This document shows, in pieces, positions 1 to 64,000 of a stretch of DNA of 64,000 nucleotides. The position numbers and the translations under genes were made by a program. The notes beneath the pieces are model-generated. The model saw nothing but the letters and a program-made list of their open reading frames with translations. It had not been told where the DNA came from and did not search any database. The stretch covers positions 1,116,001 to 1,180,000 of the forward strand of contig NW_026570230.1 in the NCBI RefSeq assembly GCF_019649055.1, written 5' to 3'. Numbering within the stretch: the first letter of the stretch is position 1; every line of letters begins with the position of its first letter. The DNA is from Paramacrobiotus metropolitanus (Eukaryota > Tardigrada > Eutardigrada > Parachela > Macrobiotidae).

Positions 1-1917
1 CGGTTCCGGTCGGTTAGGAATTATCTCAAGTATCGGCTAAATGCAAAAGAAGAGGGTGCACGTTTTTCTCCGTTGCAAGATTATTGGTTTTACACAACCG
101 GCTCAACATGGAGGGAAAGTGGTATTTAGACAAACACTTGCCCATTAAATGTAACACTAACATAATTAAATGTTTCCGTCGCGGTCTAGCCTTGAAGTTT
201 TCGGGTCACGGCGCAAAGAAGTTTGTTGCTGTCGCGCCGCAATCGATTGCGGCATAACATAACATTGCAAATTTTATTATCAAATTCAGCCAAATAAAAT
301 TTCGCACCACAAAAATGAAAGTACAAAATCATTATGTTTTTTTGTAAAAATTGTTTTAAAATATTTTAGTTAATTTTAGAACGTAAAATGTTTTTTAAAT
401 TTAAATCTCTGTCGGCGTATTAACATTTGTATTGTGCATATATGCAATACCACGTTCCTTATAGTACATATATACCCCGTTGCTCGTTATGCCCAACACG
501 GCTTTGTGAGAAAAGTTGATTTTCGGAATTTCTTGATATCTTTTATTTTGCGAAATTTATCTGCAGATATAAAATGAAAGATATATAATAATGCTATATC
601 GGTCTCCTCTGAGAGCGGATAATGCGAATTAATCACATAATCCGAGCCAATCGAGACACGAAAAGCCGGTCGACATAATACGGTTCTTTTCATCACAACC
701 AGCCCCAACGTGAATTTAACATGAATTTCTACGTCAATCGCACCATCACCGTTTACATACCGACGAACGCTGTTTTTCTCCACTCATGATAGCAAATTAA
801 TCAACAAATAATTGGCGACACTATCTACATTACGCCGCAGTACCTACTCGACGGGGGCATTTTGTCTCAATTTGATTATTCAGTCAATTTGCCGGAACCG
901 GCCGGCTAATCAGGTGGCAGTTAAATCAAATCATCATCGCAGCAACCGTTTTGACGGATTACCTGTCAACGGTGACAAAACATAACCCGAGCGCCTGTAT
1001 ACATATACCGGCGTAATGTCTTATGAAAGCCTTCTCTTAATAATTACGCATATGACCTTTCGTAGTAATGCTGAACCGTCGTTTGATCCCGGCGAGCATA
1101 CAGTTCCTCGGCAAACAGCCCGCTTCGGTCACGCATAGACGGCAACAGAAGGTGAACAACAACAACACCCTGTCCTGCACAGTTTAAAGACCATCGCTGC
1201 CGTTAATCGAACGATTTAGATCGAAAAATGCCATCTGGTCTGTTTACACAGTATATTCGATTATTATCGTCCTTAGTTGGCCGAACCAGTTTTCTGTGTG
1301 GTCTTTGTGGTTATAACAAGCTGATCGTAAGATGTTATACCGCTTTTAATGCAATGCGATTTAGCCTTTAATAGCGGCGCAACCAATATGACATCCAACC
1401 ATTACACTGGGTGACTGTTCCACAAGACTCACAATCATTCTGGTTTATTTTTACGCACACAATAAAAGAAAAGGTACAGACGATTTTATTAATTTGATCG
1501 AATACGATTCATGTCACAAAATACAACAACGAAAGTCTAGCTTGCAAATTTCGTAGCTCAGTAATGGCAATTTATTGTGAACCTAGCGTTTCCTTATAAA
1601 TTACGAGTATAATCAATGCACGTGTGTGGAGTTAAACAGGCAAAACATCTAACTAGCCAAAGTTTTAAAAATTTATTTTTCTTCACAAATCTTTTGAATA
1701 AATAGTGCTGTTGAGAAGACGAGAAAATCAGTACAAGTACACAGTTGTCATGAATTCAAGGGAATCGTTTGATTAATTAACGGTTGGAACCAAACCGAAC
1801 CATGATACAGGTAAACTCGATAAGATTAAAAAATGCATTTACATGCCGCAATTACATTGACGAAAAACATGACGCCAAAGCTGCAGTGGATTTAAAAAAA
1901 TAAAACTTTAAAATTCG
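1..1917. other. Intergenic / 3' flank, no gene recognised
   Basis: I see no convincing exon here. A minus-strand AATAAA at 1672-1677 lies about 240 nt beyond the stop codon of the SDR gene and is a candidate poly(A) signal for it. A minus-strand open frame around 487-783 has no ATG at its left-most start and no family resemblance. Confidence 0.4.
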
Positions 1918-4498
1918 TTAAGCCTCCGTTTTGGCTTTCTCGGCAGCCGCAACAAATGCTTTGGGATCAGCCACGACTTCCTGGCTTATCTGCCACAGGC
2001 GTTTGGCCTGAACGAGATCTCGGTTGCCAATCGGCATTTCCTTGGGCGTACAGTTCTCCACGTATGATCCGGAAAGATTGTCCAGCTGCGGACTCAGTGC
2101 GGTGTATAGTACTGCAGAAGAAAACGAATTCAACATCAATTCCGATATCACGTACCGAGATTCCCAAATACAAAAGCTCAGTAAACTAACTAACTCCACT
2201 ATTAATCTAAGCAGAATTCAAAAACCTCGTACAGGACGCATGCATCAAAAGTTTCTTAATGCATGACCATTTTGTAGTGAACGCCATACTGCCTAACGGG
2301 AATGTGGCAAACAAAAGCATTCCGTGTGCTGAATTAAATCTAAGTTAATACGACAATCTAAACGAATTTCTGTGTAAAACTAATAGGAAAAAATGGGTTA
2401 ATCATATGTAAATGCGGTATCGGGAATACCGTTCAAAAAATTTACTATAGGCCAAATAATTTTAAGATTCAATGTTGTTAAAAATTTTACCACAATTATT
2501 TTCGGGAAATTTTCAAAAACGAATCTGTAAGAAGATGGTACGATTATAAAAGATTAAAGTTATCGGAATGCGTCAAATGTCGATGTGGTAAATGTTTAAC
2601 AAACATCCAAAAAAAGAAACATGCACGTACTGGGCTGTGCGGCTTTTTCCGCCGAGGGAAATAAAAACATCAGCAGTGGCTGAAGAAGCACTTTGATAAT
2701 AAAGGACTTGTCGCCGCAAACATGACGAAACACTTCGGTGTTGGAAGGTCCCGGGTTGACGGCAAAAAACCGGACCGGGAAGGCGCCGACTTGAAAGGCG
2801 GCCGAGTAAATGGTGTACAACGTAGCCAGTTTGGCTTGACGGTACACGCGATCCCGATCGTAGGACTTGACCGAGTTCAAGTCCTCCATACGCATTTCAA
2901 CGGAGCCGGCCGGATACGTCACCGCGGTGACGCGAAAAGGCGAACTCCTCCCGTATTTCTCCACCAACAGGTTGGTCAGTAAGAAATGACCTATAAAAAA
3001 TGTCTCAGATTAGAAAACACTTTCTTCGAAGCCTGACCAACCCGCGCACTGTCTACCAATGATTCAACGCATAGAATGACTATACAGTACGAGAATCTTT
3101 ACCAAAATGACTAACTCCCATTTGTTTCTCTAATCCGTCATGCGTTTCTTCCCGGCGGTGTTTCTTCACGGTTTCCGCGGCGTTAATTAATCCTTTCAGC
3201 TGCAAATCTGTAAAAATGTTAATTAAGCATTCTGGCGCATCCGCCGTGAAAATTACAAACTAGAATTAATTTACAATATATATTTTCACTATTATCATGC
3301 TGTGCAGAGCGTGAAAGCCCTCAGAAATTAAAGGCATACACATATCTTCGTTAAATAAAATTTTGTTACAAATTTTGTTGTTAGCGATTTTCAATTGTTT
3401 TGTATTGTATTGTATTGTGTTCGTCTTTACGGAACAAAATAGACATTCAACTTGTAATTTTGTACTTGTTCTGCATTATTTTGACGAATACAGTGAGAAC
3501 GTTTCAGAAAGTTTAACAATCAGTCTAAGCCGGATCATCAAAATCCAAGCCTACGAAGCCATTACTTCTTTTCTCAAATCCTGTATATATTTTATTAAAA
3601 ACTGATTTAAGTAATAAAAAAACTTGTTAAAAATTATTTGGATTATTCCTGAAGCGAGGCTATTTACGGTCCAAATGTTAAGTGCATTCAACAAAATTAT
3701 CCCGGAACACTCTCCAAAAATTCTAAATCAAGATTCGCCAATATTCTAAACCTGCCATTCGCTCACAAAAGAATGGAAAACCGAAAACGTACGAAATTAT
3801 GCAATTAATTCTGATCGTGCGTTAAACTTTCGAGAAATTCCTTCCTCAGCGTACCTGCTGGCAGTTCATCCACAAACTTGCGGACTGATTTCAGCGATTT
3901 CAAATCCAAATCCGCGCAGTCCACATCATGGTTGGCGTACTTCGTTGAATGCATGATGTGCTGGCGAGCCTGATGACAGCGATCCTGATTCTTGGCGGCC
4001 AAAATCACTTTGGCACCTGCACACACACATAGTGACATACGTACACTGGAGGCTTCTCCCTCACCCAGGCGTGTAATTATTTTTTAAAGCCACCTCGTTT
4101 TGCCAGCTCCCTGGCGGTCTCCTTCCCGATCCCGGGATTGGTCGCGCCCGTCAGAATAAACGCCTGGCCCTTTAGCTGCAACAAACACACGCGGATAGAA
4201 AGGATTCTCCTCTAGGAACAGAAATGCAGCGGAAATGCATAACAGCTTCATCGCAGCATTGCTTACATTTTCCTCTCCCTTGTATGTGCATCCTGAGTGT
4301 TCGCTGCAAAACAAATATCTTACAGAACAGTAGACTGTGATTTTTCACAGGATAGACAACCATACGGTCGAAACAATTTATTAAAATGCTGAATTCCACG
4401 GAGATATCACATGCAAACAGCGTGCTCACTCACATATAGAAATGGTAGCCTCCAAGCGCACCAGCCAGCCCCAGTCCCACAAGCAACTTCTTCGACAT
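1918..4498 (-). CDS. Retinol dehydrogenase-like short-chain dehydrogenase/reductase (SDR), 7 exons, 334 aa
   Basis: Exons: 4498-4434, 4303-4267, 4175-4094, 4016-3855, 3207-3103, 2990-2631, 2111-1918. All phases join, giving 1005 nt with one stop; RDH11-14-type enzymes have about this length. The family uses NAD(P)H to interconvert retinoids or lipid aldehydes and alcohols, usually at the ER membrane. A hydrophobic N-terminal anchor (about residues 3-20) precedes the Rossmann glycine motif TGATNPGIG (43-51). LDLKSLKSVR is the typical 'LDLASLKSVR' segment and the Tyr-Lys pair is YRQAK (200-204). Oddities: the glycine motif is one residue longer than usual, the NNAG motif reads NAAE (124-127), and the strand that normally carries the catalytic Ser reads VTAVTYPA. 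NAD(P) binding is likely; classical activity is less certain. Confidence 0.88.
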
Positions 4499-5276
4499 AA
4501 TGCTGGGTTGAACTCCAAATCAGTGCAAATTCAACTCTGGCTGAAACTGCATCCAACACGAGCAAACCACACAGATAAGCTAACTTCTTAAGAAAAGTTA
4601 CTAAGAAGATGAAAATTACCAGATGGGCACTTTAAACTTAAAAACAAAAATTCAAAAGTGAACAACAGAAACTCAAAGAAGGCACGCTGGATTTTTGTGT
4701 CAAAGTCAAAAGTGCCGTATGTGCTTAGAAGTGCTTGCCCGTTTCTGCAGCTTTACTTACTGACGCCCGTGGCGGTTGACGCCTTACTCATAAATAAAAC
4801 ATTTCCGGTCGGCGGCGCTTTTAGGTTCCCCGTTTTCTTTATACTACGCAGCCTACGCTGTAATGTCGTATTCTGCTCATTAATTCTGGGGTACCCTGCT
4901 CAGTATAGAGTCTAATTTCCGGTGTGCAGTGTTTACTTACATCTCGCAATCCATGGATAATTAACGGGTTTACTTCATACACGCCACACATACTGTAGAG
5001 CCGATAGTGGTGCATGGAGCGGTACGTGATCGTAATTCTACATTCATTCTGCTTTTAAATCAGTAATTCAGCTTTCTGACAGATTTCCACAGTTACTGAT
5101 CTGTCGAAATACAGCAGAACATTCTGTAGTCGAGTACAAAAGATCCACTTTTACACAATTCCGAATCACAGAACTTTCTTTTTGCACTGTGAGTATATAA
5201 TATTTCCAACGACCAGCACAGTTCACACATATAGAATTTTGTACACAGAAAGGGCGGGGACGTGCTGACCCTTCAT
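4499..5276. other. Spacer between SDR 5' end and neprilysin 3' end
   Basis: This 0.8-kb gap should hold the SDR promoter and the neprilysin 3' UTR, as both genes lie on the minus strand. I see no conserved element or coding exon. The open frame at 4658-4915 (plus) looks accidental. Confidence 0.4.
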
Positions 5277-8200
5277 CTACCAGACGGCATATTTCGTTTC
5301 CGGATTCATGGCATTCTCACTGCCGATGGGCGGATTACCCACGGCGGGGGCGCACCGGTAAGCCTGGGCGAAAGTGGGAGAATTCTGCAGCGGTCCAATT
5401 ACACGGTAGCGGCCTGGGCTGTGTGGTCCTGTAAAGCAAATAAAACCAATGCCGATACTCTCGTACTTGTAAATTTAATACGCTGTAGTTTAATGAATAT
5501 ATATTATAGTCTCACTAATAATCGTTAGTTTTCCCAGAATTAACAAGCTAACATGATGGAACAACGTACTGCTTAATTGTTTCTTCATTTCTTGTGGCGT
5601 GTAATCACTGCACCACACCTGCAAAGGTCAAGAAACAAGTTCACCACATTCTTTGTGACAAGAGGTGTGTATGCAGTTCCTAAAGAGTGAAGTATGCACA
5701 TACCTGGGCGTAGCTGAGATAAAACATTTGCTCTGCAAAAATATAATAGATGTTGCAAATGAGTACGCGGCGTTATATACCGACGCATGTAAAACGGATA
5801 CTGCAGTAAAACGTGGATTCTTATAGAACAAAATTATTTTACCGGGTGTGAAGTCATGGAATCCAGGGAGGCGATCTTCCGGCTTTCCCTGGCGTTTATC
5901 TTGGATGTACGCTTGATAAGCCTAAAAAGCGTACACATGAAAACAGATGTTTTCTCACAGTGAAACACTCTTTACAAGAACGTTTTTACCATAAACGATT
6001 CCTTGATGCCACCGTTGTCGGCAATGTTTTCGCCCTGATTGCCTTCGCCGTTCAATTGGCTGCCCAGGTAGCTGTAGCTAGAGTACTGCTTGACAATGCC
6101 GTCCGCTCGTTTACGGAATTCCGCTTTGGATTCCTTACTCCACCAATCGACCAGCTTGCCGTCACCATCCACTTGCGAACCTATAGTTGATTTTGTGGAT
6201 TATAGCGATTACAAAGGAGGCAAATTACAAAATTCATTAAAGTTCTTGCACTTCAGATATTTTGAAGTTTAATGTACATAAAAAATTATCAGTGTATCAA
6301 AAACGTCTATGAGATCGGTACCGTGATTCTTAAGGTTACTCACCTTGGTTGTCAAAGCCGTGAGTGATTTCGTGACCGATAACAGTGCCGATGGCAGCGT
6401 AGTTCCAGAATTTGGGATAACCATGTCCTAAGAATGGAGGAGCAAGGATGCCGGAGGGGAACGCTACAAAAATATATGGTTTAAAGTTTACCCAACTTAA
6501 CCGCATACGTACGCTGCTGGAAGGCGTTCATAGAAAACCTATTGTCGAAACTATGAAATAAATTTTCTAACTGCAGACACGTTTCTTACAAATAGAGTTG
6601 TAGTCTGGCATATAGAAAGCGTTAACGACAGCGGCGCCGGTAATCCAATCCGTGACCTCGTTAGGCCGGAGCAGCTTTTTGCCTTCCACATCGACCACAA
6701 AGTTTTGGGCGGTAATAAAGGTGCCCAGCAAGTCGTCCTTGACCGTGAACTATAAAAAATATATAAAATTACAACTTCGGTTATTCCATAATAGAAATAC
6801 AGCACTACCATTGTCAGATAAATATACTGTGGCTTGGCACAATGCAAAGTATTACCTTACAGTTGCACAGCATCTATTGCGCAAAAGTAACTACGGTACT
6901 TAAAAACTTTTGTTGGTGACTTGCATTTGTGTGCTCCGCATTAACCGCGTTAGTGTCGTTCATAAGGTAGTCTTCGTAGGCAACCAGCGAAGTGAACTTG
7001 TTGGCCTTAGCCAAAGCCTGCGCACGCGTGTCTTCATCCATCCAGTAGGACTCCTGTCAAGTGTAAAGAAAACATTCAAAGTTGAATTTTTGACGTCCCT
7101 CACTGGCAGTTTAATTTTGCATTTTATTGCCATCATCTTCTGTTTTTTGTATCACTCCCTGTGTATCATATTACCTGAATGATCTTCTTGAAACTGTCCA
7201 TCAGGAAGACGATCATCTCTTCGAGCTACAAACAGTAGTGCTGCAGTTGTCGTTGGCCAAAAGGATTCACATAAGCATATAAATCCTATTGCGTGCAATT
7301 GTATACAGTAGTGAGATGTACACAAGACCGTAATATTACAAACCGACATACCTCCTCCTTGGCTTCGCGGCGGAAATACTTTTGCACATACATACTGCCT
7401 ACTGCCTTGGGCAGTTGGGCGTTGATCATATCAATGCAGGTTTCCCATCGCGGAGGCTGCGCCGTGGTGCCACTGAGGACATTTTCGAAGCGCGCGGCAA
7501 CAGCCCGCACATCATCCGGCAAAACTCTTAGATACGATTCGATGACCTTAAAGCCGATATATTGGGCAAAAAATCTGTAACGGATCCCATCTTTCAGTCT
7601 AGACCATAATCCGTTTGAAGTAATAAATACTTAATTTTTGAAAACAACGTTAATTTCTGACGAAAATGTCATTCTGGTAACCTACCGTGTACTGTTTATC
7701 CTAGCTGCAAGCTCGTTGTTGAGAGCGTCATAATAATCCGGTTGTCGCACATTGACCATCAAATCGGCGTTGATTTTGTCTTGCGCCATTGGCCAGACTT
7801 TCTTGAAATACTCCACCCAGTTGTCAGCAGTCAGACCGATGGCCGTCGTGTAACCGGCAATATTTCTCAACTGCGTTGGATGCTGAAGCTTGGTTTCGTC
7901 CAGAGTCTGCTCGCGAGGCAGAGTGGCCTGTAATAATTTTTTTTTATTTTCGCTTTAAGGCATACGTGTCTAACGTCGATGTTGCCAGTTGTGTTTTACG
8001 TTAAGCTACATACGTTCATAAGAGCGGCTTCAAACTCAACGATTTCCGTGAAGATTTGATCAAAGTCTTCCGGTACGGAGGTCTCATTGTGCAGATGATT
8101 GTAGACAACACTGGCCAGCTCCATGCCATAACGCTTATATGCCTCGCGGGCGGCAATCATATCGGGATCGGTCTTGTTCAGGTAGTAATTACGCTGCAGC

Positions 8201-9837
8201 GCAAAGACCGGCACTTCAAAGTTGATGACGTTGTTGGCGGTGTTATTGGGGTCACCGAAGAGGACGGTGTTGAACACACCCAGCATGTTTCCCTGTCGAC
8301 GGGCGTGGCTCATCAGGTTCACCAGCTGATCCGGGCTGAAATCAGGCAGGTCGCCGGTGTTGTTTTCGAAGGGCCAGTTTTCCAAGCCCATGTTAAAAGC
8401 GGTCAATTCGCGAAGCAGGGCTGTCCATGAGTCGGCATCGTTTATGAGAGCTATAAGCAAATTTTACATTATTTTTGGCTGAAGTAATGTTAAAATACGT
8501 ACAAGTATATACGGTAAGTGTGTGCAAAAATTCAAAAGGTTGTCATGCACAATAAATGTGCGATAAATATCCGAACTCCGAAACACTAGCTAGCGGGTTT
8601 TTGGTGCATCGAATACAGATAATTAAACGATCACGTTGAGTCGTTGTCTTACTTGAATTTGTGCACAAATAATAGTAGTCCTGGAGTTTATCGGTTGCAG
8701 TTGATGGGTTGACGTGTCGGCTAGACCTCGTCAGCGAACCTAAAACCGTTTATTTAATTTCAGAGATAAACCTACGTGGATCGCTTAGAAATGTTATACA
8801 ATCGCATCTCAGGTCTTATGCAGAACCTACGTATAATAAAACATATACGTTTGCCTCGACCGGGAGTATCGCTGATTTACATATTTACGGCTTAGCTTAC
8901 GTTTCAGATTTTGATTAAGAGCCTCGTCCAGCTGATCAAAGGTGGAATAGCGAGATTTAGCGTCAGGCATAGGATGGCTAAGGTTCCAGTTTCCACAAGC
9001 GAATTCATAGAAGTCGTTACATGGATTGACGTTTCTGCGTTTAAAAACGTGTATTTGTTGCGCAAGCTATTTTAATAAATATGTATTTACTGATTATAAC
9101 CGATAATACTGTGACACGGTGACATAGGTTATGCTTAATTTGGTCATTGCTGTCGTTGTAAGATTAAAAAACCAATAATTATTTTACCTGTTCATATTGG
9201 TAACCAAAGTGCCCGCTGTAAAACAAATAATAGGTTGTAGTGAATAATACTCGCAAATGAATTTTCTTAGCTCGTACTGAGCATTTGTAAGCACATTATT
9301 TATGAACGAATATAACTTAAAATACCTTTATTCTGTACTAAACAGTATTTGGTAAAGTATAATTTTGGTATACATGTAAAACTGTGACAATACAGCTTGA
9401 CTGACCTGCATGTACGCATTCTGGTGTCAGACAAACCCTGATGCTTCGGTCCACTTTTCCCTCATTCGGATCTGGAAATAAACAGCTAGTAAGATCAGGT
9501 ACAGTTACACTATATTTTTATTTTTAACTACTCCTACCGTGACAGCAAAAAGCAGTTACAAGAAGTAATCCTGACATACCTCTGGTCACTTCCTGGACGT
9601 ACAGGACAATGAAGGCAATGGACAAGGCCAGCAAGACGACAATAGTCCCCGCAATATATCGGCTGGCATTGGACTTCCTTTTTGTGGTATCAATGATCCT
9701 GACAAAGTCACAGAATTATTTTACAGGTTCCGTAGTCATCTTGTCTTACTCTATAAAATCAGTTATTAAAACAGTAAAGTATTTCTATGTACTTACAGCT
9801 CTTGGCTTTCGTTCCGTTTCTGCACGGTGATGGTCAT
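5277..9837 (-). CDS. Neprilysin-like M13 zinc metallopeptidase, type II membrane protein, 18 exons, 778 aa
   Basis: Exons: 9837-9797, 9698-9580, 9471-9406, 9215-9188, 9034-8901, 8739-8653, 8450-8014, 7927-7686, 7574-7352, 7225-7175, 7053-6925, 6749-6590, 6463-6344, 6180-5990, 5921-5843, 5732-5704, 5618-5570, 5428-5277; 2337 nt in total. The family cleaves extracellular peptides before hydrophobic residues. A short cytoplasmic N-terminus precedes a membrane segment (about 28-48), then CLTPEC (67-72), NPCNDFYEFACG, substrate motif NAFY (562-565), zinc motif HEITH (603-607), third ligand GENIAD (Glu 663, Asp 667), catalytic His in PHSPGRYR (731) and the C-terminal VW. All catalytic residues are present, so an active ectopeptidase is expected. 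Oddities: exons of 28 and 29 nt, a GC-AG intron after exon 11, and loss of both cysteines of one family disulfide, with YAVW replacing the usual CxVW. Confidence 0.95.
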
Positions 9838-12800
9838 TTTTGCGGTGTTTTGTAAAGAACCCAGTCAATTAATTACAAAACCAAACGAAAATGAGTTGGG
9901 CTACTCCCGGAAGAGCTAATGCTGATAGGATTCCGTTGTAGCAGTCAAAACGGAATAAGGAGGGCAGGTACAGGCATGTGCGTGATTGTCATAATCCGAG
10001 CGATTTTACAACACTCATTTCACCGATAACAACGACAATTATTTGTTTGTCGCTTATCCGATAATTATATAGTGAATTAATGGAGGCGATAACGAAACAG
10101 ATTAATGGAACAAGTTAGTACCTGCCTGATAACGATTACCTTTTCTACTCACTAGCGAAACCAATCACGCAATTTTCGCTGTATATTAAGACTAGATTCT
10201 CTCTTTATGTCTGTACATACATATACAAATATCGTTGTGCGATAACAACGGTATATTATAATTGGTGCTTATATTGCATAGCTTTTATAAGTAGCTCAGT
10301 AGATTTGATTCTGTCGCTTTTCGTACACCGTTAACGGCATAATTATCTTCTGTCGTGTAAATGTGGTAAAAATATTCATTTTGTCAGACAATTTAAAATG
10401 CAGTCTTGTCCATCATTTGTCAAGATGAAAAGTAACCTGTCATCTTTAACTCGTATTCTTGGACCAAACCTTATGGTTAACTAGGGCAATAAAGTCTGAT
10501 CATCGTATGTTCCCGTCCGCTAAAACAATAGTAACAAGCAAATTGCCGCAAAAATTATTACCTTGTACCTTAAGTTTGGGTCACAAGCAAAATAAAAATA
10601 ACCGGTTTCATTGTTCGCGTTTATAGTCATGTTACGAATAACTTCAGTGAAAATGTGAAAAACAGATGCCGTACTGCCACGTGCTCGAACAACAATACTG
10701 CAGAAACAATGTTTTGAAGTAGAACCAAATCGCGCAAAGTAGTTTTTTAGGAATTTTCTTTTAAAAATTTGTAAAGTGTTTTGGTTTTAGGTCGACTAGA
10801 ATTCGAATGAAAGTCGTTGCTCCATTTGGACGCTGTCCGCTTTCTACCGCGATTATTGTAGCCTTACGCTCTCAAAAACTGCCGGAAGATTTTAAAACGG
10901 CAGTTCTCCAGTCTTTCGCATTTCCTAATTAAGTGCACGAGTATTATCCTTTACTCGTTGTGAAGGCTTGACAACCTTTTGTCATAAGTTTCAGCATTCC
11001 CTGTTCATACTTCAAACTACAGTACATAGTTGTATGGGATGTCCATATATTTTTTTGGATACTCTTTTTCGTACTGCATACAAATTTTAGGAGTACGATG
11101 ATTACTGATTAGCAATGCAGAAGTGAGATCTTTTAGTTGCATTTTTGTTGTTATTCGCGATATCTGCCGCCGCAGATGAGAAGCTTAGATTTCAATATAT
11201 GTATCTCAATACGCTGAAATTATAACAATTAACAAACAAGCGCATACATGTACATGCAACGTGTGAATAAATTTTCAGTGAATAAGCCATTTCGGTGGGT
11301 GTTGCATGCACATAAATACAATCTGACGTGCAGTTTCTGCGTACAGAACAACCCATGACCAGTACGATGAAATAAAATGGAAAATACCACTGTAAACTTT
11401 TATGGATTGTCTCCCGAGTTATGGCTGCGCCTGCTCTAATTTTGGGATCAAGGGGTCAAGTTCGAATTCAGTGAGGAGATGACTGGGCAGAACGAACTCC
11501 GTGCCATAACATAAGATACTTACATTTCCGCAATCAAGACATTTGTAAGCGGATGACACCTTTGGGAGTCGCCAATCTGGATCACTTTAAAACTTTGCCT
11601 CAGCGTCATCTCCGCGCTGTACACGCGGACTTTGTTTGGTGTATCGTGTACGTTGACTCGGTTCGTTATATACTCTTACCATAGTACGAGTATCGCAACG
11701 ACCATTCCACAAGCAACTGTACCTGCGTGCACGTCTGTGATTCATGGCCTTCCAATGACGTCAAATTAACTGGTGGTGACGTAAATGTCAATTTTTAACT
11801 GGGAATGATATCTGCTTATTAGTACAGTACACCACAGCACATAAAATTAGTTTATTACTGCACATTTTATCGACGTGTAATAATATTATGTAACATTTTG
11901 CAATGACCTATAATACCCTGACGCAGAGTACTGCATGTAGGATCGATCTGCATAAAAATATTTTATTTATATTGTAATAAGCTAAAAGCTCGTATCTGTG
12001 TACGCAACCATTAGGCGATGGCGCATGCAAATGTCGGCACCGCAAAAATCACATATAGCCTGTTTGCATACGGATTATCGTTTTTTAATGACATTATCGC
12101 CTTGCACGTGGAATTTGCCAACCGGAAGCGGTGTGGTTAGATGCTAAGTTTGCTAAACGTATCCCAAGCACGGTCACATGGAAGAAACGTTTTATGTTGG
12201 GCACATGACTGGAATTGCCACAGACAGTGGATCACTTCCTGATAATTTTCTAGACAAACTTTCTACGATCGCTTTACACGGGCTTGCTGCATTAAAGTGT
12301 CGCATTTGAGTGACCCATCGAATTTCATTCCATTTCACATATTCCATTACAAATATCATTTTTGCAAAGTCATAGCGTCGAATGTGAGAATGAATAATCA
12401 TATGTTCACACTGGGTTCTGTATTGCTCAAAGTACCGTGATATTATTGACTATATTTTATTGTTAAGCGCACATGGATAAAAGTTCACATCGACATTTAT
12501 GTCAACTGTATAAAACAGTTGGATTATTTTTTATATAAGCAGACAGACAGACAGCCGGTATGAGAACATGTATTGAAAACCGTTGCATCATAATTATTAA
12601 GAACTGTGCGAAGTGTTATAAAAGTTCTTCAACAAAATAACTTTGAAGAATTATCGTTTAACTCCAACGGAGTCATGAGATCCAATTGAGTCATGTTTTT
12701 TTTTCAAATCGGCGGGGAATGTTTTTCAGTGCTGGCGTTGTGGCGGGAGTTCGTAATAGGTTTATCCGGGATTGTCTTAGATGTCCGTGTACTCATCGGG

Positions 12801-13120
12801 GAGACCTAAGCGGTAAATCCAATCGCTCAGTAATAATTACGACAATGGTGGAATCTTAAGCAGATAATGTACCTATGGTAATTTGGCCAGTTTATTTTGA
12901 TAGCTGCGTACAAAACATTAGCAAACGCATTCCTTTATATCAAATAAATGTCGGAAAATTGTTGTTAACATTTTTTCAATATATCCGGATCCGGCTAAAA
13001 ATTTGTTAATGCAAACTTTAAAGTTAATGGTTGGAAAAACTGATGCGGTCAAAGCATTTTAACGGTATTAGATATGTGGCATGGTGCATGCTTCAATAAG
13101 TGTGTGAAATTAATTGCGAA
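9838..13120. other. Intergenic region, no gene recognised
   Basis: The stretch is AT-rich with only short open frames. The left edge should hold the neprilysin promoter and the right edge the 3' UTR of the peptide precursor. A short CAGA-type microsatellite (about 12540-12555) is the only simple repeat noticed. Confidence 0.4.
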
Positions 13121-14830
13121 TTACCGAAGATAATCCTTATATACATAATTATACAGCGGCATACCAGTATTGTCCACCGGTGAGTTCTCGTAATACGTGG
13201 CGCTTAGTAGCCTAGCAGCCGAATCCAAGTATTTGGGAATGCCATTTCGGAATAATTTCCCATTCATTCCTGGATCGCTTAACGATCCCGTGTCACTGCT
13301 TGGATTCTCCAAAGACGGTCTGTAAAGACATAAAGAAACATTTGTTCATTTCGACTGCCTTCGGATAACATTTGGTTTAAGCTGTTACGTGATCCAGAAA
13401 ACAACATTGCCGGTGACCTGATTTATTTTTACAGCTACCTCACCCACATATAGATCCTTAAATTATTCAGGTTCGAAATAAATAGTGTGGAAAATAGCTC
13501 TTTGGAATTAGTAGGATGGAGTAAAGATTGTTTTTGACACTTGATTATGATCGCTGGTAACCGCGGTAGAAACGGCAATTAAAAGCTTTGCATCGATTAC
13601 AACCGGCACAAGTACACATGCCGGCAGTGCCGACTGGCGTGTCCCGCTACAACCGTTAAATCCTGCCGACAACCTTTCCGCTGCGATTATGGAAGTAATG
13701 TTTTTCTGAACGGGGAGTGTATAGTGGCTGCTTATCCTTTAAGATCAAGATGTTCCCATCATTCTTTCGTGGTAGGGAGGACTTTGTCTGCTGTCCTACT
13801 TGTAAGCGCAAATCACCCGTATCATCTTACGTTAGCGATGAATGGGCGTTAAACAGATTGAATTTTTTCTTCCTTTAAACACCGATTTTTACAGTAATGT
13901 TGTTCAATCTGATTATATAGAGGCACATTGTGCATCGTAAACTTCCAGTATACGCCGCACTAAACATCATACTAACGACACCAAAGCATACTGTGCATTG
14001 CTGAAATGCAAATACTTTGTTGTTCCGATCGATGATACAATACTAAATGTTACGAGTTGAGGTTTTGTTGGTAGTAAGGGAAATGGAAATGAAACGCCTT
14101 TTTGCTTGTTGGTTTAATGGGTTTATCCTGCATTATGCAAATCCTCCTTATTTACCGTTTGATTATTTGGGGGGAAAAGTTTAAATTTAGCGTCTAACCC
14201 ACCTAAGCCACACATAATTTAGCTGTGAGGTTAAATTACTTCATCCAGGCGGGGCCGCTCTGACGCCGCAAGGTAAATTACTCAAAGGTCACGGGTGCCG
14301 GCACGCCTATATTGGGCAACCAACAGATACCTTACACAACCTGCGTATCCCGGGAGAGGATAGCGTGAACTCATTATGCAACTGTCAACATGGCAACAGT
14401 CATTGTAAAACCCTCTCGTTATTTCCGGCCATCGTCCCAGGTGATGGGCATTGTGGAAAAATGACAAGTAAAAATAGTACAAAAACACACAACAGTGGGC
14501 TCTAACGCGATAGCTAAGCGGTAACAATGCCCAACCGGATGGAATCGATATCCGGGGTTAATGATACACAGGCCTAAGGACGCGCTGTAATAATGCAGCG
14601 CGTCAAGTGACTTACTTAGGTGGAAGCACGCTACGTTTCGATGAGAACAAGGCCAGTCCGCAGGCACAATTCCCGATTACTCCCGAAAACCCGGTCCGCC
14701 TACAGAAACCGGAACAGCCGTCCTTGGACATCTCCACATAACCGGGACTGACCAGCAGCATCATCAGCACTACCAACACCAGCATCTTATGCGTGGGCCA
14801 CCACTGCGCGCAACGGTCAAACGGCAACAT
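13121..14830 (-). CDS. Putative secreted peptide precursor with a four-cysteine motif, 2 exons, 137 aa
   Basis: Exon 1 is 14830-14616 with donor GTAAGT; exon 2 is 13319-13121 after a CAG acceptor. Phases match (2 nt + 1 nt), giving 414 nt with one stop. The ATG at 14830 gives a basic/aromatic lead and a hydrophobic core at about residues 16-28; Met16 could instead start a classical signal peptide. A compact segment follows with Cys 39, 43, 55 and 57 (C-x3-C-x11-C-x-C) and a Lys-Arg pair at 65-66, the usual prohormone-convertase site. The tail is acidic/polar, Tyr-rich and without cysteine. This layout (signal, Cys-bonded peptide, KR, spacer) is that of a neuropeptide or hormone precursor, but I recognise no known family. 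The 1.3-kb intron could hide an additional exon. Confidence 0.5.
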
Positions 14831-14970
14831 GATCAAGCGTTAAATGATAGGATAAAGTTCAAAATGAGCCGCAGTATGAAACCGGTATTACATAGCGGAT
14901 TAAACGGGATAGGGAGAAAAATTGGCAAAGGTGACAAGCTGGCAGTCCCGGGTCAGTTGTTGGCCGAATA

Positions 14971-14977
14971 TATAAAA
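14971..14977 (+). promoter_or_regulatory. Isolated plus-strand TATA box (TATAAAAGG context)
   Basis: A strong TATAAAAGG lies upstream of the divergent peptide-precursor gene. About 70 nt downstream an ATG opens a 30-codon frame (MGEYKPYQMCLF...) that ends in TAG near 15130. It could be the promoter and first exon of an unrecognised plus-strand gene, or chance. Confidence 0.25.
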
Positions 14978-15703
14978 GGTTGGCTGCCAAGTGTGTCTCG
15001 CTTTACGTGTGTGTGTCGTTGAATAATTGACGCACATATAATGGGAGAGTACAAGCCGTATCAAATGTGCTTGTTTGCCATGGGTGAAAAACTTGACGAC
15101 ACCAATGTAGCGGATTTGACAGTTTTTCCCTAGGATGTCATGTAGGACGAAAGACAAGGCGCTTAAAATTGGTGTTAAGGCAGTTGTGTAAAGCGCGCGC
15201 GCGTTTGCCGGGACCAGTTGGTGTTTAGTAACGTTCACAGCTCTATACAACGGTTGTAAACTGATCTGGTCGTTTTCTACGGACCCGACGCGATGATGGG
15301 GCTGCATATATATGTAGTTAAACGGTGGTGAACCACACCGGCGTTGTACAGGATGGATACTGCATAACCGTCCCGGAAAATAAAAACTGGGAATTTTATT
15401 CCCTGTGAGCAAATTGCGTGGAGCGTTGTACATGGAGTACTGCGCGCGCGTAACCGAGTAATGATTGGCAGGGCGTGGTCGCTGGCCTGATGGCAGCGCG
15501 CGCCTGCGGTGGCTACGTAGACCGGCTGATTCGGTGTTTGTGGTTTGTTTGGTGGATTGCGCAGTTGATGGTAGAAGAAGTGTTTGTATAATCTCCCGTA
15601 CTTAATCAGATTGCCTTATTATTTTAACCACCGGAACCGTCTTTTTCGCGCGCTGTTGACATTAGAAGCTTTGAGCAACTGCTCCACTTAACCATAGCCA
15701 TAC

Positions 15704-15756
15704 ACTTAACCATACTATATGGTTAAGTGCGAGCGTATGGTAAGTGTGAATACCAT
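15704..15756. repeat. Dyad cluster of TTAACCATA / TATGGTTAA
   Basis: Positions 15704-15714 (ACTTAACCATA) and 15718-15728 (TATGGTTAAGT) form a perfect 11-bp inverted repeat with a 3-nt loop. A second one, TATGGTA ... TACCATA, follows at about 15736-15756. Related words occur just left (15687-15701) and again at 16008-16030 in the opposite orientation. Confidence 0.7.
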
Positions 15757-17055
15757 ACAAACGTGTCGTATGGTGATGGACTTTCAAAGGCTCCCCTTAA
15801 CACCTGCCCAATTTAACTTCCCCAGATATACACTTTTTGAATAGAGAAAACATTTTTGAATGTAAATGTAATTTTTTGGAAAGAGATCGTTTCACGCAGT
15901 GCGAGAAAACAAATTAAATCTGAAGGGACCCAGAGTCAGCTATGCGCCTTCGCTGAGTACTTTGTACACTGCTACCTCGATGGCGGTCGTCCAACTACAC
16001 GATAAGGGATGGTTAAGGTATGGTTATGGTGTTTTCTGCTCAAAGCCTCTATTGGTTGCGGGTTTTGCCACCGGTGAGGTGTGCGGGATTGCGCGTTCGG
16101 CACATCTTTTCCATTAAAAGAGTCACAGGCGGTGCTGTGCGTAATTTGAGGTGGCAGGTCAATTTCGACATTGGATAAGTGTGCCACAGAATCAACAGTC
16201 TAGGCAAACTGTGTTCGCTCTGCAAAAAAAGCTTTCGACATTTTAAATCCTTTGTACCATAAACAGCATAGGTTAATAATCAACAGTAATGCCCTTCGAA
16301 GAATGTTGGTAATAATAATACGTACGTAGGTATCAGTACATTAATAAAAGGTAATATTAATACATATAATAAAACAACATAATTTACTCTTTTTAAAATA
16401 TCAATTTTTGTCTTCACAAGAGCATAAAAATTTGTCACCATATATTTACTGGACTTTTGCTAAATCTCAGCTGTGCGGTTTAATTCTGTGTGGATTACGT
16501 AGAGTATGCTATCTTGTGCTTGACGAGAAAAACACTTTTTTAAGAAAACGACTAGTACTCCAGTTTTGCAGTTGTTCCATGTCGGTTATATGAGCATATT
16601 ACAACCGTCTGCATTTTCTGAAGCGTCCACAAATTCTACGCTAGAAATTTTTTACGTTTAGAAAACGTAAGGTGTTTCTGCAGCAGAAAGTTTGATGACT
16701 GCAGTTTTGTTGACAACATGTGGGGTTCGGAGTAAGCCGGAAATGTAATGGACAGAAGCATTTTGTCCTAGCTATTTACCCAATTAGGAAGAGGAGAAAA
16801 TAAATTCTCCTGTGGTTGAAGCGGAAATGATTTAACACTGTCTGCAACTGGTGCACAAAAACGTTTTCATATGCATTGATCGTGGTAGAGCCTGCACTGG
16901 TGGCGTTTGCTCATTTTTGCCAGCACTGCATGCCGGGTTTGGGATTCAGAATTTGATTTCACAGGCCTAATTACATATTCGAATAATATAGAAACAGTTT
17001 ACAGCCTGCAAATTTTATGCGGTACCAAAGCGTTTGTAGTTAATTAACGTAAACT

Positions 17056-17400
17056 AAAGGAAAATGGCCCGGTACATAACGTTAATAATGGGATACATAC
17101 ACTAAAACTTTCGACTTTATGGCCATGTGTCGTTTGCAGCAAAGTTTCAAGAAGATCGGGTAATAACCAGATTTTTGGTACACAACAATGCATTTAAAGT
17201 TTTTACCCATTTTAGTGCGTCATATCTCGGCAACCGTATGTTGCGCGCGCAAACGGCTTTCAGAACAATGTATACAAATCATATACTGTAGCTTTAGAAT
17301 GGCATAAAGTATTACAAAAAGGTGATTTGGAGTGCGCGAAAGCGAAAGTTTTAGTGTGTGTATCCCATTTTTGACACCATGTACCGGGCCATTTCCCTTA
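17056..17400. mobile_element. MITE-like element, family 1 copy A (about 345 bp)
   Basis: The ends are inverted copies of AAGG(G)AAATGGCCCGGTACAT, and the inverted similarity continues inward (GGGATACATACACTAAAACT against its complement near 17340-17370), so the terminal inverted repeats are about 60 bp. It has no coding capacity. A shorter relative lies at 61101-61315. The TSD is unclear (TA or TTAA). Confidence 0.7.
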
Positions 17401-19589
17401 AAACATAATGCAGAACTTATAATTAACGTTTTACTTGATATTTATAAACAAAATTTGTACAATAATTTAAATGCATTTAAACTCTTTTCATTTCCGCATG
17501 CCCTTAACTTTAAAACGTAAATTTGAACTTCTTTACTGTAGCAAATTTCTTTCCACAAACGGATATACGCGCTGTGCTCTACACGTATTTATGGCATGCA
17601 TGGCACATGTATTGTAACTGCGAACTTAAAAAAAATGCAACGAACTTCGAAGTAAATGCAATGTCCAGTGCATTTTTACAGATTTTTCCAAAATAAAATT
17701 AATTATGACACCGTATACGGAAACGTTTGATCTACGATTTTAGCAGCACCATCAGTGTGGCTTTCACCGCACACGTTTATGCGAAAGCGATTAATTTAAA
17801 ACTGCAGCTCTGTAAAACATCATTACTGTACGTTATGCAATATTTTCGGTAAATTTTGGCAGGGTGTTGTTTCGGTCAACCCCAATGTATTATTTACAAG
17901 ACAGAGGTTAATACAAAAGTTCAGGCAACAGAAAACAAAAAGGAATAACCAGATTCGGAAATATGATTGCATCCATGCCAAACAAGGATTTCAGAATAAG
18001 TCTTTCAGCATTTCGTGTCAGTTGCATGTTTTTGTATATACAATTACCCCCTCGTCCATTTCGGGCGCACAGTATCGCGGTCGTCACCGTGGGCATTTTG
18101 TGTCACTGCTTTGGCAGTGGTGCGCCGCTACGTGCCACAGCTGGAACTGAGGAATCAAAATTATTAATCTTTAATGTAGCTAACATAAATGTCCATATTT
18201 ATGTAATCTGCGTTGTGCAAAAGGGGTATGTATTTGCGCTGATGCCGCTGAATATACAATTAAATGTACCATTAAGAATATTTTCCTTGTATCGAGGTAT
18301 ATAAAACAATCAGCGTATGTATCATTTTAGATCACAAATTCAAAAATCTTGCACCGCTCTTCAACTTTAATTCGAAACAACTAAATATACAATTACTCCT
18401 CGTAGTAGTTTACTTTTTCAAGAGTAATTTGATTTAATACTGTACACCTTTTGCTGACTGATTGCATTATCTCAAGTAATAATTCTGTATTTTAGTGGTA
18501 ACTTATTACAGTAACTTACCATTCTAGCATTTGCAGACAATCTGCAGCACCCGCGTCTGGCATGCGGGTCCTGCCGACTCGGGCATCGCCGTGTGAGTGT
18601 CATATAGTATTACAGTAATACAGAGTATAATCGCCGAGCCTCACATCCAGCGAACTGGGCGTGTCGTCGTGTTCTTAATACGGTCGTTGTCGGATATACT
18701 GTATATGAGATACGTTCCGTCAGGTGTTGTTAAAAATTATTTCTTAATTTTAATGATAAATATTCGGTACCGATGGCTAGGCATTTTTTGCTACCACAAA
18801 CAACCGAACACATTACTTCCATCAGGGTGCCAAATTATCAACGACAACGGGCACGTTACGCCGGGCTTTTAGAAACTACCAGGACAGAGAATTTTTGCAG
18901 TAGGTCTATTCTTTTGATTCGGATGTTCTCCGTTGTGATAGTGGCAATTGCTGTGGTCTGCCAGACTGAATAAAAACAGTATTTGTTTTTTAAATCGAAA
19001 ATCGTGCTTTTCCGGGTAGTTTTGGCTGATATTCTTGCCGGTGGGTTCGACGTGAATACCTTAAGTTAACTGCGTCGGCTTGTTACATCTGAGATACCCG
19101 GTAAAGGCAGAAGCTTTACATTGGGCTGCAGAGCAATATCGTTAAAAATTTACTTTGTATTTTAAACGGCATTTTGGTTTTCTAAGCAGTTCGCTCAGTT
19201 CGATTGTTTGTATCAGTTTTACGACAAAACTAACCATAAGGGAGACGATCCGTGCTTCATATGAATATTGGAAGTGTAATAATTATATACTTTACAAAAT
19301 AATGAAATTGATAGTTTGATATGTTACCAGTTACGTAGCAGACATAATTATTAATGAGATATAATAGTTAACGTCCCTAGTCACGCGGTTATAGTGGAAC
19401 TTCTATCCATTAAACTCGGTTAGCAGACACTTTTAATTTACAAAAATCAATCAAGAAAGCAAAACGCGATCAGGAATATTCAAAATTTATACGGCAAATG
19501 CCAGAATTAGGTAAAATGCATCTGCAGCGTACACGCTGCGTAAAATACAAATGCATTAAGCTAACGTCGCATATGCATTAGAAAATAAT
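17401..19589. other. Intergenic region, no gene recognised
   Basis: AT-rich sequence with short open frames only (the longest is 113 codons at 17963-18304, plus) and no domain or splice structure I can support. Confidence 0.35.
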
Positions 19590-22238
19590 AAAAATTTTTA
19601 GTGCTGTATCGTCCAACATTTTAAACCGTGTATTCACATTCTTCCCAAAGCACCTGCGCTTCGCCTCGGACAACAGCCAGAATCAATCGGTGCATAGAAC
19701 ATTCGGTCGATTGACTTGGTAGAAACATTCTTCAACTATCGTATTTATTTGTATGCTTTTCCATTTTCTTTCTGTAACGCAATCTTTACCTTTTCTAAGA
19801 CAACCTGTGTTTATATTCTAATTGTTTCAGCTTATGCATAGTCTACATCTGCAAGGTATCCACGCGCAACTGCATGAAATATGGGCAAACTTTTAAGCTT
19901 TTTTACCAGTATGAATACATTCATTATGTTGCAAAGTTGAAAGTTGAAATTAATTGCATTATGCAGCGTTTTGCTTGCCGAGTAGAGTGCCATTGACGTT
20001 TAAGCGTCAAGGTCTTGTCTACACTGCCACGAATATAAATTATGAGTGTCGTATTAATTATTAATTATTACTGTTGCATTGCACTGTTGCAGTTTGGGTC
20101 TTTGATAATGCGTGCACGTGTGCGCATGCTTGACAATAACTCGCGGGTTCAAACTCGTGGCACTTGCAGAAGACGGCAATAAATTTCGCAACTTGATTTC
20201 GGCTACAGCTGTGAATGATGCGGCAAGGGGATGGGCAGTTGGGCACTTTGTTTGCAAACAACAACGATCGATGTGGTTTGCCGGCGCATCAGAGGTGAAA
20301 TGTAGTGTTACAGCTGGCCGTCATCATATTCAACAATTACTTCTCCACGCGGCATGAGCCAATAATTGTTAATGTATACGTAAGAGTCGCTATGTACTCG
20401 TATAAATATTAATAAACGTTTATTTAATGGCTCCAGTCTCTACGGAGTGCGATTTGCAGTATTGAAAGAAAGATTTTGTGGACGTGAAAAGGCAGATTAG
20501 GTGTCTACAGAGTATAGTATGTATTTCTGTTCTACTGTTCTTGCATTTTGTATTTCCGGTATCTTCTGGGGCCTTCACATAGTAAGAGCAATAACTGTCG
20601 TTTCTTCTGCTTTATGCAAACGCTTGTGGATAAATTTGTGCCACAGTTCCAATTCAGACCGCACAGTTACGCTTTGCGAAGCGATTTGACACACAAATGC
20701 AGTTCGCCATTTACCACTTCAGTTTTCTGCAGGTTCGTTTGATATCGCAGAAATATTTACTGCAATAAGGAAGTACGTATTCGATGAATCCCAAGGCCAC
20801 CCTCGATCGTTGCAATACCTGTAGGTGAAACTGCGGGTGTGCATACCTGTAACTCTATTACTGATCGCAAGTCAAAGACATTAAATTTTGACATACGAAG
20901 AAGTGATTACGTTTACCTTCTGGATACAAGAAGCAATATGTAGCCGTAGTGCATACATTCCCCTTTATCTTCTTTGTTTCCACTTCGCAAATTAAAGTTA
21001 GGTAGGTGAACTTGAGTCAACGAATCACTAAACATAACGCCTAATGCCAATTAATCAATAATGTTGCAAAAATTGTTACACGGAAAACCTACGGGCCACA
21101 AGTGTGCAGTCACTCAGGCATATTAACATACTATCATTTGCTAATAGACGGATGTGCACAAAATACCGCATACGGCCAAAAAATACTAATTTGCGTGCAT
21201 CTACAAGTGCCATTTTAAATACTTCGCCATTTTCTCGAATGCAGCTTACCAGCCCAGGGCGAAGGATTGCCTGGCATTTTACACGTTTTCAGGCGATGCG
21301 ATTAGGGTTTTCTCGTTGAAAGCACCAGGAAGATACCGGCCAAAAGCACACAATTTACAGTTTAATAATACTTTGATCTATTCTGGCAAATCGCAGAGTA
21401 AGTCACTTCCCCAACGGATACCATAGATGTCGCATGAACAGAATCTGCTCAGAAATTATTTATCATGTAAGCCGGCAGTTTCGGGAATCCCGGTGTTGGG
21501 TCCCAGTTGGCCATTTGGCGCTAATGTGATTTTTTCGAATAAAAACACGCCTTGAAAACCTCACTGATGTGTTGTTAAAATCCCGCTCTTCGGGATAAAA
21601 CGCTTTGGTATATGGTATCAAGATTAACACAAAGCGCGCAAAGTTTATTATGGAAAAACTGTAGAGATACAAAAGCTGCATTTATTTTTAAGTTACAAAC
21701 GCAGATAAGCAAACGCAGAGCTAAGCACGCTGCATTTATTTTTAAGTTCAGTCATGCTGATTGCGGTTTCAGGGCACGGCTACTTGTAGTGTACAATGCA
21801 TGCGTTATGATTACGGAGTGGAATTTGTTGCAACTAAAACATTAAGATTTACATTTTTATGTTAAAGGTACAAAGAAAAACAAACGAGGAAAAACGAAGC
21901 TGCATAGATATTTTGTAAACCGCTAATGTAGCGACAACGGAGAACCTTCTGTTTGCTCCTCCTCCTATTTGACTGACATTAATTATTTTTAATAAAGCTT
22001 ATAATTTAATAGCATTATTAATGACTGCCCTTAACATTTTTTCTGCATCCGCAATGAATTCGGCAAAAGGGTCAACTGATACTTGAGCTCGCATGCAAAA
22101 ACGAGTGACGTAAATCCATCTAGTAAATTAATGTATCAAAAACAGTTGGCAATTAATGCATAATTTTGCATTATGTTACCGATGGACGGCACATGTCTCA
22201 CTTCTCACCGCTGGCATTAATCTGTTGTCCGAACTCTT

Positions 22239-22291
22239 GACATTGCGCTGTATCTGTAGGTGCAAACGCATTCAGCTGCTGGTGTATAAAA
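22239..22291 (+). promoter_or_regulatory. Promoter of lectin-like copy 1: GACATTGCG box + TATA
   Basis: GACATTGCG at 22239-22247 and TATAAAA at 22285-22291, 88 nt before the ATG. The box-to-TATA distance of 46 nt is the same in copies 2, 4 and 5. CTGGCATT...GTTGTCCGAACTCT just upstream is also shared within the family. Confidence 0.7.
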
Positions 22292-22372
22292 GTGTATCCT
22301 TAAATTCCGCTTTGTATTTCTGACTTTGAAATCTCCTGTTGGAGCAACCTCTCGTTTTTTTTACACAATATC

Positions 22373-23648
22373 ATGATAGCAAAAATTCTCACGCTCTGCC
22401 TAGCGGTAAGATAGAATTAGTATTAATTATTCCCGGATGGTACCTAGTAATCTTAGAGCTTTACCACAGTAATCCGAGTTAATTTCCGATGATGTTACGT
22501 CATGTACTTATCGTTATTTGCGATGGTTACCGAAATTGACTTTAGGGTCATGCCATTTTATTGTGATTCTTTTTTACCAGTTAGTGCAACTTCATTAGCT
22601 TGTGCACTGTTCTAAGTAATAGTAGAATAACTGATTACATGCAAAATTATACTGTCACGGTGAAAAATTCGAAACGTTGAATAAGACAAAATTATTCTTG
22701 TTTATCAGCGTTATGTACGTTACTTAAACAATGCTTGATATCCGCTACATATAACCGTACCTGCTTTGTTAATTTAATTTTTTATGGTGCTGCACAAGAT
22801 GGTTATTGCGGTAGTACTGGTTACGCATAACGGCATAGGCAGTATCTAATAAATGGATTTTTTCCGTGTTAGGTTGTTCTGGTGGCAGCTGAACTTTCGG
22901 ACGACGAGCCCAGTTCATCACGTGTGAGCACCAGTGATATGGACACCGGCAATTTCAGAACTGGCATGGCCCGCCAAGCGCTGATTCCATACAGAGAGTT
23001 TCTGACCGTACGGTGCACAAAGGGTTATTCGGTGGCTGTCCATGGAGCATGGTACGTGATGTTGAGCGACGACGAACTGGAAGCCATGGAAACCGATACC
23101 TGCAAACACTCGGACATTCCCGACAAGAACCATTTGTGTCCGACGTCCCAACAAAATGAGCCGGGACTTTGTAGGTTATACTCTCGGGATCCTTCTACTA
23201 ATGCCAAGTGCCGGAGACGCGGAGTGCAGATTGTCTACAACTGCCATAACGGTACGTTGACTATACCGTACTATTTACTAAAATAATTATGTGTAATAAA
23301 TTATGCAGATACATATCACGAAGCGTTGTGATACAATAATTTAATCAATCAGCAAACGAGAAATAATACTCGGTAGTTCTTGAATGCTGCTACTGGATCC
23401 AAAAGATGAAGAACAGTTAAAGATTTTTGCAATTTGTGAACTGAAATACATGTATATACGCGGGTACGCTGATTACTTTTCACCTGCATTCGTACAAAGG
23501 AAATTTTTTTAAGGGTACATTTAATTGCCCGTTTAGCGCAGACACCTCCCCTTTTGCACATCGCAGCTTATTATGAATAAATATTTTCGTTAGCCACAAA
23601 AATAATAAGACTTATGATTTTCCAATTCCAGCTATGTTACGTTCGTGA
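22373..23648 (+). CDS. Secreted SUEL/Gal_Lectin-like domain protein, copy 1 (142 aa)
   Basis: Exons 22373-22405 (33 nt, MIAKILTLCLA), 22873-23251 and 23632-23648. The signal peptide spans the exon 1-2 junction (ends near VVLVAAE) and is followed by an acidic Ser-rich segment (DDEPSSS). The domain runs from LTVRC through HGAWYVML, C..SDIP, CRLYSRDPSTNAKC to VQIVYNC. This pattern, C-x-(L/V)-x-(S/A)...P-x-C ending in (L/I)-x-(I/V)-x-Y-x-C, matches the C-terminal half of the SUEL rhamnose/galactose-binding lectin fold, with six cysteines and a W-Y in place of the canonical YGR. Sugar binding is inferred, not shown. The tail exon ends after only five residues (AMLRS), so the tail seen in copies 2 and 4 is truncated here. 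Confidence 0.72.
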
Positions 23649-24539
23649 TGCCGCACCCCCATCCCCACCCGTACAATGGCACAAGTCCCCAAAGCGATGA
23701 TACTGAACGCCCGAACGCTGAACTTGAAGGGGAAACCATTATACAAATTACAAACATCATGAAAGACCATGGCCATTCGAAATATTTGTGCAGAGTATTG
23801 CTTGATGGGAGTCACACTGAATGCTTTCTAAATTAAAATCAGGTTATCCTGTTTCCTTTCTACTGCATAAACTTTGCATTTAATGCACTTCTTCTCTGTA
23901 AATGTGAAGGTGAGCCCGAAACAATACACTACCCTATCTTACCGGGAACGCTGTAAAACCTACAACGGATATTCTAGTTGCCTCAAAGTAATCACCTTCG
24001 AATAAATGCACGCGCTGGAAATCACACAAATGATGTTAAAATCTCACTTTTAGTGGTTAAACTTTATGGTATACGATTGCATAATTAACCCAAAACCGCG
24101 CAGACTTTATTATGGAAAAAATTAACAAATAGCACAGTGAAAACACGCTGAATTTACTGTGAAGTTCATTCATGTTGTACAGGCAAAAGTTACGTGTAGT
24201 GGACAAGGCATCCATACTTGAAGTACCGTATGCATGCGCAAGCTGCAGATGGGAGGGAATTTCTATTAGATTAAAAACAAAAATTTATATTTTGAAGTCA
24301 AGTTCACCCGGAAAAGCGTATCCCGGAGCTGCTTAAAATTACTGTCCGCAAAAGTCTCCTACATCCGTACTGAATTTAACAAAAATGTCGCTTTTCAGCA
24401 GGCGAAATGAGTGACTTGGGCAAATAAGTGACTTGAGTGTTAATTTGTCAATTGTATCGAAAACAGATGATAAAATTAATTCATACAAATAATTTTACGT
24501 TATCTGACCGATTGATGCACGTGTAAACGCGGTATGTAT

Positions 24540-24740
24540 CCGCGCTGGCACTTGCCAAAATCTGTTGTCCGAACTCTCGAAATTGCACCACTTCAGTATA
24601 TCTTTAGGTGAAAAAGCAGTAAAATATGTACATGTGTCCTGACCAGCTGCTGTGTATTACTGGTTCCTTCTGGCTTGAACTATCCTTCGATTTTCAACCG
24701 CAAAGTAGCAGAGGTCTTTTGTGCTCATTCCATTATAAAA
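24540..24740 (+). pseudogene. Promoter remnant of a lost lectin-array copy
   Basis: GCTGGCACTTGCC, then AAATCTGTTGTCCGAACTCT, then (G)AAATTGCA and a TTTAGGTG block, match the family promoter region. No exon 1 ATG of the MIAKIL type and no lectin domain follows before the retroelement. It looks like a decayed array member. Confidence 0.5.
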
Positions 24741-25273
24741 AAATAGATTCTTTTATTCGGCGTTAGCCAGAACACATACCCAATATTACTAAGCCAGCGT
24801 AGTTTTACACTGTTAATCAAATAGATCTAATTTTAAAACATTGAAAAAACATCCAAAATCGTCAGTGCCATTAGCGATCTTATTACGTGCGTTGATTAAG
24901 GGTACCCCAACAGCCGCTGCATTTCGTCTGATTACCTCTACAAAGTATATTCAAAAATTAAGGAAAGATTCGGCGAAGTAAAATAAGGAAAGATCCGGCG
25001 AAGTTAGGTCCACCTTTTTTTTTTAAAACAGCGTATAAGCCCTGCATTTATTAAGGGCAATGCGGCTGCCGTTTTAGAAACTTTACCGGGCAAGAATAAA
25101 TTTGTTGATAAAGGTTGTTGTTAATTTGTTGATTTTGGTTGTTTTTTAATTCTTGATTGTGCAGTGTCAGCCGTAGTGATAGAGTCATGAATGTTATGTC
25201 GCGATGTAAACATGAATAAAGATTCGTTTATATTCAAAAGTTGTCTAGAAAAGGCAGTAAGCAAGTATAATTA

Positions 25274-25277
25274 ATAG
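25274..25277. repeat. Target site duplication, left (ATAG)
   Basis: ATAG directly precedes LTR position 25278 and recurs directly after the other LTR at 49274-49277. A 4-bp duplication with TG...CA LTR ends is usual for gypsy-type elements. Confidence 0.8.
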
Positions 25278-25852
25278 TGTCGTGTATAAGCGTTCACGCC
25301 GGTTAAGGCTCCATGAACAATCTTTACTCTTCCACGCCTGTAATGTCAGTCGGTAGGCACTCGTACTCTCAAACTGTAACAGAAGAACTATGGTGGAAAT
25401 AAGACGAATGAATCAGGAACACGGGAACTCAGGAATCCCTCAGGAACACGCTAACCACAACTTCCGGTCGTAAGTCCTGTGAGGATCGGCAAGAGCTAGG
25501 ACGATTGTGTCACGAGCAAACCTGTATACTAAGCGATAATCCGGGAACGACTATGCACTTCCGTAGGAACAAGTATTGCTGTCTCTTTATCCAATACACA
25601 TCACAGTTCACAACGCTAGGAAATTGTAATTAGAAAGCAGTCTCAGAAGTAAATCTCAGACTACTGATACCGATATTAGGCATCACAAGAACTTATATAG
25701 ACTTCGCGTTATGACATCATATACATCGCTAGTAAAAGAGAACAGCAAATCACAGAAGAGATTGACTAGATTATCCGTTGTGTTGCAGGTGGAAGGCGGA
25801 CAGTCAGCATCCAGTTCGTACATCCGGCGTATGATCCTACTCCCATACGTCA
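25278..25852 (-). repeat. 3' LTR of the giant element (575 bp)
   Basis: Begins TGTCGTG and ends TACGTCA on the plus strand. Compared by eye, it matches 48699-49273 throughout at the same length. Read on the minus strand, TATATAAG at 25692-25699 is a candidate core promoter. The polypurine tract next to it is weak (GTGGGGG at 25853-25859, minus). Confidence 0.93.
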
Positions 25853-26493
25853 CCCCCACGAACGATGCTTGGCCGTGCCAAAATAAACAATCCATCCCGC
25901 AACATCCCAGTGCGATTGTGCACCTGCATCCATCCTGATCCCGATCCACCGCACAATCCACGCGTCCATCCGATGCCCGATGTGACTGTACGCCGCGATT
26001 CCCAGAGAGTTAGTGTGGAATCCTTGGCGAAGAGGCATCCGGAAGTCCACGGGTTTGGCAGGGCGGAGGTCCAAGGATCCAGGAAGGCGAATTATGAACT
26101 ACTGATACTGTGCCGGTTGAGTTTAGATGGTGGTGTGTATGTACAGTATACGGCATAAAGCTTTATTAATTGTGAAATTAAAATCGTAAAATGTAATTAT
26201 GTGCGATGCTGTAGAACTATGGATTAAACGAGCGAAAAGCACCAAATAAACCAACCAGTAGTATTCTTACGAATTCTCGAGTACTACAAATCACATCGTA
26301 TAGCAACAAATGTCAACAACAACAAACAAGCTACAAATAAGCGTATAAAAATGGTGAGTGCAATCTACCAGCGCACTGATACAATAATGTAAACCAGTAA
26401 AAGACAACAAAATCAAAAGTCAAGGCAGTGCAACAAAGCCAGTAACAATATGAGATCAAAGCAACCAAGGTCAATGTCAGAGGTGAGTCAAGG

Positions 26494-27062
26494 TTACTTG
26501 CCAGCACTGGGAGCCAATGAAAAGAGGCCAGTGATACCAGAGCCAGATGCAGCGGCATCCAAACGGCGAGAAACTTCCGCAGCCAACTGCACGTCGATCA
26601 GATCAGCGGATCCACTTCGGCAAGTGGTAACATTTGGTGGCAAACCGGGAAATTCGGCGTTAGCCGGGGCCTGCACAGGTGGAATGACAGCCGGAGGAAC
26701 GACAACGGCATTCAAGGCTGGTGGGCCATGTAGATTGACAGCAGGGTTGACACCATGGGCTCACCTGCAGCCACATTTCCGTTGCCTTGGACCGGATTCG
26801 GTGCATTCGCTGCTTGGTTGCCCGGGTCGTCAACCTCCATGTTTGCGGCGGCAGCTTCCACTGGAGCAACTGGGTGAGCGTCTCCATCAGGTACTTCAAT
26901 AACTTCCGGTGCGCCCAGAGGTCGGCCATTACGACGCCAATGATCGTTTCCACGACGCAAGTTATTGTCTCCAAAATTCCTATGATTTCCTCGGCCGTAC
27001 GGACGAAAGTTGCCACGGTAAGCACCACGGCTCCACCCTTCCTCGGTGATTATAACCGGCAT
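26494..27062 (-). CDS. Element accessory ORF A: RGG-rich basic protein (frame break inside)
   Basis: From the ATG at 27062 a minus-strand frame encodes an RGG/Arg-Asn-rich segment (GAYRGNFRPYGRG, HWRRNGR) and then an acidic Ala/Pro/Asn-rich segment, ending at 26712. A second frame, 26715-26494, continues with similar Ala/Pro-rich composition (VVPPAVIPPVQAPA). A Gln/Asn-rich stretch (SSNQQQQYNAGYN) lies in another frame just upstream of the ATG. The composition resembles the nucleocapsid tail of the element's own Gag, which suggests RNA binding. Whether the frames are joined by splicing or recoding, or are broken by indels, cannot be told. It lies next to the 3' LTR. Confidence 0.4.
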
Positions 27063-27667
27063 TATACTGTTGCTGCTGGTTGGAAGACGAATGAAAATGG
27101 CGTCTACCAATTTATCAAAGCACGGTTAGGATCAATAGGCGGCATGCCCAAACTAAAGAAACTAGTGACCTTAAACGCTAAAAGTATAGAGTGAAAAAGC
27201 GTGAAATCACGGTCTACACACACTGAAAATCCGGTATGCCAGAAGGCCGAAACGAAAAATCCACAATGCCGATTTCTGCACGCCACTCGCAAGTGATTTT
27301 ATACGTGTCTGCTAGAGCGAAATTTTAAAGTGCGGCAGATTCCACACAGGTAAGAAAAACAGCCAATCAGCGCTTCGCGCTATATCCTTTTAATTCAACG
27401 TAATCAAAGATCAGATCTATCCAGGTACAATTAAAGATTTAACACGGATAGCTGTGCATATACAGCACATGAAGACCAGTTCATTGACTCAAAGCGCGTA
27501 AAACGAGAAGAAATAAAAATTCGGACAAAAGCCTCAATAAAATTGTATAATTTCGACGATAGCAGCGGCAGGTAAAAACTAAATGCGATTTAATACTAAA
27601 ACAAAAGGAGACATCGTCAGATCATGGCAAAAGGGCGATTAAAGCAATACAGCCGACAGCGGCAAAT

Positions 27668-28495
27668 TCACAATTCATCAGAGTGTGGCTGCTGGTTACC
27701 ATAGACTACTGGTTCCGCAAATTCAGGTGAATCTTCCCGGGGGACAGCAGCAAGAGGGGGCAAAGCTGGAACAGCCGGCTGCAGAGACGGCAAGGGATCT
27801 ACATCCATCTTCTCCAAGTCAGATCCAACGTCGCCCTCACAATCAACTTCCATATCAACGTTCTCATCAGCTTCAACATCAGCGCTCTGATCAGGGGATA
27901 ATAGAGCCGAAGGGTCCTCACGGTCCTCCCCATCATCCGAAACGGAAACTTCACTTGGCGCAGAAGACGAGGACGGCGAGACCTCCTTGTACTTGCGCTT
28001 TTCCCCACGAGTGCGAAAATTATATGGTCCAGCAGAAGTGGATGGCTGCGGTTCCGCATTCATCATAGCACCGGCATCGACCACCGCTTGACGAGCCACC
28101 GCATCACGCTGCTGACGATTGGCGATTTCTTTAAATAGACCAATAAAAACAGGGTTGAGATAGAGATATTGGCCTCGTAATTCAAGAGCGATAGCCGTAG
28201 GAAGCATCCGAGTGAATGTACATAAGTCAAAACGGTGAATCAAAGCTCCATCACGGAATAAAAAGCGCGACAAATATAGACGTGGATAAAAAGGATGAAA
28301 GCGGTTTAGTCCAGAAAAATAGGCTTCAGACACAGCCAGCTCACCCTGCTTATCCACGATAGCCATTCTTGGAAACACTCCGGAATGCGCTCGTTTGCGA
28401 GCCGTCTGCTTGGTCTTAAAGACCGGCCGCGGTGCATCCGGGTTATAGGGCGCATATAAAATTCCGCCTTTACGCAGATGCTCTTCATCTGACAT
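27668..28495 (-). CDS. Element accessory ORF B: 275-aa protein of unknown function
   Basis: The start is the ATG at 28495 (MSDEEHLRKGGILYAPYNPD). The N-terminal two thirds look globular, with many aromatic and hydrophobic residues (FHPFYPRLYLSRFLF, LRGQYLYLNPVFIGLF). A basic patch (TRGEKRKYKE) could be a nuclear localisation signal. The C-terminal third is Ser-rich and strongly acidic, as in transactivators or disordered tails. The PYNPD near the N-terminus also occurs in ORF D (CPYNPDRDY), a hint that the two cargo proteins are related. No known family recognised. Confidence 0.6.
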   Translation of the reverse strand: MSDEEHLRKGGILYAPYNPDAPRPVFKTKQTARKRAHSGVFPRMAIVDKQGELAVSEAYFSGLNRFHPFYPRLYLSRFLFRDGALIHRFDLCTFTRMLPTAIALELRGQYLYLNPVFIGLFKEIANRQQRDAVARQAVVDAGAMMNAEPQPSTSAGPYNFRTRGEKRKYKEVSPSSSSAPSEVSVSDDGEDREDPSALLSPDQSADVEADENVDMEVDCEGDVGSDLEKMDVDPLPSLQPAVPALPPLAAVPREDSPEFAEPVVYGNQQPHSDEL

Positions 28496-28637
28496 AACAA
28501 GAAGCAACAATTAATACCAGCGAGGCAAAGAATTATCCTCGCGAAACCGTATGACGGATATGCAACGAGAACAGACTAAATATCCGTTAATTGAAGTAGG
28601 CACACCAGACAGATTTATAACAGGACAGATTGGAAAT

Positions 28638-29228
28638 TTAGGCTGATAAATGCGCGCAGAAGCAAGCAAAAGTGAATACTAACATTATCATTAAACCAAG
28701 AGAACCAAAACAACAGGGTATTGTGGAAATACCTCGCTTTGCTCGCACAGACGGAGTTTCGGAAGATGATGGCTCCTCTTCAGTCAAATCAGGAGTGCCC
28801 AACTGTCTTTCAGCCTGTGTCTGCAATTTCTTTGGTGACGGCTGAGGAATCTCAACGTCTGGACTGGTAGGGAATGATCCCCGACGGGCACGGCGGCGAA
28901 CCACAGCAGCATTGCGTCGTAAAATCGTTCGTCGCCGTTGCTTATCATATCGGCGCTGTAAAGCATCGACTATCGCATCTGCCCGACTGTCTGAAGGCTG
29001 TTGATTCACTGTTGCACTTACATTTCCCGACGGTCCTGGGGATTGCGCGGCAAATACTGGTTGAGCGGCAGTACGGCGGGAAACTCGAGATCGAGTGACA
29101 CGCGATGAAGAACGAGCTTCATCGCTGTCCGGAGAGTAACCAAAGCTCAAACCCGCTGTAGCACGACTCGGGCGCGGTGTTCGCGATGCAGTCTTGCGCG
29201 CAGTTGGCTTCTTAGCAGGAGGCGACAT
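28638..29228 (-). CDS. Element accessory ORF C: basic protein with C-terminal membrane segment, 196 aa
   Basis: The start is the ATG at 29228 (MSPPAKKPTARKTASRTPRP). The first half is Lys/Arg/Ser/Pro-rich, like a DNA-binding or histone-like tail, with a further basic cluster (RRYDKQRRR, VVRRRARRGS). The last 25-30 residues are hydrophobic (GSLGLMIMLVFTFACF) after an RAKR that resembles a furin site. This reads as a tail-anchored protein with a basic cytosolic domain. It is not a recognisable envelope protein: no signal peptide, no glycosylated ectodomain. It lies just upstream of ORF B on the same strand. Confidence 0.55.
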   Translation of the reverse strand: MSPPAKKPTARKTASRTPRPSRATAGLSFGYSPDSDEARSSSRVTRSRVSRRTAAQPVFAAQSPGPSGNVSATVNQQPSDSRADAIVDALQRRYDKQRRRTILRRNAAVVRRRARRGSFPTSPDVEIPQPSPKKLQTQAERQLGTPDLTEEEPSSSETPSVRAKRGISTIPCCFGSLGLMIMLVFTFACFCAHLSA

Positions 29229-29836
29229 TTTCAAAGCATAAAAGTGACAAATCAATCGCAAAAAGAAGGGAAAAGGAGAATAACAGGATTGCCAGCAGGT
29301 TCAGAAAATTGAAAAACTGAAGTGCAGAGAAAAGCACAACAGACAATCTACACTGGCACCGACACCGAAAACTCAAAATTCACTGAGTATACCTCCAGGC
29401 GGTTGACAGGCGACAAGAGGATTTTGTGATTTTTTCGCCACTTTCACCATTTGCCATAAATCACACAGAATACCGCTTGTTTCGTTGAGGATTTGTAAAT
29501 TGCAACCACAAAGACCAAATTTTAATACAAAAAACAAATCATACTGATAAAAAGGACTCGAAGAAAGAAAGTCAACACCAAAACACGCGGCTGGGAAATA
29601 TTCAGAACACAGACCGGAAACTGCGCAGTTTCCGATAGCATTGCCATATCAGGGCGGCTGGCAAGTGACAGAATGCCGCATCGCAAGCACAGAAAATATC
29701 AGCTGTTCATTCATAAAAAGCGAAGAACCCAACAATATTTATCCTTTCGCGGTGACGGGTTTTCTGTTTCATTTTATTACTAGCTTGTTTCTCTTCGCCG
29801 TATTTTATCTTAGTCATCTCTAATCATCCGAGCATC
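29229..29836. other. Divergent intergenic spacer inside the element
   Basis: About 600 bp between minus-strand ORF C and plus-strand ORF G. Its position suggests a bidirectional promoter region. No TATA box close to either start was evident. Confidence 0.3.
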
Positions 29837-30373
29837 ATGTCCACACAGGCTGTAGGACCAGCTGGAGAGCCGTTACCTTCGCCCGAAGCGGACGCGATTG
29901 CCCACTATGAATACTGGAAGGGACGAACTCGCGAATCAGTTCAGTTTGCCATGGCAGAGCCTCTACAGGCAAACGAAACCATCCGAAGCCGTCGACAATT
30001 GGCGATGCATACGGCAGCCCACGCGTGCATTCTTGAGGCTGACATTACGGGATATTATGTGGACATGTCATCTATCAAGAAATTCATTGTGGAAATGCAC
30101 GATGACTTTACAGAAGAACGAGTGGATTTCTTCCTCGGCGACGCTATTAATGCTGGAATCTTGCTCAAGAAAATGAGCCGCGATGGACGTTTTGTGCTCG
30201 AAGTGGCCGAGGAAGTAAAGAATAACCGCGATCCAGAGACGAAGGTAATCGACATAACTAGCAAGTTTCGTCGGATGATCCGCGTGATCCTCTACCACGG
30301 CCGATATGCCATGTCACGCACCGAGAGATCCAACACTGAATCTGGACGTTCGACGTACATCTGCAGGACGTAG
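29837..30373 (+). CDS. Element accessory ORF G: plus-strand 178-aa protein, probably incomplete as read
   Basis: It starts MSTQAVGPAGEPLPSPEADA and continues with a mixed helical sequence (MHTAAHACILEADITGYYVD, FIVEMHDDFTEERVDFFLGD). The codon pattern looks coding. Oriented against gag-pol and not overlapping it. The frame ends at 30373, but directly overlapping it a different frame stays open from about 30342 to 30530 with convincing content (VDYWLERGLRQLV, HVVVVYGNLFVDSC) and ends at a good donor (ATCA|GTAAGT). A 123-nt intron from GTAATC (about 30244) to CTGCAG (about 30366) would join the frames in phase; alternatively a 1-nt indel separates them. Family unknown. Confidence 0.55.
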   Translation: MSTQAVGPAGEPLPSPEADAIAHYEYWKGRTRESVQFAMAEPLQANETIRSRRQLAMHTAAHACILEADITGYYVDMSSIKKFIVEMHDDFTEERVDFFLGDAINAGILLKKMSRDGRFVLEVAEEVKNNRDPETKVIDITSKFRRMIRVILYHGRYAMSRTERSNTESGRSTYICRT

Positions 30374-30629
30374 ACTACTGGCTGGAGCGCGGGCTGCGCC
30401 AACTGGTTAACCAGAAACATGTCGTCGTCGTCTACGGAAATCTTTTCGTGGATAGTTGCATCGACCTGTGGCTACGAAGCATTCGCGGCTGCTGTCTCTG
30501 CACCACTTTAGCCCAAACCATCAGTAAGTACTAAGCAGTTTCGATTTCCCGTAATAAAGTCAGGAAAATGCAATGTAGGTGCTTGGTTATATTAATTTAT
30601 AGACAGTTTCGCTTAAAAGGAGGCTAACC

Positions 30630-31256
30630 ATGCTACATACTGCAATTTGTCGTACTTTCTGTAGCCTGATTAGAACGATGTATTCTGCAGATATCAAGAT
30701 GGGCACGATGAAGGTTATCGTAAACGGCAAGGAGACCGAACAGCATGTTGCCGATTGCAGCTTTGGCCATGTGGGACAAGACGGGGATTTGGTTGTCGAT
30801 GGCGTCATGGAGCGGCTGGACGCAATCGAGCCGGCAAAGAATAATACCACCAACGTAAATCTGGTAATCCGGGCAAGCAAAGACGGACGCATTGAGCGAG
30901 AACCAATTATCACGCTGACTCAACTGAAAGCTATGGGCGGCCGTCCTAAATACGTTCCCCGATCAAAAAATACAGATACCGAAAAGAAAAGCCAGAAGAT
31001 GAAGGAGAAGGCTGAAAAGCCTGACAATGAAGTGAGCACTGCAGAACCGGATGCTATTAAGAAGCCAGACGCAATCGACAAGTTACTAGAACAGGTTGAA
31101 CGCGAAAAGGATATTATGGATAACTGCAAGGCGCTGGTAAATACGCTGAAGGCTCGAGCAACCATGGACGCTAAACATATCGCGTATATCCGTGAAGCTT
31201 TGGAACAGCGTCTTGCCAACTTGAAAACTGCGAAGGAGAATTTGGATCTGGATTAG
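30630..31256 (+). CDS. Element accessory ORF H: plus-strand 208-aa protein with C-terminal coiled coil
   Basis: Open from the ATG at 30630; later Mets at residues 17, 24 and 27 are alternative starts. The middle part is a mixed alpha/beta-looking segment (MKVIVNGKETEQHVADC, GDLVVDGVMERLDAIE). Then come a Lys/Glu-rich linker and a long helix with heptads (IDKLLEQVEREKDIMDNC, REALEQRLANLKTAKENL). A donor at about 30525 upstream and the acceptor TTCTGCAG before 30692 would join ORF G's second frame to this one in phase, so G and H may be one spliced antisense gene. Function unknown. Confidence 0.55.
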   Translation: MLHTAICRTFCSLIRTMYSADIKMGTMKVIVNGKETEQHVADCSFGHVGQDGDLVVDGVMERLDAIEPAKNNTTNVNLVIRASKDGRIEREPIITLTQLKAMGGRPKYVPRSKNTDTEKKSQKMKEKAEKPDNEVSTAEPDAIKKPDAIDKLLEQVEREKDIMDNCKALVNTLKARATMDAKHIAYIREALEQRLANLKTAKENLDLD

Positions 31257-31682
31257 ACAGCGGTTGAAGCCTATCTGATAATTTCCCGCGGCTGTCTGAT
31301 AACTTTGTTCTAAAATTCGGCCGACTGTTGTTTCTTCCGTTTAATCTCACTCTTGGTGGTTTTATATAATTCTCATCCTACAGATTCTCACATAGCCATT
31401 AATTTTGCTGGTCGAACGGATCTTAATTTGAGATTAATTTTGGATTAATGCAAGGCTTTTAATAACCGGAGTAAAATCAGAGAAGGAGAATACGCAGTCG
31501 CAGTTGCAGTCAATTCCAATATAGATCGGCCCATTAACAAGGTAAAATCAAATATCGTAGCCGTAAGCGTGAATCAAACGCCAAGAACAATTTTAATATT
31601 CCATCCGGAGAATAAAGTTACAGAAATCACCAAAGAAAAGTAAAAAGAATGGAAAGAAACTTTTAAAACTTGCAAAATTTGT
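31257..31682. other. Spacer before tRNA-like array
   Basis: 3' flank of plus-strand ORF H and trailing end of the tRNA-like array. No coding exon seen. Confidence 0.3.
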
Positions 31683-31768
31683 ATTCACGCAGGATTGAAC
31701 CTTGCATCTAGGTGGACAACTAAATCCTGCTCTTGCCCATACGCTAGCATGGCTATGCCACATTATGC
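31683..31768 (-). ncRNA. tRNA-like unit 1 (Pol III A and B boxes)
   Basis: Read on the minus strand, an A-box-like TGGCATAGCC near 31760 is followed about 50 nt on by the B-box-like GGTTCAATCCTG. The trailer is AT-rich with a T tract. The acceptor arms do not pair, so it is not a normal tRNA. Confidence 0.5.
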
Positions 31769-31976
31769 TTTTAATTTGGCAATCACCGGAGGCGCTGTAC
31801 TAGGAGAATTCATAATATAGTAAAAATTCACCACTGAAGCAGCTGATAAATTTTAAGATTTCACCGTCATGATGATCGCAAAATTCGTGCCGACAGCGGG
31901 AATATTTCCACAAGAGTGCCAATAAAAACATGAAAACGAAAAAGTAGGATTTGAGAAAATGCAATTTTAATTTCAA

Positions 31977-32056
31977 GGGGTTTCGAACCCGCAACCTTCA
32001 TTGCACCTGTTGTTGTGGTTCAACAGTTCAGTGCACTACGCCACTACAATCTGCGG
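31977..32056 (-). ncRNA. tRNA-like unit 2
   Basis: Minus strand: A box TGGCGTAGTG and B box GGTTCGAAACC in a TpsiC-like arm (GGGTTCGAAACCC). The trailer runs TTGCATTTTCTCAAATCCTA and then T5. Spacing of the boxes is tRNA-like but the acceptor stem is missing. Confidence 0.6.
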
Positions 32057-32185
32057 AGTTAAACTTTAACTTCGCTCGTCGGGAGTGACCGTAAAATTAG
32101 CGATCTCGAAGCCAACTTAATGCTGCATAGAGATTTAAAACTATAAAACCGAAAAAGAGGGTTTTAAATTAAACGGATTGACTTT

Positions 32186-32258
32186 TAGGATTTCGAACTC
32201 TAGACTTCGTAAGAAGCGGGTCGGTATGGATTGTCAGTCTAGCCACTACGCCACAAGG
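32186..32258 (-). ncRNA. tRNA-like unit 3
   Basis: Minus strand: A box TGGCGTAGTGG fits the eukaryotic consensus; B box GAGTTCGAAATCC is close. A T5 tract follows in the trailer. Confidence 0.6.
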
Positions 32259-32390
32259 TGCTCAACGCTTTAGCCGAGTTAGGTTGAACACCGGAAGCGC
32301 CATGTCGTGTATATTTAAACCAAACAATTAACGCTTCATCCCACAAAGGTACGAAAATATAGGGCAGAAAAATGTAGTTTTAAGCATGCA

Positions 32391-32476
32391 GCATGCAACC
32401 CTGAGATTAAGACTAGCCGTTTAGGAGGTAGTACATGAGGCGAATGGCCATCATTCATAGCCACTGAACTACAAAG
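32391..32476 (-). ncRNA. tRNA-like unit 4 (degenerate B box)
   Basis: Minus strand: A box TAGTTCAGTGG fits the consensus. The B box is degraded (GGGTTGCATG). The trailer keeps TGCTTAAAACTACATTTTT, as in sister units. Confidence 0.45.
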
Positions 32477-32663
32477 TCATTCGAACACAGACAGAGAGAC
32501 GGCCAAATGCAATGTTAACCATTGAGTGTGTATACAATTTTACGCCCAGCTCTTTGAGTTTAATTCTAATATTCTGGGAACCATTGTCAATACTTTTCCC
32601 AAGACGAGAACAAAAATATAAAACGAAAAAAAAGTAAGTTTCTCAAAAGTGCAAATTAGCTGT

Positions 32664-32745
32664 AAGGGACTTGAACCCGCAACCGTTTTATTTCCCCGTT
32701 GCTGCAGTTCAACGGTGCAAAGCACTATACTACGCTGTTCTACGA
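32664..32745 (-). ncRNA. tRNA-like unit 5
   Basis: Minus strand: A box TAGTATAGTGC and B box GGTTCAAGTCC, a full consensus match. The trailer has TTTGCACTTTTGAGAAACTT and then T8, a strong Pol III terminator. Confidence 0.65.
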
Positions 32746-32871
32746 CAGTCATTTTTTAATTCGCACATCGGAAACGATCGTAAAATTACCACGGTCAACA
32801 GCAACGCGTATTTGATGCTACTTTTACAATATAAAAGACAAAAAGAAGGTGTACAAAAATGTGCATTACTA

Positions 32872-32949
32872 GTAAGGGTTTCGAACCCAAGGCCCTAAAT
32901 TCACCGAGTAGTCGCGGAGATAAGGCGGACAACCACTACACTACGAAGT
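32872..32949 (-). ncRNA. tRNA-like unit 6
   Basis: Minus strand: A box TAGTGTAGTGG matches the consensus; B box GGTTCGAAACC has one mismatch. The trailer runs AATGCACATTTTTGTACACC and then T5. Confidence 0.65.
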
Positions 32950-33114
32950 CTCACGCTATAAACACAAAATCCAAACGAGAAGGGCTGTACAATTATGTGC
33001 CGCTCGTGGAAAACTAATAAGGAATCAACGGTATCACACCGAATGTGTAAGTACAAACAAATGCAAAAAAATTCAAGCACAAAAAAGAAGGTTTTAAGAA
33101 AATGTTTTTGATTT

Positions 33115-33200
33115 TTTGGGGATTGGAACCCAGGACCAGCAACAGGTAAACGGATTCGCCTGGTATTGTCCTCTTAACTGGACCACTCGACTACAAGAGT
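33115..33200 (-). ncRNA. tRNA-like unit 7 (class II, Leu/Ser-like)
   Basis: Minus strand: A box TAGTCGAGTGG and B box GGTTCCAATCC both fit. The D-arm GTCGAGTGGTCC and the longer middle part resemble tRNA-Leu/Ser with a long variable arm. The trailer ends in T6. Confidence 0.65.
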
Positions 33201-33362
33201 CATCGACAAAAATAGTACTAACAACACAGCTGGCAGTATTCATTTCGACACCTCTCAACAGCGATTCAGCCAATATTCCCCACATTAAATCCCACGAATA
33301 AGAATATAACGATTCATGAAATAAAAAACCAAAAATGAGGATATTTACAAAATCGCATTTTT

Positions 33363-33436
33363 ATGTAGACTGGAACCTCCGACCTCCAATGACGAAGCAA
33401 CGGAAGCCTCTACTATACTAGCGGGGTCGCTCTACG
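33363..33436 (-). ncRNA. tRNA-like unit 8
   Basis: Minus strand: A box TAGTATAGTAG and B box GGTTCCAGTC. The trailer carries AATGCGATTTTGTAAATATC and T5. This is the most gag-pol-proximal unit of the array. Confidence 0.55.
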
Positions 33437-33964
33437 TAAAATATTAGAAAAACATCAGCACCAAAAACGTACACAAACACCAGGCAATAGTGAATGTGCC
33501 AGTGAGCAATCTACCTGCGCCACCAGCTACATGAAAACCAGCACAACGTCGCAACGGAAGTGTAGTCTCGTGCGGTTATGCGTTACACTGTTCGGAATCT
33601 ACCAACAACAGCATGGACGGCAACTACTCTGACTTTATTGAACTCGCAACTCGCACAGTAACTAAACACGCCTTACGGGACAAAACGCACAAACCATAAT
33701 GTACCAACTAAAGCGTGTACAACCCGTGTGACAAAACACAATCTGAATAAAGGAGAAAACTAACTGTAGCACAATAGAACTACAGGATAAAACGATACAC
33801 TAAATCTACAACATGAGATCTCGGAAGCGACATGATCGTACAAATAAAAGGATGAAGGTAAAGGAGATCATACGAGTGAAGCACGGTTTCCAGCATTTCA
33901 CACAAAATACCAGACAAGATAGTGGGCAAGATCCGCCTCCCAAATTCCACCAGACAATGCCACA
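33437..33964. other. Spacer upstream of tRNA-like array
   Basis: AC-rich, low coding potential. I see no gene and no further A/B box pair. Confidence 0.3.
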
Positions 33965-34147
33965 TCAAGGAATCTTAGGAGGGAGCTTGGATACAGCCTC
34001 CTTGACGGCAATTCTGCCACGCTCAAAACGCTGCTGGGCTTCAGTGCATTCGGCCATCTTCTGCGCCACTATCTCCGTCCATGCCGAGACACGGTTCTCC
34101 AGCGCCTGCTTGGCCGCGTTCTTCTTCTCCGAAGCTGGAGGAGTCAT
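33965..34147 (-). CDS. Element accessory ORF F: 60-aa helical miniprotein
   Basis: From the ATG at 34147 (MTPPASEKKNAAKQALENRV) this small frame encodes one long amphipathic helix with Ala/Gln/Glu/Lys bias (VAQKMAECTEAQQRFERGR). The composition is unlike random AT-rich sequence. The helix resembles a dimerisation coiled coil, and the frame may be an exon of a larger product. Function unknown. Confidence 0.4.
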   Translation of the reverse strand: MTPPASEKKNAAKQALENRVSAWTEIVAQKMAECTEAQQRFERGRIAVKEAVSKLPPKIP

Positions 34148-34648
34148 CGTGATTTGACAGATAACCACAGTATAACAGATTGCAGAAATAAACTTAAGGC
34201 AGCGGAATCAGCGGAATAAGATTACGGTAATTGTAAACAATTAAATTAAAATAAAAATTGATACTGGGATACATTCAGGATAGGGCTCTGCCAGCCGCCC
34301 ACGCTGGCGACCGCATACTTCGTAACCAGCGAAGTCCATTAACACACGGCCTACGGCAGAGCGTGTGTATTGCAGCCACACTTCTAGACGTTGTCAGCCA
34401 CTTCACTAGAGTGTGTATATTAAGATAATATACACTCAGCAATTTACAACTTTTAATTCATAAAATGCAGGATTTTCCGAACGTTTTAAAACCTGTTTCA
34501 ATGCTTTAAACTTCCACAAAATTACCGCAACATCCACAGCATTATGCTATCGATACAAAATTCACAAAACAGAGCCAGAACAATAGGCTCGATCACAACT
34601 GGAGGAAGAGCAAGGCAGCGTTCAGTTTAAACGCTCAAAACGCAGCAG

Positions 34649-35619
34649 CTATGAAATTATACGATTGAGCGAGCCACGCTGAGACATGATTAAAGAGCGA
34701 ACAGCACACAGCATGAGAACATTGATTGGCAAGTCTGTGGGGAATGCCACGGAGAACATGGCGCTGCACAACGATGTGCTTACGCTTCTCTTCGGTTTCT
34801 GAGCAGTGCCGAAGTCATCATCCACCCACAGCATGTCCACAGGCAAGAATTCAATCGGATCCTTAAATCCAGCTTGTGCTCTGCCCACCAGTCATCCACG
34901 TCTAAGTCTGGCTCTTTCCAGTCCTCTAGATTGCCAGATCCCCAGATATTTGGAACAGGCTCGTCATCATCCAAGGTGTACAAAATACGGCCGCACGAAC
35001 CCGGGCCATTATTCTCACAGTCCACACAACAAAGCTCTTCTTCCATCACTCGCTTGTTGTGTTCTGCCATGCGCTGATGACGCTCACGCGGAGTTTCCGG
35101 CGGGTTAAATAGGGATGGCAGACCATATTCCTTGCGCAGGCGTTCAGATGTTTCGCGTCGAACTGGAGTGTCGGGATACAGAATAAACCCGATCTTCAAG
35201 TAATACATCTGCGACTCTGACTTGCGGATGTTCTCAATCTCCAGAGCCACCTAAGCCTCGAAATCCAACGGCTCCGGTTCTACAAAAGTTAAGGCCATGA
35301 TTTCGGAATTAGAAAGCTTGCAGAGCTCCGAAATAGAAATATACGGGCCAACCAAGGAACGCCAAAAGTACACAAACTCAGCGATGTGTTCCTGGTTCGC
35401 AGAAACATGCCAAACAGATTCAGAGAACTTGACAAACTTACGGCGTTTCTTATCATCCTGTTCACGCAAATCAAACGCCCGCGCTCTGATTTGTAAAATT
35501 CCATCTCCATGTATAAAGAGCAGAGATTTAAACCAGAACAAATGACGGCCAAAGTTTGAAGAATTTAAAGCTGCAGCTAAAAATGTAAAACAAACTAAAC
35601 AGGAAAACCGCTGACACAC
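34649..35619 (-). CDS. Element accessory ORF E: protein split by an in-frame TAG and a frame change
   Basis: A minus-strand frame is open from 35619 to 35251 (122 codons, no ATG at its left edge; first internal ATG gives MALTFVEPEPLDFEA). It stops at TAG and continues in the same frame to 34780 (156 codons). If the TAG is read through or spliced out, the length (278) is close to ORFs B and D (275, 282). The second part has LKIGFILYPDTPVRRE, a Cys cluster (CCVDCENNGPGSC) and an acidic segment. Near 34870 the acidic sequence seems to continue in a different frame ending at 34649 (DPIEFLPVDMLWVDDD). Recoding, splicing or decay are all possible. Family unknown. Confidence 0.4.
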
Positions 35620-36094
35620 TGCAGTAGCTGCAAAACCGGAAACAGCTGTGCACTGTACAGCTCACTGCCCTAACATTTAACGACACATGGGCGGTTGCCA
35701 TGGTATCATTTGTTTACATGTTCAACGTGAAGACTTTACATTTTTAAACTGTCATTTTGTGTGTCAAAATCGTTTCCTGTCGAATTATGTGCCAAATTCT
35801 GATTTTAAACAACTGGAGACATCTGATTTAAACCGATTTATTTCTGAACAGCCCAAATCTGTGCTCCAGAGAATGAGTGGTAAGCCATTTCATAGGAAAG
35901 CTGCACATAGCACAGGCTGTAACAATAACGCTAAAGAGCTAATTGTAAACGGAAAACAGGTTCTGTACAGAATTCTATAGACTTGGAGTAAAATGCTCAA
36001 CACTAAAGATAATGCTCCTCCGTAAAACGAAAAATACAGAAGCTAAAATAAAAGGGTACTAAAACAGGGCTGTAATTGCAGGGGAAAATCATCA
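35620..36094. other. Spacer between accessory ORFs D and E
   Basis: No exon recognised. A plus-strand open frame of 97 codons (35687-35980) has no domain and is probably chance. Confidence 0.3.
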
Positions 36095-36943
36095 TTACAC
36101 CGCAGCGCCCATGTTATCGTCGTCGTCATCACGGCGTGGACGGTGGCGTTTGGCGATTGAAGCATCCAGTTTGCCCGGGCCACGCTTCTCCTGTCCTTCA
36201 TGTAACAGACAACGAGTTCGTTGCAATTGCTGCTGCTGTTGGGATGACGAGCGCGGATCCGCTGCATTCAGACGATCGAAATAACGCTGCTCTGCTTCCA
36301 AGCGGTGGTCCTCGTCAATATTGGAAACCAATTCCTCGATATGCTGATTATACGCGTCCACGAGCGTAACAACGGCACCATGATCTCCTGTTTCCCCCGG
36401 AACATAATCCAACGCAGTGAGAAACTCGACAGGATTGCGCACCACGTTGATGCCGTAGTTCCGACGGAGTTCGCAAACAATTTGCCCGATGAGCCATCCC
36501 TGGCGGAAGTCCACACGCAGGTAACGAAGTAAAGCATAGTGGGCATCCTTTGACAAATCCAGCGTATGGACATAGCGATTGTACTTGTCCAGCGTCATTT
36601 CCGATCCATTATGGTAAATCTTGCCGCGAAAACGCAATCGAGTTTCAGGATGCAGCTCCACATAATCTCTGTCCGGATTGTAGGGACAATTAATCAAACC
36701 AGACGGGGGAATGTAACTCTTTCCTCCACGAGCATAGTCATACGGAGACGGACGAAGGCCACAATCCACCATGCGATGGGACCATTCAAATGTTGGTTCA
36801 GGCCATCCAACATGAGGATCGGGATACATTGGCGGCTGAACATCGGGCAGGACATCTGCCAAAACCTGCACCGAATCTTCCGAGGAACTCGTGGTATCCT
36901 CATGCATGAAGGAATGATGTGCTGGCACTTTCGGACGATTCAT
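36095..36943 (-). CDS. Element accessory ORF D: 282-aa protein of unknown function
   Basis: Starts MNRPKVPAHHSFMHEDTTSS. A Ser/acidic N-terminus is followed by a globular-looking core (CPYNPDRDYVELHPETRLRF, DAHYALLRYLRVDFRQGW, IVCELRRNYGINVV) and a C-terminus with poly-Gln (SSSQQQQQLQ), a basic NLS-like cluster (IAKRHRPRRDD) and an acidic end. PYNPD and similar length link it tentatively to ORF B. The poly-Gln and basic/acidic tail suggest a nuclear protein. It is the first cargo gene after integrase and shares its orientation, so it could be translated from a spliced genomic transcript. No family recognised. Confidence 0.6.
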   Translation of the reverse strand: MNRPKVPAHHSFMHEDTTSSSEDSVQVLADVLPDVQPPMYPDPHVGWPEPTFEWSHRMVDCGLRPSPYDYARGGKSYIPPSGLINCPYNPDRDYVELHPETRLRFRGKIYHNGSEMTLDKYNRYVHTLDLSKDAHYALLRYLRVDFRQGWLIGQIVCELRRNYGINVVRNPVEFLTALDYVPGETGDHGAVVTLVDAYNQHIEELVSNIDEDHRLEAEQRYFDRLNAADPRSSSQQQQQLQRTRCLLHEGQEKRGPGKLDASIAKRHRPRRDDDDDNMGAAV

Positions 36944-37346
36944 TATCAGAGATTGTTAGGCGTAAAATCAGTGTAGAAAAGGAGCAAATTCGCACAAGAC
37001 CAAGAGCGAATTAATGAATGACACTGATCTTTGCAGGTAAAAATCGCATTTGCGGCCAGCTAAAAGCAGCTTTTCCACGCAGATGATATGCCGAAGGAGC
37101 AACGAACGCTACTACGTCACTGCGGACTGTCCAATGGCGACTACGCGCACACTTCATCTGTACGTACAGCCAATTTTTGGGAATTTTCCAGACAGCTTTG
37201 ATGCATTGAAGGTAAAATTTCAATCCTTAAAGTTCCAAAATAAAATAAAATAAAATAAATGTACAAATTTACACGGCCGCTTGGCCATTTAATCCAGATT
37301 ACATAAGGTACAAATTCTGCAAAATTTCGCTAAATCAGACTTCATT
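36944..37346 (-). other. Spacer holding the out-of-frame end of the third zinc module
   Basis: Immediately after the integrase ORF stop, another minus-strand frame (about 37355-37270) encodes FFWP, then CRICTLC, then stop. This is the second half of the HHCC-type module whose first half ends the integrase ORF. The frames part at an A6 run near 37370. Confidence 0.5.
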
Positions 37347-39215
37347 TCAGGCCAGAAAAACCGAAGGTTTTTTATACAAGAAATCATATGGCGAAATGGC
37401 ACTGCCATACTTATGAAGTAGCCGACGGTGTACTGATTCGGCTAATATTTTACGCCATTGAAACGGAATCAGAATTTTAGGGATTCTTTTCTGGATATCC
37501 TCTCTTTCGCCGTAATGGCAGATAATGCCTTTTACTTTCAGAACTAGAGGGAGATGCCAGGCCGCGTATGCAGATTCCTCAAGAGTGCAATCTCCATCAA
37601 CAACGGCGTCCCACAACATCATGTCACTGCACTCCATCTGGCGATACCTCCAGAATTCCTGCTTATCAAGAGCGTCATCGGATATTACGCCTTGTGGCCA
37701 GAACTGCTCAATTGGACGTGCCCAAGCCGGAACTGGAAGAATTCTGTCTTCTACAATAGGCAAGGCAGTTTTCGATAGCTGTGACGGCCCAATCTCCATT
37801 GCGTTACAAGTAATTAGCGGAGTATCACTGGCCACCGGGGCAACTAGTTCAGACTGGCCCCCTCCCGGCTGGGATACATTCAGAATAGCCGGTTCTCTAT
37901 CATTTGTGGCCATGCGCTTTTTAGCATCAGCCGACGGGTCTCTCTTACGCTTTTTGTCGTTCATCTGATTAATAAATCTCTCCACAGGTTTCACCACACG
38001 CCCGGAGCGGGTTTTAAGCAGTGGAACCGCTTCCATCTGGTTATCGAGATATTCAGCGTACTCAGCATCAAGGCGCGACGATGCTGAGTCCACGGATGGA
38101 ACCACCGGTGGCGGCGCGGGCGCCTCAACTAATTCATCGGGGCACTCCTTCTCCACACAGTCAAGCAACTTCGGTAAGTGCTCATCCTGTAAAATAGTAT
38201 CAACGTCGCGGAAATTATACGGCTTTAAACGGCTGACATGTACAGTGTCAGTTTTGACATTTCCGCGCCGGTTACCTTTTACTACATAATGTACCGGCCC
38301 TGACTGACGCACAATTTCCCATCCAGCAGTCCAACGGGGCATAAGGGATGGATTTTTCCCCACTTTCCGATGAAGTACGTACACCAAAACCTGATCACCG
38401 GCTTTATACGAGGTATGGGATATATTGGCATCATATCTAATTTTATCTTTAAGCTTATGGCGAAACTCTTCTGCATTCACTAAATCCAAGGCCTCACCAA
38501 GGCCGCGTTGCATCTGCTGTACATGTACATGGGCGGGAATCACAAAATCCTCTTCCAACGGCAGGAAGTTATTTATCGGTAAGCGCATCTCAGTGCCATG
38601 CATCATGAAGAACGGTGAACGGCCCGTTCGCTCCACAACCTTACTGTTAAATGCCGCACAAAGTGCTGGGAGGAATATGTCCCAGTCACTTTGCTGCTCA
38701 TTCACATACTTGGCTAGCGCCTTTTTGATTTCCCCTTCGCGTTTTTCAACCAGACCGTTACCCTGCTGGTGGCCTGACGCCGTCGGTGCGTGAGCAACAC
38801 CAGCGAGAGCGAGAAGCTCCCGAAACATCTCAGACATGAAATTACTGCCGCGGTCTGAGGTAATGTGTACCGGCATGCCAAAGACCGTGAGAATACGACG
38901 ATAAAAGAACAACGCCAGAGTGGCGGCATCATTTCTCTCGACCGCCTCAGCCACAATGTATTTGCTCCCGTAATCTACTGCAATAATTATGTTTTTGTTT
39001 CCAGATTCCGTCGTTGGGAGGGCCGGAGCAACATCAATTGCCCAAACTAACCGAGGAGGAACGGTCGGGTTTGACTGGAGAGCGCCGGCCGGTGCCGTAA
39101 GAGGATTTTGTGCAAGGCACGCCGGGCAAGAAGCGCAATAACTTTTAACAGACTCGAACATACGGGGCCAATAAAAATATTTATACATCCTCTTATAGGT
39201 GGCCAGGACGCCCAA
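37347..39215 (-). CDS. Integrase ORF of the element (622 aa as read)
   Basis: The zinc-binding CASCPAC (about residues 27-33) belongs to the H2C2 domain. Its His part (NHDSPLAAHLG) lies just upstream of the first ATG in the same frame, behind a TAG. The catalytic core has Asp in WAIDVAP (about 63), Asp in SDRGSNF (about 122) and Glu in NGLVEKREG, with exactly 35 residues between the last two (DD35E). The following GDQVLVYV...WTAGWEIVRQSGPVHYVV region is the usual C-terminal SH3-like DNA-binding part. Beyond it the protein extends further with an FW-Q-C motif and IPFQWRKIL...HRRLLHKYG, a truncated extra H2C2 module. It integrates element cDNA in the nucleus. Confidence 0.9.
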   Translation of the reverse strand: MGVLATYKRMYKYFYWPRMFESVKSYCASCPACLAQNPLTAPAGALQSNPTVPPRLVWAIDVAPALPTTESGNKNIIIAVDYGSKYIVAEAVERNDAATLALFFYRRILTVFGMPVHITSDRGSNFMSEMFRELLALAGVAHAPTASGHQQGNGLVEKREGEIKKALAKYVNEQQSDWDIFLPALCAAFNSKVVERTGRSPFFMMHGTEMRLPINNFLPLEEDFVIPAHVHVQQMQRGLGEALDLVNAEEFRHKLKDKIRYDANISHTSYKAGDQVLVYVLHRKVGKNPSLMPRWTAGWEIVRQSGPVHYVVKGNRRGNVKTDTVHVSRLKPYNFRDVDTILQDEHLPKLLDCVEKECPDELVEAPAPPPVVPSVDSASSRLDAEYAEYLDNQMEAVPLLKTRSGRVVKPVERFINQMNDKKRKRDPSADAKKRMATNDREPAILNVSQPGGGQSELVAPVASDTPLITCNAMEIGPSQLSKTALPIVEDRILPVPAWARPIEQFWPQGVISDDALDKQEFWRYRQMECSDMMLWDAVVDGDCTLEESAYAAWHLPLVLKVKGIICHYGEREDIQKRIPKILIPFQWRKILAESVHRRLLHKYGSAISPYDFLYKKPSVFLA

Positions 39216-39314
39216 GTGTGCTGCTAACGGGGAATCATGGTTATCCTGAAGGAGCTAAGCCGCCAGTGAACAGGTACATACATGCAGTAATAGATCTTCC
39301 GGTTTAACTCGAAC

Positions 39315-41597
39315 TTATAATAAACAACGCCCTGTTTCACGGCAAATTTGTTTAGATGTAATTTCTCGTGGTCTGACATTTTTTTCCTTTTTATTCTCTA
39401 GGAGCAGTCGCCATCGGACAATCCTCGCGTCTCGAGACTGCTCTTCAGCCCAGTATGAAGCCTTATCGTCAGTAATGAGCTTCTGCACTTTGTCTGCATC
39501 AAAAGCCTTCATATCTTCTTCAGAAATGGCTTTAACTTCGGCCGACATCATCTCGAAACGGATATCCACGTAGTCTCGTTCCAGGATAGCGAAACAACAC
39601 TCGATCATCGCGGCATCACCGGCGAAAGGGTAAGTTTGCCGATAGTCAAACTCGATATCCGAGTCGTCGGAGTCGGGTTCCGGTTGCTCTCCTGGATTTC
39701 TGCTTAACGCGTCAGCAATAACGTTCTCTTTACCGGGAATATGTACCGGTTTAGTGTTAAATTGTTGGATATACAACGCCCAGCGCCCGAGGCGGCCAGC
39801 GGCATCACGCATATTATTTAGGAAGACCAAAGCTTGGTGATCAGTTTGTACTTCGAACTGATAATCGGAAAGATAGTGTTTCCATTTTTTGAGAGCGCAA
39901 ATAACAGCATAGGCCTCAAGCTCAGTAGGGAAGTAGAGCCTTTTCTGTGTTTCAGTCAACTTGCGGCTTAAATATGCAATAGGACGCCAGTTTGTTGGCA
40001 CGTCCGTCGGTTTATCCTTGGGACATTGCATAAGAACTGCACCCACAGCAATAGTACTGGCATCGACGATAACTCGCGACAAAGCCTCTGGGTCATAACG
40101 GGCCAAGACCGGCGCCGTCACCAAGGCCTCCTTCAATTGTTCCACAGACCTGCACTGATCCGTTCCCCATTCAAAGGTAACTTTTTTAGGAATCAACTTC
40201 TGAAGCGGCTCCGCAATCTCTTGAAAATTTTTAATAAATTGGCGATAATATCCCACCATGCCCAGGAACCGTAATATGTCTTTCTTGTCTTTTATAGGGC
40301 CAAATTCCTTAACCGCCTGGATCTTCTCTGGATCTGTACTTATACCGAACTGATCGACCGTATGACCCAAAAAGGTAATCGAGTTAACAAACAGTTCTGT
40401 TTTTTCAGGGTTAATGGTCCAGCCGCATTCCTGGAGCCGCAAGAAGAGCTCCTGTAGATCCCGCATGTGATCTGCCAGGTTTTTACTGAAGACAATAATG
40501 TCATCAATAAAAACTAACACGTTCCTCCACTTCATATTTGCAAGCGTTAAATCCATGGCGCGCTGGAAAGCCGAAGGCGCGTCCTTCATCCCAAAAGGTA
40601 AGACTTTGTATTGGAATGTGAATTCCTCGCCAACCATTGTTGTTTTGCATCGGTCTTCCGGTTTGATTTTTATTTGCCAAAATCCACTCTTTAAGTCAAT
40701 CTTGCTAAAGACCGTTGCTTTATCAAGGGCATTTAGAATATCGTCAACTCTGGGAAGCGGGTAACTGCTGCCCATTAACCGTTCGTTAAGCTTACGGAAA
40801 TCCACGGTTAAACGCCGGGATTTATCCTTCTTCTTTACGATGCATATGGGACTGCCCCACGCCGAATTTGTTGGCTCAATGATACCGTCTTTAATCATTT
40901 CCTGTGTTTTAGCTTGGAGCCATTTTCGATCCTCGAACGACGTGCGATACGGAGGAGTTCTGACCGGCAAACTCGGACCTGTGTCCACGGAGTGCTCATA
41001 AATGGTACAGCATCCCACAGGACGCGCTTTAGTCGGTAAGACTGATTTTGCCTGATAAAATATAGCTTTTAATTCTTCCTTGCTGGGGCAAATGTCTCCA
41101 ACTTTAATTTTGGCGAAGGTTTCCTCTGTTTCAGGGTCAACAGAGACAGGAGCGGACAACTGCGACTGCATCGCCACACATTCGGTAATTTTTCCCGGCA
41201 CTGGAATGCCCTTGTCATCGCTGGGAACACCACTAATCGCTTCTTGACAACTCTCCTGAAACTCTGGAGAGTCCATCTGGTACACTGCATCTACCAGCGC
41301 GACTTCGCCAAGGTTGGTTTCTTCGTTTAAAACCAGCGGTTTATCAGATACGTTAACGACGCAGACTCGACAATTTCCGTATTCGTTAAGCGTTAAGACG
41401 CCGTCCAGCAATACCGCATTTTTATTTGTTTCTGGAATTTTTCCTTCGTAGAGAAAGGGCTGAGTATATAAATACTCATCCTGGAATTCCATGAATTGCT
41501 CATCGGACATCGACGTCGTAGCGCGGATAATTCCCTGTGAATGGGGTTGGATTATCACCGGGGGAAGCCGGAAATAACTCCATTTTAAAGCAATCAA
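39315..41597 (-). CDS. Reverse transcriptase / RNase H ORF of the element (760 aa as read)
   Basis: RT: GIIEPTNSAWGSPI, DFRKLNERL, FSKIDLKSGFWQI, LPFGMKDAPSAFQRAMD and the catalytic VFIDDIIVFS (about residue 364). RNase H: VIVDAS (about 512), TELEAYAV, TDHQAL (about 588), VIADALSR (about 628). These are Ty3/gypsy hallmarks. It overlaps the upstream protease ORF by 98 nt in the +1 frame, so +1 recoding or a break is needed between them. The frame ends at 39315, but sequence typical of the RT-integrase linker (KFAVKQGVVYYKFEL) continues in another frame. Confidence 0.95.
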   Translation of the reverse strand: MIALKWSYFRLPPVIIQPHSQGIIRATTSMSDEQFMEFQDEYLYTQPFLYEGKIPETNKNAVLLDGVLTLNEYGNCRVCVVNVSDKPLVLNEETNLGEVALVDAVYQMDSPEFQESCQEAISGVPSDDKGIPVPGKITECVAMQSQLSAPVSVDPETEETFAKIKVGDICPSKEELKAIFYQAKSVLPTKARPVGCCTIYEHSVDTGPSLPVRTPPYRTSFEDRKWLQAKTQEMIKDGIIEPTNSAWGSPICIVKKKDKSRRLTVDFRKLNERLMGSSYPLPRVDDILNALDKATVFSKIDLKSGFWQIKIKPEDRCKTTMVGEEFTFQYKVLPFGMKDAPSAFQRAMDLTLANMKWRNVLVFIDDIIVFSKNLADHMRDLQELFLRLQECGWTINPEKTELFVNSITFLGHTVDQFGISTDPEKIQAVKEFGPIKDKKDILRFLGMVGYYRQFIKNFQEIAEPLQKLIPKKVTFEWGTDQCRSVEQLKEALVTAPVLARYDPEALSRVIVDASTIAVGAVLMQCPKDKPTDVPTNWRPIAYLSRKLTETQKRLYFPTELEAYAVICALKKWKHYLSDYQFEVQTDHQALVFLNNMRDAAGRLGRWALYIQQFNTKPVHIPGKENVIADALSRNPGEQPEPDSDDSDIEFDYRQTYPFAGDAAMIECCFAILERDYVDIRFEMMSAEVKAISEEDMKAFDADKVQKLITDDKASYWAEEQSRDARIVRWRLLLENKKEKNVRPREITSKQICRETGRCLL

Positions 41598-44229
41598 TCG
41601 GACCGGGTTCTGGCTCGAAGCGGTAAATATCGTGTTCTACCGAACTAACTTCGACCTGCGCTTGTGCCTGGTTCAGATGGGCGTCCCTGTACGCCAGCTC
41701 GATGACATCCTTCGAATACACGCATGCCGGGATATCCGTGGATTCCCGGACGTCCTGAGACCGTTTGGGCAAATTTTTAGCCACCGGCTGTTGTACTGCC
41801 AGTGCTGGCTGCACTGTCTCAGCTGACATCTGGCTTGCCGCCTCTCTTTCCGCATATTCCCGTCTGATTCTACGGCTGTAACTGGACTTTTTACGCCGAG
41901 GAGAACTCCTTCCCGAACCTTCCGGTGACGGTTCATAATTTCCCACGGTGGGTTGGACTAGACTGACAGCTGCAGATTCACTCAACGCTTTTTGTTTCTG
42001 GATCTCATTCCAGATTTCCCACTGTTCATTCATATTAACATTTGTCGAGACATCATAGGTCGCTCTGACATCCTCTGAAACGAACTCCGACGGCTTCGGC
42101 GGCGGTGAGTTACTAATCATTTGAGAATTTATTTCCCTTTGCTTCTCCGCCTGTTTATCTTCATAGGAGACCGGACACGGGCCGATATTAATGGGCTTCA
42201 TGCTTTCCGCGGGGATAAAGCTACCATTTTCAAATTCACCTGCTGGTGCCGGGTTATCCACGGAAAAGGTAACCTTACGTTTTCCTGTAGCTTTCTGTGC
42301 GGTCAACTGTTCATTTCTTTTAATCGTTTCAAAATGCCGACGGTCATTAATCGAGTTTCGACATACGTCGCAGTTCTTTTCGTACCGTTCAATTTCAATT
42401 ATACAGTCTGGCCAGTAAAATAACTTCACTAAGTACGGATATAACTTTTCATGCCGGCCGTACGCTTGCTTATGGATTAGAATTTCGTGAAAGCAGGCTA
42501 TCAACTTTTGTCGCCATTGATGCGGCACGTAAATTCTCGGGCAAGCACCACTATGATCGGGTACTCTGCACAATATACCTTCGCAGATAATAAACCGATT
42601 AATCTCGTACTTTGTGAAATTCGTATTAGCATGCGACGGCTTTTTGTACATTTTGTACCACATCCGGCTATCAACACACTGCTGCTGAGTTTCGCGCCAA
42701 AACTGTGGATCTCTGAAACGTTGTTCCGATGGAAACAATTGTTTATCCTGTGGCCTATCCATCGGCGTCATCCACTTCTTCAACTCTGGATTCCGTGCCA
42801 TGTAAGACGGATAATCGTGGACCTCATCGACTTCTCTGCGGTCGCGCTCAACAGGTATAACATTAAGCAATTTGTTATCCATGCTAAGACATTCGACCAC
42901 CTTCGCTGATTTCTCCAAAACTCCCATGTATAGATATTTTGCTGCAGGATGCTGTTTCAATACTGCGTCCACAGAAGAAATCTGAATCGGAAGTTGCAGG
43001 GAATCGTCACCCCCACGAACTTGACTAGAGCCGGAATTAGACACTGTACTGACCGATGACGAAGACGAGGTAATCGGGTTGCTTGCCGGTAATGGCTGTA
43101 AAACTTTTTCCTTTTTAAATGGCGGCTGGGAAGACGCCTGTTCTCTCCCCCGCGAACTTGACTGCATACTGTTTACAATTGTTTCACCGCCTCCCCCACG
43201 AACTTGACTTGGTTCTGGGTTTTTCTCTACTTTAATCTCTTGCTTAATTGCAGGACGAACAGGTTCATCCGCGACGGAAGCTGCTCTCGGGAGATATTGA
43301 CGAATCATCTCCTGTACTACACTACGCACAAATTCTTCATCACGCTGATCGGATCCCTTTTTAATCGGGGCTAACTGGACTGGTGTAGTTTCCTTAACTT
43401 CCGTTTTCACCGGGGCATCAGCCACTTTAGTCACTGGTGGTGGCGCGACTGGACGCGGCCACTCCTGCTTAGCCTTTTGTAAGTGAAGAATACAAATTTC
43501 TGGATCAGCCTTTGCTAGAATTAAATGAGCTGACTCATATGGTACAAATTTTGCTTCTTTAGCGACGCCAATGCGCTCTGTCAACATCAACGCAGGGATT
43601 GCAGGGGATGGCTTAACTCCCACAGGAATTAACGGATCAAAATCGTGTGACCTAATGACGTCCGACATCAGGTGAGTTTCGCGGCGAAAGAATGCCGGAG
43701 CGTTAGACTGTCTACGGGAGAGACGCCAAGTCATAGTGTTCATATCTAAAATAAAAGGCTTTGTAGCTAAAAAGTCCAAACCTAAAACAACGTGGTCCCT
43801 ATCGAAAGTGGAACTCACAAGCATTGCGTGCTCAAAAGCCATCCCAAATTCGTGGATTGTAACCACTACTGACAACGGCTCGATCAACTGTCTTCCTTGA
43901 TACGCTGTGTGGACGACTCTGCCTTTAATGTGATCCGGGCAACGATGAATATTTAATTTTAAATCTTTTGCCATTTTTAAAGACATAACGGAAATGCTAG
44001 AACCCGTATCCAGCATAGTCTTCACTTTCTGATAGTTAATGTCGATTACAGAATACCAAGCCTGGGCATCAAGCGTCGGCAACAGACACACATGATCCGC
44101 TAGAGGATACTGCGAAAAGTCCTGGACTTCCATTTTGTTACACTGCGGCGTCGGAGAAGACAAACCAGCAGGTAGGTCCAACTCCATCATATTAATTTGT
44201 TGCTGCGGGTTGTTGTACCTTGCCAACAA
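41500..44229 (-). CDS. Protease ORF with an extra integrase-type zinc module (909 aa from first ATG)
   Basis: The retropepsin active site MLDTGSSISV lies at about residues 72-81, with the flap/second motif VLGLDFL further on. A long Ser/Pro/charged linker follows, then an unexpected module: DPQFWRE (about 506), YVPHQWRQKLIACFHEILIH (about 581) and FYWP...CDVC (about 622). This is the H-H-C-C pattern of integrase_H2C2 domains, here upstream of RT. The frame is open upstream of the ATG to a TAG at 44440-44442 and there encodes the zinc knuckle CFRCHGLHPAAGC (44275-44313), the nucleocapsid finger. The protein is therefore meant to start from a Gag fusion. Confidence 0.88.
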   Translation of the reverse strand: MLARYNNPQQQINMMELDLPAGLSSPTPQCNKMEVQDFSQYPLADHVCLLPTLDAQAWYSVIDINYQKVKTMLDTGSSISVMSLKMAKDLKLNIHRCPDHIKGRVVHTAYQGRQLIEPLSVVVTIHEFGMAFEHAMLVSSTFDRDHVVLGLDFLATKPFILDMNTMTWRLSRRQSNAPAFFRRETHLMSDVIRSHDFDPLIPVGVKPSPAIPALMLTERIGVAKEAKFVPYESAHLILAKADPEICILHLQKAKQEWPRPVAPPPVTKVADAPVKTEVKETTPVQLAPIKKGSDQRDEEFVRSVVQEMIRQYLPRAASVADEPVRPAIKQEIKVEKNPEPSQVRGGGGETIVNSMQSSSRGREQASSQPPFKKEKVLQPLPASNPITSSSSSVSTVSNSGSSQVRGGDDSLQLPIQISSVDAVLKQHPAAKYLYMGVLEKSAKVVECLSMDNKLLNVIPVERDRREVDEVHDYPSYMARNPELKKWMTPMDRPQDKQLFPSEQRFRDPQFWRETQQQCVDSRMWYKMYKKPSHANTNFTKYEINRFIICEGILCRVPDHSGACPRIYVPHQWRQKLIACFHEILIHKQAYGRHEKLYPYLVKLFYWPDCIIEIERYEKNCDVCRNSINDRRHFETIKRNEQLTAQKATGKRKVTFSVDNPAPAGEFENGSFIPAESMKPINIGPCPVSYEDKQAEKQREINSQMISNSPPPKPSEFVSEDVRATYDVSTNVNMNEQWEIWNEIQKQKALSESAAVSLVQPTVGNYEPSPEGSGRSSPRRKKSSYSRRIRREYAEREAASQMSAETVQPALAVQQPVAKNLPKRSQDVRESTDIPACVYSKDVIELAYRDAHLNQAQAQVEVSSVEHDIYRFEPEPGPIDCFKMELFPASPGDNPTPFTGNYPRYDVDVR

Positions 44230-44348
44230 TTCTGCAGACGGTTCATACTGTCGAGGCAGGACAAACTGATTCGTACAGCCTGCAGCCGGATGCAGACCAT
44301 GACAGCGGAAACAAATCTCGACTCCGCGATTTGTTCGCCATTTATCTT

Positions 44349-47300
44349 TCAGGATATTTCGTTCATCAAAGGGAGGCTGACTCCCGGCCTGCTGATTTTG
44401 TCTGTAATTCTGGTTATTTTGCTGACGATTATTATTATTCTATACCCTCCGCGTCCGCGATAATTATTGTTATTATTTCGGTAATTTCCACGATTATTAC
44501 CGCCATCATAGCTATTGTTATTCGCAGGACCATTCTGTTGGTACTGTAGATCAAAATTCTGTACCGGTTGTTGAAATTGCGGCTGCATAACCGGCATCAT
44601 TGGATTCATCATTTGAACTGGGACAGGCATAGGAGCCTGCATAGGAATTGGCTGTGGGAAGGTCTGCGCAAATTGTACCGGGTGTTGTTCAACGAATGGT
44701 GGCTGTGAATACACCGGAACTGGAACAAATTGCGGCTGGGGAACATTCAGGACAGGTTGGATTGGAGTCCCCGAATTCTGCGGTTGCGGAATCACCGTTT
44801 CCGTGTACGAACGTGAATATCCACCACGATTGTTGCCATAATTTCCGCGGCCTCCCCGGTTCGAATAATAATTTCCTCTCTGAGACGAGCCACCGCGGCC
44901 GCCTCGATTTTCATAATTCGAATTATTATTATTATTATTGCCGGCACTTCTGGGCTCCGCAGGAGCATTTCTCTGAGTTGATTCAGGTGTCTTCTTATCT
45001 TTATTCATGCGCTTCCACAGTTTTTCGCATTCCTGTAACTTCTTTTCAAATTCCGCATAATTTTTAGGTGCCGCATTATAAATGTCTCGGAACCACGCCG
45101 GTCGATGCTCCTGCACGCCATCAAGAAGTGCTTCCACCTGCTCTTCGTCAGATGTTTTTAGTTCCTCAAACCATGGGAGGAAACTATCCAGATAAGCACG
45201 AACTGGTTCATAGAACTCCAATTTGCGGTTATTCATTTTTCGGCGAATATCGGCTTTAGAAAGAGAGCCGTTAAAGTGCTCTACAATAGTCGGCTTAAAG
45301 AAATCTGACCACGACTTGCCCTTATTGTCCTTCCAGAATTTTTCAAACCATTGAAAAGACGGACCGGTGAATGCACCAATTACTCTGCGACATGTTGTTT
45401 CATCATTCCAATTATTTGTGGCTCTACATTGTTCAACATTCATGAGCCATCTTTGAATTTTTTCTGGATGAGCATCGTCAAAGGCAAGGAGCTTCATGCC
45501 ACCTACCGTTTTATCGCTGTCCTTTTCCACAAATTTCGCTAAAAGTTCAACAACGCTTTCTTGTGTAAGCGTCGTTCTATCCGAAATTTGGGTCTGTTTA
45601 TTCAGCCATTCCTCCAGTTGAGGATTTCTGGACATAGACTCATTGCTGGCCGTGCTACTGGGGCGACGGTGTTCATCCTCCATCAGGGCATCATCCATCA
45701 GTTCATTTTCTGTATCAGAGCTGTCTCTATTTTCTGTTCCTCGCATCTGGCGACTAGATTCGTCAGCTGTTCGTTTCAGAATTTGTTGGCGTAAATCTGT
45801 TGAGCCATTTTTCCTCTGTTTGGCAGGTGCCGTTTCCCTTGGAATTTGACTTTCTGACGATGAACGCGGCATGGAATGAGCTTCCGAGAATTCGACTCGC
45901 GATTCCTGTCTAGGTCTCCGCAAGATGCCAGCCGGATTACTGCCAGTAACTATAGGCTGATCCACATATGACGAGAAATTTTGGGGATTAAATGGTGTAA
46001 AAGCAGGAGGACGTAATACGTCTCCTGTTGCTACCGGCGCTTCCCTTTGAAAGTATCCTTCACCGCCGCCAAGAGCAGCATCTGAATTTCGAAGCCGACG
46101 AAGTTCGTCATACGCTTGCTTTAGGTCCATTTCCATCTTAGTAAGTTGGTCTTGTTTTTCATGCCATTCCTTTCGGCATTGCGCATTTTCTTCATACAGC
46201 CGATTACACCTTTCAGACTTTTCGTAAGCGTCAGCCTGTGCTGTATTTTTCGCTTGAATCGCGTTCTCACAATTATCGCATCTTTTGTCTTTTTTCGAAT
46301 CTTTTAATTCCTTTTGGGCCTTTTGAACATTCTCTCGCTCTGTGGTCAACAGCCCTTGCAATCTTTCAATTTCTTTTTGGGACGCATCATCCTTTTCCTT
46401 GGGAATATGCATCGGGCCGACCGAAGACTTGTTATTCAGCTGCACTCTCGCTTGTGTGAGTTCACGCTGTAGAGAGTCTTCCGCGTCTTTAGCCCGCTTC
46501 TTTTCGGCTTCCAAGTCTTTAGTAAGTTTCGTGGACAAATTCTGCTCATCAGTTAGTTTTTTAGTTGTGACATTGTGCGCATCTTTTTCGGCAGACAATT
46601 CCCTCAGTGCTTTATTCAATATTTGGTCTAAATCAGCAATTTGTTTTGCCGTATCCGGTGTTGGATGAGCACTGAGGCCATCAATCGTAGCTTTCGCGTT
46701 TGAAAGATCTCTCTGAGCATCTTCCAACTGTTTTTCAAAATTACGATTCGTGTCTTTTAAAGTATCGCGCTCATCTTGCATTGCATTAAATGCGGCCTCC
46801 GCATTTCTGTTGGCTTGTCTTAGACTGTGTAAATTATCATTCGCAATACGTATTTCGTTAGCCAATCTATCATTTTCTATTTGTTCATTTTCGAATTTAA
46901 CACGCATCTCATTGAAATCGTTTTGGAATTTCAATTTTTCGTTTCGTTCCGCATCTACACGAGCGTCTAAAGACATTGTATTACCCATTTCATCTCCTTT
47001 TGTTTTTGTAGATGCGATGAGCGTGCGGAGACTTTGTATCAATACGGGCATAGTTTGCCGAACTATCAAGCCCACGTCCTGGTCAGTTTCTGCCGCAGCT
47101 AACTGCTCATCGACTTCCCTAGCTTGAGTAAGAAAGTCTTCATCTGGTTGCTCAAAATCTTTTTCTGACACAAAACTATGTAATTTTAATTGTGCCGGAT
47201 GGAATGTCATTGTTCCACCACGAATGCTTTTATTTGCTCTTGTTTCTGATCCCTCGGATATATCCGCTTTATCCGCAGCTGACAACGCTATCAAATTATT

Positions 47301-47891
47301 GTCCGACTGGGACGACTGGGGTTCTGTGTGACTCTCAGCCACGCTTGGAGTTTCCGATATGGGTTCATCCAGTATCACACCGGATGCCTGAGCTGGAATT
47401 CTCTCCTTGGCACCGCGCGTGACGCGCTCATTTGCTGCCTGTTTTTTGGGAGTTTTTCCGGTTGCTTTTGACGCTGTTAGTGCAGCTTGGGCCGCCTCTC
47501 TGCGTCTATTCAAATCTTCCGTATATTCTGGCAGCCACCTGTTTGCATCTTGCACAGCCGCTTTAAACTGCTCATCCGTGATGTCCAGGTAAGCTTCAGG
47601 GATACATCCCTCGTACTCAATCCAGGGTTTAAAATGTGCTGGTAATCTCGTTTTGGAGTTTAAGTACCGCCTGATTTCCTGGTAATCAATCCATGACTTT
47701 CCACAGAATGCATCTTGTGCTTCTGGTGGTTCAACGTTAAGAGCAAGGTACATCAAATTCAACGGAATTTCTTTTGCGTTGAATTTGAACCTTGTCTGAG
47801 CTCTCGACCCATCGTACGCCCCAATAATCACTTTGTTGTCTGGAATTTTACGCGGTGGTGGGCAATTTCTAGGAATCGAACCGCCCGACAT
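44349..47891 (-). CDS. Gag ORF of the element (1180 aa) with long coiled coil and RGG/Asn-rich tail
   Basis: The start is MSGGSIPRNCPPPRKIPDNK. Residues about 315-605 form a long coiled coil (many Glu/Lys/Asn heptads), unusual for gypsy Gag. The retrotransposon capsid domain lies at about 800-960 (LLAFDDAHPEKIQRWLMNVE, GPSFQWFEKFWKDN, RAYLDSFLPWFEELK). The tail (about 985-1150) is rich in RGG, Asn and Pro/Gln and probably binds RNA. At 44440-44455 the frame runs through an (AAT)n-like stretch into a stretch of different composition and stops at 44349. The zinc knuckle is in the neighbouring -1 frame, so Gag-Pol needs a -1 shift there or the copy carries an indel. Gag is about three times the usual length. 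Confidence 0.9.
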   Translation of the reverse strand: MSGGSIPRNCPPPRKIPDNKVIIGAYDGSRAQTRFKFNAKEIPLNLMYLALNVEPPEAQDAFCGKSWIDYQEIRRYLNSKTRLPAHFKPWIEYEGCIPEAYLDITDEQFKAAVQDANRWLPEYTEDLNRRREAAQAALTASKATGKTPKKQAANERVTRGAKERIPAQASGVILDEPISETPSVAESHTEPQSSQSDNNLIALSAADKADISEGSETRANKSIRGGTMTFHPAQLKLHSFVSEKDFEQPDEDFLTQAREVDEQLAAAETDQDVGLIVRQTMPVLIQSLRTLIASTKTKGDEMGNTMSLDARVDAERNEKLKFQNDFNEMRVKFENEQIENDRLANEIRIANDNLHSLRQANRNAEAAFNAMQDERDTLKDTNRNFEKQLEDAQRDLSNAKATIDGLSAHPTPDTAKQIADLDQILNKALRELSAEKDAHNVTTKKLTDEQNLSTKLTKDLEAEKKRAKDAEDSLQRELTQARVQLNNKSSVGPMHIPKEKDDASQKEIERLQGLLTTERENVQKAQKELKDSKKDKRCDNCENAIQAKNTAQADAYEKSERCNRLYEENAQCRKEWHEKQDQLTKMEMDLKQAYDELRRLRNSDAALGGGEGYFQREAPVATGDVLRPPAFTPFNPQNFSSYVDQPIVTGSNPAGILRRPRQESRVEFSEAHSMPRSSSESQIPRETAPAKQRKNGSTDLRQQILKRTADESSRQMRGTENRDSSDTENELMDDALMEDEHRRPSSTASNESMSRNPQLEEWLNKQTQISDRTTLTQESVVELLAKFVEKDSDKTVGGMKLLAFDDAHPEKIQRWLMNVEQCRATNNWNDETTCRRVIGAFTGPSFQWFEKFWKDNKGKSWSDFFKPTIVEHFNGSLSKADIRRKMNNRKLEFYEPVRAYLDSFLPWFEELKTSDEEQVEALLDGVQEHRPAWFRDIYNAAPKNYAEFEKKLQECEKLWKRMNKDKKTPESTQRNAPAEPRSAGNNNNNNSNYENRGGRGGSSQRGNYYSNRGGRGNYGNNRGGYSRSYTETVIPQPQNSGTPIQPVLNVPQPQFVPVPVYSQPPFVEQHPVQFAQTFPQPIPMQAPMPVPVQMMNPMMPVMQPQFQQPVQNFDLQYQQNGPANNNSYDGGNNRGNYRNNNNNYRGRGGYRIIIIVSKITRITDKISRPGVSLPLMNEIS

Positions 47892-48680
47892 TTTGCTTTT
47901 ATTTTAAAATTAACCTTTGCGGCTAATTAAAATATTACATACAGCAGCGATTGTGCTACCGTTTCCGACCAATACCGTTATTGCTATTGTGCAATAACAA
48001 TCACTTCCCAATCCTCCTTTGAGGTTTGAATTGTTCAGTGATGGTTTAAAGGCAGTCGACCTTTGCGGTTTCGACTGTAACAACTTCCTAAAATTACGCT
48101 GCTGCACTCTGCGTGCTACAGTAATTTTAAAATTCACAGGTCAATCACCGTTTGCCGGTGTTTACCTTTTTCACGGTCAACTCTCTCTAGCTGCTGATTT
48201 TGGCTACCGCTTGCGGCTTGCCTTAGATAACGATAACGATCTATCAGTTTGCTGGAGATCGTTATCTCACCTGGCCACTGACAATGGTTCGGTGCTTACT
48301 ATCTGATCTATCTGCAGGCCAGGTACACTGACACTGCAGATTACGCTTTATTCGCCGCGGTTACTGCTTTGCGCAGACAACCCGGAAATTACCCACACAG
48401 ATACCAATAAATTACACAGCCGACCTTTGAGGTTTCGACTGTTAAATTCCTACGGTCCAATTTAAATTAAATTAATTTAATTGGCGAGGAAGCTCACCAG
48501 TGAGGAAGCTCACAATTGCGAGGAAGCTCGCTAAAATAAATTAACTAGGCCAGATCGGGAACGCTGACCTCCTTCGGCGTACCTTTGCGGTTCGACGCCT
48601 TTCAAAAACGGACCACTTTTTACCGAAAATTACCATCAAACTTTCCACCAATAATTTTCTGTTACATCGGGAAAATTAAA
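47892..48680 (-). other. 5' leader of the element RNA with structured repeats
   Basis: The non-coding leader between primer-binding site and gag. It contains GAGGAAGCTC three times (48486-48495, 48502-48511, 48520-48529), CGACCTTTG(C/A)GGTTTCGACTGT twice with a third partial copy (48057, 48421, 48581) and a hairpin, ATAACGATCT at 48233-48242 with AGATCGTTAT at 48256-48265. Such repeats in a retroelement leader suggest packaging or dimerisation signals; that is inference. Confidence 0.6.
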
Positions 48681-48698
48681 AGACACCGGTGGGCGCCA
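48681..48698 (-). promoter_or_regulatory. Primer-binding site (TGGCGCCCACCGG...)
   Basis: Directly abuts the end of the 5' LTR on the minus strand. The start TGGCGCCCA equals the start of tRNA-Lys-type primer-binding sites; the rest differs, so the exact primer tRNA is open. Confidence 0.7.
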
Positions 48699-49273
48699 TG
48701 TCGTGTATAAGCGTTCACGCCGGTTAAGGCTCCATGAACAATCTTTACTCTTCCACGCCTGTAATGTCAGTCGGTAGGCACTCGTACTCTCAAACTGTAA
48801 CAGAAGAACTATGGTGGAAATAAGACGAATGAATCAGGAACACGGGAACTCAGGAATCCCTCAGGAACACGCTAACCACAACTTCCGGTCGTAAGTCCTG
48901 TGAGGATCGGCAAGAGCTAGGACGATTGTGTCACGAGCAAACCTGTATACTAAGCGATAATCCGGGAACGACTATGCACTTCCGTAGGAACAAGTATTGC
49001 TGTCTCTTTATCCAATACACATCACAGTTCACAACGCTAGGAAATTGTAATTAGAAAGCAGTCTCAGAAGTAAATCTCAGACTACTGATACCGATATTAG
49101 GCATCACAAGAACTTATATAGACTTCGCGTTATGACATCATATACATCGCTAGTAAAAGAGAACAGCAAATCACAGAAGAGATTGACTAGATTATCCGTT
49201 GTGTTGCAGGTGGAAGGCGGACAGTCAGCATCCAGTTCGTACATCCGGCGTATGATCCTACTCCCATACGTCA
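48699..49273 (-). repeat. 5' LTR of the giant element (575 bp)
   Basis: Same length and, by eye, same sequence as 25278-25852. On the minus strand it begins TGACGTATG and ends CGACA, with a candidate TATA box TATATAAG at 49113-49120. Confidence 0.93.
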
Positions 49274-49277
49274 ATAG
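49274..49277. repeat. Target site duplication, right (ATAG)
   Basis: Repeats 25274-25277. The following AGCGAAGTTCTCCGG continues sequence found uninterrupted near 54060. Confidence 0.8.
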
Positions 49278-51580
49278 AGCGAAGTTCTCCGGGTTCTTCA
49301 CGAATCTTCCGGCCGACGAAACAAATCAATTCCGCGAAGACCGTTACGTTCCGCGCATCCCAAGTTTTTCGACTACCACAGGACGGAAAAGATAACCCGG
49401 CAACTGCCGGGAAACAGGACAAGAAATTTCTGCAGGGTTTATTCTCTGGATTCCTGTATTCTCCGTTGAGAAAGCGACTTGCTGTGTAGTTTTTCCAGAA
49501 CCAGTTAAAACTGCTGTATAATGTAACTTTACAAACGTATGTAAACTGCCACCGTAATTTTGTTATCAATTGTTAAAAAATTTAGTGCTATATCGTGGAA
49601 CATTTCTAACCGTACGAGTACATGCGTTTTCTTCCCAACGCCCCTGCGCTTCGTCTCGAACAACAGCCAGATTCAAACGGTGCATAAAAAATATCGTTGT
49701 TTGATTTCATATAAAAATTCTACCGCAATCGTATTTATTTGTTGAATTATGTACTTTTTCTGCAGGACGCATGGAAATGGCAAAATTTTATGCTATATAC
49801 GGATATAAACGCATTTATTGTGTTGCAGACTTGAAAGTAGAAATCAATTGCATAATGCATCGTTTTGCTTGCCGCGTAGAGTGCCGTTGACCTTTAAGCG
49901 TCAAGGTCTTGTCCAGACTGCTACGAATATAAATTATTATGAGTGTCGTATTAATTATTACTGTTGCGTTACACTGTTGCAATTTGGGTCTTTATCAGCG
50001 CGTGTGCGCATAACAATAACTCGGGTTCAAACTCGTGGCATTAGCAAAGGCGGCAATAAATTCCGCAACTTGATGTCAGTTACAGCTGTACATGTGAAGC
50101 ATGCGGCACTCGAGGATGGGCACTTTGTTTGCAAATAACAGTGATCGCACGTGGTGTGCCGGCGCATTATTGTTCCCTCGGTTCTGTTACTGTGCACTCA
50201 ACAATGCAATATGGAAATGGGAGGTGCTTTATTGTTTACTGACAAAAACACCCGCGTACAAGCGAGAACAACCTCTAAAGGATAAAAATCATTTTAAATC
50301 CCGATCATTGCCGGACACAGTGCCAAGTATGAGCGCATACACTGCGAACGGCTGCTGCATGCTGACCATTGCCTAGAATACAAACAGAAAGAACAGACCA
50401 AAGCTTTCCGCCCACCGCCACCAGGTCCTATAATATAGATATTCAGACTGCAATGTATTGCCATAATATTTCCATTAAAGGTGAAAAGTAGTGTCACGGA
50501 CTCACGACTGGTCGTCATCAAACTACGTGGAGCACTCCAGTACGACTTGTCCACGTCGAGTAATCCAGTAATTATTATACAGTACACAAAATTCGCTTTA
50601 TGTAAATACAAATATTTATAAAAACTTATTCAGAATTATGTATGTATACTAGTATTTCTGTTTTATTGTTCTTACATTTTGTATTTCCGGTATTTTCTAG
50701 TAAGAGCAATAACTATCGTTTCTTCTGCTTCATGTAAACGCTTGTGGATAAATTTGTGCCACAGTTTCAAATCAGACCGCACGGTTACGCTTTGCAAAGC
50801 GATTTGACACACAAATGCATTTTGCCATTTACAGGTCAAACTTTCTGCAGGTTTGTTTGAAATTGCAATTGTATTTACTGCAACAAGGAAATACTATGCG
50901 AAGAATCCCAAGGTCGCACTCAATCGTTGCAGTCCCAGTACGCGAAACTGCGAGTGTATACATGTAACCTTTTACTGATCGCAGGTCAAAGACATTTGAC
51001 GTACAAAAAAGTTATCACGTTCTACCTTCTGGATAAAAGAAGTAATTTGTAGCCGTAATGGATACATGCCACTTTGATAACTGTTTCTTTAATAACCATT
51101 TCGCAGGTTAATGTTAGGTGGGTGAACTTGTGTCAACGAATCGCTAAACATAATGCCTAATGCTTATACGAGTAATTAATCAACATGTTGCAAAGATATT
51201 GTTAAACGGAAAACCAATGGCTGAAGCCAAATATCTAAAATTTACATTAATTTTTTGAGTTAAGGGCCCAAAGAAAAACGCAGGAGGAAAACCGACGGTG
51301 CATAAATATTAAGTAAACCGTGAATGTTGCGGCAATGGGCAAACCTGCTATTCGCGAGTGACAATAATTATTAGTAAATCTTATGATCAGCCCTATCAAT
51401 GACCGTCCGTAAGGGTTTTTTTGCATCCGTATTGAAGTCGGCAAAAGGGTAAACTGTTAAGTTCGCAGACGAAATGAATGACGTGAGTTCATCGACTAAA
51501 TGTATCAAAAACAGGTGGTAATTAATGCATAATTTTGCATTATATGACCCACGTGTTCTCACCGCTAGCATTAGGTAACT

Positions 51581-51632
51581 GACATTGCGCTGTATCTGTA
51601 GGTGCTATCGTCTTCTGATGGTAGCGTATAAA
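51581..51632 (+). promoter_or_regulatory. Promoter of lectin-like copy 2: GACATTGCG box + TATA
   Basis: GACATTGCG at 51581-51589 and TATAAA at 51627-51632, spacing 46 nt; the ATG is 98 nt further. Confidence 0.7.
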
Positions 51633-51724
51633 CATGCATCCTTAACTTCTGTTTTGTATTTGTGACCAAGAAACCTCCTCCAGCCTCTTGAAACAGCCTC
51701 TCGTTTTTTTTTGTATACTGCATC

Positions 51725-52823
51725 ATGATGGCGAAAATTCTCACGTTTTGTCTAACGGTAAGAAAAAATTAATATTAATATCCGCCTTGAATTATATTGT
51801 GTTTACTGTTAGAAGTTACACTCTGCCACGTAATTTCTACGATGATACAATCACATATATTCTTATGTACTTATTTTCGAAAATCGTCAAAATAGGGCTG
51901 TAGGGCTACGCCATTCAGCCATGACTCTCTCTGCATTGCTACTTTATTAACTTGGGTACAATACTAATTAATACAGCAATAATACGTGTACAATAAATAA
52001 CCTTTATCGTTTTCAGTATTAGCAGCAGTAGCAGCAGAGTTGTAGTGGTCACTGTCAACGGTATGGAATTAATAGGAAGTCGAAACGCTAAATGTGATCG
52101 CATTTCAATTTATTTTATTATCATACAGTTAATTGCATAATGCATAAGATCCGTTTATTCGTAACATACGGCACCTTTTTTTATTAATTTCGATGTTTGT
52201 TTTTGGTCTTACATAATATTATGGTTATTGCGGTAGAGCTGGTTACGCATAGCATCAGTGTATAACAAAAGCATTATCTCCATGTTAGGTTGTACTGGTG
52301 GTGGCTGAGCCTCCAAATGAGGAGCCCAGTTCATCGGCTGTTACCTTCCGCAATTATCAAACTGGCCATCCCCTAGTTGGCGTGGCCCGCGTAGCGTTGA
52401 TTCCGTATGGAGAGTTTGTGACCCTTAAGTGCAAAATGGGCTTATCGGTGGGTGTACACGGTGCATGGTACGTGATGCTCGACGCCTTTGGATCCATCGA
52501 AACCGCTTCCTGCAAGCACTCGGACATCCCCGACAAGGATAAAATGTGCCCGGAGTCCCAAGAAAATGAGCCGGGACTCTGTAGACTGTACTCTCGGGAT
52601 CCTTCTACTCATCCTTTGTGCAAGAGGCGCGGAGCGCAGATTGTCTACAGCTGCTATGACGGTACGGCAACACTGTACTGCATCCTCTTTTGCACATCCT
52701 AAGTCATTGTTCGTAAATATTTTCGTTAGCCACATAAACATTGAAAATTATGATTGTTCAATTCCAGCGAGGTTACGTCCTGCATCATTCAACCTAGAGT
52801 GGCACAAGTCCCAAGAGGGATGA
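51725..52823 (+). CDS. Secreted SUEL/Gal_Lectin-like domain protein, copy 2 (153 aa)
   Basis: Exons 51725-51757 (33 nt, MMAKILTFCLT), 52289-52661 and 52768-52823, all in phase. A signal peptide (VVLVVAE end) is followed by NEEPSSSAV and the domain VTLKCKMGLSV...HGAWYVML...CKHSDIPDKDKMC...CRLYSRDPSTHPLC...VYSC. Compared with copy 4 the N-terminal third is nearly the same (GVARVALIPYGEF). The tail is RLRPASFNLEWHKSQEG; the EWHK motif recurs in copy 4. Likely secreted by the classical pathway; ligand unknown. Confidence 0.75.
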
Positions 52824-53639
52824 TAATTATACTGAACGCCCGTACACTGAACTTGAAGAGGACAAAGTAACAACATGGGGAATATCTTTTGAAGTGAAAT
52901 CGGTTTATTCCTGTTTCTTTCTACTGCATGAACTTTGCATTTACTGCATTTCTGCGTGTCATTTGTCTTGTAATTATGTACATGAAGCTGAGACCGAAAC
53001 AGTACGCTACCATGTACTACATACCAGACACCTGAAATACTGAAAAACCTGCAGTTTTGATATTTTCGCCGTTCTGTAGTCTTAAATTAACCAACTTGAA
53101 ATAAGTGCACGCGCCGAAGGTTGCACAGATAATGTCGTTAACATCTCAGTCCTTATTAAGGGTAAAATGTTCATGTATGCCATAGTGGAAAATATGAATT
53201 ATTAACCCGGCAAAGCCACGCTACTTTATTATATAAAAAGCTGACACCAGAAAGACGATGAATTTGCTGAGAAGCTCACTCATACTGAATGCAGGAAACA
53301 TCATTCTGCTTCTACCGTAGTGGACAATGCATACTAGTACCACGCATCATGCATATGCACGCTGCAGATGGGATGGAATTTCTTCTCGCTTAAAAACAAA
53401 AATTTACATTTTAAAGTTAAAGGCACCCGGAAAAGCGTATGTCGAATGAAAATTTTGAAAATTTTTGTCTGGAAAGGGTCTCCTACATCCGTAATGCATT
53501 CGACAAAAGTGGCAACTGTTAACATGCAAAGTAAGTGATTTGGGTTCATATGTCAAATGTATCGGAAACAGGTGATATGTAAATACATAATTCTGCCATA
53601 TATGAGCGATGGATGCTCGTGTATGCAGTATGTACGAGA

Positions 53640-53860
53640 CCAATATTCCCCGCAGCTCGCTGGCATTTGTCAAAATCTGTTGTCCAATCGCTGTACGTTT
53701 AGGTGCAAAAGTCGCCCATAATAGAAAGAACATGTATCCTTCCCCTCTGCTACGCATAACTAGTTCTTCATTGCACTCTCCTTCAACTTTCGACCGAACT
53801 CATCGAAGCGTAACGGAGGTCCTGTATGTTCGACAATTATGGAAGATTAGATTCTTTTCT
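53640..53860 (+). pseudogene. Promoter remnant of a lost lectin-array copy
   Basis: CTCGCTGGCATTTG, AAATCTGTTGTCC and TTTAGGTGCAAAAG match the family promoter and the equivalent remnant at 24540, but no lectin exon follows. The same remnant behind copies 1 and 2 indicates that the ancestral duplicated unit already carried it. Confidence 0.5.
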
Positions 53861-54100
53861 ATTTCAACTTCAGTCAGTACACATATCCATAGCCAATAAG
53901 CCACCGCAGATTTACACGGTTTACACTGATTAAAATGATCGAATTACGAGAAAACATTGGAAAAAACTCGTAAACATTGAAAAAACATCCGAAATCGTTG
54001 CTGCTGCATTTCCTTTGACCTCCTCTAGACTCATTTACAAAAAGGCAATAGGCATTAGATCGAAGTTCTCCGGTTACTTTACGACTCTTCCCGTCGACGA

Positions 54101-55536
54101 AAGGGATTAGTTCCACGAAGGCCGTTCCAAATGTCCCAGGTGTTTCGACTGCCAGAGAATATTTTGATAACATAACTCAAATCCACAACGAAAGGTACTT
54201 CTGGCTGTAGCTTTCTTCAGCCCATTGCGCTGCAGTTCTTGCCATTATCGAGCTAGCGTGCACGTGAGACCGAGCCATAGTTTCCCAACATGTCGCATCC
54301 CATGCAATCGCTTTACCGTCGCGCACGGGGATAAAGGTCATACCATTATGAAAAATGTGGTGTCCGTCGATCACCGACACTACCAGATGCACAGATGTTC
54401 ATTAGCCGTATATACTCGAGCCGCATTTAAACTGTGGCGTCCGGCCGTCGGATCGGCATCGGTCACCGGCAGGGTAACAACTCACGTCCTATGACAAACT
54501 GTGTAACAACTGCACTACAGGGAGCCACAGGAAGATAGGGGTGAATGAAGGATCCCATGTTTCCTTTGTTGTTTCTGCACCTCCTTGTAGCAGAACTGAA
54601 AAAACGCATCGCACCAGTTGAAACGTTTCTGCATTGTACCTGTAAGTTAAACTGCAGGAGCATATGTAGCGCTTTTACCGATCGCAAGTCAAAGCTATTT
54701 TAGCATCAAGATAAATTAATCGCGTTTCACCTTTCCGGATAACAGAATATGTCGTTGTTATAGCCGTAACAGATATACCGTACAAGAAACTGTAAAAGAA
54801 ATCATTATCGAATTCTGTATTCGGTGGACTCGATATGAATACTTCTATTGGTCAACCCGACACAGCATACATTGCTGTGTGGTTACTGGCTGTTGACGGT
54901 ACCGATTGCACTTCATCGATAAATACTCGTAATAATATTATAGATATAAATCTCGAAAATGTTTCTACTTATAAAATAGATATGTATCTCCGAAATTGAT
55001 CACAGGATTACAGTTATTACAGTTTCATAAGTTTATACAGATATACTGGCGCGAAAAGCAATTCATACGGCGCGCTCTACCGTCTACCTTACGGTTAGTT
55101 TTGTCGCGAAACTCACAGAGCTCTTGGATAAAACTACTCGAGTAGAAGAATGGCACGCAGAGTACCATGCGTTTAAAATGCGTTGTCATTATTTCCAAAG
55201 CTCCTTTCCAGCCAGTGTAAAAGATTGCGGGTACCGGGTATCTTATACGTAATTAGCCGACGCGATTAAGGTTTTCACGTCGCACAGACTCAGAACAATA
55301 CCGGTCAAAACTGCCCGCAAACAAATAATTTACAATTTACACTGTGGTGTACGCTTTACTTTGTAACAAACCGCAGAGCAACTCACTTCCGCAACGGATG
55401 CCATAGGTATCGAACGAATAGACCTACTGCAGAAATTCTGTGTCCTGTTTGCCGGTAGTTTCAAAAATCCCGGCGTAACGTGCCCCATGGCAAATTGGCA
55501 TACTGTAGAAGTACTGGGTTCAATCGTCTATGGTTG
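54101..55536. other. Array spacer between copies 2 and 3
   Basis: No exon recognised. The part from about 55260 resembles the region upstream of copy 1 (about 21300-21560), for example the TTGCCGGTAGTTTC / GCCGGCAGTTTC segment. Confidence 0.4.
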
Positions 55537-55544
55537 TATAAAAA
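55537..55544 (+). promoter_or_regulatory. TATA box of lectin-like copy 3
   Basis: TATAAAAA, 105 nt before the ATG. Unlike the other four copies no GACATTGCG box lies 46 nt upstream. Confidence 0.6.
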
Positions 55545-55641
55545 GCCTGCCCAAAAAATATCTACCATTAAAACTGAATTCGATTTTTAACGGATCATAA
55601 CAGATTTCCCTTAGCCTTTGTTGGGTTCACTTTGTTAAAAA

Positions 55642-56269
55642 ATGCTGCGAAAGGTGCTTATGCTGACCGTCACGGTAAGAAATCAGAAACGCTAATCATT
55701 TCAGTTTAGCAGTATTCCGTTCGTTGCACAATGTATAAAATACGTTACATATAACTATTTGTAGTAACTGTGTTTTATACCGTGTCACGCGATGATCGAA
55801 GTTAGTAGTTACTGTGGTAGTTCTGCTTGCGCATAAACAGTATAATATTATAAAAAATACGTTTCTGCCATTTTAGATTGCTTTGGTGGTGGCTGAACGT
55901 CCCGACGAGACGCCCAGCTCGCCGAAAGTGACGATCAACGATCACGACACCAGCGATGCCGGCGATTCCACAATTACCGGGGCCCGCGTGGCGCTGATTC
56001 CGGACGGAGAGTTTGTGACCGTTAAGTGCCAAAAGGGCAAATCGGTAGCTGTGCATGGCGCATGGTACGTGCTGTTGAATGAAGATGGAGCCACAGAAAC
56101 CGATAACTGCAAGCACTCGGACGTCGACAACAAGATCGGACTGTGTTTAAAGACCAAACCAAATCAGCCGGGATTCTGTAAACTCCAAGCTCGGGATCCT
56201 TCGACTGATCCGGCATGCCAGAAACGCGGGCTGCAGATTGTCTACAGCTGTGAACTGATAGAATCATAA
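55642..56269 (+). CDS. Secreted SUEL/Gal_Lectin-like domain protein, copy 3 (141 aa, no tail exon)
   Basis: Exons 55642-55674 (33 nt, MLRKVLMLTVT) and 55877-56269. After the signal (IALVVAE) follow RPDETPSSPKV, then ARVALIPDGEFVTVKCQKG, HGAWYVLLN, CKHSDVDNK, CKLQARDPSTDPAC, LQIVYSC. Here the codon after YSC reads GAA rather than TAY plus a splice donor, and the protein stops within five residues (ELIES). Sequence homologous to the tail exon of copy 2 (GGCACAAGTCCCAAGAGGGA) lies only about 60 nt downstream, without an intron. The second intron and tail were therefore lost together. It also has the most diverged promoter. Confidence 0.75.
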
Positions 56270-57715
56270 TAATATCTATATGATGGTACGCTCGCGTTTT
56301 CATGGTGGAACCTAGCTAGAGTAGCACAAGTCCCAAGAGGGATGACACTGAACGCCCGTACACTGAACTTGAAGAGGACAAAGTAACAACATTGTGAATA
56401 TCTTTTGAAGTGAAATCGGTTTATTCCTGTTTCTTTTCTACTGCAAAAACTTTGCATTTATTGCATTTCTGCGTGTCATTCGTCTTGTAACTGTGTACGT
56501 GAAGCTGATACCGAAACAATACGCTACCATGGCAAAATAAATCTGAGATTTTATGCCATGGCTATATGACCGTACTTGTACTGATTTGCTAAAATACGAG
56601 TACAGATACATAGTATATAATAATTATTACAAGGCATGGCCAAGTTAACCAATCATCAAACGAGACAGTCATAGCCAAATCATTCTTAAATGTTACTGTT
56701 AAAATTAATCAATGATGCTCAACAGCAATAGTCGTATTTTTCAGTTTAAAAGTTGAAACATCAAATAAATGTTATCGTTTATGTTAGCTGCATGAAAAAC
56801 TAAAAAACATTTGATTTGTCAATAATTCCAGATATGGCACCTGCTGGTGACGCAGACCAAGCTCCTTTAGTACGAGTAACTACGCTGTGCGCCCGAATTT
56901 GAAGAGAAACCACTACAAGACGTACCCGTAATATTTCACATACTTCAGAAGTATATGATAATTATGACTATTAACCAAGTAACTGACCAATGTAAGGCCA
57001 TTAGTTTGAAATCTTCGTAAGGCTTGCATGAAGTCATGCAGCTGAGTATCTGTAATTCCTAAACATGGTGATTTCTGAAAATGTTTTTTTTGCTACTGCG
57101 TACATTTTGATACCTGAATTTACTGTATTAAACTGAAGGTACATACTCGTGCTAACTACAAACCCCGAAAGAAAACAGTTCACGTTTTTAAAAAAGTGCG
57201 GTAAATAATGCTTACCGTGCTGCCATCTTAAATTAACGCTTTCGAACCAACGCACGCGTTGAAAATATTACGAATGGAGTTTTAAAAGCTCTTCGGGATC
57301 AAATGTTCTGGTATACCGGAACATATTAATTTAACATGAAGGCAATCTTTTTTTTTCCAGATTTCTAGTTTAAAGTTAAGGGCACAGGAAAAAACGAAGC
57401 AATAAGCAGTACAAATATCAAGTAAACCGTTATAGCGGCAACGGGCAAACAAAAAGTTCGCGATAGACATTAATTCCTGTTCTAGCTAACAACTAGCACT
57501 ACAATCACTGTCGGTTGAGATTTCCTACATCCGTAATGATTCGGCGTAATAGCCAACTGTTAAGCTCGTACGCAAAATGAGTGATTTGAGTTCATCTGCT
57601 TAGTGCATCAAAAACCGGTGATAAATGCATAATTTTGAATTATGCGATTATTGAACGGCACGTGTACATACCGCTGGCATTATGCAACCAAAACAATTTC
57701 GTTGCCTGAACTTTT
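56270..57715. other. Array spacer between copies 3 and 4
   Basis: Begins with the relict tail-exon homology (56310-56400). No further exon recognised. Confidence 0.4.
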
Positions 57716-57767
57716 GACATTGCGATGTTTCCCAAGGTTCAAACGCCCTTTGATGTTGGTATATAAA
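57716..57767 (+). promoter_or_regulatory. Promoter of lectin-like copy 4: GACATTGCG box + TATA
   Basis: GACATTGCG at 57716-57724 and TATAAA at 57762-57767, spacing 46 nt; the ATG is 85 nt after the TATA start. Confidence 0.7.
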
Positions 57768-57846
57768 CATGATCATTACCTTCCGGTTTACCTTTTTAAC
57801 TGAAATCTCTAGCTGGAACTTCCCTTAATTTTTTTTCCACAAAACC

Positions 57847-59270
57847 ATGCTAGCAAAAACTCTTAATTTTTCCCTAGCGGTAAGACAAAATTAATATTAT
57901 TCTCGAATTCTACTGGCTGTTTGAGCTTTACCACAATATTATTTCGACGACGATTTACTTATAGTTACAGTAACTTCGAAAATCACCGAATGACTTTTTG
58001 GGCTATGCCATTCAATTGCGCTTCTTTGTTACCGCTACTTTATTAACCTGGGCATTTTGTAATAATAGAATATCTTTTTTATAGTTGCTAACATTAGCAG
58101 CATTCGTATGTGCGAAGTTATACTGATCACTGTTAGCGGTAAGAAATTCAAAACGCTAAATGCAAATGTATGCTCTAATTTCACTTTATTTTGCCAATGT
58201 TCCGTTAATCAAAAAATCACATAATTCATTACATATGGTACCAATTTTTATAAGTTCAGATTTTATAGTGCTAAATACCGTTACTTCGGTAATGCTGGTT
58301 ACGCAAAACGGCTGGCATACACGCTGTATAACAAATATATTGCTGCCATATTTTTAGGTAATTCTGGTGATAGCTGAGCTTCCAAACGAGGAGCCCAGTT
58401 CATCGGCTGTCATTCTCAGCAATCGTCAAACCGGCCACCCCTTAGTTGGCGTGGCCCGCGTAGCGCTGATTCCCTACGGGGAGTTTTTGACCGTTAAGTG
58501 CAAACCGAACCTATCGGTGGCTGTGCACGGTGCATGGTACGTCATGATGAACATCTTTGGAGCCGTGGAAACCGACAAATGCAAGCACTCGGACATCCCC
58601 AAAAAGGACAAACTGTGTCCACTGTCCCAACCAAATAAGCCGGGATTCTGTAGATTAGACTCTCGGGATCCGTCTACTAATCCTGTGTGCCAGAAGCGCG
58701 GGGTGCAAATCGTTTACAGCTGCTATAATCGTACGTTAACCACACTAATATACTAAAATAGTGGATCAATAGATACATGGCACAAAGCGTTATGATACTT
58801 TAGTCAAAAGAGACCTTAGTCAAATTATTCGTGAATTTTACTGAATTTTACTGGTAAAAGCTATCAATGATGCCAGTATTAGTTTTACGAGCTCGAGTAC
58901 AATATTACAGCTTGTACGAATATTGTTAGAGCATATGAGTTGTAATGATCAGTGATGCTAGTATTACTTAGTTGTTGTGGCGAATATTATATATATTATT
59001 TAAGTTCAAAAGTGAAACGAGGGTGAACTGATAACGTTTCATATCCCTGCATACAAGGAAAATATTAAATTTAAGTGTTCATTTAAATTTTAATTGCCCA
59101 TGCAGGGCAAAAAACCTTCCCTTTTGTACGACGCTGTTTACATAAGGTTTTACAATCTGTGTTAATTAAGCAGATTAAAAAATTAATATGATATTTTGTA
59201 AATTACAGATTTGTTACGTGACCAGGCTGACGCCTCCAAAATATCAGTGGAGTGGCACAAGGGGCTTTAA
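57847..59270 (+). CDS. Secreted SUEL/Gal_Lectin-like domain protein, copy 4 (155 aa)
   Basis: Exons 57847-57879 (33 nt, MLAKTLNFSLA), 58358-58730 and 59209-59270, phases fit. The signal peptide ends near VILVIAE. The domain has six Cys: LTVKC, ETDKC, DKLC, PGFC, PVC, VYSC. The WY motif (HGAWYVMM) and RDPSTNPVCQKRGVQIVYSC are conserved with the sisters. The tail LLRDQADASKISVEWHKGL shares LR...EWHK with copy 2, so the tail is a conserved part and not random read-through. Closest in sequence to copy 2. Extracellular role inferred; carbohydrate specificity unknown. Confidence 0.77.
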
Positions 59271-60206
59271 TGACGACGCTGCACACCCGAACTGGATCAG
59301 GAAACCAGTTACCAGTGTACAGTCTGTACAACTGACCAGCGATGTGAGACAACTTGAAATCTTCGTAGTGCTTGGATGGAAATCATGGAGCCATGGAAGA
59401 TTTTCCAAATCATTCTTATTATTTCTGTTGCTTTGTCTACTGCATCAGCTTTGCGTATGTTGTTCACCTTGTACATATGCAGCTCAGACGGAAACAGTGC
59501 ACTGTCTTACCTTACCGGAAATGCTGTAAAATCTAAAACTGATGATCTTGCCGTTCTGCTGTCTTAAATTACTCGTCTTCGAATAACGCACGCGCTGAAG
59601 ATCACACAGATGGTGTCGTTAAAATATCGTCGGGATCAAACGTTCTGGTATACAGCAGCCTGCATGCGGTAATAAACCCGGTAAGGTGCTACAAAGCATA
59701 CACATTTCATATAGATTTCATTCACAATGCATGCTGGGCATGGTTAGTTGTTATTAAAGCAATTACTGTTACCGTACATGTAGTGGACAATGCATAAATA
59801 CGAATCCTGCCCATGGGAATTGGGATAGAATTTCGTAACAGTCTAAAAGCTGGCATTTACATTTTGAAATTAAGGGGAAGAAGATCAGCGTACCCAGAAG
59901 GTGTCAAATAAGTTATAGCGGCGATGCTATTGTGCGCGATTAGCAGCTTTTGTTACAGTTCATAATCAGCACTACTTCTACTCCTTATTGCTGACTGGAA
60001 GAGGTTTCTACATCCGTTGAATTCGGTAAAAGTGTCAGTTGTTAGCCTCCATAATGAGTGACGTGGGGTCGTATGTCAAATGTATCAAAAACAGGTGATA
60101 AACACATAATTTTACATTATCCTACCGATGGACGACAAGTACATGTACAGTATGTATACCTCCCGCTGGCCGCTGGCAATTGCTAAAGTCTGTTGTCTGA
60201 ACTCTC
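59271..60206. other. Array spacer between copies 4 and 5
   Basis: No exon recognised. Open frames around 59376-59567 overlap the tail homology region and have no support. Confidence 0.4.
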
Positions 60207-60259
60207 GACATTGCGTGGCATCTCCAGGTGCCAAAGCCGTCTGATAGAGGTATATAAAA
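60207..60259 (+). promoter_or_regulatory. Promoter of lectin-like copy 5: GACATTGCG box + TATA
   Basis: GACATTGCG at 60207-60215 and TATAAAA at 60253-60259, spacing 46 nt; the ATG is 89 nt after the TATA start. CTGGCAATTGC...GTTGTCTGAACTCT lies upstream as in the sisters. Confidence 0.72.
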
Positions 60260-60341
60260 ATGTATCCTTACCTTCTGTTATGCATTTCTGACTACGACAT
60301 TTCCAGCTGGAAATACCCCTGGCTTTTTTGTGCGCAACATC

Positions 60342-61749
60342 ATGCTACCAAAAACTCTCAAGTTCTGCCTGGCGGTAAGGTATAACCGAAGCTGTTCTGC
60401 GATTTTACTTGCTTTTATAATTGTACCACATTTATTTCCGCTGATGAGACATCGTACTCGTACTCTTCATGTGTTTATTTATCGTACTCAGCTTTAAGAT
60501 TATGCCATTTATTGCGTTTCTTTCTAAAGGTTAGTCTATTAACCTGTGTACTTACAATTAATAATAATAATAAAATAACTTTGTCTTTACTACATACCTA
60601 GCTTTAGTACAATCTTTATCTTTACTACTCGTACATTTAATATTGGGGGTATTCTTTTATTGCAGATTACCCTTTCTCTCGTGGTGGCTGAGCCGGACGA
60701 AGAGCTCAGTTCGCCCAACATAACCACTGCCATTTACAAAGATCCTGCAATTGATGGTCCAGCTCACCTGGCGATCATTCCTAACGGGCAACAGCTGACC
60801 ATCAAGTGTAACTTAATCCGGAAGTGGGTTGCCATACACGGCGCATGGTATAATCCCAGGAATGTGGAAACGCCCCAGTGCATGCATATGGACGTTGACG
60901 CACCGGCAACCCTGTGTCCGCCAACATGGCCCACCAAGGCCGGACAGTGTAAGGTCACAGCCAATGACCCTTCTACCGATCCCGACTGTCAGAACCGCCC
61001 GTTGGAGATCGTTTACAGCTGCTACGACTGTAAGTTCATACTGTGTAACAAGCATGCCGACAGAAAGTCTCAGTACCACTTAAGTAAAGGAAATTACTAT
61101 TAAGGGATTTGGCCCGGCACATAGTACCAAATTGGGGTACATACACGGGAAAATTCGCTGTCGCGCGCGCAAACGGTTTTTCCGCCTATGTATACAAATC
61201 TTTTGGCTACAAAATATCATAAAGCAATGCAAAAAAGTGTTTGGGAATGCGCGACAGCGAAAGTTGCCGTGTATGTACCCGAATTTGGTTCTATGTACCG
61301 GGCCAAATACCTTTTTGCAGTACTATAATTATATACCGTATTAGCACTAAAATTACGACAATACCTAGCAGGAGTGCAGGATGGATATCAGTCTCAGTCT
61401 GGTCCAATGTTTTCGCTGCCTTTACGAAATTACGCTTATTTGATTTTTAACAGTATGATAATGCGAACGCTGTACTTTTACCAGACATGATACAGACAGG
61501 CGTGCACATGTAAAAACTTTGCAAAGAATCTTTTTTTTTGTTTTCGGCTGTTTTATCTGCGCAGAAGGCAGTTTCTAATTTTACTTGACGCATGTTATAT
61601 CAGATACCTTTGTTAAACTTTACTTATCTGATACTCGTAACTCTCTGTTTTCAGCATCAAAGACGAAGACTGCAGATCTTGTGCAAGTGTCGTTTTCTGA
61701 CCCGAAAGTAGAGGCAGCAAGACCCCCACCGCAAGTCCCGGCCTTTTAA
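60342..61749 (+). CDS. Secreted SUEL/Gal_Lectin-like domain protein, copy 5 (163 aa, divergent)
   Basis: Exons 60342-60374 (33 nt, MLPKTLKFCLA), 60666-61029 and 61655-61749. After the signal (ITLSLVVAE) the family pattern continues: LTIKC, IHGAWYNP, CMHMDVDAPATLC, AGQCKVTANDPSTDPDC, LEIVYSCYD. This copy is the most SUEL-like (C-K-V-x-A-N-D-P-S). The third exon encodes a different tail, with KTKTADLVQVSF, Pro-rich PPPQVPAF and no EWHK. Its second intron (61030-61654) holds a MITE (61101-61315). Most diverged member, at the array's edge. Confidence 0.77.
61101..61315. mobile_element. MITE-like element, family 1 copy B (about 215 bp) inside intron 2 of lectin-like copy 5
   Basis: Terminal inverted repeats AAGGGATTTGGCCCGGCACATA and the complement of TATGTACCGGGCCAAATACCTT. 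The interior GCGCGCGCAAACGG and TGTATACAAATC match copy A (17056-17400), which has about 130 bp of additional interior sequence. Confidence 0.7.
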
Positions 61750-63151
61750 TGTGACCACAATATCCGCTTGAAATCGAAAGCTACATATTATATCACTGGC
61801 AACATGTGCTTGTACAAGGATATCGGGAACACTTACAGATACATAAGATCCAAACATCTTGATAAAATCAGAATGAATAATTATTTTCCAAGGTGTGCGC
61901 TAAAAATGAACCGAAACAACGCATCGCACTAGTGAAATGTTCCTGTTTGATATAACTGATTTTAAGGCGACTGTACATGTTTGCAGGCATCCTAAGTTTT
62001 CTGCATGAGTGTGTGCCTTAAACATATGCTGAGCATAATTCCTAACGTTACAAATAATAATGTCTTAAACATCCTTTTTATTATTCTGTAGTAGAAAAAA
62101 TAAATACGAACTTGCAAGCGATTATGGTTGTTTATGTAGTTCCATATGTCGGCATATTTTGATATAAATACTTGCATTTTTTGCGTAATCCATTGTACCT
62201 GTAGGCTGTACTGGGTTAATTAAAGACCTTTTCTACCGTACCATGGGTTAAAGACTACATGAGCCATTAAACATCTTATACCGATATGTAAGTGACACTA
62301 TCACAAATTCATGTCTGCATACTAAACAATCCCCAGTTTAGTTTTACATGCGCTGACTTCTATATTTACATTCAAGAGGAATTATCTATAATACTGCGTT
62401 CAAGGTTCACCGCGTTATTGCGTTTACAAACCGTACTTTCTGCAATTAATGCCGATAACAATTACATATCGCCATATGTAATAAATTTGCAAAACTGTAA
62501 CACGCTTTATGAATCTCAAGAGCATGCCAAATGTTAGCATCGAAAAATGTGAACATCTGTACAATATATGTAATATGTATTGCCCCCAGCAGACGACACC
62601 TGGGAACCTGGTCACTAACATTAATTACAACCTGCTGGGCAAACTCGCCATCGTGGCACCACCATGAAAGCATCTTTTCTTTAAAGTAGGCATTTTAAAG
62701 AGTGGTACCAGCAACCTTCGTCGTGGTCCGCAATTTTTTTCGGCTATAAGTTATTTTCTAAAAGTATAATATTAATAATGCTGTACTACCACGGTTTAAA
62801 CTCAGTAGAGTAGGTTTATTAATGTACTCTTTGACAGATTGTTACATTTTGTAGATGTGGTTTAGCTAAACGAAAACCTTTTTGTTTACTGACCGGTGTT
62901 TACTGCGAGTCAATCGGTATTGTGCTGGTCATGGCACACCATTGGGTAGCAAAATCATTCTGCTCTTTGGAATCAGAAAAATACCGTAATAGACTGATGT
63001 GCCAAAGAATAAATGCGTCATAACCAACATGCTCCATAATTACCGTATTTTCACCTTAATTAAGTTCGTCCAAAACATAGGGTAGTCGATAACATTAACC
63101 AATGCCAAAGTTTAAGTCAATCACTGGTAGACCGAAATACTATACTCATAC
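61750..63151. other. 3' flank of the array, no gene confirmed
   Basis: AT-rich. A possible short terminal exon (about 62588-62667, plus) ends in TGA but has no partner exon I can identify. Confidence 0.35.
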
Positions 63152-63178
63152 TGGCATAGGTCAATTGCTCTGTGGTAA

Positions 63179-63409
63179 GGGGGCATCCATAAATTACGTA
63201 CGCAGAAAACCACGATTTTTTCACCCCTCCCTCCCCCTTCGTAGCGGTCCGTCACATTTGCTTGACCCCTCCCCCCTGGTTCGTTCAATCGTAATATATG
63301 GAGCTGACCACCCCCTCCCCCCTGGGTTCGTCGAGGCCGTCACAGCTTGTCACGCTTTTTGGACCCCTCCCTCCCTGGTTCGCTGCGTACGTAATTTATG
63401 GATCCCCCC
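63179..63409. mobile_element. Nested MITE, GGGGGCATCCATAAATTACGTA type (about 230 bp)
   Basis: Terminal inverted repeats GGGGGCATCCATAAATTACG and its complement at 63390-63409. The interior has the CCCCTCC-rich blocks (GACCCCTCCCCCCTGGTTCG) that I know from a MITE family seen in many invertebrate genomes. It sits just inside the left TIR of the 750-bp element. Confidence 0.75.
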
Positions 63410-63533
63410 TAAGCATTACGCGACGCGCAAGCGGCAGTCGGGTAAAAAAACATGACGTCAGGGCGCGTAAGCAGGTAAACGATTTGATTGGTAAACCAGA
63501 ATTCTGGGATGGGTTTTCAGCTTACCTGTCCGC

Positions 63534-63571
63534 GTAACCGTTGCGCTTCGACGTCGAAGCGCAACCGTTAC
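63534..63571. repeat. 38-bp near-perfect palindrome
   Basis: The inner 26 bp (63540-63565, centred on TTCGACGTCGAA) are perfectly self-complementary. The outer GTAAC/GTTAC arms extend it with one C-C mismatch. Confidence 0.85.
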
Positions 63572-63901
63572 CCAGACTACGAGTAACTCGTAACTCTCCT
63601 CCTGCCCAGATCAACAAAATTTTTGTTTTTTTGAACCAAAAGCGCATCCAGCGACCCAGATTCACACTTCTAAACTCAGAATCAACTTTTTTGACGTTTT
63701 ACCGCATTAAAGCATCAAAAACAGATTTTTCAGCTCCACTTCAGTTTTTCCGTTGTTCAATTTCTTTCTTGGCACGGAAGCGTACTCGCCTTACGATTGG
63801 ATGATATTTTTTTCGCTGAGTCATGGACGGATTTTTACCCGTTTCTCCGTTACCGGTTACCCGACGCGCATCGGTTACCCAAATGCAATTGACCTATACC
63901 A

Positions 63902-64000
63902 CTATACTCATAGACCAGCTCATACACAGCTCATACGCCGTTGAACAGTCTGTTTTCTACAGAACCTTGTGCGTGAGGATTATCCCAGGAAGTCTCCAAA
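63902..64000. other. Window end, nothing recognised
   Basis: Short flank to the right of the TIR element. Confidence 0.3.

Follow-up and report, generated by a model that had tools for sequence, protein, structure and literature searches.

Why does a retroelement carry a row of tRNA-like units, and are these working genes or remnants? The question is raised by a locus of the tardigrade Paramacrobiotus metropolitanus, a stretch of 64,000 nucleotides (hereafter the window) in which an initial annotation had described eight minus-strand units, 170–310 nt apart, each with motifs resembling the A and B boxes of Pol III promoters and a shared trailer ending in a T-run. All eight tRNA-like units are found on the minus strand between positions 31643 and 33433 of the window, with their A boxes spaced by 210–281 nt, and the shared trailers with their terminal T-runs are likewise present. 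The extent given for the array is right in its eight units but not in its end at 31683, as the terminator of unit 8 lies at ~31643.

A Ty3-type LTR element and its eight units

The array lies inside a whole LTR retroelement of 23,996 bp (25278–49273, minus strand) that has TG...CA ends and the TSD CTAT on both sides. Its 5′ LTR (48699–49273) and 3′ LTR (25278–25852), each 575 bp long, are identical at 575/575 positions, and adjacent to the former lies a primer-binding site (PBS, 48682–48698), of whose first 13 bases 12 match the complement of the 3′ end of one host tRNA-Lys(TTT). On the same strand as the array the element encodes a 1180-aa ORF in the gag position (44349–47891), assigned by position and without a gag family in Pfam, followed by an ORF with an aspartyl protease (41500–44229, PF13975), a reverse transcriptase-RNase H (39315–41597, PF00078 and PF17917), whose best PDB match is the Ty3 Gag-Pol, and an integrase (37347–39215, PF17921 and PF00665). 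Pfam thus places RT-RNase H upstream of integrase, and with the LTR pair, the TG...CA ends, the TSD and the PBS also present, the element is a Ty3-type LTR retrotransposon; the initial annotation had assigned the array to an LTR retroelement. Six further ORFs of the element scanned with Pfam returned no family.

A search of the genome (169.8 Mb, 533 contigs) with the reverse transcriptase gave at least 60 matches, four of which lie in open frames of more than 3500 codons and match without a stop. Since these frames are open and the LTRs of the window's copy are identical, recent activity of the element family is indicated. The SL1 leader of nematodes has no exact match, and a nematode origin was rejected. 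Relatives of the reverse transcriptase outside this genome are at most 43% identical among the best 120 of 641, and none of ten stretches of viral contigs that fitted the search pattern was confirmed as a relative. Diverged direct repeats, 64–91% identical, lie on both sides of the element (17000–24900 and 49500–61400), and because they flank both sides the element appears to sit within a locally duplicated host region.

The units are arranged as follows, the A-box positions being their starts: unit 1 (33325–33433; A box 33420, B box 33377, T-runs 33335 and 33328), unit 2 (33081–33206; A box 33193, B box 33130, T-run 33086), unit 3 (32839–32957; A box 32943, B box 32887, T-run 32844), unit 4 (32625–32745; A box 32732, B box 32677, T-run 32633), unit 5 (32367–32484; A box 32471, no good B box, T-run 32372), unit 6 (32152–32265; A box 32253, B box ~32201, T-run 32156), unit 7 (31938–32058; A box 32043, B box 31989, T-run 31943) and unit 8 (31643–31772; A box ~31762, B box 31701, T-run 31646). 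Seven of the eight units hence possess both boxes, some with one to three mismatches, and unit 5 has no B box.

We first counted A boxes with at most one mismatch that have a B box, likewise with one mismatch at most, 25–75 nt behind them. Six A sites of the array, in units 2, 3, 4 and 7, qualify, and none of 1000 dinucleotide shuffles of the array reaches six (mean 0.01, largest 1). Allowing two mismatches in the B box adds unit 1 and raises the count to seven sites, with at most three in the shuffles. The remainder of the window contains one further match by the first criterion on the minus strand and none on the plus strand. Perfect B boxes of the form GGTTCRANNCC occur five times in the window, with 0.53 expected, and three of the five are inside the array. 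Unit 7, for which both boxes had been described, is one of the four units with such pairs.

A motif resembling TTYCCGRTG precedes the A box by 41–47 nt in units 1, 4, 6 and 7 and in both units read from a diverged relative of the element (locus L068, see below); in unit 8 a similar motif stands at −30, and it was not seen at these places in units 2, 3 and 5. Because this motif was derived from the same units, we regard it as a lead only.

The units are not working tRNA genes, in agreement with the initial annotation. ARAGORN reports no tRNA gene in the window with bacterial or standard-code settings, with or without introns, and its mitochondrial model makes seven weak calls in the window, none of them inside the array; at 75% stringency it returns 220 'genes' in the window, which is noise. 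Rfam finds nothing in the window at the gathering score, and between 31400 and 33700 a search at E≤10 yields four unrelated families and no match to the tRNA family (RF00005). A similarity to tRNAs is nevertheless detectable when the units are scored against 20 of the at least 60 host tRNA loci: unit 4, the nearest to a host tRNA, exceeds all 828 control tiles in its similarity to tRNA-Trp, and units 2, 3, 5, 6 and 7, but not units 1 and 8, fall within the top 1% of these tiles.

Folding does not account for the units either. Predicted folds of single sequences (every fifth copy) have mean z values between −0.5 and 1.1 over the eight units, and since this is no better than shuffles, we see neither a miRNA hairpin per unit nor a strong shared fold. 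RNAalifold against column shuffles gives mild values only, with z from −2.3 to −3.0 for units 5, 7 and 8 and from 0.5 to −1.9 for the others. A stem between A and B box, scored on the copies long enough for the respective unit so that n differs by unit, does not surpass shuffles in units 3, 7 and 8 and lies only at the 5–15% level in units 1, 2, 4 and 6, so that we claim no common stem. The conserved features are linear: boxes, middle, trailer and terminator. A coding cause of the conservation is rejected, as the longest stop-free stretch varies from 76 to 169 codons and in strand (14/40 copies). Antisense matches of the units within the element are, in their greatest length, no better than shuffles for all eight units.

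Constraint on the units among genomic copies

The initial annotation had taken a lack of the array in other copies of the element, or boxes conserved no better than their flanks, as the sign of decayed tRNA-derived SINEs. A genome search with the array gave 52 matching pieces at 40 scored places (the best 40 of 59 candidates), 26 of which match the array end to end within 5 bases at 82–100% identity; four more array places beyond these 40 appear in a search with a unit. We aligned 40 copies, the window's and 39 others fetched with flanks, over 6.7 kb, and calculated mean pairwise diversity from columns with less than 40% gaps. With kinship ignored, this amounts to 0.049 in the A boxes, 0.072 in the B boxes and 0.078 between the boxes, the latter two including some wrong columns because the B boxes of units 5 and 6 were misplaced, and to 0.126 in the trailers and 0.161 in the spacers. 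The non-coding flanks reach 0.256 in the 500 nt upstream and 0.203 in the 380 nt downstream, and third codon positions of three neighbouring ORFs 0.25–0.31, again with kinship ignored. The array is thus present in other copies, and its boxes are better conserved than the flanks. When the unit labels are shifted round the array, one of 1790 shifts reaches the observed difference in diversity between unit bodies and the rest.

The same picture emerges from a blind scan for the lowest non-overlapping 60-nt windows of the 6.7-kb alignment, which uses neither motifs nor box positions and ignores kinship. The first seven windows fall on units 8, 1, 6, 4, 5 (3′ part), 7 and 5 (5′ part), with unit 8 holding the lowest of the whole region and the window on the 3′ part of unit 5 extending 18 nt past the unit. 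In eighth place follows a spacer, that separating units 4 and 5 (32508–32567), and in ninth place the sequence immediately upstream of unit 6; unit 3 ranks tenth and unit 2 fourteenth. Constraint is therefore not confined to the units, since spacers are less diverse than the flanks and the eighth-lowest window is a spacer.

The box sequences themselves were compared among copies long enough for the respective unit, so that n differs by unit here and in the T-run counts. Unit 4 has the best B box, with no mismatch in 35/37 copies; that of unit 8 has two mismatches in 37/38, and that of unit 6, which is poor in the window's copy, has a single mismatch in 17/38. Unit 5, for which a full B-box consensus had been claimed, has no convincing B box, as 33/35 copies show four to five mismatches; its A box is without mismatch in 37/38 copies.

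At the ends of the units, T-runs of at least five T are present in 89–100% of copies for every unit, although their length drifts. Fifteen runs of this kind lie outside the units, of which 14 are kept in 19–68% of copies and one, at 31928 directly behind unit 7, in 90%; a T-run within unit 3's own trailer persists in 5%. Within the unit bodies TTTT occurs in 9 of 302 copy-units. Among 140 control segments TTTT is present in a mean of 53% of copies, and 11% of segments have none. Terminal T-runs that are retained and internal TTTT that is rare are what Pol III transcription would impose, and are not expected of DNA-binding sites alone. With boxes at tRNA-like distance, a T-run, little internal TTTT and constraint, the units carry the marks predicted for Pol III type 2 genes, and we are highly confident that they represent functional Pol III units.

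The boxes might also matter as DNA, with bound TFIIIC separating sense from antisense genes or keeping chromatin open and any RNA being a by-product. Such a boundary role is suggested by the position of the array between the sense block of the element and two accessory ORFs that run antisense to the element and point towards the array, as208 (30630–31256, plus strand) and as178 (29837–30373, plus strand). Both are under protein-level constraint across copies, with diversities at codon positions 1/2/3 of 0.124/0.105/0.297 for as208 and 0.077/0.081/0.251 for as178. In at least 27 of the 39 other copies the as178 frame exceeds 180 codons (27 distinct proteins). Neither ORF matches a Pfam family, as178 has no homologue at E≤0.001 among 57 candidates, and its predicted structure (mean pLDDT 40) was not used. 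The A box that unit 5 keeps without a B box would also fit a boundary, as would the collision between a Pol III cluster and convergent Pol II transcription in BLV (PMC4992882). However, constraint between the boxes comes close to that on the B boxes themselves, with the reservation on wrong columns made above, and some of the least diverse 17-nt windows of the region lie in the middle of unit 6; terminal T-runs are also retained, and TTTT is seldom found inside the units. Since DNA binding alone needs neither kept middles nor terminators, we consider a boundary role unlikely.

We instead favour the reading that the array constitutes eight small Pol III type 2 genes belonging to a family of giant Ty3-type LTR elements. 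TFIIIC would bind the internal A and B boxes, and Pol III would start just upstream of the A box and stop at the T-run, which would yield separate RNAs of roughly 100–130 nt. Their production could continue while the LTR's Pol II promoter is silenced, and they may act in trans in favour of the element, along the lines of the BLV Pol III cluster or the MHV68 TMERs. Transcription, RNA ends and action in trans are here what we infer from the conserved sequence; taken as a whole, a selected array of Pol III type 2 small-RNA genes acting in trans for the element appears to us fairly likely. Dozens of copies preserve the units almost without change, which makes it probable that these are functioning genes for small RNAs of the element and not debris.

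Not every unit is needed, since unit 3 is deleted in five of the 40 copies and unit 2 is missing in one. Unit 3 is absent from six of the 40 aligned rows, five times through a deletion and once through a contig end. Five copies (L037–L040 and L042) show a deletion that runs from just 3′ of the T-run of unit 2 through most of unit 3, and in L041 a stretch including unit 2 is missing.

A second LTR/PBS junction and a diverged family

Upstream of unit 6 the element contains an internal copy of the junction between LTR end and PBS (32286–32313, minus strand). Its first 17 nt, TATACACGACATGGCGC, are found exactly both at the 5′ LTR/PBS junction (48693–48709) and at 32297–32313 on the minus strand. 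Across the genome this 17-mer occurs at 116 places with at most one mismatch, compared to two for the reversed-pattern control; the 100 places listed of these 116 are all exact, many of them in pairs 16–17 kb apart. The diversity of the internal 17-mer is 0.003, as low as in only 7 of 6690 17-nt windows (kinship ignored). Just past the 17-mer the two sites of the window differ in their bases, and a diverged family of the element has the internal version without any change. The internal copy is thus a second object of constraint, for which a second priming or recognition site is one idea; the bipartite PBS of Ty3 is a precedent for a second site.

This motif raises the alternative that the array serves replication in cis, through tRNA mimicry in the genomic RNA (primer capture or packaging) together with the internal LTR/PBS copy, perhaps as a second priming site part-way along the 24-kb genome. 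The identity of the 17-mer at both places, its excess over the control, its low diversity and its persistence in the diverged family all speak for such a role. The array, however, lacks the primer 3′ end that the PBS needs, the longest shared piece being 6 nt, and the agreement of the internal site with the PBS ends after TGGCGC; with none of 20 host tRNAs does this site pair in a run reaching the 6-base cut-off. A role in cis would moreover explain one spacer motif, but not eight sets of boxes and terminators, and we regard it as quite improbable as an explanation of the array.

The diverged family became apparent from as178, whose 105 matches fall into groups with ~92–96%, 75–83%, 66–72% and lower identity to the window's copy. 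In one member, L068 (as178 69% identical), a single stretch of 301 bases was read. It contains a unit 6 with the A box TAGCGTAGTGG, a canonical B box and the end CCTCCTTTTT, the middle of which is largely changed, and behind it the first part of a further unit, similar to unit 4 (83% over 120 bases). A search with the L068 sequence matches at 86–100% at eight of 40 scored places, L068 included.

Strict box pairs were also searched genome-wide and gave 425 matches, with none for the reversed-pattern control; positions were listed for 100 of the 425, on contigs up to C21. On these contigs, all four elements of the 66–72% class have one or two strict matches between the reverse transcriptase and as178 in the right orientation. 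The distance from the end of the reverse transcriptase to the A box of unit 3 is 6372 bases in the window and 6393, 6432 and 6362 bases in three of these relatives; in the fourth (C3:1528911) this distance is, by subtraction, 6111 bases. In one of the four, a 72% relative, unit 3 agrees with that of the window at 11/11 positions of the A box, 29/45 of the middle and 10/11 of the B box. As judged from boxes, orientation and spacing, parts of the array recur in a diverged family, located as in the window's copy. Since the middle is conserved among members of the family but differs in the diverged one, the target of the RNAs may be family-specific. A more distant element on C2 (as178 39%, RT 74%) likewise has one strict match in the interval between RT and as178 in the right orientation (chance 0.007 per interval), which is only suggestive because other distant elements on the listed contigs (C9, C13 and C11:1523070) show no strict match.

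These data also bear on the possibility that the units are decayed tRNA-derived SINEs that inserted into the element and were carried along. The host does contain the 425 strict matches, and among the eight with letters shown, four on contig C1 (e.g. C1:521965–522018) are near-identical tRNA-like sequences of 54 nt that look like a tRNA-derived repeat, perhaps a host SINE; in addition, units 4 and 7 are in part similar to tRNA-Trp. Such debris would not be expected to show the constraint, the terminator retention and the synteny across families described above. Searches with units led exclusively to arrays found before (the best 40 of 58 and of 61 candidates scored), so that these best candidates include no dispersed single-unit copies, and the aligned copies do not show neutral decay of the units. 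We thus deem decayed SINEs highly improbable, although an origin of the first unit from a SINE or a tRNA is possible.

Known Pol III RNA clusters and neighbours of the array

Clusters of Pol III RNAs are known in retro-elements, to our knowledge all from vertebrate retroviruses. The BLV microRNAs come from hairpins, and the TMERs of MHV68 are arranged as a tandem group. The latter had been named in the initial annotation as the nearest analogy, a comparison that holds for the tRNA-like design, but BLV is at least as close. According to PMC4992882, BLV possesses a Pol III cluster of 10 microRNAs with a type 2 promoter in an integrated retro-element, which runs with the 5′ LTR silenced and faces convergent antisense transcription from the 3′ LTR with polymerase collision. 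The present element is close to this in lay-out, with a putative Pol III type 2 cluster and convergent antisense genes, expression of the cluster being predicted. The two differ in that the units here are tRNA-like and without conserved hairpins, and in that BLV is a cattle retrovirus and the present carrier a 24-kb Ty3-type element; lacking a pre-miRNA hairpin in each unit (mean z −0.5 to 1.1), the array does not belong to the class of BLV-type miRNA clusters. With the TMERs (PMC8223928) the units share A and B boxes in a tRNA-like 5′ portion, predicted transcription by Pol III, an end at a T-run and RNA behind the tRNA-like portion. Unlike the units, TMERs combine a tRNA-like structure with miRNA hairpins in a DNA virus; here tRNA models are empty and no hairpin is conserved, and an assignment to TMER-like RNAs, with their tRNA-like 5′ structure and 3′ hairpins, is rejected.

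Foamy viruses are also reported to make small retroviral RNAs by Pol III, but these are hairpins, located in the LTR for one simian foamy virus, and do not form a tRNA-like array. The TRIMp3 elements Cassandra, Helenus and Ajax are LTR elements with 5S- or tRNA-derived Pol III promoters, which are located in the LTRs of short non-autonomous elements (PMC10886601). The present array is in contrast internal, 5.8 kb from the 3′ LTR, in a 24-kb element with reverse transcriptase and integrase, and hence not of the TRIMp3 class. In size the element resembles the giant Ty3/gypsy-like Burro and Ogre (16 to >30 kb, Ogre with one or two extra ORFs), compared here by description, and a review that covers them (PMC6431247) has no match to words beginning with 'tRNA' or 'Pol III'. 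Among the papers listed on Pol III or tRNA-like units in LTR elements and on giant elements, covered by titles and the starts of abstracts and mostly outside subscription papers, we found no Pol III array in an LTR retrotransposon.

A broader reading, plausible but tentative, is that a battery of Pol III RNAs acting in trans may have evolved in a whole clade of giant Ty3-type elements, separately from those of retroviruses and herpesviruses of vertebrates, in which promoter, trailer and terminator are fixed, a middle of 30–45 nt is kept within and changed between families as for RNAs recognising a fast-evolving partner, and the battery is coupled to the second copy of the LTR/PBS junction. This reading is weakened by unit 3, the middle of which is only partly changed between families. 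If tRNA-like units without hairpins are indeed under selection in an LTR retrotransposon, small-RNA batteries would have arisen more than once in retro-elements and would not be tied to miRNA, and the dozens of natural variants within one genome would offer a system in which to ask what such RNAs do. The internal junction copy leads to a separate question, namely whether giant elements have a second site for priming or recognition.

Further conserved sequences are located upstream of the array. A candidate small ORF of 60 codons (33965–34147, minus strand), read by eye, lies in a well conserved stretch. Another conserved stretch, non-coding (34240–34415, minus strand), contains two stable hairpins, with an RNAalifold z of −6.7 against column shuffles over 35 copies. 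It shows little covariation because its core hardly varies, and its 5′ half exists in two unrelated versions among the copies.
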